A stretch of 64,000 bases of DNA from Prostheceraeus crozeri (taxonomy: Eukaryota; Platyhelminthes; Polycladida; Euryleptidae), in contig CAJQUW010000932.1 in NCBI GenBank assembly GCA_907163375.1, positions 248,001 to 312,000 of the forward strand. Direction: 5' to 3'. The notes below the pieces were generated by a model, which was not told the DNA's origin, searched no databases, and saw only the letters and a program-made list of their open reading frames with translations. Position 1 is the first letter of the stretch. Every line of letters begins with the position of its first letter. Made by a program: the position numbers and the translations under genes. Shown piece by piece: positions 1 to 64,000 of the stretch.

Positions 1-1963
1 CCTGTCGATTCAAACTTCAAGCAATAAAGATAAATATTCAAGGAGAATTATCACCATTCACACCGTCACTTATATGATATTGATATTGACTCAGTCCGAA
101 GTCTCAACATAAATTCGACGCGAAAACTACTAGTGCTAGAGCTATTGACGTTTTCTTTCTGAATTCGTGCACGAGTTTCTTATTATTTCTCGTTTGTAGA
201 TTTCACTCAACATCAGTAAAACGACCATTCTCAGGCTATAGTTCCAGTTGTCTTGCAAGTTAGAGAGAGTCAAACATCGCAAAATTCCATGTGCTTCCTA
301 GTTTGGTACACTTAATATCGCAATGACCTAACATTCATTTAATAACTCAAAACAAGATTTGTCATTTTTATGTTTTTGATTACACTATAAAGGCAGATAT
401 CTTCCAGAGTAGACAGAAATGTGATATCTCTCGCAGCCGCTAGCTTGACTTGCTCATGCGGCCGTATTAACAACGAACTGCCGGTAATAAATCTAAGTGC
501 AGGAAATTTGGTATTAATAACTTCTACCTGACGGTAATTTCCTTGAGCTTCGGGTAAAAATGACCTTGAAATTCTAACCACACACATGTGTAGGGCGATG
601 GAAATCGATTCCAAGCTGCCCCATATGTTTGACATGATGAAATTTTAACAGCAAAGTACGAAATGTTTGAGAATTATGTATACATACAATGTTTTATGTA
701 CAAACGATGCATAATTGATGTAAAGAGAAATTAGCAACTCTATTCCATTACAAAATAATCTCGTTACGTATCCTGCACAAGTGATCGAACTATGTCATGC
801 ACATGAAATCATGTTTGATGATCTGCTGCATTTCCTTAATAGTAGCTTTATGCTTCGTATTTATTAATGCCAATTCTCGTCTGGCATTACCTGAATGAAT
901 ATGAATACACAGAGCGAGTATGCATAGGAATATCAAATTTTGATTAGATGGATGAACCTCCAAATACTCCACTTTCTTAAAATGAAACAGCCAAAAAATT
1001 GTCGAGTGGATGACATTACAAGATACAAGCATATTTCCTATTGACAAGCTCTCAGAATGTTAAAGATCCACGGTGATATCAAATTTCATGAAAATGGACA
1101 AGTGGACAGTGTGTATAACTGCGAAACCTGGCGATGCGTAGCAGATCCAAAGTGTATGAAATAGTGAAAGCAGTATAGAAAAAACAGTATTCAGTTATGC
1201 ATTATGATAGGACTTTCATGAGTAGGGCCTACCTGTATACTATTCCTTGCTTCTCCAAAAATAATAATTTAAATGATAAAACAATTGTAAAGTACACTTT
1301 TTTCAATGTGTATTTTTTAGCGGTGGCCTTAATTTTTAATGAAAACTGTGGAATTTATGCTATTATAGGTTTTAGTATTTTAACTTATATATTTCTATAA
1401 AAGATTTTTCTTGTGAAAAAGAAAGTTAAAAGCCTTGCAGCCAAATCTTTAAATTCGTTTGGTGGCTTACATGCAGCAGATGTCCTACACCGAATTTACG
1501 GCTGGTCAGCTTGCTTTAGGGTTAAGTTTTTAAACAACAGAATATTTGGTTTCGTATACTGTAGGTACTAAGTAGCTAAATGAATAATTTAAGAATTTGG
1601 CAGCAAAACTATTAATGGTTTTCTCTTTTCTTGATTTTGATATGCTGCCAAAACGTAACTTCGGAAACATATTTTAATGTTTTCTGCTCATTATTCCAAA
1701 TATTAGTCATATTTGAATCAGATCCACACGAATAACACACACACACCCAAGTAGTACTTATTTTATCGATTATCGATGTAAACACAAAAAGTTTCAAGTT
1801 GGAAGCCTACGTATGTATATTACATGCAACATTTAAGTAATTCTGATTAATAGCTTCGGAGAAATACAGCCTCACAAAACACCTTTCAAAATGTTAAATG
1901 AGTACTGCTGAAGAATGAAAGAATGACTTCCTTCACACGCAGTCATGAGTAGTTTTCTCAGTC
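1..1963. other. Host flank, no gene seen
   Basis: This is the non-coding host DNA left of element A. Open frames here are short (under 100 codons), start at random and show no domain or motif. The stretch around 170-312 is an inverted copy of 20945-21095, so part of it is dispersed repeat. Nothing else is recognisable. Confidence 0.6.
170..312 (-). repeat. Dispersed repeat, inverted relative to 20945-21095
   Basis: Read on the minus strand, this stretch matches 20945-21095 at roughly 85% by eye, sharing for example AGCACATGGAATTTTGCGAT and GGAACTATAGC. The two copies lie on either side of element A in opposite orientation. They are too far inside host DNA to be part of its terminal repeats. 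The family is not recognised. Confidence 0.6.
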
Positions 1964-1969
1964 ATTGTC
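1964..1969. repeat. Target site duplication, left (element A)
   Basis: ATTGTC lies directly before the AGTAATGG end of element A. The identical hexamer follows the other end at 19557. Six base pairs is the duplication length made by Polinton integrases. Confidence 0.9.
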
Positions 1970-2697
1970 AGTAATGGAAAAAAGACCGTTCCAGGACACC
2001 ATAAAATTCAAAAAAATAGTATCTTTAAAAACGACATAAATTCATGAATTTTGACCCTTTTCAGGTTTTTAAGACCTAAATTCATAAATTTAGACCATTT
2101 AAAAAGTACCATTTTTTGAAAAATCGGTATTTTTAAAAACGACTAAATTCATGAATTTTGTTCATTTTTTCAGGTTATGAAGACCTAAATTCATAAATTT
2201 AGGCGTTTTTAAAAATACCCAATATTTCAAATTTTTCAAAATCTCAAATTTGTGATTATGACATTTTACTCCCAAAATCATGACCGTTCCAGGACACCGA
2301 AAAAATCAGAAAAGTTGAGAATTTCAAATTTGTGATTAAGATCATTTTACACCCCCAAAATCATGACCGTTCCAGGACACCGAAAAAATCAGAAAAGTTA
2401 AGAATCTCAAAATTTGAGAATTACAATTTTCACCCCCAAAATCATGACCGTTCAAAGCCACAACATCAAAAAAATTGGTATTTTTAAAAACGTCTTTTAA
2501 ATCCATTTTTCAGGTTTTTAAAATATGAGATAACTAAAATTATGTGTCTAAAAATATTTCTTTAAAAATGGAAGAAACAAAAGTGGAAGAAACCGCAAGA
2601 ATATATCCTTCGTTATCATATGAACGTAGTTCTACTTTAATGGACATTGAAAAAATGAATAAAGAAAAATATAAAGATAGAGTTAGGTATATGAAAA
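1970..2697 (+). repeat. Left terminal inverted repeat of element A
   Basis: Matches the reverse complement of 18917-19556. It contains short repeated blocks (GACCGTTCCAGGACACC three times, near 1984, 2282 and 2365) and small palindromes such as CTAAATTCATAAATTTAG. The left copy is about 90 bp longer, mainly through one extra internal block. The inner part is coding: it carries the first codons of the membrane-protein gene found at the right end. Confidence 0.9.
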
Positions 2698-2723
2698 GAA
2701 ATAATGTTATGAACAAGCGATGA
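2568..2723 (+). pseudogene. Truncated 5' stub of the terminal membrane-protein gene
   Basis: An ATG inside the left repeat opens 51 codons that match the N-terminus of the protein at the right end (18363-19040). Similarity stops at about 2697, where the inverted repeat ends, and the frame closes soon after. It is the duplicated 5' end of that gene, carried here because the gene starts inside the terminal repeat. In this copy the first 40 codons have no stop, unlike the right-hand copy. A stub protein could be made, but no function is implied. Confidence 0.75.
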
Positions 2724-2765
2724 AGGATGTTCACTAGTACTAACTAATAACATTAACACTTTCAC

Positions 2766-3131
2766 TTAATGTTGTTGCGCTGCTTGTTCTTCGTTAATTT
2801 GATTCATAACTTGTTCATAAGTTGGCGGCCCTGTTGTATCGACGTTGTTCGATGATATTGTTGCTTGTTCAATAATTTGTTCGTCCCATTGTTGTGATAA
2901 GGTTCTATTTAAAGAAAATATTACTGTCTGCCGTTGTTCAATTAAGTTTAATATTTTCTTATCAATTGTATAATTGATGTGCGAGTCTCCGATATATTCA
3001 AAAATTCTTCTCATATCCAAGTGTAAGAATATTTTACTTCGTGCTTGCAGATGTATGATTTCCCTTGTTAACTTCTGAATTCTTCTCCGCTTTGTCTCCA
3101 ATCGAACAGATCTTTCAGTAGATCCAACCAT
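2766..3131 (-). CDS. Small basic protein with a C-terminal PPxY motif
   Basis: The ATG at 3131 gives 121 residues; a longer reading needs a GTG. The N-terminal half is rich in Arg/Lys and predicted helix (ETKRRRIQKL). The C-terminus carries GPPTYEQV, a PPxY motif about 20 residues from the end. In many enveloped and some naked viruses PPxY recruits Nedd4-type ubiquitin ligases through WW domains; that role here is inference from the motif alone. It is the first gene inside the left repeat and reads toward it. I do not recognise the family. The frame is intact. Confidence 0.5.
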   Translation of the reverse strand: MVGSTERSVRLETKRRRIQKLTREIIHLQARSKIFLHLDMRRIFEYIGDSHINYTIDKKILNLIEQRQTVIFSLNRTLSQQWDEQIIEQATISSNNVDTTGPPTYEQVMNQINEEQAAQQH

Positions 3132-3695
3132 TGTGATGATAAAATTTAAACTAAGATTGTAATGTGTCACGTTTTATGAATTGTGTGTGTGTTTAAATAG
3201 TAAGTGAAAATTATGAATGGTGATCTAAGCAAAGCGGCATTGTAGGTGAATGAAGTTTGCTTGACAACATACGGGTATGACATGACGGGTATGATTAAAT
3301 CTACTTGAATGACAATGGGGAAATTGCACCGCATTGTAAATCATTTCATCGACCAAAATGCGAGCCACACCACCGACCAAAACCAACACTTTTGCGGTTT
3401 TGGTTCGACAGTCGGTCTCGACTGTCGATACTGCGATATTGTATTGAATGATTGCTATAACAACAGAATATTCCCTCAAAGCAGAGAATGAATTAATAGA
3501 TTGCTTTTATGTTATTAACGCTATGTTATAAATGCACAACCCGTATGATCCCCTAAAACAATCATGCGGTTTGAGAAATGTGGTAACAGATGTTGCTATT
3601 GTCTTAATACAGATAAAACAAACAATATCCTCTTAATGAGAGTTCATAAAAAGAAAATGGAACATTGTTAAACAATACATTTTATTCCATTTAAA
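3132..3695. other. Intergenic, no gene seen
   Basis: About 560 bases between the PPxY gene and a decayed protease fragment. Composition is closer to host-like than the rest of element A, and open frames on both strands overlap without any motif. Nothing is assigned. Confidence 0.4.
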
Positions 3696-3835
3696 ATGAG
3701 CAACATAAATGAGTTCTTAAAACAATACCGTAAACAAACCACGACAAATTTCGATTTACATAAGATCGCAATCAATTGGGAATAAAGAATTTTCACATAT
3801 TGATGAGAAATGAATTGCAGTTGATTAAAGATGAG
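3696..3835 (+). pseudogene. Decayed 5' fragment of a second protease gene
   Basis: From ATGAGCAACATAAATGAG the sequence follows the first 45 or so codons of the intact protease at 4013, with substitutions and a small indel that breaks the frame within the match. Similarity fades after about 3835. It is a tandem partial duplication upstream of the real gene, now non-coding. Confidence 0.75.
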
Positions 3836-4012
3836 CAAGCACTAACTCTGCTAATAAACCGATTTTTTACAATGTAACGTTTTAATTTAGATTAAATTAA
3901 ATCATTTCAAAATCGAATAAGTAGTAAGGAAAGTCATCATTATGGGACAGTTTTAAATCAATACCCCCCTTCTGACTTCTAGGGGTCCCTTAAGAAATTT
4001 TTTAATTATAAA
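3836..4012. other. Intergenic region upstream of the protease gene
   Basis: AT-rich stretch between the decayed protease copy and the intact one. It holds no open frame of note. It presumably carries the protease promoter, but no clear TATA box stands out from the AT-rich background. Confidence 0.3.
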
Positions 4013-4486
4013 ATGAGCAACATAAATGAGTTTTTAAAATTATATGGAACGCAAACAACTACAAATTTTGATCTAAAGAAAATCGCAAATCAATTGGGAA
4101 TAAAGAATTTTCACATATTGATGAGAGACGAATTACAATTGATTAAAAATAAACCAACAGGAACCTTCAGTTCCCGGAACAAAGTTCCAACTATAAATTT
4201 CATAACAAATCTTCACACATCAGATGAAAAAGGAGTACATTGGTCTGCAGGTACGTCTAATAAAAATGGAAATAATTACTATTTCGACTCTTATGGATTG
4301 CCTCCAACAAACGAAGTTAAAAAATTACTTGGCAATGGAACTTATAATACATTTCAAATTCAAAAACCAGGAACTACTTATTGCGGTCAATCATGTCTTT
4401 ATGTTTTATTTAAATTACAAATAAGAGTACCATTTCTTGATATTATGTTAGAATTAAACAAGGGAATTTCATTCCCGAAACGTTAG
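4013..4486 (+). CDS. Adenain-like cysteine protease (capsid maturation)
   Basis: A 157-residue protein of the adenovirus protease/Ulp1 type (C5/C48 clan) found in Polintons, where it processes capsid proteins. The catalytic set is visible in order: His76 in GVHW, Asp92 in YFDSYG, and Gln126 and Cys128 in CGQSCLYVL. The length suits a compact Polinton protease. The ATG follows an A-rich leader and the frame is unbroken, so this is one of the few intact genes of element A. A decayed partial duplicate lies just upstream. It is convergent with the integrase on the other strand. Confidence 0.85.
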   Translation: MSNINEFLKLYGTQTTTNFDLKKIANQLGIKNFHILMRDELQLIKNKPTGTFSSRNKVPTINFITNLHTSDEKGVHWSAGTSNKNGNNYYFDSYGLPPTNEVKKLLGNGTYNTFQIQKPGTTYCGQSCLYVLFKLQIRVPFLDIMLELNKGISFPKR

Positions 4487-4537
4487 GTCCAATAATAATG
4501 ATAATTAAAAATCAAGCGAAGCTAGCTAAAGCGCCAC

Positions 4538-5818
4538 CTAAAGGTTAAAGCGGCCTCTGATATCTTCATCATCTAAATCTTCGATTTCGTAAGTAATCGG
4601 ATAAGTTTGATTTATTTTACAAACTTCAAATATTTCTTTAGTCCAATAGCCAACGAAGCCTTTTTCAAATTTATTCTTATACTTAAATATTCTAACTCTA
4701 TCTCCAATTTTAAATTTTGGCTTAAGTTTCTGCAAATTCGGATTACTCTCATTCGAATAATTATTTTCGAATATTTTCTTTCGTATTAAATCAGGTTCGT
4801 CAGAAGCATTCTTTGGGGTTTCTTCAATACCTGAATGAACTTTATTATTGTACTACTCTACAATTCCTGGTAATATCTTCAACCATTTCTGATTTCTTTG
4901 CTGAGTAAATTTCTTGAATAATTTATTTTTTAACGTCCGATTAAATCTTTCTATCACTACAGCCTTCCCTGCATTTTCAGTTGAATAAACAGTTTCAAAT
5001 AGTGGCTGAACATTTCCGTTATAAAATTCCGACCCTTTATCAACAAACAATTCTTTTGGCTTTCTATTAGTTTCTTTAAGGATTTCTTCAAACGCATATT
5101 TAACTGACAGACCACTTTTATTTTTTAAAGGCTTTACCCAAGCGCATCGTGTATATAAATCTATAACGATCAATGCGTATTTATAATCAGAATCATTCGG
5201 CATATGAATAAGATAAGCACTCCAAATATCATCTTTATTAAATACTTTTACTTTCAATAGATATTTCGGCTTTCTATATTCCTTGTGGATTTCGGACGCG
5301 TTGGTTCGAGCGTTGCTCTCAGACAGCTTTGCTGTCGTTTCATTTGCTGACGGATCAATACCCTGACCGAGCAATATTTTAGCTTGTAAAGCTTTCTTAA
5401 CAAACATTCTTTCAATTTTTTCTCTAAATGTAGGATTCTGAATACTATCTAATTCTTGAATCATCTTCTTATCAGCTGCATGTCGAGAACTTAGATCATG
5501 ATTTCGATAAGCTAAATCATGCCTGTAAGCGGCGGCATGTACTCTATTTATTGGTTCTTCACCTGGTTTCGGATTATTATTCTCATCTATTCTTATATCT
5601 AATCGAGTTCCTGGGCCGGTATATGAATGACCAGGAAGATGTTTTTCTTTTGAATATTTACTCCAAATAAAACCAGGAGAGTTTTCTAATGTTTTTTGTA
5701 TGTCGTTACCTTCATAAATTTTACAATTTGAGTTTTTATTTTTGTTTAATAGATAATTTAATAAATCTAAATTAGCAATTTTTAATTTAATTAAATTTTC
5801 GGAATTTGTAGAATTCAT
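4538..5818 (-). pseudogene. PLA2-like domain fused to retroviral-type integrase, broken
   Basis: The ATG at 5818 opens a frame with two parts. Residues about 45-130 resemble the parvovirus-type phospholipase A2 domain: a calcium-loop motif YTGPGT and the catalytic RHDLAY. From about residue 190 follows an integrase core with VIDLYTR, LFVDKGSEFYNG and a Glu in IERFNRTLK. The frame hits an in-frame TAG at 4853, then continues in the same frame to 4538 through the SH3/chromo-like C-terminal domain (KPKFKIGDRVRIF). Where the first catalytic Asp is expected the codon at 5213-5215 gives Tyr (WSAYLIHM). The usual N-terminal zinc-binding domain is not evident. In relatives PLA2 domains usually sit in a minor capsid protein, so the fusion is odd. 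The integrase is probably inactive. Confidence 0.8.
5308..5336. repeat. Pair of GC-rich triloop hairpins in the integrase gene
   Basis: Two perfect short hairpins with three-base loops stand three bases apart: GAGC-GTT-GCTC and GACAGC-TTT-GCTGTC. They lie in the linker between the PLA2-like and integrase parts and keep the frame open. Similar pairs occur elsewhere in element A. Confidence 0.7.
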
Positions 5819-5840
5819 TTTAAAAGATAAAATAAAAGTT

Positions 5841-6203
5841 TTATCGAATCATACTAGGACTTAGATATCTTCCAGAACCATCTTTAGTTTCTTTAATTTC
5901 AATTAAATCATCAACATTGTGGAGAATATTTTTAAGAACTCGTTTTCCTTCATCAACTAATTTTAATTTACTAATAAAATTATCTATTATTCCGTCACCC
6001 CTAGCAACTTTCTCTAACTCTCTATTATGACGTTTTTGTTCTTCTAATGCTGCCTTCTCTGATTTATTTTTATTTACTGCTTGGACAATACCAGCTGTCC
6101 CACCTGCAACACTTTATGCTGCTGCTATGCCACCTATTATTAGTGGAATTAATGGGAGAATCCCGCCATTCTTTTCTTCTTGTAATTGAATATTCTCTAT
6201 CAT
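5841..6203 (-). pseudogene. Hydrophobic minor virion protein (adenovirus pX-like), one stop
   Basis: From the ATG at 6203 the product starts with a short acidic leader and then a strongly hydrophobic, glycine-rich segment (LPLIPLIIGGIAAA). An in-frame TAA follows at 6114-6116, after which the same frame continues through a Lys/Glu-rich helix to a C-terminal GSGRYLSP. This layout, a hydrophobic Gly/Ala segment followed by a charged helix and a GxGxYLxP tail, is what I know from small Polinton/adintovirus virion proteins compared with adenovirus pX. Its role would be core or membrane-active. The stop sits right after the hydrophobic part, so only a short peptide could be made. Confidence 0.6.
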
Positions 6204-6211
6204 TGGTTTAC

Positions 6212-6322
6212 TTATGTAATACTTTTTTTGTTAATCGTAATAGTTTTAGGGGTATTTTTGTCAACAATATTACGTAATTTTAATTCAACAGTTTTATTAT
6301 TACTACTTTTCGCTTGCGACAT
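6212..6322 (-). CDS. Small open frame of unknown function
   Basis: ATG at 6322, 36 residues, Lys- and Asn-rich (starts MSQAKSSNN). It ends 9 bases before the start of the pX-like gene and lies in a different frame, so it could be an upstream gene or a shifted N-terminal piece of that gene. No family is recognised. Confidence 0.25.
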   Translation of the reverse strand: MSQAKSSNNKTVELKLRNIVDKNTPKTITINKKSIT

Positions 6323-6339
6323 TTTTAATAAAAAAGATT

Positions 6340-6530
6340 TAAGCTATCAAAAATGTTAATCTATTCTAGTTATGAAAAATTTTTAAGTTAAGAATTTTTA
6401 ATCTATTCTAGTTATGAAAAATTTTAAGTTAAGAATTTTTAATCTATTCTAGTTATGAAAACATTTTAAGTTACCAAAAATTTTTAATCTATTCTAGTTA
6501 TCAAAAATTTTAAGTTATCAAAAATTTTAA
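6340..6530. repeat. Tandem repeat, period about 43 bp
   Basis: Four to five copies of a unit containing AATCTATTCTAGTTATGAAA followed by an A/T-rich tail, between the small gene above and the end of the capsid gene. It separates two genes on the same strand. It may hold terminator or promoter signals, but only the repetition is seen. Confidence 0.75.
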
Positions 6531-7864
6531 TTAACTTATCCTAGCCATCTTTCCATTAAGAATTTCAACAGAATATTTTACATCTTCTAGCAATAAACCA
6601 TAAGCCATCAATGAAGTTGTGGAATCTTTCTTTTCAATATTAATTGTTACATCACAACCAGTCTTGATAATATCTTCAGATTGTGCACTTAAATCGAAAC
6701 AGAAAACAGGATATAAATGTCTCCAATCTCCAGGAGTCAATTGTGGTTCAACTCCAAATTCTATACAAAGATTTCTATAAGCATCATATCCTTCCATAAA
6801 TTGATTATTGGTATCATCGAATCTTAATGGATCAATTGGATATCGGGTTTGATTTAAAGCAACTTGTAAACTTCGAATTGTATTAATATGGAAGACATTG
6901 TTGTTCTTATCAAAACTTGGAGAATTATTTCTTTGAAAAGTTAGTAATAAATATCTTGGAGTATTCGCAGTTCTAGTAAAATGCCAGTTAAATCTTTGCT
7001 CTGAAAAAGTGACAGAGCTCGCAGTACGCTTTAGAAAATTTACTGGAATTGGTTTATTAGTATTTAATTTTTTTGCAATAGCTGTTTCAACCTCTAAACT
7101 AGGAGTAATATGCTTAATCCACCATTCAAGTCTATCAATTTTTAAATATCCTCTTTTTCCAGTCTTACCAAAAAAGATTAATTCATTATTTGCTGTACGA
7201 TGAATTATTGATTTAAATTTTAATTGATATGATATTTTATCATAATCTAAATATCCGAATAATGGAGACAATGACCAATTTACTGTCTCTTTACTTTTCT
7301 TGTTAAATTCACGTCTTTCTTTATATGCATCATTATTTGTTTTATTTAAATGTTTTGCACTATTTTCTACATCTTTCGCAATTCCTGCGGCATCTGTTCC
7401 AGCGTGAGTTAAATCATCTATAATGATACCATCGTTAGTATCAGGAAACCAACCTTCGATTTCATGCTTTTTATTATTTCCACCAATTGTTACAAATATA
7501 AGCATTGTATCAATTACACCTGGAGAATCACTTATTGTTTCTATATTTTGAGTTGCAACATCTAAACGCATTTGTGTAAATAATATTGGAAAAAATTATT
7601 CTCTAATGCAATATTATCGGTATCTGGTAATGGTGTTGTAAAATTAGCATCACTATATAAAGAATATTCACAGTGTAAAAAGGAATCAGGTAAATATAAA
7701 TAACTCTGCTGATTATCAACTTCAAAAATTAAATCACCTCCAGTATTCACTCTACTGGAAGATCCGGGATTCATAGCAATTCTTATATAGTCATTCTTTT
7801 TTTGATTGTAACTGACGAACGGAGGATCGTCTAATCTAAATTTATTTTCGATAAGCGAAGACAT
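6531..7864 (-). pseudogene. Major capsid protein (double jelly-roll), split by a frameshift
   Basis: Two frames on the minus strand make up one capsid gene. The first, from the ATG at 7864, holds the N-terminal part and ends in a frameshifted tail at 7562. The second, open from about 7590 to 6531, carries the rest, ending in a segment with VFCFDLSAQSED and AYGLLLEDVKY. These match the C-terminal jelly roll of Polinton/adintovirus major capsid proteins, the shell protein of a virus-like particle. Together they span about 440 codons, close to the family size. The break lies in a short T/C homopolymer run between 7588 and 7605. I see no other disruption, so the shift is either recent or a sequencing error. 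Confidence 0.8.
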
Positions 7865-7904
7865 TTTTATAAAAAATAATTTGACTTTTTTGTTTTTTCT
7901 CACA

Positions 7905-8040
7905 CACAGAAAAAATTTTACTAAAAAAATTTTACTAAAAAAATTTTACTAAAAAAATTAGCTAAAAAATTACTAAAAAAATTTTACTAAAAAATGTAAT
8001 TAAAAAAATTTTACTAAAAGAAATTTTATTAAAATATAAT
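7905..8040. repeat. Tandem repeat, period about 16 bp
   Basis: Repeated AAAAAAATTTTACT units fill the space between the capsid gene start and the next gene. The stretch is very AT-rich and would include the capsid promoter. No TATA box can be singled out. Confidence 0.7.
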
Positions 8041-8041
8041 T

Positions 8042-8526
8042 TTAGAATTTTGCTAGACCATTGCCTCTTATTTCTTCAATTGAACGTTTTATGGCTACGC
8101 CTGATGTCTTCTCCTGTTTACTATCAGACGGAGCCCCGCTCCTCAAGGTTTCGCCCCCTACAGGTATGTTAGCAATTATGCTTTTTGTTTCCTCTGAAAG
8201 TTTTTTTGATTTTTTAGTTCTTCTGAATCATTCTGAAGTTTACGAATAGCTACTAGTTGTTTTAATTCGTTTTGAGACTTAACAGCATTTGTTATTGCAC
8301 TAGCTGTACTACCTATAGCAGCTGCTCCTTTTACAGCAGATGTAATCAAATCTTTATTATTTTTAATTAAGTTAACGATACTTCCAATACCAGAAAATAT
8401 ACCATCTCCTTCTTTTTGAATTGTTTCTACACTGTCATAATGGTAAATAGATTTCATAGATGGTTCATGCGCTATTTTATTATTTGAAGCAAAATGTTTA
8501 AGATTGTGTTTATAAATTATAGGCAT
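8042..8526 (-). pseudogene. Membrane-active minor capsid protein (adenovirus pVI-like), frameshifted
   Basis: The ATG at 8526 gives a frame with a Gly/Ala/Ile-rich amphipathic segment at about residues 42-75 (GIFSGIGSIVNL), then a charged helix, ending at 8176. A second frame, overlapping near 8200-8215 in a run of A residues, continues to 8042 with KRSIEEIRGNGL near its end. The arrangement resembles the protein VI-like minor capsid proteins of Polintons, which help disrupt membranes at entry. That assignment is by architecture, not by a diagnostic motif. A GC-rich triloop hairpin (8130-8142) lies within the second frame. Confidence 0.5.
8130..8142. repeat. GC-rich triloop hairpin in the pVI-like gene
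   Basis: GGAGC-CCC-GCTCC, a perfect five-pair stem with a three-base loop. A partner seems degenerate in the adjoining GC-rich bases up to about 8158. Confidence 0.6.
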
Positions 8527-8572
8527 TTTTTAGGATTAAATTTGACTTTTGGAAAAAATATTTACGTTAAGA

Positions 8573-9453
8573 TTAACGTTTGTGAATGTCCAACAACTTC
8601 GTGATAACTTTTTTAATTTTCTTTTGCACTTTATCTATTGCGTCAAGTAGCGTGTGATGTACTTTAATTTCTTTTCTATTAACTTGCATTTTCTCCTGAT
8701 TCATCTTCAACGCCGTTTTAAGAGCATTTAACTTAATTTTAAGAACATCTAATTGTCTTTTAACAGCATCTAACTGTTCTTTATTTTCTTCAGAGTTTTC
8801 TTGTAAATTTTTCTTTAATTGATTTTCTAAATTGATTGTATGAGTTTTCATTTTATCAACTTTTTGATTAAGTGAGTTTACTTCATTTATTATTCTATTC
8901 ATCTTTTTCACTTGTTGAGTAATTTTAGAACTTAATTCATCAACACTTTTTTGGAATGTAGTTTGTAACTGCTTTAATTTTTTAAAATTCTTTCAGGTAG
9001 TTTTTCTATTTCATCTTCTAATTGTTCTTTCAATACTTGTATCTGATGTTTATTTTTAAAGACTGCAGATGTTAACTTTATAGAAAGTAATATTAAAATT
9101 TTTGATTGTTCTGAAATCTTTTTAAAAAGTTTTGCTATATCTGCTTGTAGCTCTCTATCCTTTTCATCAAGTTTTAATAATTTTTCGTTTAATGATTTGT
9201 CATTAAGTTTTAGCAACTTTAATTCATTCATCAGTGGAATCAAAACATCGTTTATATATTTTTCTTTTAAGTCATTGATTTGTGTATCAACATATTGTTT
9301 ATTTGTTGACTCTGTATTTTGTTGCGGAAGAATAGAAAGATGCAATGGACCAGATAAAACGTCTCCAGTTTTCATGATATAATTTTCTATTTCTATTTCT
9401 GATTCACGATTATTCGGGATATATGCACCTCCACCAACATTTGGTAACATCAT
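8573..9453 (-). pseudogene. Coiled-coil fibre-like virion protein, frameshifted
   Basis: From the ATG at 9453 the protein opens with a glycine-rich leader and a segment (KTGDVLSGPLHL, then NKQYVDTQI) like the head-proximal module of phage and viral fibre proteins. It continues as a long Leu/Lys/Glu coiled coil. The frame is lost in an A run near 8984, and the same coiled coil goes on in another frame through 8911 to 8573. Together this would be about 290 residues. Polintons usually carry one or two coiled-coil proteins of unknown role; a capsid spike or fibre is inference from the N-terminal module. Confidence 0.55.
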
Positions 9454-9529
9454 TTTTTAACAATAAAAAAAATAAATTTTTTTCTAATAAAAATAAAAAA
9501 ATAAAATTTTTTCTAATAAAAATTAAAAA
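9454..9529. promoter_or_regulatory. Divergent promoter region
   Basis: A 76-base gap between two diverging genes, made almost only of A and T (repeated TTTCTAATAAAAA). It must serve both the fibre-like gene and the clamp-like gene. No distinct box can be picked out of this composition. Confidence 0.4.
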
Positions 9530-10885
9530 ATGGAAAAACCAAATTTAAAAAAATTATATTCGCCCGCATCATCCTGTTCTTGTTATTCGACGAGATCAAC
9601 GGGATTTGAAAATAAATGTTTTGATAATAATAATGATAATAATCCATGTATAGATGTAAATATTTTATTTGAATTACAAGCCGAAATATTTAGAGAACAG
9701 ACTAAGGGTTTACCTTCAATAGAAACTAATTATTGCATTTTTCCAGGTGATCCATTTATAAAATTTATGGATATTATAAGCAAATATAATGATGTGGCTT
9801 ATGTAGAATTAAATAAAGAAAATATGGTTATTATTGGTCATAATAATGTTTATGGTTTTATTAGAGCAGTATTACCAATTAGTAATACTGATTGGATTGA
9901 AACTAAAATTATCAATTATATCAATATCAAAGAATTAGTTAAAAAATTAAAATCATTTTCAAAGGAAAAAATAAGATTATTTGTTGATGAACAAAACCAA
10001 TATAACATTCACATGGAGAGTAAAAAACATAACGAAGAATTATTATGTCATGTTTATTATAGAGATACAATTTATAAACAAGAAACATTAGAAATGCCCC
10101 AAAGATATGATGATGATACATATATAGGATTATATTCAAATTTAAATATTAATTTGTTAAAATCTTATATAAATGGTTTAGCTCAACAAGAAAAAATTTA
10201 TATGTGGACTACACCTTATACTATTAACAATGACCATAATCACAATCATAATAATTTTAAAGAATCTTATAATAATAATTTTAAAGAATCTTATAATAAT
10301 AATAATGATAATAATATAGATGATGATAATATAGATGGTGATTCTGAAACATCTGAAAAAGGTGTAAATGATAAAAAAGATTATAAAAATATTAGTAATT
10401 ATAAAAATTTAAGTGAAGAAAAATTTATATCTCAACATGATATTAATACTACATATAATCAAAATTTATCTAAATTTCATTTTCTTACAATTGAAAATAA
10501 TAATGATGGAATAGTTGAAGATACTGTTAGACAACTATGTGTCGGGTCTAAAAAATTTGGATTAGGATTTACATCTAATCAATTTAAAATTTTATCATCT
10601 TTAATAAAAACTAAAAGTGATTCAGATTATGGTGGTGTTATTAAATTTTCCAAAAGAGATCAAAGACCAATATTTTTCTCTATTATATTATTTTCAAATA
10701 ATAAATATAATTTAGAATTAGATATTCACATCAGGGAATGGTATCCTATCAGGGAATGGCATCCTATACCAAAAAGTGTAATTTATGATGTTGAAGAATC
10801 AATTTATGATGATGATGAAGAATCAATAGTTAGTGGAAATAAATTTAATTTATCTTTTGATAAAACGTTATATGATAAAACTTAA
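9530..10885 (+). CDS. Possible divergent sliding-clamp-like protein
   Basis: A 451-residue intact protein directly upstream of the polymerase on the same strand. Residues about 65-175 and 325-410 each read like one clamp lobe: alternating strands with helices of the type FIKFMDIISKY, INIKELVKKLKSF and FKILSSLIKT. Between them lies a long Asn/Asp/His low-complexity stretch with the tandem repeat NNFKESYNNNFKESY. A PCNA/UL42-like processivity factor next to a DNA polymerase would make sense, but this is inference from the strand pattern; no conserved clamp motif is visible. Other possibilities are a virion or regulatory protein. An acidic C-terminal tail follows a duplicated IREWYP/IREWHP unit. 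Confidence 0.4.
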   Translation: MEKPNLKKLYSPASSCSCYSTRSTGFENKCFDNNNDNNPCIDVNILFELQAEIFREQTKGLPSIETNYCIFPGDPFIKFMDIISKYNDVAYVELNKENMVIIGHNNVYGFIRAVLPISNTDWIETKIINYINIKELVKKLKSFSKEKIRLFVDEQNQYNIHMESKKHNEELLCHVYYRDTIYKQETLEMPQRYDDDTYIGLYSNLNINLLKSYINGLAQQEKIYMWTTPYTINNDHNHNHNNFKESYNNNFKESYNNNNDNNIDDDNIDGDSETSEKGVNDKKDYKNISNYKNLSEEKFISQHDINTTYNQNLSKFHFLTIENNNDGIVEDTVRQLCVGSKKFGLGFTSNQFKILSSLIKTKSDSDYGGVIKFSKRDQRPIFFSIILFSNNKYNLELDIHIREWYPIREWHPIPKSVIYDVEESIYDDDEESIVSGNKFNLSFDKTLYDKT

Positions 10886-11406
10886 TATGATAAAACTTAA
10901 TGTGACAAAGAAAATAAAATAACTAAAGAACGTGAAATATATAATAATATAAAATAACTCTCAAGACCTTGATATTAGAATGTTTATATCTAAAATTAAA
11001 ACACAAATTTTTTCTTTAAAAAATAAAAAAATGGAAAATACCAAGTTTTATTGTTTATTGTTTTATGTAAAAAAAGTTGCAAACAAAAAGAAGTTATCAA
11101 TCTCATTTAAATAGTAAATTGCATTTACAAAATGTAGATCGAGTTGATGAAGGAAATATATTAAAATTAAATAATTATATAAACTATCTAGAAACATTAC
11201 CTACTGATTTAAAAGTTAAAAATAATTTGATGATTATTCACATTCAGAATATAGAAAAGTTTTTAATAGTGAAGATGAGTCCATACCAGATGGAAGATAT
11301 TTATTTAGCGATGCTGATGAATTTAATGAAATAGATGAATTTGATGATGCCGAACGAACCGATGAAGCCGTAGCAAATATAAAATATTTATTTAATGAAT
11401 CTGTAC

Positions 11407-11432
11407 GAACCGAAGGTTCTAGGCCTTCGCCC
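11407..11432. repeat. GC-rich triloop hairpin pair in the polymerase gene
   Basis: GAACC-GAA-GGTTC is perfect; the adjoining AGGCCTTCGCCCCT looks like a diverged second hairpin of the AGGGC-GAA-GCCCT kind. Confidence 0.6.
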
Positions 11433-13003
11433 CTTGAACATAATGAAACCGATGAAATTTTTTATAATGTATTAACAAACTTTTTCAAAATATTTAAGAA
11501 ATCTTTCAAATGTTATATGAATGTAGAAGTACTTTATTCAAAAAATTGACCTGATGGAATTCCTGAAGAAATAATACAAGGACATTTTACAAATTCGCAA
11601 GAAATTCATAATGTAAATGATATACAACCCATATTTGAACAAATGATACTTAAATTAGAAAATTGTATAATTGAAGCCCAGTTACGTGAATCTGGTTGGA
11701 GATTTTTTAAAATACTATCTAAGAAAATAGTAATTGATAAATATAAAAATAGTACTGGTGGTAGTTATGTTCCTTTGCCCTTCAGTTCACCACAAATAAT
11801 CAACATAAAAAATGAAGATGATTATTGTTTTCTGTGGAGTATTATAGCACATTTACATCCTGCAAAATATCATAAAGAAAGATTAAGTCATTACAATAAA
11901 GAAGAATACATAAATGAATTTGATCTCTCTGATGGCTTAGATGAATTTCCATATGATTATAATAGGTTACTAAAGTTTCATAAAAAGAATAAAAGTTTAA
12001 TAGAAGTAAATGTTTTTGAATTAAATGTGAGTTATGTTTCTATTGGTAAAATTACACCACTTTACTCAGATTCAAAAAAAATTTTATTTGAATAATAAAA
12101 ATTTATGTCAATCAGAAATAGTATATAATGATAGAGGGAATTACATGCATCATAATATTTTTTACCAAGGAAATATAATATGTACTGAAAAATTTGAAAT
12201 TATAAAAACATTATCACCAATAATGATTAATCATAATAATTGTAAAGGACGTAATTATAATTATGATTATGATTCCGATTATTTATCTTTATCTTTAGAA
12301 TATCAACAAAAATTACGAAATTTAAATGAAAGTTTACAAAATTGTAAAACAGAATATTATCATCAAGTAAAAATGTTAGTACAAGAATATGGCCATAAAT
12401 ATCAAAATAAGATAGAAACGATACAAAAATTAAATGAAGACAATAAAGAATTAAGTAATGAAGAAAATGAAACCAATCAAAAAATAAATGAATGCTTAAA
12501 AAATGTCAACAACAATATAAAGAACAATATAATAAAGAATATATTTATCAGCTACAAATATTAAATCAAAATTTTCATCGAAATAAATTTGATCTTACAA
12601 AAGAAATTGATGAAACACATGAAATATATAAAGATAAATTCGAAAACTCAAAACAAACAAAGCAACCAGCACAAGCGAATATATTATATTATCAGGGTCA
12701 TTTTATATTGTGTAAAGATGTTTCTATATTTACAAAAACTTCAGATAATACAAATTTTCCTTGTCTTCAATGTATGACAAGTTTTAGAACTCTAGAAAAA
12801 ATGAATAGACATTTGGAGAATTGTCAACAAAATGAAGCAGTCAGAAACACATTTCCAAAAGATGATTATTTAGAATATAATAAATGGTATTTTAAAAATA
12901 AAGTACCCTTTACTATTTATTGTGATTTCGAAGCATATAATGTTAATATGACACAAAATTCTGAAAATGATAATTCTGAAAATGATAATTTTAAAAATGG
13001 TAC

Positions 13004-13028
13004 GGGCCAAGCCCTAGAACCTTCGGTT
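13004..13028. repeat. GC-rich triloop hairpin pair in the polymerase gene
   Basis: GGGC-CAA-GCCC and AACC-TTC-GGTT, three bases apart, in an otherwise A/T-rich linker. The frame stays open across them. Confidence 0.7.
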
Positions 13029-13383
13029 TGTAAATATGAAAAAAGTGCATCTGAAAAAAGTGTATCTGAACAAAGTAAAGAAAAATATTTATTTGAACAA
13101 AAACCATTATGTTGGGGAATGTACATTCATTCAAATTATCCTAAATTATTTAAATCAGAATATTATCAATACTATGGTGAAGATAGTTCAGAAATGTTTA
13201 CAAAGAAAGTAGAAGAATTACAAAATTATTTTTCACAATTGCTTGAAATAAATATACCAATGATGCCATTAACAGAAAAAGAAAAATTAATTTTGTTAAT
13301 GAAACAAATTGTTATTACTGCGGAAAAGAATTTGCAAAAAATTATAAAAATGGCAGAGGTAGATATATTGATAAGCGAAGCGA

Positions 13384-13394
13384 CGGCTCTGCCG
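13384..13394. repeat. GC-rich triloop hairpin in the polymerase gene
   Basis: CGGC-TCT-GCCG, preceded by AGCGAAGCG, which may be a worn partner. It sits at one of the frame breaks. Confidence 0.55.
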
Positions 13395-13785
13395 ACAAAG
13401 TAAAAGATTATGATCATCTAAATGGATTATATAGAGGTGCAGCACATAATTCTTGTAATCTTAGTGCTAATAAATTTAAATATAACTTTGTTCCTCTATA
13501 TTTCTACAATGGTTCTAAATATGATTTCCATTTAATAATGAAAGATTTATTTTCATCTGCAAAATTACAACAACAACAAATAAATGTACTACGTAAAACA
13601 GAAGAAGAATATTTTTCAATGCAATTAGGTTGTATTAGAATTTTAGATGCATTTAGATTTTTTACTCCTTATTCATTAGATGTTATGGGAAAAACTTTGA
13701 AACCTGAACAATGTAAAATATTAAATAAATATAATTTAAAGCCTTTAAAAGGAATATTTCCGTATGAATATATAACTGGAGACAA

Positions 13786-13811
13786 AACCTGCGGTTCACA
13801 GTCGAAGACTG
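13786..13811. repeat. GC-rich triloop hairpin pair in the polymerase gene
   Basis: AACC-TGC-GGTT and CAGTC-GAA-GACTG, two bases apart, within an open stretch of the polymerase frame. Confidence 0.7.
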
Positions 13812-15661
13812 ATATAAATAGAATAAATGAAATAATGAAAGAAAAACAACTTCCTCCAATAAATAAATTTAAATCAACATTAAAACAATCACAATTATCT
13901 GAAGAAGATTATGCAGAAGCTGAAAAAAATTGGAGAGAGTTAAATTGTAAAACAATGTATAATTATACAATGAGATATCTTAAGATAGATGTGTTAATAC
14001 TAGCTGATCTATTTGAAAACTTTCGTGATATGTGTTTAGAATATTACGGAATAGGTCCATGTTATTGTTATTCTACACCAGGTTTAACATGTTTAGCAGG
14101 ATTAAAACATACTGGTGTTAAACTTAAACATTATAAAAAAATACATATGATAAATTATTATTTTTTGAATCTGGAATTAGAGGTGGAGTTTCATCAGTTT
14201 TAGGTAATAGATATGTTAAGTGTTATAATAAAAAAGTAAATCCTGATGATTATGGAATAATGAAACCTTTATCTCCAGAAGAAAGCGATCAGTTTATAAA
14301 ATTGTTTAATCAAAATATAGAAGGACTTATATCAAATGAAGTTAGTCAAGCAGCAGTTGATGAAATCATGAGAGAAAACTATTTGTTATATTATGATTTT
14401 AATAGCTTATATTCTTCTTGCATGATACAAGAATTACCAACAGGTGAATTGACATGGTGTAATAATCTTGATTATCAAAAAACACATGATGGAAATTAAA
14501 ATTTTGGTTATATATATGATGAAATAAAAGATAAAACAAAATATTTTCCTTTCTGTCCCGAAAACAAAATTCCCAATATAGAAGATTTTTCAGATTATCA
14601 AAAATCTTTAATTCCTAAGAAATACAGACCAAAAAAAAACTTATGTTAACACAAGGTAATAAAGGAAAGTATGTTGTTGAAGGAAGAATGCTAGATTGGT
14701 ATTTAGATCATGGAATGATTCTTTTAAAAATTCACCGGAAACTAGTGTATAGAAAATCTAGGTGGTTAAAAGATTATATAGAGTTCAATATTGAAAAACG
14801 TAAAATAGCTAAAAGAAACAAAGATGACTTTGGAAACGTATTCTTTAAATTAATGAATAATGCATTTTATGGTAAGACTTTAGAAAATGTGCGTAATAGA
14901 CAAAATATTGAAATAGTTTATGATAGAGATAGGTTTCAAAATTTAACAAGGAAACCTACATATAAAAGAACTACTAGATTTAGTGATGAACTATGTGCTG
15001 TACATTTACGTCGAATTAGCGTAAAACATGATAAGTTTAATTTTATTGGATTCACTATATTAGAATTAGCTAAACTATTTATGTATAGATTTATATATAT
15101 GATTATTTAGCACCTGCTTATGGCAAAAACTATAAATTACACTTTACAGATACCGATTCTGTTTTCTTAGAATTAACAATACCGTATAATTCTTCACTTG
15201 ATAAAGAAATTAATAAAATAAATGATATCATTCATCCTTCTGATTTATGTAAAGTAAAAGATGAATTAGAAGGAAATGAAGATTTCATAACAGAAGCTAT
15301 ATTTTTAAAATCTAAATGTTATTGTTATAATACAACTAATAATATTAAAACACATAAAACATCAAAAGGAATTTCAAAGGCATCAGTGGCTAATCAAATA
15401 ACATTTCAAGATTATAAAAATGTATTATTTAATAATGAAAAAAAACCGCATGTAATTATAGACTTAATTCAAAGAAACATAAAATGTATTTAAAAGAGGA
15501 ACATAAATTAGCATTAGATCCATTTGATGATAAAAGAAAAATTTTACCTGATGGAATAACTACTTCACCTTTTTAATTTTCTAATTTCTAAGATAGACAA
15601 ATTTGATATATATATAAAATAAAAAAACAAAATATTATAACACTATATTTGTATATTTTTA

Positions 15662-16400
15662 TCACTCGGTAAACAAATGTTCTATAACTCTATCATGAAT
15701 TTTTTTATCAATATTAATTGTAATGAAGCCATAATCTTTTGACCAAGCATTGTTACACGATTGTTTAAATTCATATTTATTTCTTACGCATAAATCTCTT
15801 AACAAATCACTTAAGTTTCTTGCATTTATTTCAAATAGTATAAATATATTTGCATTCTTTCTAATAACACTTCCGTCTAGTGAATACATACTTTGTGTTA
15901 AATAAAAAACACTACAGTTATTATGTCTACCTCTTGTGAAGTAATCTCTCTGAACTGACTGATTTCTATCATTAACACAATCATCAAAAATTACACAATG
16001 TTTCATTGTTTTATCTAGTTTACTAGGATCTTGCATATTACCACTATCATCTATTAATTGTATCTTTATATGCTTATTTTTATTGGATTCAACTAACTGA
16101 TTATTTTTTGCTGCTTCTTCACACCACGAACTTATTTCTTCTTCATCTTCAGATTTTTCATATTCTTTGAATAATGAAGCAATTGCTGTTTTTAAGATTA
16201 TTTTCAAATCCATATTTTAAAAATTGATATACGGGTTGTTCTGCTGTTGTTGTATAAATTATAAGATTGTTATAATCCAAAAAATTTGGAGTCGTTAAAA
16301 TTTTAAATAATAGATACGTTTTTCCACAACCTGATCTTCCACAAATAATTGACAAAACTTTATTAGATAAATTTGGATGATGATTAAATTTGAGTTTTTT
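15662..16400 (-). pseudogene. A32/FtsK-like genome-packaging ATPase, broken
   Basis: Walker A is GRSGCGKT near 16325-16350 and Walker B is HCVIFDD near 15985, the usual spacing for Polinton packaging ATPases that pump DNA into capsids. The first half and the second half are in different frames that overlap at 16158-16213, so there is a frameshift between them. The first frame is open from 16400 but has no ATG before Walker A; only a TTG is available, so the start codon also seems lost. Together about 240 codons, a normal size for the family. Confidence 0.8.
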
Positions 16401-16507
16401 TTATTTAATAATAAAATATTATTTTTATTTTTTTTAAAGAAAAAGAATAAGAAGAATAGTAATAAGAATAATAAGAAGAAGAAAATTAGACTTCTCTAGC
16501 TTCGCGT

Positions 16508-16570
16508 GGGAGTTTATACCTCTCGAACGGGAGTTTATACCTCTCGAACGGGAGTTTATACCTCCCGAAC
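16508..16570. repeat. Three tandem 21-bp repeats at the penton stop codon
   Basis: The unit GGGAGTTTATACCTCTCGAAC occurs three times in a row with one base change in the last copy. On the minus strand each copy contains the codons for VREV followed by TAA, so the end of the penton gene including its stop codon has been copied twice downstream. The effect on the protein is nil. Confidence 0.85.
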
Positions 16571-17344
16571 CAAAAGATCTATCATAATCTCTTCACCTCC
16601 AAAATTTATTTCTTGTCCTTTCTCATCAGTGATTCTAATGTTAATGTTGTTAATAGTTTTTCTTGTAATAGGAAAATATATTAATGTTTGTGGAAATACA
16701 TTTAATCTATAACCAATGGGTACAGTAAAAGCTGGAAAACTGAATATTAAATTTGACAATTTACCATTTATATATCCTCCTTCAATAATGTCACAATGTA
16801 CAACAATTGAATTTATTTCAGTTATTTTTGGAATCTTCTCACCTAAATGATAACCTTGACTATAGGTTTGTTTATCAAATCCTAATAGCTTTGACAATGA
16901 TCTATCATGATTAAAATCAACTTGATGATTTTCGTCTAAAGTAAGAGAAAATTTATTAACTGCCGGTTCAACTGCGAAATGTAATTGTTTCTTATCTTTA
17001 AATGGTATACCTAAATGTCTCTTAATTTCATTTGATATTGATTCAACTTCGTAAGAACCAGGAAGAAAAGTTAGTATTTTCCACGTTTTGCCTTTATCAG
17101 TAGAATATCTAAATTGATCATTCACATCTTTGATAACGTTTTGAATAGTGTTAAATGTGGAGAAACTAGTCAATGCAATTTGATAATTTTTATTTTGTTC
17201 CAAATGTAGAATGGGTTCTAAATTACAAGTGTGTGATGAAGTAGCTGTTATAATTTTTAACGTCGTACTAAATTTTGATGAACCCAAAATCTCTGTCAAA
17301 TTTTCTAAATGATTATTAATTTTGTCTAAATCTGCTGAACACAT
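16556..17344 (-). CDS. Minor capsid (penton) protein, single jelly-roll type
   Basis: Intact 262-residue protein from an ATG at 17344. It shows the pattern known from Polinton penton proteins: a strand-rich start with YQIALTSFSTFN, then GKTWKILTFLPGSYEVESI, a central DFNHDRSLSKLLGF, the EGGYINGKLSNLIFSF block, and an end with ITDEKGQEINFGGEEI. It would form the capsid vertices together with the double jelly-roll shell protein. It lies between the packaging ATPase and the conserved 17409 gene, all on one strand. No break is seen, which is unusual in this element. Confidence 0.75.
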   Translation of the reverse strand: MCSADLDKINNHLENLTEILGSSKFSTTLKIITATSSHTCNLEPILHLEQNKNYQIALTSFSTFNTIQNVIKDVNDQFRYSTDKGKTWKILTFLPGSYEVESISNEIKRHLGIPFKDKKQLHFAVEPAVNKFSLTLDENHQVDFNHDRSLSKLLGFDKQTYSQGYHLGEKIPKITEINSIVVHCDIIEGGYINGKLSNLIFSFPAFTVPIGYRLNVFPQTLIYFPITRKTINNINIRITDEKGQEINFGGEEIMIDLLVREV

Positions 17345-17408
17345 TTTTTAGTTAAAATTTTGAATAAATATCTTTTATAAAAAAATTAAAAACAACAACA
17401 TATTTCAG

Positions 17409-18241
17409 CTACGGGCGAAGCCCTGAAAGACATCTCCGATGTCCCGTTATACTTTTATAATTCTCTTCATTTAGAATCTTCTTTTCCAGCAGTCTTTTCA
17501 ATATAGCATGAATTTCATTGAAACTAGAATTATGTCCTTCTTTTATTGCCGATATTAAAATATTTAATCTATTTAGTAATTCTTGTGGATCATCTGGTAA
17601 AAATACAGTTGTTTCTGTTTTAAAACCTTTTCCTACTTTAACTCCCGTTGATAATAAATTTTCTAATTCTCTATAACGTTTAAGAGTTTTTCCTGCTTTA
17701 ACTCTATCTAACATAGCTTTATATTTTATGAGATCTTCTACAGCATAATTATTTAAATCTGCTCCTCTTAAAAGATCAACAAAATTTCTATCTAAATTAA
17801 AAGGATATTTATCTGGTGAAAAAATTAAACCTCGAAAAGGTTGTGGAAATATATTTTTTGTCCGAGATAAAATCTAGGTATTGTTTTTCCATCTATAAAT
17901 GAAATAGAATGTTCAAATTGCATAGATTTTGGTAATTTCTCATTAATGTTTGATTCTAGTAATCCATAGTCATCTAATATAGTTTTGTGCTCTGGATCTG
18001 TTATATCAATTTGTTTATCATTATTTGTAAGTTCTTTTTCAAGAGTTTTAAATGGCTTCATAATTTTCTCAAAATCAGTTTTTACTTGCTCGGTTTGCTG
18101 CATTTTTTCAAACATATCAGATTGAATACCAGCTTTTATCATTCTATGTTGAAGATGATTTTCTTTCATAATATTTCTTTGTTTTATTAACTCTTCTAAT
18201 TGTTTTATTCTTTTAAAATTATCAGCTCTAATTTTATCCAT
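17409..18241 (-). pseudogene. Conserved Polinton-type helical protein, frameshifted
   Basis: The ATG at 18241 opens a Lys/Glu-rich helical protein (IKQLEELIKQRN) that runs to a block with IPRFYLGQKIYF. Here the frame shifts near 17865, next to an A-rich run, and the product continues (PQPFRGLIFSPDKYPF) through a helical C-terminal part to 17409. A longer N-terminal reading to 18307 needs a non-ATG start. I know similar uncharacterised proteins from other Polintons but cannot name a function. The last codons run into a GC-rich hairpin pair (17413-17443), so the present C-terminus may not be original. Confidence 0.55.
17413..17443. repeat. GC-rich triloop hairpin pair at a gene end
   Basis: GGGC-GAA-GCCC and GACATC-TCC-GATGTC, five bases apart, forming the last codons of the helical-protein gene. 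Base content is sharply different from the AT-rich surroundings. Confidence 0.7.
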
Positions 18242-18362
18242 TTTTACAATATAATATTTGAATTTTGTGGTAACATTGGAATACAGCAAAAACATTTTAC
18301 TGAACAAATTATTTTTTTATTGCTTTGTTGTCTGACATCTTTTCGTTTAAAGTTTTCTCGTT

Positions 18363-19040
18363 TTAAGTTTTGTTTAATAAAGTTTTGCTTAAATTTTCGC
18401 TTAAAGTTTTTAGCTCTTCTAAAAAAATTTTATCATTTTCTTCATTAGAAATTTTACCATCACTCGAAATTTTGCCATCCTGTTTATTCTTATCATCAAC
18501 TTTTTCTGACTGTAATTGAAATGATATTTGATTTACTTCATTAGCTATTTCATCAAATTTTTCAATCTCATCTAACGTAATAACATTATCATCACATACT
18601 CTTTGAAAGTAGTAATGTAGTTTATCATAGACTTCTTTGATATGTAAATGCTTAGTTTTTAATGATTTTCGTTTCTTAGTTATTAAAGATTTATCTAACA
18701 TTGTAACAAGTGTAGTTGCAAAAACACCCGTACCTGTTAAAGCTGTAGCAACTACTGGAATTACTAAAACACCTGAAGATATAACAATTGTTAAAGCACC
18801 TAAACTTATTGTTAAGAATATTCCAATTCCTTGTGTTACATTCTTAACTTTAGTCCATCTCTTTCTTAATTTTTTATAATGCTCTAATCTTAATAATAAT
18901 TGAGATTCCTCAACTTTCATATAACGTACTCTATCTTTATTTTTTTCTTTATTCAATTCACTTATTTTTAACTGTCATAACGAAGGATATATTCTTGCGG
19001 TTTCTTCCACTTTTGTTTCATCCACTTTTGTTTCTTCCAT
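18363..19040 (-). pseudogene. Two-helix membrane protein whose 5' end lies in the terminal repeat
   Basis: The ATG at 19040 lies in the right terminal repeat. After 21 codons there is an in-frame TGA (18975-18977), and the same frame then stays open to 18363. The main body has a basic juxtamembrane stretch, then two hydrophobic helices (IGIFLTISLGALTIVIS and VIPVVATALTGTGVFATTLV), then a helical cytoplasmic-type tail. A later start (ATG near 18920, MKVEESQ) would still include both helices. Its function is unknown; location next to the terminus and reading inward is notable. The left repeat holds the stub of the same gene without this stop. Confidence 0.6.
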
Positions 19041-19556
19041 TTTTAAAGAAATATTTTTAGTCACATAATTTTAGTTATCTCATATTTTAAAAACCTGAAA
19101 AATGGATTTAAAAGACGTTTTTAAAAATACCAATTTTTTTGATGTTGTGGCTTTGAACGGTCATGATTTTGGGGGTGAAAATTGTAATTCTCAAATTTTG
19201 AGATTCTTAACTTTTCTGATTTTTTCGGTGTCCTGGAACGGTCATGATTTTGGGAGTAAAATGTCATAATCACAAATTTGAGATTTTGAAAAATTTTAAA
19301 AATTGGGTATTTTTAAAAACGCCTAAATTTATGAATTTAGGTCTTCATAACCTGAAAAAATGAACAAAATTCATGAATTTAGTCGTTTTTAAAAATACCG
19401 ATTTTTCAAAAAATGGTACTTTTTAAATGGTCTAAATTTATGAATTTAGGTCTTAAAAACCTGAAAAAGGGTCAAAATTCATGAATTTATGTCGTTTTTA
19501 AAGATACTATTTTTTTGAATTTTATGGTGTCCTGGAACGGTCTTTTGCCCATTACT
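18917..19556 (-). repeat. Right terminal inverted repeat of element A
   Basis: Reverse complement of the left repeat, with scattered differences and one block fewer. It includes the promoter and 5' end of the membrane-protein gene that reads out of it toward the element interior. Confidence 0.9.
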
Positions 19557-19562
19557 ATTGTC
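19557..19562. repeat. Target site duplication, right (element A)
   Basis: ATTGTC directly follows the terminal CCATTACT of element A and is identical to 1964-1969. It fixes the right boundary. Confidence 0.9.
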
Positions 19563-20944
19563 AAATTAAGAACCACCGCTTGCGACTGTATGAATGATAG
19601 AATGAAATATCCTCGAGGATCGGATAAATCACTTTAAAACTTTAGGTAGTCCCATTCGATTATCCGATTCGTTTGGCAAAGAATTTCCGGTTCCGATTCG
19701 GAAATGACGCTCTGAATGTTCGGAATCTGGTCAACCTCTGGTGTTAACAAAAAGTCGCAAACTCAAGAGGTTTTGCCTTTAAAAATAGGTCGGTGCTTCA
19801 ACTTTCAGTGGACCAAATCCGACAATATTTTGTTGGAAGTTTGAAGATACGCTAAAACTGAGTCACAAAAACCTAGCTCAATCGGTTTAGTTTAGGTGAA
19901 CCTTATCAAAAATGCAACATGGGGCCGAATCGCTCCCTGGTTTGGATCGGGTTAATATATTTAGATTTAACATTCTAGTAGAATAAAGTGAAAATTCGCT
20001 ATTTATTGAATGTAGAGTCTGGTTTGCTGCTTATGATGATCTTGCGCAGTGGAGACTGCATAGACTTAACAGAAAACTGTATTTACATGTGCATCCATTT
20101 ATTCCGTTCGTTGAAGTTCGGAAGGCATGATTGCAATATTCAGATGACGATTCATGGATGTGACGTGTGCACGGATTCGTAAATGTAGATTTGGTTTGGT
20201 TGACTTGCAGATCCTTGCAAATGTCAGCATTCATTTTCTCTGCTTCGATACAATGATTGTTTTGATGATGATCGTGACTTTTTGATGGCATAGTTGCAGT
20301 ATTCAGAGAACCAATTGTTGATGTTCCGTGGCAAGAGAATCATTTGTAAAAAGTCAATCTAATTGGCTCCTACATCAATAATCCAATACAGCTCCATGTA
20401 AATCAGTAAATACCAACAGCTTAGGTGACGGAAAATGTTACCACAGCTGAAGACAATTTCCACTAACTTAAGCTTGAGTAACAACATGTGTTGTTAATAC
20501 GGACCATAATGATATGACAACGTCATAACAACCAATGATGTTGTCGCAGATAAACAAACAGATTGTTCTGATAACAAAATGACATTCACAGAAAATCTCT
20601 TAGGTGCAACCACAGAATTAGACCGGTCGTCTCTTCTTCTGTTTGACTAGAAAGATCAGAGCATTTTGAAGGAATTCACAGCAATCCGTAAGCCACGCGC
20701 AACTATTTTTCCTATCTCTACAAGGCATCGAAAATTTCATTTTGCCCACTTAGTAGGTTCCTGCATGTGCCACTGTTTTGAATGAGCTTGCACTTCTAGC
20801 AAAGTGATGCGGTTAAACAATCTAATTCTGTGGGTGCAACACTGTTTCAATAATTTGATTCTTCCGAAGATATAGCATAGTTTTGCATAGATCGATGTAT
20901 GACCGAGCAGTTGAAACCGCCATAGACAAACAGCTATTGTCTAT

Positions 20945-21095
20945 TTTAGTCCCATTAACTAGCACATGGAATTTTGCGATGTTTGATGCTCTCTAACTTG
21001 CAAGACGACTGGAACTATAGCTTAAGAACGGTCGTTTTGCTCATGTTGGGTAACAATCTACAAATTAAAGATAATAAGAAGTTAGAGAGCTTCTT
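20945..21095 (+). repeat. Dispersed repeat, partner of 170-312
   Basis: Plus-strand copy of the repeat at 170-312, diverged by scattered substitutions. It ends shortly before the old hAT copy at 21139. It holds no coding signal, and the family is unknown. Confidence 0.6.
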
Positions 21096-21138
21096 ATTAG
21101 TCACCGAATTTAGGAGGAAAGCGTTATTAGCTCTACGA

Positions 21139-21864
21139 CAGAGGTTCCCAACCTGTGGTACGTGAAGGCTTATAAGATGGTACGCGAGTGCCTGAAGTAG
21201 GCTATTTGTATCATGATGATAATTCAATCTATTCAAGTCACAGACAAAATCTATCAAGGAAGTGTTGGTCAGCTTGTGAAAATTAGATTGACGACAAAAT
21301 TCAATGCAATTTATCGCCTTCCATAGTCTCAAAAGACACAGATTTGTCTTTGTGCATAAATATTCTCTTGTCACTTCAAGCTTCGGATCAGGTTGCTTAG
21401 ATATTGATGCTACACAGGCGTTGCCATGACATCTATTTAACGACCGACAGGTCGAAATCAAACTAACAAAACCATGCATTTTAGATTATGCTTGAAGCTC
21501 AGGAAGCCAAAATCACGCATTTTGAAAATGCTTGTATGTGGCACAGGAATTTACATTAAACTTTGCCAAGCCAAAAGTGTTCGCAAATAATATGCGCTAT
21601 ATATTGTGAATTAGCTATATATTTGAACTAGACTAAGTTACCGGTATGAAATTTATTATTTTCATTTTTTCAGGAGAAGCATCCTCAACTTATAGAATGG
21701 CTGCTCTTTGCTTGATGTTTATTTTGTTCGCAAACATAAATTTCTTTGAAATAAAAAAGAATTATATCTTTTCTAACATGGAAAGTATTTCTTTGAGATT
21801 AGGTACGTGGCGAACGTGGAAGATCTCAAGTGGTACTGAGACATCAAAAGGTTGGAAAACACTG
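21139..21864. mobile_element. Old non-autonomous hAT element
   Basis: Begins CAGAGGTTCCCAACCT and ends with AGGTTGGAAAACACTG, an imperfect inverted repeat of hAT type (CAGnG start). Flanking octamers CTCTACGA and CTATAGGA match at six of eight positions, the duplication length of hAT elements. The 726-bp interior has no intact transposase. Confidence 0.6.
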
Positions 21865-23190
21865 CTATAGGACTATACATGCAGATTTATATTTTATGCT
21901 AATGCAATATTTGAAGATGAATATTGATCTACAAACTTATGATGGATGATGCAATGCCCTATTACCTTAATACCTTGACATGAGGTGAGGTGGATGAGAC
22001 AGGTAATCACTTCCATCTTAGCATCTTCTAAAGAGAGTACTCCTGGAGAGGGTGCTCTCACTGCTCTGTCTCAATGGACACCTTCTGAGACTGACTTACA
22101 TAAGCAGTTCACAACAAGGAACATAACAGTAAAAAAATCTATTCGCCGATTAGTCACCAGTAAATCCATTCATAATAAATTCAGGTCGGTTGATAACTGC
22201 ATGGGAACGAGAGTGCAATTGTTTGTCACACTACTTATTCAATAGCAAATACTCCTTTTCGCATTGTAGCTTGGTTTCCTCCTCACAATCCTCTGAAGTG
22301 CAAAATTAGCGAGAGGAGCTGCACCTTAGCTCTCAAACTGCTGAAACAGTGTGCAACTTCACCTTTAAATATAAAACTCTATCAGGAGTTTTAAGGGGTT
22401 TTATATGTAGAAATATAGATGCGTTAACTGGTCTTCGTGGGAATTCATTTCGTTAGCTTCTGATGAGGAAAGAATGACTCTGTTATGCGCTTTCTACATA
22501 GTTACAATTGCCTCACTGTTTAAGATTTCTCAATGTTGTGTTTTACTTTTATCTTTATATATATTTCATCCCTCTCTTGATGACAAACTCAAATCTGATA
22601 TTATGCTAATTTTGGAAAACTACAATTCACTCGTATTTTGTGTAATTTTTATTCATGCACTTATTCAATATATTCTTTTAAATGAACTGTAGTAATATCT
22701 TAACAACTCTATCTGCTCCAACCCGGGTCTACTTTATTGCGGATGAGAACCGATGCGATTTGATACCGGATATATAGTTTGATTTCTTCGGCTAAATTTC
22801 TTGTTCACAGAGTGGCACGTTCTGCATCGCCTGATAAATTCCCTCACGAAATTAGCCATTCCAGGCCAAAAGTGCTTCCTTTGACCAGGGATACGGAGTC
22901 CTATCAATTTGACACCGGGGGTTGATAGGACTTCGGCTTTTGATAAGACTCCGACTCCGGGTAGTAAGTATATAAGCTCAGTTTGCTTTTAAAAATGGCA
23001 ACCTTCATCATAGATAATTATAAGATTACCAGAACTTATGTTTGGTGATCATTACTGTACATTTATCAATAACTTTCTATGAATTAAAGTTTGGCATTTG
23101 ACTAAGTTGGTAAAGCAACGAGGAAGTTCAGCATTCTTAAGTCACCGCAGCATTCCATTATTTGTTCTTAAGAGCATTATGGGTCAACAG

Positions 23191-23355
23191 TAGTGCTGTT
23201 TTCGGAACTAGATTTCATTTTCGAAATTGAAATTATAAAAATTAAAGAATGAGCTTTCGAAATCGAAATTTTGATGAAATTTCGATTTCGAAAATTAAAT
23301 TGGTGCATTTCGAAGACGTTTTCGAAATCGAAATCGAATTTCGAAAACAGCACTA
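23191..23355. mobile_element. 165-bp hAT MITE with exact 8-bp duplication
   Basis: Terminal repeats TAGTGCTGTTTTCG and CGAAAACAGCACTA bound the unit. GTCAACAG is present at 23183-23190 and again at 23356-23363. The interior is built of AAATTTCGATTTCGAAAAT-like inverted pieces and can fold back on itself. It is non-coding and depends on a transposase from elsewhere. Confidence 0.88.
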
Positions 23356-24855
23356 GTCAACAGCATTAGCCTTAGATCGAAATCGTAGGTCCTTTATCAG
23401 AAGTTTCACGCCTGAGATTAAGCGCTCCACAAACGCTTGCGTCGCAGGCATCATGGAGAGATGCTAATATGTATTGATTTCAAGATATCCGGGCACCAGG
23501 ATAATATCTTTGATGTAACCTTAAGTCCGTAAGTATGATCGATCGAGGCGAAGGAAGCTTGTCTGATAAATTACCGAATGAAAAGACAATCCTTTTTTCA
23601 TTATCACGATTCATTCCTTCGACAACGTGTATTATCAGCTTTCCACTGTTGTCTCTGTATTTATGTTTCACGGAGAAATTTGACATGAAGACCGTGAAAG
23701 TTATACACGAGGATAAATAATTATCACAATAAATAAAAGTGACAATGATTTTGTCAGCGTTACGCTTATATTCTATTGAGTATTTTCAAGATACACATAC
23801 GACTGGCAATGCCTTAAGCAACCAATTGATTACACAATAGCTATAAGGTGTAAAAATCTAGAATACTCAAAGTTTATAGCGATAGATATGAGCATCATCA
23901 GGGAAATCATGTAAGGAGGTTGAACAGAGTCTGTCTGGGCATTTAGGGATGGCTTTTGCATCTGAATATGAAGTATGCACTTTATAGATCTTGAGATAAT
24001 ATGCAGATGACTTTTGTATAGCACTCAAATGCCACTTAGCCGCACTGTGTCATAATGTACCTAAATGCGATGGTGACCAATAGCGAACTTTTCAGCAAGT
24101 ACAGTAATATGAGCAATTATAAAAATTAGTGTTTATTTTTAGTAACAAAAGAGTCACTCATTAATAGGATTTTGAAGCATGTCTTTAAATGCTTTTTAAA
24201 CATGCTTTTTGCGCTTTTGTGTCTAGTGCATATTTTGTATTCCGACGTCACGCATCACTTCTTCCCAATTGAACTGACCATCAAAATGAATTCGCAACCT
24301 CAAAAGTTGCTTTAATGTGCTAAATAGTGGGTGCGCAATGTCGATTACATGCTATTCGGATGTTTACTGATTCACTTGCTTGCATCACACTACCTAGATT
24401 TTTTGGCAGTAACTCAATATCTTCGAAATACATGTATTCTAGACCTTCGCATTGGCCTCTCTAACAAACCACAGATAGAAGAATGATTAATTGAGTTGTC
24501 TGAATCTGCTCTCCTGTGAATAAAAATCAAGGCAGAAATATCAAGAAAATCAATGTCATAACTTACTCATTACTTAAGGATCTAAGTTAGGATTTGGACG
24601 CGCTTGACATAGCTGCAACCTCAATATGGTGCATTTCAAAAGTACGCTTGAAGGTTTAAAAGCATGTTTTGGTAGCATGGCACGAAATATCATGGTTCGA
24701 AAATCATCTTTAAAAAACAATGTACAAAGGAATGCTGAAATCCATACTTCAAAAATCTTTTGTAAAGGCAGTTTTAGATCTTCTTTTGTCCCTTTGACAG
24801 AACAACTATTCAATTCGGTGTAGAAGCATGATCTCATTCAGAAAAAATACAGCAT

Positions 24856-25175
24856 ATGGTATTTCGGACTAGCCAACAAATTCGAAGAGAGCTCGGAGTG
24901 GCCAGCATCAACAATAAGGAAAGAGCAACACGCTTGAGATGGCAAGGACACCTCATGCGGATGGAAAGCGACAATTCGGTTAAGGATGTGGTGAAGGAAA
25001 TGGAAGTGAAAGGAAATCGATCGGTGCAGGCGATGATGCGGTAATATCTAGCAAGATATGATCAAAATTGGATTCGAGGAGAGAGTTGCCTACGACAGAA
25101 GACGTTGGAAAAGCATGGCAGGCCACGACCGGGCTAACCAGTTGACACAGGAGGAAGAAGAAGACGACAACATAT
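24856..25175 (+). pseudogene. LINE (non-LTR retrotransposon) 3'-end remnant
   Basis: The frame from 24856 reads IRRELGVASINNKER and TRLRWQGHLMRME, the run typical of the C-terminal end of LINE reverse transcriptase proteins in invertebrates. A stop follows at 25042, and pieces of the expected downstream run, including a GGAGGAAGAAGAAGA tail, follow to about 25170. It is 5'-truncated and decayed. Confidence 0.55.
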
Positions 25176-25629
25176 GGTATAAATGTTTTGCGTTTAGCAT
25201 TAGGTAATGAACAATTGAATGAATGTGCGACAAGCTACAGTAAAAGTCATCTACATAGCAGTCAAGAAGCACTTAATATAATTATGCGTGTTAATAAAAT
25301 CTCAAATTCGATGTTTGCTTGCTTGGTTACACCTGTTTTTTGTCTCATGCAATTTAAAAATGAAAAAAATAAAATAACTGTATAACTAATTAATATAACA
25401 TTATAAATTATAAAGCTGATATAATAAATATAAAAACAAAGACATGCTTTTAACCAAAACATTGCGCTTCTTTTTTGCCATCATTGTGCGATGTGCCAGA
25501 CAACACAGCAGTAGCATTCACTTCTGAGATACAAAATGAAGTGCGAGTATAATGACAAGTTTAAGATACCTGTTAAATTGTGGATAGGCACCGTACATGA
25601 AAGCACCCAGGGAAATCATCACTTTACAA

Positions 25630-25635
25630 GTCGCT
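25630..25635. repeat. Target site duplication, left (element B)
   Basis: GTCGCT lies directly before AGTAGTTAGATTTT. The identical hexamer follows the other end of the palindrome at 42587. Confidence 0.9.
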
Positions 25636-26169
25636 AGTAGTTAGATTTTCCCACTTGAGGCACACCCGGTTCTTGATTTGTCCCTCTGCTCTATTTGAAG
25701 CACAGCGGTTCGGATTTTGGCCCTATTTTAAGCACAGCGGTTCGGATTTTGGCCCTTTTGAGGCGCAGCGGTCCGGATTTTGGCCCTTTTGAGTCGCGGA
25801 AGATCGTATGTGTCCTGTTTGAGTCCACTAGGATCGTGTTTTGACCTCTTTAGGTGTAGTAGGATAAGGATTTGGCCGGAAGGTTGTGGATGGAAGGTCG
25901 GAAAGGATGTTGGGAGGCGGCCGAGTATGTGATGGTAAGCAGACCAAAGGAGAGACCGGTGCAGGGCGGAAAGTTGGAGAGAAGGCGGTAGGAGAGAGTG
26001 GAGTTGGAAAGACAGTCCGGTGCAGGTAGGAGAGAGAAGCTGACAAGCAGAGTTTATCCAAAGTGGGTCATGTTTTGAGGCATGTCGTGCAGAAGTGGAC
26101 GTGTTTTATCCACGGTGTGCCAAATTTTGACTGCAAGAGGAAGGAAGGAGGAGTTCTCCTGTGAGGCAA

Positions 26170-27000
26170 GGGTAGGAATCTCTGAAAACCACCAGAGTTA
26201 GAAAAGGTGGGTTTTGATGGTTTTGGGATGAGAAAGGTCGTTTTTCCGCATGAAGGAGTGCTCGGTTGGGAAAACGGAGGCCAGATTCGGAATCTACGTG
26301 AAATGTTGGGTTTGGAAGGATGTTTCCAGCGACATCGGAGAGAAAAGTTTTGAGGACGTCCCCCTCCCCCCCCTCCTGCCAAATTTCCAACTTTGGTGTT
26401 AGAGATCCTACAAAGTCGTGTGATAGCTCATTTGAAAGCTAAGAGTGAGAAAAATGCAGTGGAAAGCTCAGTTTGGTCCACTTTTCCAGGGTTTAGAGAG
26501 AAAAATGGCCGGAAAGTCAGAGTTGAAAAAGTCAGGTTTTGGATGTTTTGAGATGAAAAAAGTCGTTTTTCGACATGAAGGAGGTCTCGGAGGGGAAAAC
26601 GGAGTGCAAATTCGGAGTCTACGTGAAATTTTGGGTCTAGAACCTTCTTCCCAACTCAATCGGAGAGAAAGAGTTCTGACCCCCCCCCCCTCGGCAGCGA
26701 TCTTCAAACTTTGGTTGTAGAGATCGTAGAAAGTCGTGCAATAGCTCGTTTGAAAGCTAAGAGTGAGACAAATTTAGTAAAAAAAACACGTCTTGTTCCT
26801 ATCTGCCTTCGTTTAGAGGTGAGACGTCATTGAAAATTTTTCCATATTTTTCCGAAAAACGATAAGTTAGAATTTTTACGATGGCTGTGGGCTGTAGAGC
26901 CAAAACGAAGCATCGGATGGGAAAATGGAGGGCAGATTCGGATTCAGCGTCAAATTCTACATGATAACAGTGAATTTCCAGCTCAATCGGAGTACTAAAG
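26170..27000 (+). repeat. Subterminal tandem repeats, left arm (period about 322 bp)
   Basis: Two and a half copies of a unit with GATGAGAAAGGTCGTTTTTC, then GAAAACGGAG..AATTCGGA, then a poly-C run before TCGGCAGCGAT, then CAACTTTGGT. Any open frames here are repeat artefacts. The same unit family occurs at the left end of element C. Confidence 0.75.
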
Positions 27001-27066
27001 CTGGAGATAGACGGGTTTTAAGTTTTTGGATGATGGGTATTACGTCATCAGCTGATCGCCACAAAC

Positions 27067-27074
27067 TATATAAG
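27067..27074 (+). promoter_or_regulatory. TATA-box candidate, left arm of B
   Basis: TATATAAG in a GC-richer context, followed by a leader that runs into GGGGTAG|GTGAAC, a possible splice donor. It points into the element. No coding exon follows directly, so it may drive a spliced transcript of the inward genes. Confidence 0.35.
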
Positions 27075-27239
27075 TGGAAACTCTGCTTGTGGAAATCAGT
27101 TCTCCTCCCGACTGGGTTGGGGTAGGTGAACTCCGGAGCTCCGATGATAGCATTGGAAATCTGAAAAACCGGGTTTCTGTAAGAAACCGACTTAGAAAAT
27201 TTCATTGCTGAACTCAGCTAAGGCGTCAGACTTAGAGGT

Positions 27240-29449
27240 TCGCCAGGAGATTGCCTTCGTCTCCAGGCCATAAAAGACTCCAAAACTTTAAAGGCTTGTA
27301 ACTTTGCTTCTACAAGTCCGTTTGACTTGATTCAAAAAAGGTTCGGTCGCTATTGACCTTCCCTAAGTGATAAACTACTTATAAAATTTCATAAGTAGTG
27401 CTAAAAAGTTGAAAATTTAAATTCACTAGTTTTGGAGGTTTTCTGGGGTTTTCGACTCTGCTGAAGTCAATGCAAGGATTTTTAATGATGTCTGAGCCAG
27501 TCTTCTCATGCTACAAGCAGCTTTTCACTGAAAGCGAGCAAGACACGGAGAGTTTTGCTGTAATATTCCACTGACAGGGTGTTCCTTCGGGACGGCGGAC
27601 AATGCCGTAGTGATAAGTGTGGCAAGGGAATGTGTCATATTTTAGACCGAGACCGAAACCGCTGGGGCAGCTCATGTCTCATGTTGGGCATTTGACACAG
27701 TTCTCAACGTAACACTTTGAACGCCAATCGGTTGAGTCTTAGCTATCTTGTCATGGGTAGCCTCTAAACATCTCCATTGCAAAACGCTTGTGAAGTTGCT
27801 ATCCCTCTCTACGGCTTGCTATCAAGCTGACCAAAGTCTGCCAAACTCTTACCAACTCCACCGTTTTTCATGTCTGGCGATCAAGTCATGGACGGTGCAA
27901 GTCACGGAGATTTTCGATGTGATACTTCCTGTGGGTGGGCGTTCTTTCGAGACAGCGGTGAAGTCCGTAGCGATGAGTACTGCACGGGACGTGGGCAATG
28001 ATAATCCTTGTGAAACCTCTCTGCGTCATGTTTCCAAGTGGTTGCCTTTCGTCTCAACGTTGTACTCTGACCGCCAGGGCGACATTTAGCTATCTGCCAC
28101 AGGTTACCTCATAAAATCTCCATTGCACTTGTCTCCCGATAGTTGGCCAACCATGGGAGAATGAACCATAAGTTCTTTTAAGAACTGTATCACGGAGACG
28201 AAATGATGAATGGAATGAAACGGGAGGCCACCCTTGCACCACATGCAGCACATCACAGACTTCTCTCTTTGCTAGTGAACAAGCTCTTGTCATACGAATG
28301 AAAAGTCGTGTTAGATGACTGTTTACTGCAATAAAGTTAAAAGTAACGTATTGGCATGAAGAATAAATCGGTGTTTCGTAAATGAGTACACTCCAAACTC
28401 CAACGTGCTTCGTTGTAGGAATGTTAGCCAACGTTAAATTCATGAACGTTAAAGTAAAACTCAGAATGCAACATCAACTTGTTGCGTTTTTATGACATTA
28501 CCAACGTTGAATGTTGGAGATGAAGAGTCAACATTCGATGCAGACAACAGTGAATCAACTAGAATAAATCAAACCTGCTCATCACGTTTCATAAACGCTA
28601 GGTGTGATCATGTGAAGACTTAATTTAAGACTCATACGTATGTGGGGGATGCAACATTCAGATTGAAAAAGTAGAAACGTTTTGATGGTTTGCAATCACG
28701 AAACGTGAATGCACAAACACTGTTTCGTCAATCAGTACCGTCTGTGTTAGAAAAGTGTATTGAAAGATTTAATTTGACTCATGTGAAATTTGTAAACATC
28801 AAGGTTGTTAGAGTTAAACACTAATATCCGCGGTGTAAGAGACCAAGGGTTCAATGCACTGCGTTACTTTCATGTAGATCATGATAGTGCTAGCGCAGTA
28901 TTCCAGAATAATGTATCGAAATAACAGAATCAAATGTGCAAGATGAAGCGTCTCATTCTAAACTAAGCGTGCTTTGGAAATCAATACTTGTATAGTATCG
29001 AAATGACAGCATCAAATGTGTAAATTGAAACGTGCATGGGGTTAGTTGTTTCATTCTAAACTAAATGTGCGTTGCAAATCAAAACTTGTATTGATAGAAT
29101 CAACATTGAAGCATGCATCATTTCAAACTATGTTACTGGAAGTCAACGTTAAGTGAATGTAGACGATAAATTCGATTATTGTACACTGCAGCCCTATGAC
29201 TTCAGTCGGTTACTAAACCGATGCGGTTACTTCTAAACCAAATGTCTCCCTGATAAAAAATCAACTCCATTACTATAGGATCACTGAATGCTTCAGTGTT
29301 CAACACATTTGCACTCACGAATGCAGTGAGAGAACTCAGAATGGTTTGGTCGCTTATATTCATGTCAGGTTGGATGTCATAGGTCTTGAAGAAAGTAGCA
29401 AGCGCAGATGTGAGTTTCAGGCAATGATAGAGTGAGGTAGTGTGGAAAC
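27240..29449. other. Non-coding leader region, left arm of B
   Basis: It holds a block of about 250-350 bp present twice in diverged form (near 27543-27795 and 27905-28135). The first copy contains TGTTCCTTCGGGACGGCG, and the same block occurs in the 5' intron of the polymerase gene of element C (63220-63400). From 28450 on, short repeated motifs such as ATCAAATGTG recur. No protein-coding gene is supported. Mirror copy at 39019-41290. Confidence 0.5.
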
Positions 29450-29872
29450 ATGTCTTATGCAGTTGAGTTTGACAATGAGTTCTGCTCCCTGCGCTTTCAT
29501 CGACAAAGTCTTCGAGGTAAAGTGCGCGACTACATCATTTCTTTTCACAATGAGTGTGCCGACTTAGGGCTTGCAATTGGAAAGGGATACTTAGTGTTTC
29601 AACAGCTGATGGAAAACATGAAAGACAAGTATGTGAATGGGCGTCCCGTGGCAGAAATCGAATTTGAGAAAACAAAAGGTGAATGCATTGGTGAACGTGA
29701 GTGTTTTCACTTTGTATCATATTCTGCAGAGTGTATATATGATCCGGATGATTTCTATCAGCGGCACATGGCAAAGGTTGCCTCGCGTTTGGAAACATTT
29801 CATGAACATGGTTCAAACTTGCTACTATGTCGCATCAAACATATACATATTCAACTGAATGTGCTTGATTGA
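29450..29872 (+). CDS. Stand-alone homologue of the polymerase N-terminal domain (left arm)
   Basis: Intact 140-residue protein. It begins SYAVEFDNEFCSLRFHRQSL, has a helical middle (VFQQLMENM), a strand with VAEIEFEK, then FHFVSYSAE, DPDDFYQRHMAKVASRL and EHGSNLLLCRIKHIHIQL. The same run of features appears inside the polymerase of element C after its zinc fingers (ERLVRDYE..., ERDSGLVFDGIEKVDIKI), so I read it as a free-standing copy of that polymerase domain. Function is unknown; partner binding or DNA binding at replication are guesses. Related copies lie at 52215, 54857 and 63655. The ATG context and intact frame in both arms support a real gene. Confidence 0.65.
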   Translation: MSYAVEFDNEFCSLRFHRQSLRGKVRDYIISFHNECADLGLAIGKGYLVFQQLMENMKDKYVNGRPVAEIEFEKTKGECIGERECFHFVSYSAECIYDPDDFYQRHMAKVASRLETFHEHGSNLLLCRIKHIHIQLNVLD

Positions 29873-30470
29873 GTTATTGAACTGCATAACTCTATCACAA
29901 ATCATGAAGTCAGGATATAAGCCATGCTCTGTCATTGGTTTCGTTAACTAATCGTGCTTATAACTAAACGTTGGTTGTCATTCTTCAGAGGTACATGTTC
30001 GGACATGATACTGCGGATACATGTGAGACACGAATTCTCTACATTTTATACCTTCATTCATCATGCTGGATTGGTAGTGTATCTGGAGACTAACACATGC
30101 ATTATGACCACACTAAGCTGAAATGATCTTTGACATGACTGCATGTCTCGTAGAAGACATCTCATTTGCTGAACACCATTGCATTTTGTATGAGGAAGTT
30201 ACCTACAGCGTAAAATATCATCCGAAGTGCATTGTAGCCTCCATGTACATGGACCCTTTCCTTTTTAATCGTCAACAGTGAATTTGTGAATGTTGCGCTG
30301 CTAGACAATTCAATAGTTGTTCATTGTAACATTAGTTTCGAAAGATGCCGTTTGTATTGAAGCACTTTATGTTCAATGTAAACGGGCATTCAGACTCTCC
30401 TACGTTGAATACAATTTAAGTAGAACATGCTTGTTTTCTCTATCTGAATTTATAGTGAAACTTAACAGCG

Positions 30471-30665
30471 ATGGCCAATGTGGATGATTTAGATAATGTC
30501 AAATCCGGCTTTCAACAACCATGTATTGACAAATTAACAATAACTGCGCATTGGCTCGTGATATACAAACCTTCAGCGGATTGTTTGTGGATTCAGTTTT
30601 GTGATGCTTTACGATCAACAGTTGTATGTAAGCAATTCCTTAGAGTTACAATCGCTGCAATGTAA
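30471..30665 (+). CDS. Small protein of unknown function (left arm)
   Basis: ATG in a good context (GCGATGG), 64 residues, starting MANVDDLDNVKSGFQQP, with an AATAAA signal 26 bases after the stop (30691). It could be a full small gene or the last exon of a spliced one. No family is recognised. The mirror copy at 37803 is unchanged at protein level. Confidence 0.35.
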   Translation: MANVDDLDNVKSGFQQPCIDKLTITAHWLVIYKPSADCLWIQFCDALRSTVVCKQFLRVTIAAM

Positions 30666-30791
30666 AATCTAAGGTATATAGAATGTAGGCAATAAATACT
30701 TAAGTAACAGCCATTCACTCTAAATCAATGTTTAGATCGCTTTCATGATTAAACCATGTCTTAACCAACGAAGTGTTATAAGGGTTGGATC

Positions 30792-31007
30792 ATGGCTTAT
30801 GGAATGGCTACAATTACATCTGTAAATGTTTTATTCAACTATGAATCGAAAGTGTGTCAACCAAATACATATATATCAATTGGGTCTAGAAGTGCGTTTT
30901 ACTGTTTCGTAGCAACACTATCTCACCCAAAACAAGATAGGTCATCATCCCTTGTTGGAGGCATCAAATATCAGTTGAGGCGCATGAGGCCCATTTATGT
31001 TAAATGA
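30792..31007 (+). CDS. Small protein of unknown function (left arm)
   Basis: 71 residues, starting MAYGMATITSVNVLF, with a basic C-terminus (YQLRRMRPIYVK). The start lies 14 bases after TATAAG. It is not recognised and could be an exon of a longer gene. The mirror copy differs by two residues. Confidence 0.3.
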   Translation: MAYGMATITSVNVLFNYESKVCQPNTYISIGSRSAFYCFVATLSHPKQDRSSSLVGGIKYQLRRMRPIYVK

Positions 31008-31083
31008 AAAAAGACACATTCTTCAAATCGATGTTATTGAATCGCAGTTACATTAATATACACGTTTTCACGAGGAAGATTAT

Positions 31084-31368
31084 ATGCAGGAAATAAAGTT
31101 CACACAAATCACTACACAAGTTTTCAAGAGGAGCATGTACATTCAGACGCAATGTCACCAAAGTGCGGGAGATGTGCGGTGGTATCACTGTAGAATTGAT
31201 GTACACTTAGAAAATATTGTCACCACAATGCTGGATTTGAGAACACGAATGCACAACAAAGCAATGGTACTGTACATGCAGATTGAGACGCAGTGCGATG
31301 CAGTGATGATAAACGTGTCACATCAATCACAATTTAAATCGGCAATAGGAATGTGTCTTGTAAAATAG
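31084..31368 (+). CDS. Small protein of unknown function (left arm)
   Basis: 94 residues, starting MQEIKFTQITTQVFKRS, rich in His, Met and Gln, with no recognisable domain. An AATAAA lies about 20 bases after the stop (31388), shared with the 3' end of the polymerase gene coming from the other side. The gene is thus convergent with the polymerase. Confidence 0.35.
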   Translation: MQEIKFTQITTQVFKRSMYIQTQCHQSAGDVRWYHCRIDVHLENIVTTMLDLRTRMHNKAMVLYMQIETQCDAVMINVSHQSQFKSAIGMCLVK

Positions 31369-31406
31369 TTCAAAAAGCACAAACGTCAATAAATAGCGTG
31401 AACGGT

Positions 31407-34267
31407 TCATATATCATCGCAAGATGGAGGAAGAGAAAGTTTTCGTTTTTTAGGTGGTGGAAGATATGTGTCCGGATGTCCATGAGGGAGTGAGTGGTTG
31501 GGACTCAACCAACAACGTTTGTTCTCCCACGCGCTGAGAGCACGCTTTCTAAATGTGCACGTTTGAATTTGATGGTTGGTTGATTTTATTATTGTCATAT
31601 CGACGTAGCTATCCATTTTATCTTGGTATGCTTAAAATTTTTCACAAGGGAACGTGAAATACCTTTGGCACGTTTGATGGAGTCAGAGGTGTCCCTTTAT
31701 TTCATCGAATACATTTTAGGCCTTAGCAATATCATTTCTTCTAGAGGACTCCCACCACATTCATCTTTAAAGCATCCGAGTTTTGCCTTGTTCTTAATTG
31801 AGTAAAGTGGATGTGTTGATGGATAATTGGAACTATCAAATTTATTTTCAAAATGTTTAAGGATGTCATTTTCTGGAATTTGCTGTTTCACTGTGACGGC
31901 TAGGAAAAAGCTATCGGTATCACCACCAACTAGCTCAACGCGATGGAAAATTGGACAAGGTCTCAGTGTTTTATAAAATAACTTAAACATTTCCAATTTA
32001 GAGTGGTCGAGAACGGCTTGTCCGATGAAGATGGGCTTACACAGCATCACACTCGACTTAAATAATTTGAAGCCTGTGACATCCTCACTTATGAGGTCAT
32101 GCATCAAGTAAAGTGGTCTGTCTACTTTAAAAATTTTATTTTTTTAAAAAATTTTGTCTACTTTTTCTGGATCCGACACTAGCTTATAATCCATACGTTT
32201 GCGAACGTCTTCCATGGTCTTGCCAAATAATGAATTATTCTTAAATTTGAAATAATCTTTTTCAAATGGTTTTTTGGAGGCAGCACGCTTCTTACTATTA
32301 AAATCAATGTAGGGTTTCAGAAAGCACTTTTGTGTGAATTGTATGGCTCGATGAACTTTAGCTAGTTGCATGCCCATGTCAAGATAGAATTTTAGAATGC
32401 TGTAATGAACAATGTAGTTGCTCTTGTCATACTGTGTTAGCAAAAGTTTGCGACATGGTTTATATTTTCGGCTGCATTGCTGTTCTATTTTCCTATTGTA
32501 TTCTTCCATATAAGGAGAAAACATATCTTCGGTTACATAACCCGATTCGGGTGCTAGTGGTAGGTCAGATGTTTCATCTTTTATATCATCTGGGTAGACG
32601 AGATCAACTTCAAATAAGTAACCTACGTCTCCCTCATCATCCAGTTCCAAAATGTGTTGTGGGTTTGAAAAATGTTTTATTTCATCTTCACTAATCCGTT
32701 TGAAATTTGAATGTGGAAGCTGCTTTGATAGCGCACTGCCATATAAATTGTTCTGGTCAATGTACTTCAGATATGTGCTATGAATGCCATCCGAAACATA
32801 GTTGACTTATGTTTATTGACAAGAGTCAGACCACCTCTTATTCCACGTTCAAATAAGTTGTACATTTCGGAATCTTGCAAGAGGTGGATCGTTTCACCGG
32901 TCATTTTGAATGCTGATATATAGGACATGGCTGGTAAACTTATAAAATGCACCGGATCTAAAGCATCTTGTGCCAGTGTCATTTGACGGAAGGCTTCAAA
33001 CACGTCAGCTAGAAGGTATACATCCAACTTTAAGTAAGCTATCATAAAGTCATTGAATGTGTGACAATCAAACTTTTGCCATGCCAATTTGGCATATTCA
33101 TGATCCACGATGCTACATGCCTCACCCGTTAAGTCATTAGTGAATTTATCAATTGATGGAAGGGCACTTTCCTTTAAAGTGTCCATAGAAGTGAAATAAC
33201 TATATGGAAATACTCCTTTCCGACGAATGAGAGTGTCGCTGATGTTTGGATAGTCTTTTATCATATTCTGTGTGAGTGGAAGTTGGTCTAAATTATTGGC
33301 CAAGACTGCCAGAGAAGTCGACATGAATTGATAACTGTCCATAAACTTAATTTCAAAGAAAACCGGCTTCACCTCAGCCGTTTTATCAACATGAGCTTTA
33401 GCCGACATTGACATAAACTTCTCCCGACTTTGTGCAATGACATTCACTGTCCACGATTTTATTTTACCTATCCCATTCCGAATGAGAATATGTGCATCAT
33501 AAGACTTAAAATTGTGAAAAATGACGGCGAGCGATCGACTTTTGAGTCTCATACTGATGTTACATTTATTACACAGTGCTGATCTGAACTTGCCGCTAAG
33601 GTGGCAGTGGTCTCTGACTTTCCTATGTTGTTCATCATCGAAGTTAGTCTTGCATTTGGGACATGTCATGCACTGATCAAATTTAAGCCTATCTTGCTCA
33701 GTGAAGCACATGGGCTTCTTCGTTAGATCAATTTCATAACGTTGGTGGAAACGCGCTTTTCCATCTAAATAGTTTAGGAATTCTAATGTACAGTCTTTAC
33801 CTTGCCATACATGCATCTTATTTAGATTTTTGTAGTAGGGATGCCGAACTTCATAGCATGCAATGGCAGCGGCCCCGTGGTTTTTGGTATCGGGATCAAC
33901 ATAGCACTCTATGTCTGCGTAAATTACGCAAATAGGACTCAATTCGCTTCCACAAGGTTTGTACATAAAATTGTTTTGTCTTTTGGCATCACTTCCATTT
34001 GGAGTTTGCCACGTGAGCACCACTCATAATGTTGGTCAAATAATGACTTTGATGTAAAGTGTCGTATGCAGCGATTGCAATAAATTATTTTGTCGCTCTT
34101 GTATGATTGCAGATGTGAGTACAATCTCTTTATACTTGGAATTCCACAATAATGCCATTATGGTTGGTTTTCATCATACACAAGGAGCACATTGACAACT
34201 TTCTCATAGGTGCTGGCACGATCACTCTAACGCACTCCTTTCAATCCACTATGCCAGAGATGAACTA
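31407..34267 (-). pseudogene. Family B DNA polymerase, 5'-truncated and broken (left arm)
   Basis: The gene begins inside the coding sequence at the palindrome centre, so the start codon, zinc fingers and N-terminal domain are missing. From the centre outward it shows the Cys/His block CNRCIRHFTS, exonuclease motifs ADIECYV, FHNFKSYDAH and YLKLDVYLLADVF, then polymerase motifs YIDQNNLYGSAL, NNSLFGKTMEDV and GGDTDSFFLA. The conserved tail LSAWENKRCWLSPNHSLP ends it. Breaks shared with the other arm: a frameshift near 33990, one near 32780, and an in-frame stop near 31697. The AT-rich rearrangement at 32125-32155 is private to this arm. It cannot make a polymerase. Confidence 0.85.
34225..34267 (-). 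other. 43-bp unpaired spacer at the palindrome centre
   Basis: This is the only single-copy part of element B. Read on the minus strand it continues the left-arm polymerase frame, giving HLWHSGLKGVR and then a TAG. Element C has HLWEKGLKGVR at the same place in its polymerase. The spacer therefore belongs to the original gene and marks the turning point where copying switched strand. Confidence 0.8.
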
Positions 34268-37082
34268 TGATCGTGCCAGCACCTATGAGAAAGTTGTCAA
34301 TGTGCTCCTTGTGTATGATGAAAATCAACCACAGTGGCATTATTGTGGAATTCCAAGTATAAAGAGATTGTACTCACATCTGCAATCATACAAGAGCGAC
34401 AAAATAATTTATTGCAATCGCTGCATACGGCACTTTACATCAAAGTCATTATTTGACCAACATTATGAGTGGTGCTCACGTGGCAAACTCCAAATGGAAG
34501 TGATGCCAAAAGACAAAACAATTTTATGTACAAACCTTGTGGAAGCGAATTGAGTCCTATTTGCGTAATTTACGCAGACATAGAGTGCTATATTGATCCC
34601 GATACCAAAAACCACGGGGCCGCTGCCATTGCATGCTATGAAGTTTGGCATCCCTACTACAAAAATCTAAATAAGATGCATGTATGGCAAGGTAAAGACT
34701 GTACATTAGAATTCCTAAACTATTTAGATGGAAAAGCGCGTTCCCACCAACGTTATGAAATTGATCTAACGAAGAAGCCCATGTGCTTCACTGAGCAAGA
34801 TAGGCTTAAATTTGATCAGTGCATGACATGTCCCAAATGCAAGACTAACTTCGATGATGAACAACATAGGAAAGTCAGAGACCACTGCCACCTTAGCGGC
34901 AAGTTCAGATCAGCACTGTGTAATAAATGTAACATCAGTATGAGACTCAAAAGTCGATCGCTCGCCGTCATTTTTCACAATTTTAAGTCTTATGATGCAC
35001 ATATTCTCATTCGGAATGGGATAGGTAAAATAAAATCGTGGACAGTGAATGTCATTGCACAAAGTCGGGAGAAGTTTATGTCAATGTCGGCTAAAGCTCA
35101 TGTTGATAAAACGGCTGAGGTGAAGCCGGTTTTCTTTGAAATTAAGTTTATGGACAGTTATCAATTCATGTCGACTTCTCTGGCAGTCTTGGCCAATAAT
35201 TTAGACCAACTTCCACTCACACAGAATATGATAAAAGACTATCCAAACATCAGCGACACTCTCATTCGTCGGAAAGGAGTATTTCCATATAGTTATTTCA
35301 CTTCTATGGACACTTTAAAGGAAAGTGCCCTTCCATCAATTGATAAATTCACTAATGACTTAACGGGTGAGGCATGTAGCATCGTGGATCATGAATATGC
35401 CAAATTGGCATGGCAAAAGTTTGATTGTCACACATTCAATGACTTTATGATAGCTTATTTAAAGTTGGATGCATACCTTCTAGCTGACGTGTTTGAAGCC
35501 TTCCGTCAAATGACACTGGCACAAGATGCTTTAGATCCGGTGCATTTTATAAGTTTACCAGCCATGTCCTATATATCAGCATTCAAAATGACCGGTGAAA
35601 CGATCCACCTCTTGCAAGATTCCGAAATGTACAACTTATTTGAACGTGGAATAAGAGGTGGTCTGACTCTTGTCAATAAACATAAGTCAACTATGTTTCG
35701 GATGGCATTCATAGCACATATCTGAAGTACATTGACCAGAACAATTTATATGGCAGTGCGCTATCAAAGCAGCTTCCACATTCAAATTTCAAACGGATTA
35801 GTGAAGATGAAATAAAACATTTTTCAAACCCATAACACATTTTGGAACTGGATGATGAGGGAGACGTAGGTTACTTATTTGAAGTTGATCTCGTCTACCC
35901 AGATGATATAAAAGATGAAACATCTGACCTACCACTAGCACCCGAATCGGGTTATGTAACCGAAGATATGTTTTCTCCTTATATGGAAGAATACAATAGG
36001 AAAATAGAACAGCAATGCAGCCGAAAATATAAACCATGTCGCAAACTTTTGCTAACACAGTATGACAAGAGCAACTACATTGTTCATTACAGCATTCTAA
36101 AATTCTATCTTGACATGGGCATGCAACTAGCTAAAGTTCATCGAGCCATACAATTCACACAAAAGTGCTTTCTGAAACCCTACATTGATTTTAATAGTAA
36201 GAAGCGTGCTGCCTCCAAAAACCCATTTGAAAAAGATTATTTCAAATTTAAGAATAATTCATTATTTGGCAAGACCATGGAAGACGTTCGCAAACGTATG
36301 GATTATAAGCTAGTGTCGGATCCAGAAAAAGTAGACAAAATTATCAAGTCACCACTTTACTTGATGCATGACCTCATAAGTGAGGATGTCACAGGCTTCA
36401 AATTATTTAAGTCGAGTGTGGTGCTGTGTAAGCCCATCTTCATCGGACAAGCCGTTCTCGACCACTCTAAATTGGAAATGTTTAAGTTATTTTATAAAAC
36501 ACTGAGACCTTGTCCAATTTTCCATCGCGTTGAGCTAGTTGGTGGTGATACCGATAGCTTTTTCCTAGCCGTCACAGTGAAACAGCAAATTCCAGAAAAT
36601 GACATCCTTAAACATTTTGAAAATAAATTTGATAGTTCCAATTATCCATCAACACATCCACTTTACTCAATTAAGAACAAGGCAAAACTCGGATGCTTTA
36701 AAGATGAATGTGGTGGGAGTTCACTAGAAGAAATGATATTGCTAAGGCCTAAAATGTATTCGATGAAATAAAGGGACACCTCTGACTCCATCAAACGTGC
36801 CAAAGGTATTTCACGTTCCCTTGTGAAAAATTTTAAGCATACCAAGATAAAATGGATAGCTACGTCGATATGACAATAATAAAATCAACCAACCATCAAA
36901 TTCAAACGTGCACATTTAGAAAGCGTGCTCTCAGCGCGTGGGAGAACAAACGTTGTTGGTTGAGTCCCAACCACTCACTCCCTCATGGACATCCGGACAC
37001 ATATCTTCCACCACCTAAAAAACGAAAACTTTCTCTTCCTCCATCTTGCGATGATATACGAACCGTTCACGCTATTTATTGA
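34268..37082 (+). pseudogene. Family B DNA polymerase, 5'-truncated and broken (right arm)
   Basis: Mirror copy of the left-arm remnant, joined to it head to head across the 43-bp spacer. It has the same shared breaks (frameshifts near 34520 and 35715, in-frame TAA at 36769) but lacks the left arm's private rearrangement, so the stretch 35842-36771 is open. Motif C (GGDTDSF) is near 36541. The stop at the very end also differs from the left arm: this copy runs seven codons further. Confidence 0.85.
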
Positions 37083-37099
37083 CGTTTGTGCTTTTTGAA

Positions 37100-37384
37100 C
37101 TATTTTACAAGACACATTCCTATTGCCGATTTAAATTGTGATTGATGTGACACGTTTATCATCACTGCATCGCACTGCGTCTCAATCTGCATGTACAGTA
37201 CCATTGCTTTGTTGTGCATTCGTGTTCTCAAATCCAGCATTGTGGTGACAATATTTTCTAAGTGTACATCAATTCTACAGTGATACCACCGCACATCTCC
37301 CGCACTTTGGTGACATTGCGTCTGAGTGTACATGCTCCTCTTGAAAACTTGTGTAGTGATTTGTGTGAACTTTATTTCCTGCAT
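37100..37384 (-). CDS. Small protein of unknown function (right arm)
   Basis: Mirror copy of 31084-31368, one residue different (MYTQ for MYIQ). Convergent with the right-arm polymerase remnant. Confidence 0.35.
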   Translation of the reverse strand: MQEIKFTQITTQVFKRSMYTQTQCHQSAGDVRWYHCRIDVHLENIVTTMLDLRTRMHNKAMVLYMQIETQCDAVMINVSHQSQFKSAIGMCLVK

Positions 37385-37460
37385 ATAATCTTCCTCGTGA
37401 AAACGTGTATATTAATGTAGCTGCGATTCAATAACATCGATTTGAACAATGTGTCTTTTT

Positions 37461-37676
37461 TCATTTAACATAAATGGGCCTCATGCGCCTCAACTGATAT
37501 TTGATGCCTCCAACAAGGGATGATGACCAATCTTGTTTTGGGTGAGATAGTGTTGTTACGAAACAGTAAAACGCACTTCTAGACCCAATTGATATATATG
37601 TATTTGGTTGACACACTTTCGATTCATAGTTGAATAAAACATTTACAGATGTAATTGTAGCCATTCCATAAGCCAT
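37461..37676 (-). CDS. Small protein of unknown function (right arm)
   Basis: Mirror copy of 30792-31007 with two substitutions (VTT for VAT, DWS for DRS). The frame is preserved. Confidence 0.3.
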   Translation of the reverse strand: MAYGMATITSVNVLFNYESKVCQPNTYISIGSRSAFYCFVTTLSHPKQDWSSSLVGGIKYQLRRMRPIYVK

Positions 37677-37802
37677 GATCCAACCCTTATAACACTTCGT
37701 TGGTTAAGACATGGTTTAATCATGAAAGCGATCTAAACATTGATTTAGAGTGAATGGCTGTTACTTAAGTATTTATTGCCTACATTCTATATACCTTAGA
37801 TT

Positions 37803-37997
37803 TTACATTGCAGCGATTGTAACTCTAAGGAATTGCTTACATACAACTGTTGATCGTAAAGCATCACAAAACTGAATCCACAAACAATCCGCTGAAGGTT
37901 TGTATATCACGAGCCAATGCGCAGTTATTGTTAATTTGTCAATACATGGTTGTTGAAAGCCGGATTTGACATTATCTAAATCATCCACATTGGCCAT
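37803..37997 (-). CDS. Small protein of unknown function (right arm)
   Basis: Mirror copy of 30471-30665, identical as protein as far as I can see, with the same polyadenylation signal downstream. Confidence 0.35.
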   Translation of the reverse strand: MANVDDLDNVKSGFQQPCIDKLTITAHWLVIYKPSADCLWIQFCDALRSTVVCKQFLRVTIAAM

Positions 37998-38595
37998 CGC
38001 TGTTAAGTTTCACTATAAATTCAGATAGAGAAAACAAGCATGTTCTACTTAAATTTTATTCAACGTAGGAGAGTCTGAATGCCCGTTTACATTGAACATA
38101 AAGTGCTTCAATACAAACGGCATCTTTCGAAACTAATGTTACAATGAACAACTATTGAATTGTCTAGCAGCGCAACATTCACAAATTCACTGTTGACGAT
38201 TAAAAAGGAAAGGGTCCATGTACATGGAGGCTACAATGCACTTCGGATGATATTTTACGCTGTAGGTAACTTCCTCATACAAAATGCAATGGTGTTCAGC
38301 AAATGAGATGTCTTCTACGAGACATGCAGTCATGTCAAAGATCATTTCAGCTTAGTGTGGTCATAATGCATGTGTTAGTCTCCAGATACACTACCAATCC
38401 AGCATGATGAATGAAGGTATAAAATGTAGAGAATTCGTGTCTCACATGTATCCGCAGTATCATGTCCGAACATGTACCTCTGAAGAATGACAACCAACGT
38501 TTAGTTATAAGCACGATTAGTTAACGAAACCAATGACAGAGCATGGCTTATATCCTGACTTCATGATTTGTGATAGAGTTATGCAGTTCAATAAC

Positions 38596-39018
38596 TCAAT
38601 CAAGCACATTCAGTTGAATATGTATATGTTTGATGTGACATAGTAGCAAGTTTGAACCATGTTCATGAAATGTTTCCAAACGCGAGGCAACCTTTGCCAT
38701 GTGCCGCTGATAGAAATCATCCGGATCATATATACACTCTGCAGAATATGATACAAAGTGAAAACACTCACGTTCACCAATGCATTCACCTTTCGTTTTC
38801 TCAAATTCGATTTCTGCCACGGGACGCCCATTCACATACTTGTCTTTCATGTTTTCCATCAGCTGTTGAAACACTAAGTATCCCTTTCCAATTGCAAGCC
38901 CTAAGTCGGCACACTCATTGTGAAAAGAAATGATGTAGTCGCGCACTTTACCTCGAAGACTTTGTCGATGAAAGCGCAAGGAGCAGAACTCATTGTCAAA
39001 CTCAACTGCATAAGACAT
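38596..39018 (-). CDS. Stand-alone polymerase-N-domain homologue (right arm)
   Basis: Mirror copy of the gene at 29450, also 140 residues and intact, differing by one or two residues (LLLCHIKH here, LLLCRIKH there). Having two intact copies in inverted orientation follows from the palindrome. See the left-arm entry for the family. Confidence 0.65.
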   Translation of the reverse strand: MSYAVEFDNEFCSLRFHRQSLRGKVRDYIISFHNECADLGLAIGKGYLVFQQLMENMKDKYVNGRPVAEIEFEKTKGECIGERECFHFVSYSAECIYDPDDFYQRHMAKVASRLETFHEHGSNLLLCHIKHIHIQLNVLD

Positions 39019-41290
39019 GTTTCCACACTACCTCACTCTATCATTGCCTGAAACTCACATCTGCGCTTGCTACTTTCTTCAAGACCTATGACATCCAACC
39101 TGACATGAATATAAGCGACCAAACCATTCTGAGTTCTCTCACTGCATTCGTGAGTGCAAATGTGTTGAACACTGAAGCATTCCGTGATCCTATAGTAATG
39201 GAGTTCATTTTTTATCAGGGAGACATTTGGTTTAGAAGTAACCGCATCGGTTTAGTAACCGACTGAAGTCATAGGGCTGCAGTGTACAATAATCGAATTT
39301 ATCGTCTACATTCACTTAACGTTGACTTCCAGTAACATAGTTTGAAATGATGCATGCTTCAATGTTGATTCTATCAATGCAAGTTTTGATTTGCAACGCA
39401 CATTTAGTTTAGAATGAAACAACTAACCCCATGCACGTTTCAATTTACACATTTGATGCTGTCATTTCGATACTATACAAGTATTGATTTCCAAAGCACG
39501 CTTAGTTTAGAATGAGACGCTTCAGCTTGCACATTTGATTCTGTTATTTCGATACATTATTCTGGAATACTGCGCTAGCACTATCATGATCTACATGAAA
39601 GCTTCACCAACATAAAATTCATTGTCACTGCTGGTAACGCAGTGCATTGAACCCTTGGTCTCTTACACCGCGGATATTAGTGTTTAACTCTAACAACCTT
39701 GATGTTTACAAATTTCACATGAGTCAAATTAAATCTTTCAATACACTTTTCTAACACAGACGGTACTGATTGACGAAACAGTGTTTGTGCATTCACGTTT
39801 CGTGATTGCAAACCATCAAAACGTTTCTACTTTTTCAATCTGAATGTTGCATCCCCCACATACGTATGAGTCTTAAATTAAGTCTTCACATGATCACACC
39901 TAGCGTTTATGAAACGTGATAAGCAGGTTTGATTTATTCTAGTTGATTCACTGTTGTCTGCATCGAATGTTGACTCTTCATCTCCAACATTCAACGTTGG
40001 TAATGTCATAAAAACGCAACAAGTTGATGTTGCATTCTGAGTTTTACTTTAACGTTCATGAATTTAACGTTGGCTAACATTCCTACAACGAAGCACGTTG
40101 GAGTTTGGAGTGTACTCATTTACGAAACACCGATTTATTCTTCATGCCAATACGTTACTTTTAACTTTATTGCAGTAAACAGTCATCTAACACGACTTTT
40201 CATTCGTATGACAAGAGCTTGTTCACTAGCAAAGAGAGAAGTCTGTGATGTGCTGCATGTGGTGCAAGGGTGGCCTCCCGTTTCATTCCATTCATCATTT
40301 CGTCTCCGTGATACAGTTCTTAAAAGAACTTATGGTTCATTCTCCCATGGTTGGCCAACTATCGGGAGACAAGTGCAATGGAGATTTTATGAGGTAATCT
40401 GTGGCAGATAGCTAAATGTCGCCCTGGCGGTCAGAGTACAACGTTAAGACGAAAGGCAACCACTTGGAAACATGACGCAGAGAGGTTTCACAAGGATTAC
40501 CATTGCCCACGTCCCGTGCAGTACTCATCGCTACGGACTTCACCGCTGTCTCGAAAGAACGCCCACCCACAGGAAGTATCACATCGAAAATCTCCGTGAC
40601 TTGCACCGTCCATGACTTGATCGCCAGACATATAAAACGGTGGAGTTGGTAAGAGTTTGGCAGACTTTGGTCAGCTTGATAGCAAGCCGTAGAGAGGGAT
40701 AGCAACTTCACAAGCGTTTTGCAATGGAGATGTTTAGAGGCCACCCATGACAAGATAGCTAAGACTCAACCGATTGGCGTTCAAAGTGTTACGTTGAGAA
40801 CTGTGTCAAATGCCCAACATGAGACATGAGCTGCCCCAGCGGTTTCGGTCTCGGTCTAAAATATGACACATTCCCTTGCCACACTTATCACTACGGCATT
40901 GTCCGCCGTCCCGAAGGAACACCCTGTCAGTGGAATATTACAGCAAAACTCTCCGTGTCTTGCTCGCTTTCAGTGAAAAGCTGCTTGTAACATGAGAAGA
41001 TTGGCTCAGACATCATTAAAAATCCTTGCATTGACTTCAGCAGAGTCGAAAACCCCAGAAAACCTCCAAAACTAGTGAATTTAAATTTTCAACTTTTTAG
41101 CACTACTTATGAAATTTTATAAGTAGTTTATCACTTAGGGAAGGTCAATAGCGACCGAACCTTTTTTGAATCAAGTCAAACGGACTTGTAGAAGCAAAGT
41201 TACAAGCCTTTAAAGTTTTGGAGTCTTTTATGGCCTGGAGACGAAGGCAATCTCCTGGCGAACCTCTAAGTCTGACGCCTTAGCTGAGTT
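39019..41290. other. Non-coding leader region, right arm of B
   Basis: Inverted copy of 27240-29449, with about 40 extra bases near 39602-39641. It holds the same conserved CGTCCCGAAGGAACA block and no supported gene. Confidence 0.5.
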
Positions 41291-41427
41291 CAGCAATGAA
41301 ATTTTCTAAGTCGGTTTCTTACAGAAACCCGGTTTTTCAGATTTCCAATGCTATCATCGGAGCTCCGGAGTTCACCTACCCCAACCCAATCGGGAGGAGA
41401 ACTGATTTCCACAAGCAGAGTTTCCAC

Positions 41428-41435
41428 TTATATAG
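41428..41435 (-). promoter_or_regulatory. TATA-box candidate, right arm of B
   Basis: Mirror copy of the candidate at 27067, preserved in the other arm and pointing inward. Confidence 0.35.
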
Positions 41436-41469
41436 TTTGTGGCGATCAGCTGATGACGTAATACCCATC

Positions 41470-42170
41470 ACGTTTTTCGGAAAAATATTGAAAAATTTTC
41501 AATGACGTCTCACCTCTAAACGAAGGCAGATAGGAACAAGACGTGTTTTTTTACTAAATTTGTCTCACTCTTAGCTTTCAAACGAGCTATTGCACGACTT
41601 TCTACGATCTCTACAACCAAAGTTTGAAGATCGCTGCCGAGGGGGGGGTCAGAACTCTTTCTCTCCGATTGAGTTGGGAAGAAGGTTCTAGACCCAAAAT
41701 TTCACGTAGACTCCGAATTTGCACTCCGTTTTCCCATCCGATGTCTCCTTTATGTCGAAAAACGACTTTTTTCATCTCAAAACATCCAAAACCTGACTTT
41801 TTCAACTCTGACTTTCCGTCCATTTTTCTCTCTAAACCCTGGAAAAGTGGACCAAACTGAGCTTTCCACTGCATTTTTCTCACTCTTAGCTTTCAAATGA
41901 GCTATCACACGACTTTGTAGGATCTCTAACACCAGAGTTGGAAGTTTGGCAGGAGGGGGGGGGAGGGGGACGTCCTCAAAACTTTTCTCTCCGATGTCGC
42001 TGGAAACATCCTTCCATACCCAACATTTCACGTAGATTCCGAATCTGGCCTCCGTTTTCCCAACCGAGCACTCCTTCATGCGGAAAAACGACCTTTCTCA
42101 TCCCAAAACCATCAAAACCCACCTTTTCTAACTCTGGTGGTTTTCAGAGATTCCTACCCTTGCCTCACAG
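41470..42170 (-). repeat. Subterminal tandem repeats, right arm
   Basis: Mirror copy of 26170-27000 with about 190 bp missing between the last repeat and the TATA-containing stretch. Non-coding. Confidence 0.75.
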
Positions 42171-42586
42171 GAGAACTCCTCCTTCCTTCCTCTTGCAGTC
42201 AAAATTTGGCACACCGTGGATAAAACACGTCCACTTCTGCACGACATGCCTCAAAACATGACCCACTTTGGATAAACTCTGCTTGTCAGCTTCTCTCTCC
42301 TACCTGCACCGGACTGTCTTTCCAACTCCACTCTCTCCTACCGACTTCTGTCCAACTTTCCGCCCTGCACCGGTCTCTCCTTTGGTCTGCTTACCATCAC
42401 ATACTCGGCCGCCTCCCGACATCCTTTCCGACCTTCCATCCAGCTTCCGGCCGCTGCGCCTCAAAAGGGCCAAAATCCGAACCGCTGTGCTTCAAATAGG
42501 GCCAAAATCCGAACCGCTGTGCTTCAAATAGAGAAGAGGGACAAATCAAGAACCGCTGTGCCTCAAGTGGGAAAAATCTAACTACT

Positions 42587-42592
42587 GTCGCT
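42587..42592. repeat. Target site duplication, right (element B)
   Basis: GTCGCT follows the terminal AAAATCTAACTACT and equals 25630-25635. It shows that the whole palindrome was inserted as one piece. Confidence 0.9.
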
Positions 42593-43975
42593 TTCTTGTA
42601 ATACTACTGGTTCTTTAAAACGTCATGCTTTAGGTCTGCTCATGATGCTGCTATTCGGAAACTCTTCCTAAACATCGGTTTGAGAGTGATATCAACCAAG
42701 GGGATTGATATAAAATATTATTAAGGGTTTAAACATTATACATTATACAGACAATTATTATGGAGCAAAGCAATTAATGAAGGATTCTTTAGAATGCAAA
42801 CATTTTGACCAATGTCATTGTTTCATTCCTTGTGAAGTACCTACTAAACATGGGCCACCATGGGTAGCCAATAAATGAAAGTTAATTATGAAATGTGAAT
42901 GCACTACTTTTCGCTGTGCAAATAATACTTCCCTTTGACGTTAATTGGCAAGGAAACACGGGACAACATTCTTAGTCTTCATGTGAAAAAATAGTATGAA
43001 ACAGGATAAAATTAACAAATCAATAAATGCATATCTCAATTTGACGTCAAGTTGTCAAGGAATTCATACATATGCTTTCATATGTGCTAACGCCGGTAAC
43101 GTGGAAAGGCAATGACTTTTATGAGAGTGTCTACCTGCATTCTTTCATAAGTTTAGAAATCGATTATTTTGTTGAATTTTTCCGTTTCGAACAGGAATGA
43201 GAAATGAGGAAGAAGTGTTTGTCAGGTTGCTCATTAACGTTTCCAACATAAGTACGCGAAAATTGATCTGTTATGCATGTGTTATGCTGAGGAAGGGAAG
43301 CGTTTGCGGATGTCTCCTACTTTGAAGAACATTTTCATTGATAATAGAAAATATTCCGAAACATAGATTGCCTTGAAATTTTCATTAATCCGGACCTCAC
43401 TCCAATTCAACAAAATGAAGCTGTTTGCCATAGCAATTTGATCGTCGATTTTTCGGTAGACAATATAATTGCGTTTTCCGATCCTATTAAGTATCCCATT
43501 CAGGATCTTATACTTCACACTATCAATCACTTGTATTTATTATGCTTTTCTGTATCATTCTGTATTTTCAAAGCAATATGTATTGTTAATGATTTAACTA
43601 TCTATATTTGCACTTGTAAAAATGTTAGGCTGCCACAAAATAGGCGATGGTGCACGGTTATTCATGAAGTCCCAAATGAATACTAGAAACAGCACTAAAT
43701 CTGAGTATGCTACGACTAAGATATGACTCCCAGAATCTAGTGTACTTTGAGTTCGAAAAAATTTGTCCTTATTTTAGAACTTTTTCGGTTCGAAAGCACA
43801 GTGCGTAATTCGTACTCATTATAGTACTCATTCAATAAGTTGCGTGGAATAAGTACCTCCACATATCGTAAAATGTCATACAGCGCATCTAACCCTCTAT
43901 ATCACATGTGCACATCCATCTAAGAACTGCTTTGGCAATTAAACACAAGAGCGTTTGGATCAGTAAAACACAAGA

Positions 43976-44112
43976 CTCAAAGCGCAGTCAAGGAAGATGG
44001 CAAACGTTGGCCGTACTCAAAGCACAGTCGGAGAAAATGGTAGACTTTGCCAGGACTCAAAACAACGTCTAAGAAAACATTGGCAGGACTAAAAAAGCAC
44101 AGTCGTAGAGGA
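43976..44112 (+). repeat. Degenerate tandem repeat, three to four units
   Basis: Units of 35-50 bases built on GGACTCAAAGCACAGTCG-GAGAAAATGG, repeated with many changes (CTCAAAGCGCAGTCAAGGA, CTCAAAGCACAGTCGGAGA, CTCAAAACAACGTCTAAGA). Non-coding. Confidence 0.6.
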
Positions 44113-44478
44113 TGCTTTTGATCCAAATTGATGTCTTTATTAAGAGGAAATTAACTTCACTGTCCCACGTCGATATGCAGGAACACAGCAAACCGTCATT
44201 ACCAATTGTGAGCACTCGCTACCTGGGACAGAAACGACCCGGGTGACGATTTTAGTGCAGGAATTATTAACAACTATGTTGACTAGCTGATTGGCGCCGC
44301 GATCGCTATTCATCTCACTGTCGCCATTCAGCACACCGCCGACAATGCACTCTTAACTGGAAGACTAGACAAAAACACTTATTCAGATCTTAGCGTGCGC
44401 CGTCAACTGCCAGCTGCACACTGACTCGCTGAATTTGGCCACCAGTCCTTTATTGATATTGATGTTTCCAGGGAATCT

Positions 44479-44592
44479 ATGATTAATATAAGATATCTAA
44501 GGGACGTTCAACTCCCAGAGTATGTACTAGACTGGAGCCCAGTGACTTTGGTAGACTTGATTAATGACAGTATTCTGTGCCTATTTGGATAG
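44479..44592 (+). repeat. Inverted repeat pair with a conserved 37-codon frame, copy 1
   Basis: A block of about 125 bp here is repeated in inverted orientation at 46120-46250 with about 10% difference. Both copies keep an open frame from ATG to a stop at the same place (TAG here, TAA there) with no indel. The frame includes LDWSPVTLVDLINDSILC. It may be an exon of an unknown repeat element. Confidence 0.5.
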
Positions 44593-45341
44593 AACCAGGA
44601 AACAAGTTGTAAACAATTCACTTCATCATTGTAAAATACATCAGAATCCAGCTGAATTGATTGTTGTACATACTATTTAATACGCCCGTCTCAGTCTTAC
44701 AGGGAAATTGTCGGAAGAATCTGTGCACTGTACATGTACACATACAATTAAGCATGTCATCAATGGTCAATTTCAAATAAATTGTGATTTTCTATTTTCA
44801 TTGATTTTCCCACTGTATTATCTAAAACCTCCTGACTGTATAATAATTTGGAACACTGGTGGACTTTATTTGAGAATTCAAGAGCAATGAAGCGATATGA
44901 CATGTGATTTTTTTTCCGGCCATGAATTACTCATCTTTCATTAAACGAAAATTTATGGCTATTTTTATCACAGTGATGCGTGAATGTTTTCATATTTACC
45001 GACGAAATTTATGCGGATTTCGAAATCAACTGTTCCTGAATTGTCCAATATGGTAGGACTCTAAAATCGTGGAAAGTCACCAATCACCACCGCTTGGTTT
45101 GCCTTTCATTGAATATGATCTTCGCGTTTTATGAATCAGTGACATCATAATCGCATTTTATTTGTTTTTTTGATTATAGTTTGAAGGCCTCACAGGTGAT
45201 GCTCTATAATCACCAGATGTCTAATAAGCGATAAAAATATATTGATATCGGGAACCACTCATAACGAGGAGGCGCACTCGGAAAGACAACACTATTATTA
45301 TATAAAAGTTCAGAAGTTAGTAGCTGATGTTTAGGAGTTGT

Positions 45342-45402
45342 GAACTGATAAATAATAGTCTACTAAAATTCGGTTGCATAAACGACTATTATTTATCAGT
45401 TC
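45342..45402. repeat. Perfect 19-bp hairpin
   Basis: GAACTGATAAATAATAGTC at 45342-45360 is repeated in inverted form at 45384-45402 around a 23-base loop. No flanking duplication is clear. It could be a foldback-type micro-element. Confidence 0.65.
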
Positions 45403-46119
45403 ATCCGCTGCTAAACTTTTATCAGCGGATAAGCGGAATCTCTGTCTGAGGAGGTGCTATAATTAGGTTGACCAACTTAGACTGCAGTCGATTATGCTGT
45501 CGTCACACACCTATTGACCATAAAATTTCACGCTGCTATTGCAAACCGATACCTTGATTATTGTGATCAACTGATTAGCCATTTGACAACATGTTAACTC
45601 AGGCACAGAAGCTGATATTCTTGAAAGAATTAAAAGAGAGAAGGGACATAATTTTCGGTAAATTCGATGACTTTAAAGAAGGAAAGATAATGAAGATGAT
45701 TGCATGGGAGAATATACATCGACAGACCGAGGTCTTGTGGACTTCATGCGCGTCACCCGTTAAGTGGTAGAATCCGTTGTCTGATAGGAATCGAAGACAG
45801 ATAAGAATTTATTCTGTGGGGGAAAGGGCGTGATTTCGATGCGTTCTATGTTTCAGTTTGTCACCAATTCCATCTAGAATGAAGTCCATCATCACACTAC
45901 TCAGTCTAAATCCACACCAATAGCCATTGATGCTACTTGCCGTAGGTGAACAATTTCAGTCACTGGCAGTTGATATTGCAGCAGCTGTTATTGACAGCTG
46001 CTATTCTTGTGGGAGTTTTGTAATTCCTTAGTCTCTTCTTGACTGGGTCCAGAATCTTCTTTCAACAGATTCCCTGTATGAATGCGCGTATTAGAGTATT
46101 GGATATTTGTTTCACGGTT

Positions 46120-46233
46120 TTATCCAAATATGCACAGAATACTGTCATTAATCAAGTCTACCAAAGTCACTGGCCTCCAGTCCAGTATATGCTCTGGGAG
46201 TTGAATGTCCCTTAGATATCTTATAATAATCAT
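46120..46233 (-). repeat. Inverted repeat pair with a conserved 37-codon frame, copy 2
   Basis: Partner of 44479-44592 on the opposite strand, same length. The frame includes LDWRPVTLVDLINDSILC and ends in TAA. The element family is not recognised. Confidence 0.5.
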
Positions 46234-49200
46234 AGATGTCCCTGATGTTTCTTCGTATTAGTACTTGAAGGTGTAGTTCGGTCAAATTTCAACATTGTCT
46301 CAATGGTTTCTTCATTCAAACATAATCGACAAAACTTCATAATTTTGTTAAGGAAAAACAAAGTTATCTCTCACCCGAACATGTTGCGGAATGTACATTC
46401 ATTCCATCCTCAGCGGCAAACACAAATAAAGGTAAAATCAAGGGTTTATACACAGAATTCATGGCGTGATACAAATAATGTTCAAAGTAAAATCTTTCGA
46501 GACAAAACTGCGGAGAAAGAGTGTCAGGGTGACAAATTCAAGCACAAGGGTAATGTTCCTTTCATTAGATAGCCAATCCGATTTATCTTTCAGTATGATA
46601 GATCTCAGTATCAATGAATATCTTGATATTCCAATGATAGAGAAGTTTTCAGCTTTAGGACTATGTTGATACATAGAAATTTCCATTTGACACGGGTATC
46701 CTTTTAAATGTTCCGAAGTGCGAGAAGTAAAATGACGTCTAGTGTCGCCAAAGCATCGCATAGGACATCGATCACAAGTGTAACTCAAGATGCCTACCTT
46801 TACAATACTATACAAAGCTCGTATATATACATATATTATTTGCTCAATAAATTCACTCAGACGTATAAAGGAAAAACACAAAATGGAGCCCAACCGGTTT
46901 CACCTGCATCCCAAGCTTCTCACGGGCAAATGAAGTATATTTCATGACATTCAAAAGTATTGAGCTGAAGTACAGAGCATGTTGGCACTTGCTCTCCAGG
47001 TGGCACCAGCAAGCATACTCAGCTTAGCTTCCTCATTGCATGACTAGTCAATCTTGCTAACTTTGACGGACTTGTCATTCTCCAGTCATCCGCAATCATC
47101 AACTTTAGCAGACGAGATGACGTCACATCTGCCAATGATCCGATGCGCCACGTAGCATGCTTCGTGACGAATCAGTTATGCGTAAGAGAATCTGCGAACA
47201 GGAGAAAATAAACAGGAAGCAATGTGCTTCATTGACAGAAAGTCACTTGTTCATGTTCTCAGAACACATGCAAAATTTTCAAAATGGTACCGCCAAAACG
47301 GACTATCCTAAGGACGTCGCCTTCTACAGCTTCCGAAAGACAAAAGACTGAAAAAATTAATGCGTAATAGTATTGGACAAGCCCACTTTAAACCAACGAG
47401 GCATGTTTTGAACACTTTAAAGAAAATGATAAAATAAAAGATCTAAGATGTATGATGTTGAAGGAATATTGCAATGTCAGACATCCTTTATTCCACTTGA
47501 GTAAGGAGACTGCACCATGCTTGGAAATGGGACGAAAATTTGCTACAATCTTTTCTGACAAAAAAGATGAATGTCCTAGAAAAACTGAATGACAGTCGGA
47601 CCAAATTAAATAATTCTATGTAATTCAATATAATAGTCGAAGCTATTAAATAATTCTCGAGTCGAACTTCGATATGGATTCTGATAGTTTTTGTGTGACC
47701 TTCAGAAATTGAAGAGAAGCAAAGCTGTTTCGGTTGGTCTAGCCCAACGTTAGATTTTCCTGATAATTAAAAACACTTTTTGTGTTGAATTGCAGCACTG
47801 CATATTTCTTGTAGGTGTCGTATATTTCTGAATATCAAATTGACCATGGAAGTGATTAAATTGCTAACTATTTCCCCAATTTGAAAACTAAATAAGATAA
47901 GTTCGCACAACTAAATTGATAAATAGATAAACTGTAAATGTCAATTGTTGTGGACTTTTTGCAGCTTTTCATGGCTATAAACTTTGGTTGCTTTTGAGAG
48001 GATGCATTTTTCTGATTTTATGTGATTCGAAAAAATAAGGAATACTTCTTGATATGTCAATGGGACCGAGAAGTTTGTGGTGTTAGGTAGAAAACATAAG
48101 ATAATGGTTAAATTTAAACATAGATATGTACTTTTTTGAATGAAAGTTAGCGACTTTGTGAACTCACAAGAAAACATGCGTCATTAACTTTACAAATATA
48201 GACTTTATTAAATGATTCCAAATTTGAAAATGCACAAACAAGCAACTAAAATTGTAGCAGATACTTTTGTCAACTTGAGCAGGCGTGATGATATTAATCG
48301 AACAAAATGCTTGCATAAGATGTATGTACAATTCTTTCCATGAAAAAAAATAACGAACTGTGAAAAATAATATAGACATTGATGCCTTTAGTTACTCACT
48401 CTAAACTTGCTCTTCCAATGAAAATACCGAAAAGGACAAGGTGTCATTGAATCTAAGCATGAATTGAGTGTCGAAATTCCGTTCAATTATTTTCTAAAGT
48501 TTCAATTAATAAGAGTTGGGTACTTACACATTTTTTGCACATACATGTATGTAAGTCTTCAATTTCAATCGCATCTCACGATAGTTCTTTACATAATTAA
48601 TTATCCTTTTTACGGAACTAAGTACTTACCTGAAGTGGGGAGACAGTTGCAAAAGTCGGTTATTGTTATTATAAGAGTATGAACGATGTCTCGGAAACTA
48701 GTGGGCACATGCTGCAATTCCATTTATTTTTAGTTACCAATAGCAATCATTCATATACTTAGTCTTTTTCAAAGGCTTGGTGAAATAGTGGTGCATATCT
48801 TAGGTTGCTCTTAAAATATTACACGTATATTGCGCCGCATCGGATTTAGAGCAGCAGAAAGAAATATTTGGGTAAATGTTTGTCTAAAACTGTCAGATTT
48901 GTTTACGCACCCTACATATTGACATAAACATTACACGCATTCACAGAAATAGAAAGTCCTAAGCCAAAGTTGAACAATACCTCGCATCAACTTTGGCACA
49001 ACGGAGACCACTTGAAATTGATTCCTCTCATTTCAGACTTCGTATGTAGTGACCTTGTATTTCAGACCTTGTATGAATAGCGAAATACCAATATGAGAAC
49101 GCACTTCCCATTATAGAAATTGTAGAAATTTCAGAACTTCCGTTCAGCTTGTTCTTCAGTTCATGAACGGCAAGTTCTTAGTTTAGTTCATTTCAACGGC

Positions 49201-51099
49201 AGTTACCAGAACCCCCCCCCCGTTCGCTCAGTTCACCCGTCTATCAGTGAAACTCAAAATCTCATTCGCTCACTCACTCAATCAAAAGATCGAATGCGCT
49301 GGTTTGTAGCACGAGAGAAAACTTTGATGTATGCCTTCTTCTTAAAAGCAGCTCCATTTTATGGTCACTAACACAGGATATTATCCTTTACATTTTTTTG
49401 TCCTTCGCGATTAATATCAATCTCAGGAAACTCATCATGTTATACTTGCATTTGATTGTTGAAGTTGGATTTAGAGGTTGTCATCATTCCCTGAATCTTG
49501 ACGATTCGAATGATAGGCACACATGAAAAAGAGATCATATTTTCACAATATGTCCAATCTTCCAACAAGATTTCAAGTCAGATGTCCTAAATCTAAAATT
49601 GGACCATTTTTGTGCAAGCGTAATTCTGGAAACTGATGAAGCCTGGAAGAGGAGAAAGATGGTGATCTGAGTACTAGTTGACATATGGCACGAATTTATT
49701 TATGTACAAGTGCGAAAATAAATGGCACATGGATGCAGCATACAGGACGGCTGCTATTTTTGACTAAATATCTGTAAAATGCTACAATATTCAAGCAAAA
49801 ATGAGACGAAGTTATTATAGTGAGTGTATATTTGATCAATTCAAACCACATGTCAGATAGGAAGCATTCAAAATTGTGATATAGGGCATACATGTAAGCT
49901 TATGTACAGATTACAGAAATTTTAATGATTAACGCCCACGACGAGCTGGATAGGATTACGATCTTATACTGTCAAAGACGTCGAGGCGGAGGCGCAATGC
50001 AACTGAGCTTTCTGCGTAAAACCATGGTTTGAACATCGGCATCCGCCTACGTCTAATTGCTCATCAAAACAGTGGCATTTGGATTATTTGCACATTCAAT
50101 CGATGTTGAAAGACCGATTATGAATGCTCAAATTGGTGGACGTCTAGTTTAATGTCGAACAATAAATTACATGCACTTTCAATGAAATTAACGAAAATAT
50201 TCACGGCAGCAGCAATGGAAACTGGTCGGCAATCAATACAACACGGCCGTTTAAAATCCCGGGATACATTTCATGAGCCATAATTTAGGCTATAATTACA
50301 TTTTACACGGAAGAGTCTCTTCAGTTTTTACAGTCACATGTTGCTATCTTTGAATTGCTAATTGCTCCCTTCAAATTCTAGCAACTACATTTAGCATGAA
50401 AAATACATGGCAGCAGTCAATGTGAAAGAAATGGTATTATACTTTATGATTGCAACAATCTGAGAAACATGTCTGTTGCTACATGCAATGCACAATGATT
50501 ACACAGCAAGAAGGCGCGTCCTTTCATAAAAATATGCCAGCATCTGTGTTATTCGATTATAAATTGTCAGTCTTATACAAGCGCACAAGCGCGATTCTTC
50601 CTTTTTAATTTATTTGAAGATAAAGATAGTCGCCCAATTCATTAATTCAAAACAATAACCAATAACAATAAACACCAAAATCAAACCAATGTAATGTGAA
50701 AGCAATGCACGAGCGCTTTCGTGGTCTCTATTCATGTGCAACGACCAAGTGAAATGAAATGCAACACTAGGGGAAACTGGGAACACAACTCAAATGAACT
50801 GTCAATCACCACGGTAACAGCAGGGTGTAGACGAACTCTTTCTGGACACAAAGTCCAGGCTTGCGTCCAAGAATGAACAAAGCTTCCAGAATACGCAACT
50901 TAACACTTTGAGTGGAAGAACACAAAATCGAAAAATATGATGAAAACGTATTACCAACAAATGAATCACATTGAACTGCGTGCCTACAAATAGATGAGGG
51001 TGGATTGTGAGTTGATGAAAGTAGTAATCCCATGGCAGGCGCAAGTCCAAAATGCGAAATGCTGACTCAGCCCCCCTCTGGAAGGAAGGGAGAGGGCCA

Positions 51100-52110
51100 A
51101 GAATGTGCTGGGAGGAATGGGTCCGAGAGGAGGAAACTGTTCCCTACCCCCTCTGGAAGGAAGGAAGGAAGGAAGGAAGGAGGAGTGATGAGGCAAGGGG
51201 TGGAAACTGGGAAGGATAGAGTGAGGAAAGGGTGGGTTTTGGTGGTTTTGGGATGAGAAAGGCTGGAATTCGGCATGAAGGAGGTCTCGGATTGGAAATT
51301 GGAGTTTAGATTTGAAATCTGCGTGAAATTTTGGGTGGGGAAGGAAGGAAGGAGGAGTTTTCCTGTGAGGCAAGGGGTGGAATCTCTGAAAACGGCAGAG
51401 TTGGAAAAAGGTAGGTTTTGGTGGTTTTGGGATGAGAAAGTCCATTTTTCGGCATGAAGGAGTGCTCGGATGGAAAAACGGATGCGAAATTCGGACTCTA
51501 CGTGAAATGTTGGGTCTAGGAACTTCTTCCCAGCGAAATCGGAGAGAAAAAATTTTGAGGACGTCCCCCCCCCTCCTGCCAAACTTCCAACTTTGGTGTT
51601 AGAAATCGTAGAAAATCGTGCAATAGCTCGTTTGAAAAATAAGAATGAGACAAATGCAGTGGAAAGCTCAGTTTGGGTTTCCTGGGTTACTTTCCTAGTT
51701 TTTCTGGGTTGAGGGAGGAAAATGGTAGGAAAACGTCAGAGTTGGAAAAGTCAGGTGTTGAATGCTTTGGGATGAGAAAAGTCGTTTTTCGACATGAAGG
51801 AGGCCTCGGATGGGAAAACGGAGTGCAAATTCGGACGTTTCGACCAATTTTGGGTCTAGGAACGTCTTCTCAACTCCATCGAAGAGAAAAAGTTCTGACC
51901 CCCCCCTCGGCAGCGATCTTCCAACTTTGGTTGTAGAGATGGTAGAAAATCGTGCAATAGCTCTTTTGAAAGCTAAGAATGAGACAAATGCAGTGGAAAA
52001 CATGGCTTGTTCCTACCTGCCTTCGCTTAGAGGTGAGACGTTATTGAAAATTTTGGACATTGGCGAAAAACGACAGAGTTAGAATTTTTACGAAAATCGC
52101 TCTAGCGGGT
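51100..52110 (+). repeat. Subterminal repeats of element C, related to those of B
   Basis: Four diverged units of the same family as 26170-27000, recognised by GGTTTTGGGATGAGAAAG, GGCATGAAGGAG, a poly-C run before CCTCCTGCCAAACTTCC, and CAACTTTGGT. A GGAA microsatellite lies at about 51160-51182. Open frames here are repeat artefacts. Confidence 0.7.
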
Positions 52111-52214
52111 GAAGCAAGCCTCGGACGGGAAAACAGAGACCAGATTTGGAATCAGCGTGCCATTCTGCATCTGAATGTCATTCATGCTATGTCTCCGAAG
52201 TGATAGGAAGAAAG

Positions 52215-52637
52215 ATGACAGAAGCAGTAAAGTTTACGAATGAATTTTGTTCACTACGTTTTCATCGACAAAGTCTTCGTGGTGTGATTAGGGACTACAT
52301 CATCTCCTTTCATCATGAAAAGGCAGACTTAGAATTTGCTATCGCTAAAGGTTACTTCGTTTTCCAACAGCTCATGGACAGTTTGATAAATAAAGATGTG
52401 AAAGGACGATTAGTTGCAGAGATTGAATTTGAGAAAGTGACTGATGAACATGCAGGTGAGCATGTAGTGTTTCATTTTGCATCCTATTCTGCAGAGACGA
52501 TACATGATCCCGAAGATTTCTATCAGCGACACATGGCGAAAATTGCATCTCGACTAGATTCATTTCGTGAGCATGGATCCAACTTGCTCTTATGTCGCAT
52601 AAAACACATTCATATTCAACTCAATGTGCTAAACTAG
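52215..52637 (+). CDS. Stand-alone polymerase-N-domain homologue, copy 1 of C
   Basis: Intact 140-residue protein from the ATG at 52215; a longer reading needs a TTG. It aligns over its full length with the gene at 29450 of element B (CSLRFHRQSLRG, RDYIISFHHE, FQQLMDS, VAEIEFEKV, FHFASYSAE, DPEDFYQRHMAKIASRL, EHGSNLLLCRIKHIHIQLNVL) and more loosely with the polymerase segment of element C at 61300-61750. It is the first gene after the subterminal repeats in both elements. Strong conservation between two different elements, with an intact frame in each, argues that the protein is used. Function unknown. Confidence 0.7.
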   Translation: MTEAVKFTNEFCSLRFHRQSLRGVIRDYIISFHHEKADLEFAIAKGYFVFQQLMDSLINKDVKGRLVAEIEFEKVTDEHAGEHVVFHFASYSAETIHDPEDFYQRHMAKIASRLDSFREHGSNLLLCRIKHIHIQLNVLN

Positions 52638-52775
52638 ATTTGACTACAAGATTTGGGAAAAGCATTCATGAGTCAGTCGTCCGCGTGCCTCCTTTTCCCT
52701 GCCGCAACGAAGTCAGGGGAGAAACGGAGGTCTCTGATTGGCTCTCATACTGTCAAATGTGGATTCTCGGGAGAC

Positions 52776-52783
52776 TATAAAAG
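52776..52783 (+). promoter_or_regulatory. TATA box with upstream CCAAT box
   Basis: TATAAAAG in a GC-rich context, with GATTGG (inverted CCAAT) 40 bases upstream at about 52735. It sits about 130 bases before the ATG at 52911. This is a textbook metazoan promoter layout, repeated in element C at 55567 and, on the other strand, at 63507. Confidence 0.65.
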
Positions 52784-52910
52784 CAGACGTTTCCCCATTT
52801 TCTCTTCATTTCATTCTCTTGACGTGGAAAGCGTGTGTGACTTGCTGAAGCCATTCCCCCATCTCAACTTTGTCTGATCAATCCTGTTTGCAAATTTACA
52901 AGTGAGTGTC

Positions 52911-53147
52911 ATGACGGTGTGGCCTAAACCTTACCAGCATTTTAGAAGAGAGACGCAGGAGAGTGTGTGGCCGATGATTGTACAAGCTTATTTTGTTGAA
53001 CCATCACCACCACCACCACCGCCTCCACCACCTAGACGCTTTACCTTTAAGTCTTTTAGGGAATTGAAACTCAATTCGGGTCCTAAGGCCAAGACATTTA
53101 ATTTACTGGACGATGACGAAAACTTAGACTTTAGTGATGAGCTTTAA
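52911..53147 (+). CDS. Small protein with a polyproline run and acidic tail
   Basis: 78 residues from the ATG at 52911 (MTVWPKPYQHFRRETQES). A run of nine prolines in PSPPPPPPPPPRRF is followed by a basic patch and a strongly acidic C-terminus (LDDDENLDFSDEL). It lies directly downstream of a strong TATA promoter. The composition suggests a regulatory or protein-binding role (SH3/WW/profilin-type ligands), but that is inference. No family is recognised. Confidence 0.5.
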   Translation: MTVWPKPYQHFRRETQESVWPMIVQAYFVEPSPPPPPPPPPRRFTFKSFRELKLNSGPKAKTFNLLDDDENLDFSDEL

Positions 53148-53225
53148 ATCATGTGAACACCCCAAAAGGTCCTCTTAAGGGCCACCTCATATGTCACTGC
53201 TAAGCTAACAATTTTCTTTTCTCTG

Positions 53226-53949
53226 ATGATCATGAATGTACTTAGTGGTATTCTTTCGTTACAGACTGCCATGGCCATGAATCCTACTCCAACTGCTGCA
53301 TCACTGAATCCTCAACATCTCGAGCTGTGGAATCCGAAAATTGAAAAGGTAATTCACGGCTATCCTACCTACAAACAACAAGTGCGCTACAACGGTGTTC
53401 GACTCTATCTTCAAACGCCGGCGGTATACTTACCAAAAGTGGATACGCAAGTAAATCGTTGCGGTCAAAACCTGAGTATCCCTATTGATAATTGGTTGCG
53501 TCAGCAGCTTGACATTTTCGAAGACGTTGTGAGGCAAAAGGCTCTTATTCCTACTGAACTATTACAGTTGTGGCCAGAAAAGAAAACTTCTTATTATAAA
53601 CCATTGCATCGCGGCACTCGCTGCTATATTTTACAAAGCAACTATTGTAAAGTCACTTCAGGAGTGACAGTTGAACAGTCAGTTGAAACAGAGTTGTCAT
53701 CGCTAGGTGCAGGCTTTTATTCCTTTCATATTGAGGTGCCTGCTGTTTATGTGAGACCTCATCAATCTGACGGTAGTTTGATTTCTCTCAATTTGCGCAT
53801 TGCTCAAATTCATCATCAACCTGAGTTAACAGGATCACATTGAGAAAGTCATTGATTCTTGTGTCAAAGAGTGTCAAGAACCTGTCACTAAACCTAAACG
53901 TCGTCGCACATCAAAGAAAGATGGTGTTACCACCAAAGAGAAATCTTAA
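53226..53949 (+). pseudogene. Conserved protein of element C, copy 1, with a 3' frameshift
   Basis: The main frame (53226-53843; likely ATG at 53232 or 53271) codes for about 200 residues with YLQTPAVYLPK, LSIPIDNWLRQQLDIFED and LGAGFYSFHIEVPAVYV. It ends at TGA 53841. A second frame overlapping it continues without stop to 53949 with a Cys-containing and strongly basic tail (KPKRRRTSKK), which reads like the natural C-terminus and a nuclear signal. A frameshift near 53820-53840 is likely. A second copy lies at 55589. The compact strand-rich pattern could be an OB-fold single-strand DNA binding protein, but I have no motif to prove it. Confidence 0.5.
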
Positions 53950-54085
53950 GTATTGTAATCAGTTAGTATGTAGTGAATGTGGAAAACACGGTCTTGCGCG
54001 TTATGTTCAAATAAAACATTGTAATCATGTTGTATGTATCTTTTGTTATGTAAAGGACAGACATCATTGTAAAGTTCCTGCTTAA
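53921..54085 (+). CDS. Small RING-like zinc-finger frame
   Basis: 54 residues in a frame overlapping the tail of the previous gene. The spacing CSECGKHG...KHCNHVVCIFC...DRHHC gives Cys and His in a RING- or zinc-ribbon-like order, although the set is short of a canonical RING. It could be a separate gene or an exon spliced to something else. Ubiquitin-ligase function is only a possibility. Confidence 0.4.
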   Translation: MVLPPKRNLKYCNQLVCSECGKHGLARYVQIKHCNHVVCIFCYVKDRHHCKVPA

Positions 54086-54122
54086 TGTATTGTCTTGTAA
54101 TGAAGTCTTTTTGATATTGTAG

Positions 54123-54686
54123 GTTGTCATCTTCATAGACAGTGAGGGAACACCCATACAGGAATTGAGTGCTATTGCAATGAGAGAAAGTGATCAAACT
54201 GTTGTTAGTGTATATCATAGATTTGCCTACTGTCCTCCACACAAAGACGAATGGTCACGACGTCATGTGCATGGACTTGATCCTTCTAGTTTGATTTATT
54301 TTGGATTTGTAAATGAAACGTATTTGATAAGTGATTTCAAGCGGTGGCTGTCAGGTTTTCATATTGTTAAAATATTAGGAAATGATTCTGAACGAGAAGC
54401 AACAACACTTCAGTTGCACATTAATAATTCATATTTACCATGTTGGGTAGATCGTGTAAGACAAGACTATCATATGCATTGTGATCAAAAGAAGCTTAGA
54501 GATGAAATGATTTTTGATATGGCTATATGTTTCGGTGAGAGACATCACCTTTACAGACAACCATCCCATTGTAATACTAGAAATAAAGCTACCTACATTG
54601 CAAAACTCTCTTCACGCTGGCATTGTAGTCTCTATGACGTTTATGAACTGCATCTATATTATTGTCAACAGCATGGGTCTATGTAA
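54123..54686 (+). CDS. RNase H-fold/DEDD exonuclease-like protein, last exon
   Basis: An open frame preceded by TCTTTTTGATATTGTAG, a good splice acceptor, so the first codons lie on an upstream exon I cannot place. It starts VVIFIDSEGTPIQELSAIAM, the D-x-E exonuclease I motif of DEDD nucleases. Then come HVHGLDPSSL, FKRWLSGFHIVKILGND (second Asp) and HCSLYDVYELHLYY (final His/Cys and Asp). The order resembles DEDD exonucleases and the Maelstrom-type RNase H-fold domain. Catalysis is not proven. An AATAAA signal follows at 54767. In an element with its own polymerase it may act in replication or in RNA control; both are inference. Confidence 0.5.
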   Translation, partial: VVIFIDSEGTPIQELSAIAMRESDQTVVSVYHRFAYCPPHKDEWSRRHVHGLDPSSLIYFGFVNETYLISDFKRWLSGFHIVKILGNDSEREATTLQLHINNSYLPCWVDRVRQDYHMHCDQKKLRDEMIFDMAICFGERHHLYRQPSHCNTRNKATYIAKLSSRWHCSLYDVYELHLYYCQQHGSM

Positions 54687-54766
54687 AACATGTTTTTACT
54701 CCTTGTGAATGAATTATGATCATTTTATGAAGTGTATTTTGTACTTGTGAATTTTGTCTGGTGTTG

Positions 54767-54772
54767 AATAAA
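54767..54772 (+). terminator. Polyadenylation signal
   Basis: AATAAA, 81 bases after the exonuclease-like frame ends and about 90 before the next gene. Confidence 0.55.
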
Positions 54773-54856
54773 CTTACAGTGGAACATGATTGTTATTTCT
54801 GTTTTATTCATAGTGGAAGTCATTGAAGCAATGTGAAATCTATAGTCACAACGTTT

Positions 54857-55279
54857 ATGATGGCGCATTGTACACTAAGTAACGAGGTATGTGTTTTGAC
54901 ACTTGATCAACAAGGATTCGATGGATTTTTACAAGATTGGAAGCTTGAATTTAAAATGAAGATGAATGATATGAAAGTAGTGCTCACTGAAAGCCTTCCT
55001 CTCTTCAAAAGATTGATGGAGAGTTTGCAACCTCAAGATTTAAAGGGTAGACTCGTTGCTTATATAGAGTTGAAAGATTTGCAATAACCACTTCGTTTTG
55101 GATCTTATTGCACAGAATGGATTACTCTTAATGATCAATTTTATGTCCGTCATATGGAGAAAATTATGGAGAGAATAGGAGAGACGATGGAAGGAAATGC
55201 GTACGTTGTTAAGCATATCACAATTCAACTGAGTGTGTTTACATCCACGACTTTGTTTGATGCGCGACACATTGTGTAG
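54857..55279 (+). pseudogene. Stand-alone polymerase-N-domain homologue, copy 2 of C, one stop
   Basis: From the ATG at 54857 the frame follows the family pattern (LTLDQQGFDGFLQDWKLEF, FKRLMESL, GRLVAYIELK) up to an in-frame TAA at 55085-55087. It then continues in the same frame with LRFGSYCTEW, FYVRHMEKIMERIGE and VKHITIQLSVF to a TAG at 55277. It is clearly more diverged than copy 1 and truncated by the stop. An AATAAA follows at 55284. Confidence 0.65.
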
Positions 55280-55283
55280 ATGC

Positions 55284-55289
55284 AATAAA
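55284..55289 (+). terminator. Polyadenylation signal
   Basis: AATAAA five bases after the frame of the diverged copy 2 gene ends. Confidence 0.5.
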
Positions 55290-55566
55290 GTTTTCTTTTC
55301 ACTGAGTATTTTGTAATGGTGTATAGAGCAACATGAGTCATTGCGCTTTGTGTATTACTATCGGGCTCTTTGTTAGATAAATGAATGCGTCTTTGTTCGC
55401 TAGAAGGGGCGTGTCACTCAAGTCGTTGTGAGGACTAGAACGACTTTGTAAGAGGGTAGGTTACCACCCACGCAGTCAAAAGTTCACGTGTGATAACTCT
55501 TTGTCACATAACAAAGACAGGGAAAACGAGAAAAGGGAAACGCATGTGATTGGAGCTAGGTCTGCT

Positions 55567-55574
55567 TATAAAAC
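55567..55574 (+). promoter_or_regulatory. TATA box with upstream CCAAT box
   Basis: TATAAAAC with GATTGG (inverted CCAAT) 15 bases upstream. The ATG of the next gene is only 15 bases downstream of the box, so transcription from here would start within the frame or use a later ATG. The layout resembles 52776. Confidence 0.5.
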
Positions 55575-55588
55575 GGGCGACTGAGATC

Positions 55589-56194
55589 ATGGCAATCATT
55601 TTCGTCCTTGCGCTAACCATGCAGTTGCTCGAAGCCATCAACTCCTCTGCTCTCGCACTGTGTACACTGAACTCCCTTACTTTAGCATCGGGTAAAAATG
55701 CTTTCAATCAAAAGATAACTCATCATGGAGAAGCCGTGACCATAAAAACTCCAAGTCATCGGATAGATTATCTAAAGGTTATGTCAACAAAGTATGGACT
55801 GGCCGTGTGTGTGCCGTTAGACTATTGGACACAGTTACAATTCAATACTCTTGAAACATTCCTGAAAGAAAATCTCACCATTCCCAAAGAAATTGTTCGA
55901 CACAATGGGAAGCGGCCACAAGTTCCCATCATGGAAAGACGATACATGTAGGTGCATATGGATAGACACTGTCTCATCATCCATGAAAAGGAGGGCAGCG
56001 AATTCGACTTACTCAATTGCAAACCACTCCCCATTTTGGGAAAAGGATTCTACTCCTTCGAAATTAAAATTCAAACCATCTACATGGGTCCGCGCAGGTA
56101 CGGAAGGTTGTTTACGTTGTTTAGGTTGTTTCCCTATCTTGTCTCCATCACCTTTAAAAATGATGTCCATGTTGATGGTGATCAACTACAGTAA
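55589..56194 (+). pseudogene. Conserved protein of element C, copy 2, one stop
   Basis: The frame from the ATG at 55589 parallels the gene at 53226: VTIKTPSHRIDYLK, LAVCVPLDYWTQLQFNTLE and LTIPKEIVRH, then an in-frame TAG at 55949-55951. The same frame then continues with HCLIIHEK and LGKGFYSFEIKIQTIYMGP to 56194. The last part is the best match to copy 1 (LGAGFYSFHIEVPAVYV). Together with copy 2 of the N-domain gene just upstream it makes a duplicated two-gene cassette. Its stretch near the start is hydrophobic but not a convincing signal peptide. Confidence 0.55.
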
Positions 56195-56323
56195 CACTCT
56201 CCACACAATGAGAACGCACCATCGGTCTTTATGAAACCACGGCCTAACGGCCACCGTATCAAGAAAGAAAATGTACACTCACCATGCCACACATGAACAT
56301 GACTCTCTCCTTCTTTCTCAGGC

Positions 56324-56629
56324 ATGCCCTTCTTCACTCAGGTTTTAAACATGTGGAAATTATCAGCATGGCTCCATGTATCATGGAAAAATCAGTGTGT
56401 TACATTTCATGATACGAAACGTCAACTTCAGATAACTCTAGAACGCTTTCAACTACGAAGGTTACATTGCGCTATCCTATCCAACTCCTGCCGTGTCATT
56501 AACGTAGGAGGCGGCATTGCATTTATTCGCATTCAAGAGATGATTCTACATAATGATCACTGCTACATTGTGATTCCAAAACCCTCATGGGAAAAGTATA
56601 AAAGGGAAGTTCACTCAACCATCATGTAA
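56324..56629 (+). CDS. Small protein of unknown function, perhaps a terminal exon
   Basis: 101 residues. Just before it stands CTCCTTCTTTCTCAG|G, a strong splice acceptor, so the frame may be an exon of a longer gene. The second half includes INVGGGIAFIRIQEMIL and IPKPSWEKYKREV. No family is recognised. Its end overlaps the TATA box of the TBP-like gene. Confidence 0.35.
   Translation: MPFFTQVLNMWKLSAWLHVSWKNQCVTFHDTKRQLQITLERFQLRRLHCAILSNSCRVINVGGGIAFIRIQEMILHNDHCYIVIPKPSWEKYKREVHSTIM
56597..56604 (+). promoter_or_regulatory. TATA box of the TBP-like gene
   Basis: TATAAAAG 36 bases before the ATG at 56640, in the last codons of the preceding frame. Transcription from about 56628 would leave a very short leader. 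Confidence 0.55.
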
Positions 56630-56639
56630 TTTGTGAATC

Positions 56640-57179
56640 ATGCTCCCCATCCGCATCATCAACGCCATGCGCGAAATGAATCTCAGAAGAGACATCGACT
56701 TAGAACAGTTGCATACCCATCTTCCCGATTCAGTCTATCATCGCGGTCGTCCGAAAATGTTGGTCATTCGCATGAGCAACGGTCGAAATCTTCAAATCTT
56801 TCACTGCGGCAAAATCCAAGTCCTAGGAAACCTTTCTCATTTCGTGATGCAGTCCATGTGTTACGACGTCGTCAAGAAAATGCGAACACTCATGCCTCAT
56901 CTCCGCCTCAGTCCCCTGACATTGAAGAATACAGTAGTGTCTGTTCAATTGAAGATGTTAGTGAATCTAGCCAACATTAAAACCAGTAATCATTGTATAT
57001 TTTATGAAACTGAACTCTTTCCTGCTGCTTTGATTCGGAAGTGGCATCCTGTACATATTGCAGTGTTTCACAACGGAAATTGTATCATGACTGGTTTACG
57101 TGATATCAGTAAAGTAGCTGACATTGTTAAATCTTTAATGCGTTATCTGTATGAGTCACAGTTAATAGAATCGTGTTAA
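56640..57179 (+). CDS. TATA-binding protein (TBP) homologue
   Basis: Intact 179-residue protein, the size of the TBP core, built of two related halves. Half 1 (about residues 5-85) has INAMREMNLRRDIDLEQL, then IRMSNGRNLQIFHCGKIQVL. Half 2 (about 92-175) has LKNTVVSVQLKMLVNLANI, YETELFPAALIRKW and VAVF-type IAVFHNGNCIMTG. Each follows the TBP repeat order: helix, then pElFpaliyR, then the IFxSGKxxxTG hairpin. Of the four intercalating Phe of TBP, three are kept (LQIF, ELF, AVF) and the first is Pro. It would bind TATA DNA and recruit the transcription machinery. TATA boxes in front of several genes of this element fit that role. TBP-like genes are known from giant viruses; I do not know of one in a Polinton. 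Confidence 0.75.
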   Translation: MLPIRIINAMREMNLRRDIDLEQLHTHLPDSVYHRGRPKMLVIRMSNGRNLQIFHCGKIQVLGNLSHFVMQSMCYDVVKKMRTLMPHLRLSPLTLKNTVVSVQLKMLVNLANIKTSNHCIFYETELFPAALIRKWHPVHIAVFHNGNCIMTGLRDISKVADIVKSLMRYLYESQLIESC

Positions 57180-57219
57180 TCACATGATGCGTTTTGAATG
57201 AGTCATCGCAATGAGCTAT

Positions 57220-57395
57220 TGCCCACGTGTCGGTGAAAAGGTCATCAACAAGGTTCTTCGCTTTATGATGAGTCAGTACTATTTGTAGACATGAAATGAT
57301 ATCCATACACTTGTCGGTGAAAAGGTCACGCTGTCTGACGTGAGGCGCCATCGATGTTGAATGACATGCCCACACACGTGTCGGTGAAAAGGTTG
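57220..57395. repeat. Three spaced copies of a 20-bp motif
   Basis: CACACGTGTCGGTGAAAAGG-type motif at about 57222, 57311 and 57375, spaced 64-89 bases. The core TGTCGGTGAAAAGG is exact. Such spacing suggests binding sites rather than a simple satellite. Confidence 0.65.
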
Positions 57396-57579
57396 AACAA
57401 GACTGATTAGATTCTTATCTAACTGACTTGCGCCTTACCACCTCATGAGTCAGAGCTATTTATAGACATGAGTCAGCAAAGTGGTTGATGTTTCCTAAGC
57501 TGAAGAAATTGTCATGATGTTACATTCGCTGGTGAGGATGTTAACTTACAAACTCTAACATGGTTATGACTTCATTTAT

Positions 57580-57800
57580 ATTTCACCTATCTTACAAACA
57601 GTGATATGGTTATAACTTTATTTCTAACTTTACAATCATCAACTTTATTTCTAACTTTACAAACGTCAACTTTATTTCTAACTTTACAAACAGTGAAGTG
57701 ATTCTAACTTCATTTACATTTCACCTATCTTACAAACAGTGATATGGTTATAACTTTATTTCTAACTTTACAATCATCAACTTTATTTCAAACCCTACCC
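57580..57800. repeat. Tandem repeat rich in CTTTATTTCTAACTTTACAA
   Basis: The motif CTTTATTTCTAACTTTACAA recurs four to five times, and a longer unit of about 130 bp starting ACAGTGATATGGTTATAACT is present twice. Non-coding. Confidence 0.7.
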
Positions 57801-57989
57801 ATCTTACAAAATGATCAAAACTTTAACTTCTATCTATTGAGCGAGAATCCCATCTTTATGTCAAAAGAAAAACGAGACAGTCTGTACATGATATGTTATT
57901 GAATGAAAGACATTTCATCACAGTCACACATAGTTAATACTGATGGTCGCAGAAAACAAAGTTTTTATGGCTCACATCACCGGAGAAAA

Positions 57990-58075
57990 CAAAGTCACTC
58001 ATGTGCAGGGAGAAAACAAAGTCACTGATATGCAGGGAGAAAGCAAAGTCACTCATGTGCAGGGATAAAACAACG
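57990..58075. repeat. Tandem 27-bp repeat
   Basis: GAGAAAACAAAGTCACT-CATGTGCAGG in three to four copies with small changes (GATATGCAGG, AAAGCAAAG). It lies just after the end of the polymerase gene. Confidence 0.7.
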
Positions 58076-58226
58076 TCAGGAAAAACCAGTTGATATGTAA
58101 GTCATGATATGAAGTGATCAGAAGTTGGACGCATGTTACAAGGCACTCACTCACAACACCCCCATAGAAAACGCCATGGAGCGAAAAAGCAAAACATCAA
58201 CCACAACAGAAAGGAAGCATTCATCA

Positions 58227-61200
58227 TCAGACATCGCCGGACGGAGGAGGAGAAAGTTTCTGTCTCTTGGGTGAAGGTAGATGAGTGTCTGGATGGCCGT
58301 ACGGTAATGAGTGGTTAGGACTCATCCAGCATCGCTTGTCTTCCCAAGCTGAGAGACCTCGTTTCCTAAACGCCGTTGTTCTGACTTGATGCGACTGTGA
58401 TTTTAAAATGGTCATTTCTACTTTTTTAATTTTAAGAGAATCTAAGGCATCTTGATAGTCCCTATGTGTCATTTTTCTAACGATTGACTTCGAGATGCCT
58501 TTCGCCTGTTTTATAGAAAGCTCTGAGGATTTTAGCTTCATGGAGTACATCTTGGGACGGAGCAAGATCATCGCCTCTATCTGTTTGCCGGCACACTCAT
58601 CCTTGAAGCAGCCAAGCTTCGCTTTATTTGAGGTAGAGTAAAGCGGATGGTCAGTGGGATAGTTGGAACTATCAAACTTGGGTGCTAAATATTTTAAAAT
58701 GTCTTCCTGCTTGACTTGGCTAGTGGTTGTCAAAGCTAGGAAGCTGTCTGTATCACCTCCTACTAATTCCACATGTTGGATCAATGGACACGTTTTAAAA
58801 GTGTGGTAAAATAACTTGTACATTTCTAACTTGGAGTGATCCAAGACAGCTTGACCGACATAAATGGGCTTGCAAAGTTCTACTTTAGATTTTAGCATTT
58901 TAAAACCAGTAATGTCTTCGGAAATGACATCATAGTGGCAAAACAACGGCGAGCAACATAACTTGATACTCGTTTCCTGATCAGTCACGATACGATAGTC
59001 CATGCGCTTTCTTACATCCTCCATGGTTTTACCAAAGAGGGCATTATTCTTAAATTTAAAGAAGTCCTTTTCGAAAGGATTCTTGGATTCAGCCCGTTTC
59101 TTACTATTAAATTCTATATACGGTTTTAGAAAGGGCTTCTGCCTAAACTGGATAGCGCGATGGACTTTGTCAAGTTGCATCCCCATACCTAGATAGAATC
59201 TGAGGATGGAATAGTGCACGATGTAATGCTGCTTGTTCAATTGGGTGAGCAACAACTTCCTAGTGGGTTTATAGTGTAAGTCATTTTCCGCCTCATATTT
59301 CTTATTGTGTTCTTCCATAAAGGGAGAGAACATATCTGGAATGACTGTGCCAGATTCGGGTGCGAGAGGAAAATCAACGGTTCTATTCTTAATACAGTCT
59401 GGATAGATGAGGTAAACTTCAAATAAATAACCTATGTCGGCCTCATCTCCCAGTGCCATGATGTGTGCTGGATTGGAGAAGTGTTCATTGTCACGGGGCT
59501 CTACCCATTGGAAGTCAGACTGTGGCAAAGGCTTGGATAGTGCACTCGCATACAAAGTATTTTGGTCTATGTACATTAAATGCGTGGTCGATCCTATGTC
59601 TTGGGTGCTGTTGACAACATGTTTGTTGACAAATGTTAAGCCACCCCCAATGCCACGTTCAAATAACGTGTACATTTCTGCATCTTGCAACAAATGAATG
59701 CTCTTTTTCGTCATCTTGAAGGCTGACTGATAGGACAAACCCTAACAAAATGGACGGGGTCTAAGGCGTCCTGTTCTAATGTGACTTTCCTAAAAGTCTC
59801 AAACACGTCAGCCAACAGATAGACGTCTAATTTTAGGTAGGCAAGCTTGTAGTCACCGAAAGTGCGACACCTAAATTCTAGCCATGCTTGCTATGCATGC
59901 CTATAATCATCCAGCGAACAGTCCTCGCCCGTCAAATTATTTTTAAATTTATCGATGGACGGAAGGGATGTCTCCTTCAATGTGTCCATTGAACTAAAAT
60001 AGCTATAAGGTAACACCCCTTTCCGTCGTATCAGACTGTCACTTATGTTGGGATAGTCTTTCTTTAAATGTTGAGTGAGGGGAAGTGTTTCTAAATTATT
60101 AGCCAACCCGGCTAAGGAAGAAGACATAAATTGAAAACTGTCTAGAAACTTTATGTCATAGAAGACAGGCTTCCCCTCCTTCGTCTTATCTACTTGGACT
60201 TTAGCAGTGATGCACATAAATTTTTCCTTACTTTGTGCAATCACTTTGGATGACCAGGATTTCACTTTACCAAATCCATGGCGAATGATGATGTGAGCAT
60301 CATAACATTTAAAGTTATGAAAGATGACGGGGAGCGTTCGCCGTTTGAGCCTAAGTTTCATATTGCATTTACTGCATAAGGCAGACCTAAATTTACCACT
60401 GAGATGGCAATGGTCCCTCACTTTCTTATGTTGCTGATCATCAAAGGATGAACAGCAGCGGGGACATTCCGTAGTCCTATCAAACTTGATTTTATCGGCT
60501 TCTGTGAAGCACATGGGTTTCCTAGTCAGCTCCGTTTCATAGCGTTGATGAAAACGGGCTTTCCTATCTAAAAAGTTGAGGAAGTTTTCAACGCACTCCT
60601 CGCCTTGCCACACATGCATTTTATTTTGATTCCTATAATATGGATGCCAAACTTCATAGCAGGCAATGGCTGCTGGCTCATGACTTTGATCTTCTTGTTC
60701 AATATAACATTCAATGTCCGCATAGATGGCACATATGGGACTGAGGTCATTGCCGTTTTCCTCATACCTATAAAATTTATCTTTGGGCATGACTTCCATT
60801 TGAAGTTTTCCCCGACAGCACCACTCATAATGCTCTTCAAAAAAATGGTTTTGACCTAAAGCGCCGTGTGCAGCGATCACAGTAGTAGAAATTGTTCCTA
60901 TAGGTTGCTTGATGATGGTATAACTTTGAAATTTTAGGAATGCCACAATAATGCCATTCTGGGTGGTTGTCGCTATAGACTAGGAGGAGATTGACAACCC
61001 GGTCGAAGTTACTTTGGCGATTATTATACCTAACGCCCTTCAGACCTTTTTCCCAGAGATGGACGACGATCTTAATGTTATTCAATTTTTCAAATTGGGC
61101 GATGCCTTTAAAATCTAATGTGTTGACATCCAACCCGTCAAACTTAAGCTCATCCTCCCATTCACAATACTTGGTGACTCTTTGACGATGCATAACTACA

Positions 61201-63024
61201 TCATTATAGTGAAGAATGGAGAGGACGGCATACTTGAAACACTGGGACTGACACTCTACATTGATGACAGCCTTTTTTGTCAACCAGTGCTTTGGGGAGG
61301 GTGAAACAACCGCTCCCTTGCAAATTTTCTAAAAGATTGATTTTAATGTCTACCTTCTCTATCCCATCAAAGACCAGACCGCTGTCTCTTTCACTGAATT
61401 TATTTAAGTTGCTGACGAGATAGGTCGCATGTCTCTCTATCCACTCGTTTACATCACCTATGAGATCAGCAGCACAGGAGGCTATCCTAATGGTCACAGT
61501 GGACTCTACTTCTCCCGTGCTACTGTCTACCTTCTTGAAACGAGCAGTGAGATAGAACATGCCCTTAAGTAAAAATCTATCTAAACTCGCCAAGATTTGA
61601 TGAATGAAGCCTATATTATTCATCAAGAAAGGATGAATGTCTTGCACAGCTTCAGAGCTTTCTAACTCATAATCGCGAACGAGCCTCTCAAGAGAAAACT
61701 TGCTCAGTCTTAGAGTGACGTTGTTGTCAGTGTAAAGCTCAATGGGATGAGTGTGACAGAGTGTGTGCGAAGAAAGAACAAACTCTGTAGGAAAGGTGTT
61801 CTGACACGAAGAACAGAAAAAGCCAACGTGCGATGAAGGATGCTTCCTACCTGATGACGTTGGTGGTTGCCTCATACTGCCACAGGAACCGCCTTCGATG
61901 TGGACTCGCAAGTTGGTGCTGTTGTAGAACGTGCGTCCACAACCTTCACACTTGGGCCGTTGAGCGATCGGTCGGCGCTTTCCTCCCCTGCAGGCATGGC
62001 CAGCGGTGTGACGTCTCACATTGTAGGCTGAGGCGAAGACCCTGTCACATCGCTGGCATCGAAAGTCCTCCTTCTCTTCGACTTCCATCTCCCTCTCCTC
62101 TCCGACTATCTCCAACTCCTCCTGCTCCAACAGTCTCTCCACCGACTTGACGGAGAGGAGAGGGAGTTCGACCGCTGCAGGTGGTGGTGGCGATGCTGGG
62201 ATGACGATGGGACGGGAGGGAACGTCGCCGTCCAGAAGGTAGGCCGCCAGATCTGTTGAGAAAAAGAGAAAAGAGATTAGTGACATGATCATCATTTCAA
62301 GTTTGAAGTCTTATCTCCCTTTTCCGAATCACGGATACTTACCATCTAATGAACTGATTTCCGGCAACACCGATGGACGCGGAGGAGGTAGGAGAGGGAC
62401 GCGAGCCGAGGGTGGAAGGGTCCTGGGCTTCGGTGTTGGAGGGACGTGGTGACGAGGAGCAGGGACTGGAACAGGGACGGGTGCAGGGAGCGGACCAGGC
62501 TGTGGAGGTGGAGCGATGACAATGCCCGAGCTCGAGAGAGGGGTCGCACCTTGGGCGGAGGTAGATGGGTGGGAAGGTAGGGCTGGAAATTCCTTGCGGT
62601 ATTTCCGCCTCGCAGCTTCTTCCCACTTCTCCTTCTTGGCTAAATCTGTAGAGAGGAAAGAGAGATTAGATAATGAGATAAGGATGATGCAGAGGATCTG
62701 AAACATTATAAACATGAAATGTTAAAGATACTTACACTTGCCAAGCCGCTCATAGGCTTCCCCGATTGTTCCTTGGGGGACGGGTTCCCCATTACGAATA
62801 CATTCATGCACTGAAAAAGAATGACAGCAAAGATAAGCAGAGGTAAAATTTGGATTCGGTTTAAACATGAACAAAATAAGGTAGGGCTCTTGATTTTAAT
62901 GAGGATGTCTACCCTGATGATGTTAGTAATGGAGTCAACCTTGTTACAAATACTTACATTGCTCGATGGTAGCCTTCCCCATCTCAGCAGCAATTCGATA
63001 ATTTTCAACTTTGTTGAATTCCAT
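58227..63024 (-). pseudogene. Family B DNA polymerase of element C, spliced gene with breaks
   Basis: The ATG at 63024 starts a spliced frame: coding exon 1 to 62958, exon 2 62810-62736, exon 3 62645-62343, and main exon from 62252. All three introns have GTAAGTAT donors, good acceptors and phase 1. Exon 3 is proline-rich. Exon 4 has acidic coils, three C2H2 fingers (CQRCDRVF, CEGCGRTF, CSSCQNTF), the N-terminal domain shared with the small genes, the KKAVINVECQSQCFKYA block, exonuclease motifs ADIECYI, FHNFKCYDAHIII and YLKLDVYLLADVF, polymerase motifs YIDQNTLYASAL, NNALFGKTMEDV and GGDTDSF, and the tail LSAWEDKRCWMSPNHSLP. Breaks: frameshifts in homopolymers near 61278 and 60840, an in-frame TAG near 59891 and a small deletion with shift near 59745. 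Confidence 0.8.
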
Positions 63025-63067
63025 TTTTGAACGATTGCAGATGATTAATTGTAAAACTTCAATCACT

Positions 63068-63465
63068 GAAAAGGAAAGATGAGAATCGTTTCATTTGCCT
63101 AGTCAACGTTTATCATGGGAACAATCATTGAAGTAACATCTAATGAGTTACATTTCACTCTACTCCATATCATAAAGACTAACCTTTGTCGAATGGCTGA
63201 AGTAATCTGACCTGGCGAGAGAAAGCGTCACGTTGAGTATGAAGTCGAACACCCAACATGAGCAACGGCTCAGAAGTTTCGGTCTAACAAACGGCGAACA
63301 ACCCATGCAACGCAATCCCTCTCATCGCCGTCCCGAAGGAACGCTCGAGCAAAGGAGGTATTACAGCGATGATATGTTTTATGAGTAGAAGATATGATAG
63401 CAAGAGACTATTCAACTTGATAGCAAGTCAAAACAACCTGATAGCAGGAGCTCACCAACACTCAC
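63068..63465 (-). other. Intron in the 5' leader of the polymerase gene
   Basis: Donor CAAG|GTGAGT at 63466/63465 and acceptor CCTTTTCAG|TG at 63066/63065 frame an intron before the start codon. It contains the conserved block with GTTCCTTCGGGACGGCG that element B keeps in its leader region, plus three GATAGCA repeats near 63400-63445. An enhancer or regulatory role is plausible. Confidence 0.5.
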
Positions 63466-63506
63466 CTTGTGAAAGATAAATGTGAAGAACAGAGCTGATG
63501 CACTGC

Positions 63507-63514
63507 CTTTTATA
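63507..63514 (-). promoter_or_regulatory. TATA box of the polymerase gene, with CCAAT box
   Basis: TATAAAAG read leftward, with ATTGG (CCAAT at 63552-63556) about 40 bases upstream. Start of transcription would be near 63480, just before the leader intron donor at 63465. Same layout as the rightward promoter at 52776. Confidence 0.65.
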
Positions 63515-63654
63515 AGATTTTCCTAAGCGGTGAATGGATGAGACCTCTCGTCCAATCACAGACGAGCTAGAGTTCCCGATGTGTACACATACACATTTGT
63601 AACGCGTTATTGAAATCGTCCTAGGCAAAATGATGTTTAGCAATAGACTCAACC

Positions 63655-64000
63655 ATGGCACCTGAAGTCAATACATTGAAACATGATGATTGCACGATTC
63701 GTTTTCATCAAGAGTGCTTCGAAGGCTTAATACAAGATTACATCCTTGATTACATCCTTGAGACAGAATTGGAGGCATGTTTAGACTACACACGAGAAAT
63801 ATTTTTTCAAAGACTCACTTAATTGCAAATGTCAATTACATTCATTTTCCACAAGGTGAAGTAGCGGAAAGTGTTGACTTTCAATTTCGTTCCTACGGAC
63901 AAGAATATGTTACTGATGCTTCTGAGTTTTATACACGACATCTGCGGAAGATTATTTCTCGGATGGACAACTTTCATGGTTACGGCGATCATTTGCTTCT
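63655..64000 (+). pseudogene. Stand-alone polymerase-N-domain homologue, copy 3 of C, cut by window end
   Basis: The ATG at 63655 begins a frame with CTIRFHQECFEGLIQDYIL, which is the family start with a duplicated DYIL unit. The frame ends at 63822. From about 63815 another frame carries the rest (FQFRSYGQEY, FYTRHLRKIISRMDNFHGYG) to the window edge. The shift lies at a T6 run near 63801-63807. It diverges from the polymerase promoter on the other strand. Confidence 0.65.

Follow-up and report, generated by a model that had tools for sequence, protein, structure and literature searches.

Protein priming is the presumed mode of replication of Polintons, which are also presumed to form virions; their free forms have proved difficult to capture. 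Among adenoviruses, incomplete genomes with inverted ends carry a duplicate of one end at the opposite end; these genomes are linear and protein-primed. Template switching in place, of the ODIRA type, is known from yeast chromosomes and not from mobile elements with ends of their own; it combines a short inverted repeat at the turn, a hairpin-capped intermediate and an inverted linear product. The intact vertebrate Mavericks described in PMC8097293 measure 16,862 ± 1,678 bp, and the terminal inverted repeats reported there span 46–1,447 bp, with a mean of 402. Snapback genomes have been described as a major class of defective adeno-associated virus (AAV) particles, each being self-complementary and built from the left or the right part of the genome together with an inverted terminal repeat, the asymmetric ones having a single-stranded loop (PMC8235507). 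There are laboratory strains of cytomegalovirus in which a region at the right end is reported to have given way to an inverted duplicate of the left one (PMC2885757). Among the matches listed from the open-licence literature, no palindromic Polinton or Maverick was found by title or by the start of the abstract. Mavericks have been recorded at inversion breakpoints in cod, where the structures described are of other kinds (PMC12368964).

The window analysed here, a stretch of 64,000 nucleotides from the polyclad flatworm Prostheceraeus crozeri, contains a palindrome of 16,951 bp at positions 25636–42586, recovered by inverted alignment of its two arms. The arms, put at 8.6 and 8.3 kb in a preliminary description of the locus, are 8,589 and 8,319 bp long and are parted by a loop of 43 nt. 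The features are as follows, with the basis of each in brackets.

25630–25635, unstranded: target-site duplication GTCGCT, left copy (sequence)
25636–34224, plus strand: left arm, 8,589 bp, from the terminus to the PolB cut (inverted alignment)
25636–26592, unstranded: terminal stretch of 957 bp with excess divergence between the arms (15/842 vs 39/7,431 substitutions)
26122–26962, unstranded: repeat-bearing subterminal stretch, common to 51326–52170 of the relative (sequence comparison)
29441–29872, plus strand: open frame of 143 aa (right-arm copy at about 38603–39023, minus strand)
31415–34272, minus strand: left copy of PolB, C-terminal part up to the cut, in several frames (Pfam and relative)
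34220–34224, unstranded: left side of the 5-bp stem TGATC/GATCA (sequence)
34225–34267, unstranded: loop, 43 nt of PolB coding sequence with one in-frame stop (register with the relative)
34268–34272, unstranded: right side of the stem, the last bases matching the relative's PolB, 4/5 (sequence comparison)
34268–42586, minus strand: right arm, 8,319 bp, repeating the left arm in inverted form (inverted alignment)
34268–37053, plus strand: right copy of PolB, with the same truncation and common frame breaks (arm alignment)
42587–42592, unstranded: target-site duplication GTCGCT, right copy (sequence)
51326–62310, unstranded: separate, collinear relative with a longer PolB, used for comparison only (the remainder of the element would fall outside the window)

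Arms of about 8 kb rule out chance inverted similarity. The termini are equal, as had been described, both ends carrying AGTAGTTAGATTTT with one extra T at the right end, so that the unit has terminal inverted repeats with (AGT)2//(ACT)2 ends, that is, AGTAGT...ACTACT. It is framed by the 6-bp duplication GTCGCT, which occurs nowhere else in 19601–25635 and 42587–51000 (two occurrences in total); a match of six bases has a chance of 1 in 4,096. The host flanks (20001–25629 and 42593–51000) are not inverted copies of each other and share a single 20-nt match, with an E-value of 0.03. Rfam and tRNA searches found no match.

Assignment to the Polinton type is supported by PolB, by the 6-bp duplication and by the (AGT)2//(ACT)2 ends, which are like those of vertebrate Mavericks; the length of about 17 kb and the DNA_pol_B_2 match of PolB are further points of likeness (PMC8097293). 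Two more Polinton-type elements lie in the window, 6 kb to the left of the palindrome and 9 kb to its right. One of these two, at 1970–19556 (17,587 bp), retains both ends and has a terminal repeat of 0.64–0.73 kb. Read from the terminus inward, each arm of the palindrome comprises a 32-bp tandem repeat, the repeat-bearing stretch, about 2.5 kb in which the scanned frames gave no Pfam match above cut-off, the 143-aa frame, accessory-frame remnants and PolB. The 143-aa frame is 74% identical to the best of its ten database relatives and 73% identical to the frame at 52113–52637 of the relative element, and the accessory remnants are 35–38% identical to a portion of the frame at 54123–54686 in the relative. 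PolB would be a protein-primed family B polymerase: a 418-aa piece of the gene, which is truncated at the centre and broken in both arms, matches DNA_pol_B_2 (PF03175, E 9.5e-11) and has 168 relatives at E ≤ 0.001. Among the matches listed (120 of 168), the few with a named source include one each from an aphid and a scallop and one catalogued under a cyanobacterial MAG. Scans of viral contigs gave one PolB relative at 33%, on contig L001, and otherwise none; 12,826 of the 15,128 bp of L001 hold no inverted repeat of at least 40 nt.

The left arm has 28 open frames that reach 70 aa; the Pfam scan covered 17 of them and, above curated cut-offs, returned PolB and an endonuclease-VII-like domain and nothing else. 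The integrase (rve) had no match in these 17 of 28 frames, a scan that very decayed remnants would escape, and the integrase piece of the other Polinton had no tblastn match in the palindrome at E 0.05. Capsid proteins, ATPase and protease were likewise missing from the same scan and from the comparison with the other Polinton's ORFs, whose pieces of at least 100 aa match the palindrome through PolB alone. With neither an integrase nor a virion gene found within the reach of these scans, the locus does not contain an entire Polinton-type element, contrary to what had been proposed: each arm is a half, made up of a terminus, accessory sequence and a PolB cut in its N-terminal part. The palindrome thus differs from a Polinton or Maverick in having half the gene content, doubled and inverted, with PolB truncated and broken and with no integrase or capsid gene in the scanned pieces.

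PolB reads from the centre outwards in each arm, and the centre itself lies within the gene. When the loop was placed without gaps along the minus strand of 51–64 kb, the placing in register with the relative's PolB gave 28 identical positions of 43, the next best 22/43 and the mean 10.9; the idea that the loop is filler sequence was therefore ruled out. The relative's PolB, which is itself in pieces (58227–62310, minus strand) and split between frames, aligns without a gap through the left arm, the loop and the stem, with identities of 27/43 beside the loop, 4/5 in the stem and 11/58 beyond it. The match ends at 34272, and the reading frame continues through the loop but for one stop. Because the relative's PolB continues in register through both loop and stem, the original gene, as read from the sequence, appears to have run to 34272, where the sequence turned back and was closed by TGATC/GATCA. 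By position, the palindrome has no counterpart to some 400 codons that lie N-terminally in the PolB region of the relative (62310 to 61071). A short inverted repeat thus stands at the turn, as it does in ODIRA-like switching; stems of 5 bp with loops of 20–80 nt are, however, common in local DNA (682 of 523,258 placings in the arm), and the stem alone is for that reason weak evidence.

The left and right arms differ by 54 substitutions over 8,273 aligned bases, a count that leaves out 28 of 82 mismatch rows (17 in the loop and 11 beside the 107- and 24-nt gaps). They also differ by four larger indels (107, 169, 33 and 24 nt) and by five short ones of 1–3 nt, all of which fall in the first 1.2 kb and none beyond 26779; there is none of 1–3 nt inside the arms after 26862. 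The terminal 957 bp are 1.78% diverged, about three times the 0.52% of the interior (Fisher p = 0.0002, 0.004 or 0.010, counting 15, 12 or 11 events, respectively). A change-point permutation placed the best point at 26592 (p = 0.005), and at 25979 (p = 0.08) once changes within 15 nt were merged; either position may mark a second junction in the terminal repeat. A hot spot was rejected as the simple cause, as the comparable terminal part is better conserved against the relative (85.6% identical over 727 nt) than is PolB (67.8%). Slippage or conversion among the internal repeats of the terminal stretch is a possible source of the divergence.

Three PolB frame breaks, near 33970, 32806 and 31628, are common to both arms, and the left arm alone has 24 extra nucleotides and a further stop in the gene. 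Because the arms carry the same breaks and the loop has an in-frame stop, the PolB of the parent was probably broken already, unless the arms were homogenised later or the breaks are in part consensus errors. Residual errors of this kind are likely in the assembly, the frames of the other Polinton being broken at overlaps of which six of the seven examined hold a homopolymer of at least 6; the PolB of the relative, too, is split between frames. In the palindrome, the break near 32806 lies outside any long homopolymer and those near 33970 and 31628 are close to runs of 4–5, so that systematic consensus error behind the common breaks is only partly excluded, which weakens the argument from shared lesions for formation in place. 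In the 14 rows of PolB differences away from the 24-nt gap, the derived state is on the left arm in four and on the right arm in six, the remaining four being assignable to neither.

On these data the palindrome probably arose by a fold-back, at whatever time it formed. In its layout it resembles incomplete adenovirus genomes, which carry a duplicate of one end at the opposite end. As in the snapback genomes of AAV, a partial genome is inverted around a loop of original sequence, with a terminal repeat at the open end; both are self-complementary parts of a genome, and the loop corresponds to that of the asymmetric form (PMC8235507). They differ in that the palindrome is known as one chromosomal copy with a 6-bp duplication, and in the class of virus. 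The cytomegalovirus strains are comparable in overall layout, an inverted copy of one end standing in place of the opposite end (PMC2885757), with the difference that a large virus genome is concerned there and an integrated element here. The palindrome is likely to be a chromosomal, Polinton counterpart of snapback defective viral genomes.

As to timing, we favour a fold-back that preceded insertion, the palindrome being inserted as one linear molecule, and assign this reading a probability of roughly 0.45. A strand begun at the left terminus would have stopped at about 34272, inside PolB; its 3' end, TGATC, would have annealed to GATCA about 43 nt further upstream and served as the primer for copying back to the strand's own terminus; and replication from the single open end would have unfolded the hairpin to give a 17-kb duplex whose two ends are equal, and which the integrase of another copy could then have inserted as one linear molecule. 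Given the truncated PolB and the lack of an integrase match, both replication and insertion would have relied on functions supplied in trans. By analogy with snapback AAV genomes, this sequence of events would amount to a single familiar step. The total of about 17 kb, similar to that of Mavericks and of the 17,587-bp neighbour, favours the doubling of half a genome to a unit that can be packaged or replicated. The earlier proposal that the palindrome existed before insertion thus gains from the unit length of 16,951 bp and loses from the terminal divergence and from the PolB breaks common to both arms. A palindrome inserted whole predicts even divergence, and the terminal excess therefore counts against it, as do the confinement of the five short indels to the first 1.2 kb, the PolB breaks common to the arms, the stop in the loop, and the fact that only one copy of the palindrome is known.

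Several of these observations lend weight to formation in place, which we regard as possible and less probable than fold-back before insertion. According to this alternative, the site first received an ordinary Polinton, which then decayed. Host replication or repair would later have turned back at the PolB stem and copied the left half, and the original right end would have been rejoined through terminal-repeat homology, with the outer half of the element replaced and the duplication kept. The target duplication does not settle the timing, because conversion of a normal element in place leaves the same duplication. That the termini show about three times the divergence of the interior, with a change point at 26592, or at 25979 after merging, and with all short indels in the terminal 1.2 kb, is what such rejoining would leave, and the PolB breaks common to both arms and the better conservation of the comparable terminal stretch against the relative point the same way. 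The cost is that two switches are required, together with a terminal repeat of about 960 bp if the divergence is to extend to 26592, where the other Polinton of the window has 0.64–0.73 kb and vertebrate Mavericks average 402 bp, and that the total of 17 kb becomes a coincidence, which we estimate at about 1 in 10.

Fold-back chimeras occur in long-read and amplified libraries, and a chimera of this type, present in a read or created by amplification and joined to the right end by way of the terminal repeat, could have produced the palindrome in the assembly from an ordinary element at the locus. Such an artefact would fit the divergence pattern, with a true right terminus and a copied interior; the interior changes could stem from differences between haplotypes, and consensus errors are, as noted, likely. 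We nevertheless consider it unlikely, given that the interior differs by 39 substitutions and by indels of 33 and 24 nt with no indel of 1–3 nt after 26862, which is unlike read error, that derived PolB changes are found on both arms, and that the right flank is distinct host DNA with an exact duplication. Still more improbable, to the point of being hardly credible, is a chance meeting at the centre of two separate partial elements, head to head: Polinton-type elements do lie on either side, but a single target duplication frames both arms, PolB stops at the same position in each, and the loop continues the gene of one arm.

Fold-back before insertion also admits a bolder version, which we think rather unlikely, namely that the palindrome belongs to a lineage of mirror-image Polinton satellites. 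These would be integrating snapback genomes that carry only a dead PolB and the same terminus twice and depend on full Polintons for replication, packaging and insertion, their arms kept alike by folding and copying; in effect, the host chromosome would store defective interfering genomes that are inherited. Such a lineage would be expected to have the same PolB breaks in both arms and a unit of 17 kb.

If the palindrome is a chromosomal snapback genome, it would preserve, in fossil form, a linear replication intermediate that was free and protein-primed, and two equal ends would be all that the integrase needs, without an intact element. Should such elements form a lineage, defective interfering Polintons would be inherited by their hosts. 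If the palindrome was formed in place, on the other hand, it would represent a clean natural U-turn of a polymerase at a 5-bp inverted repeat, with both chromosome flanks spared.

A second Polinton, 17,587 bp in length, occupies positions 1970-19556 of the window and is flanked at both ends by an ATTGTC target duplication. The element is AT-rich (GC 23-31% in 2-kb windows), carries terminal repeats of 0.64-0.73 kb and also contains PolB, the Polinton family B DNA polymerase gene, the pieces of which share only about 28-36% identity with those of the palindrome (25636-42586). At 4853-5848, a phospholipase-A2-like domain (PF08398, E 6.6e-8) and a putative integrase core (PF00665, E 3.2e-5, under the curated cut-off) are joined within one open frame. 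In both the palindrome and its separate collinear relative at 51326-62310, PolB contains an endonuclease-VII-like domain (PF02945).

6531-7595: double-jelly-roll capsid frame, second Polinton
32767-34023: PolB stretch holding the PF02945 domain, palindrome
59891-60979: PolB stretch holding the PF02945 domain, relative element

The relative element additionally holds a TATA-binding-protein frame at 56637-57179 (PF00352, E 6.3e-21), for which 66 database relatives were found, the majority of them on short contigs; one of the 66 shares 97% identity. One published paper places TATA-binding-protein genes in elements of putative mirusvirus origin.

Within the palindrome, the gene-poor part of each arm bears degenerate direct repeats with a spacing of about 350 bp, examined in the left arm at 27538-28127. 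Five differences between the arms are clustered in 16 bases at 26577-26592, inside the repeat-bearing subterminal stretch (26122-26962) common to the relative element, a pattern suggestive of a small conversion patch.
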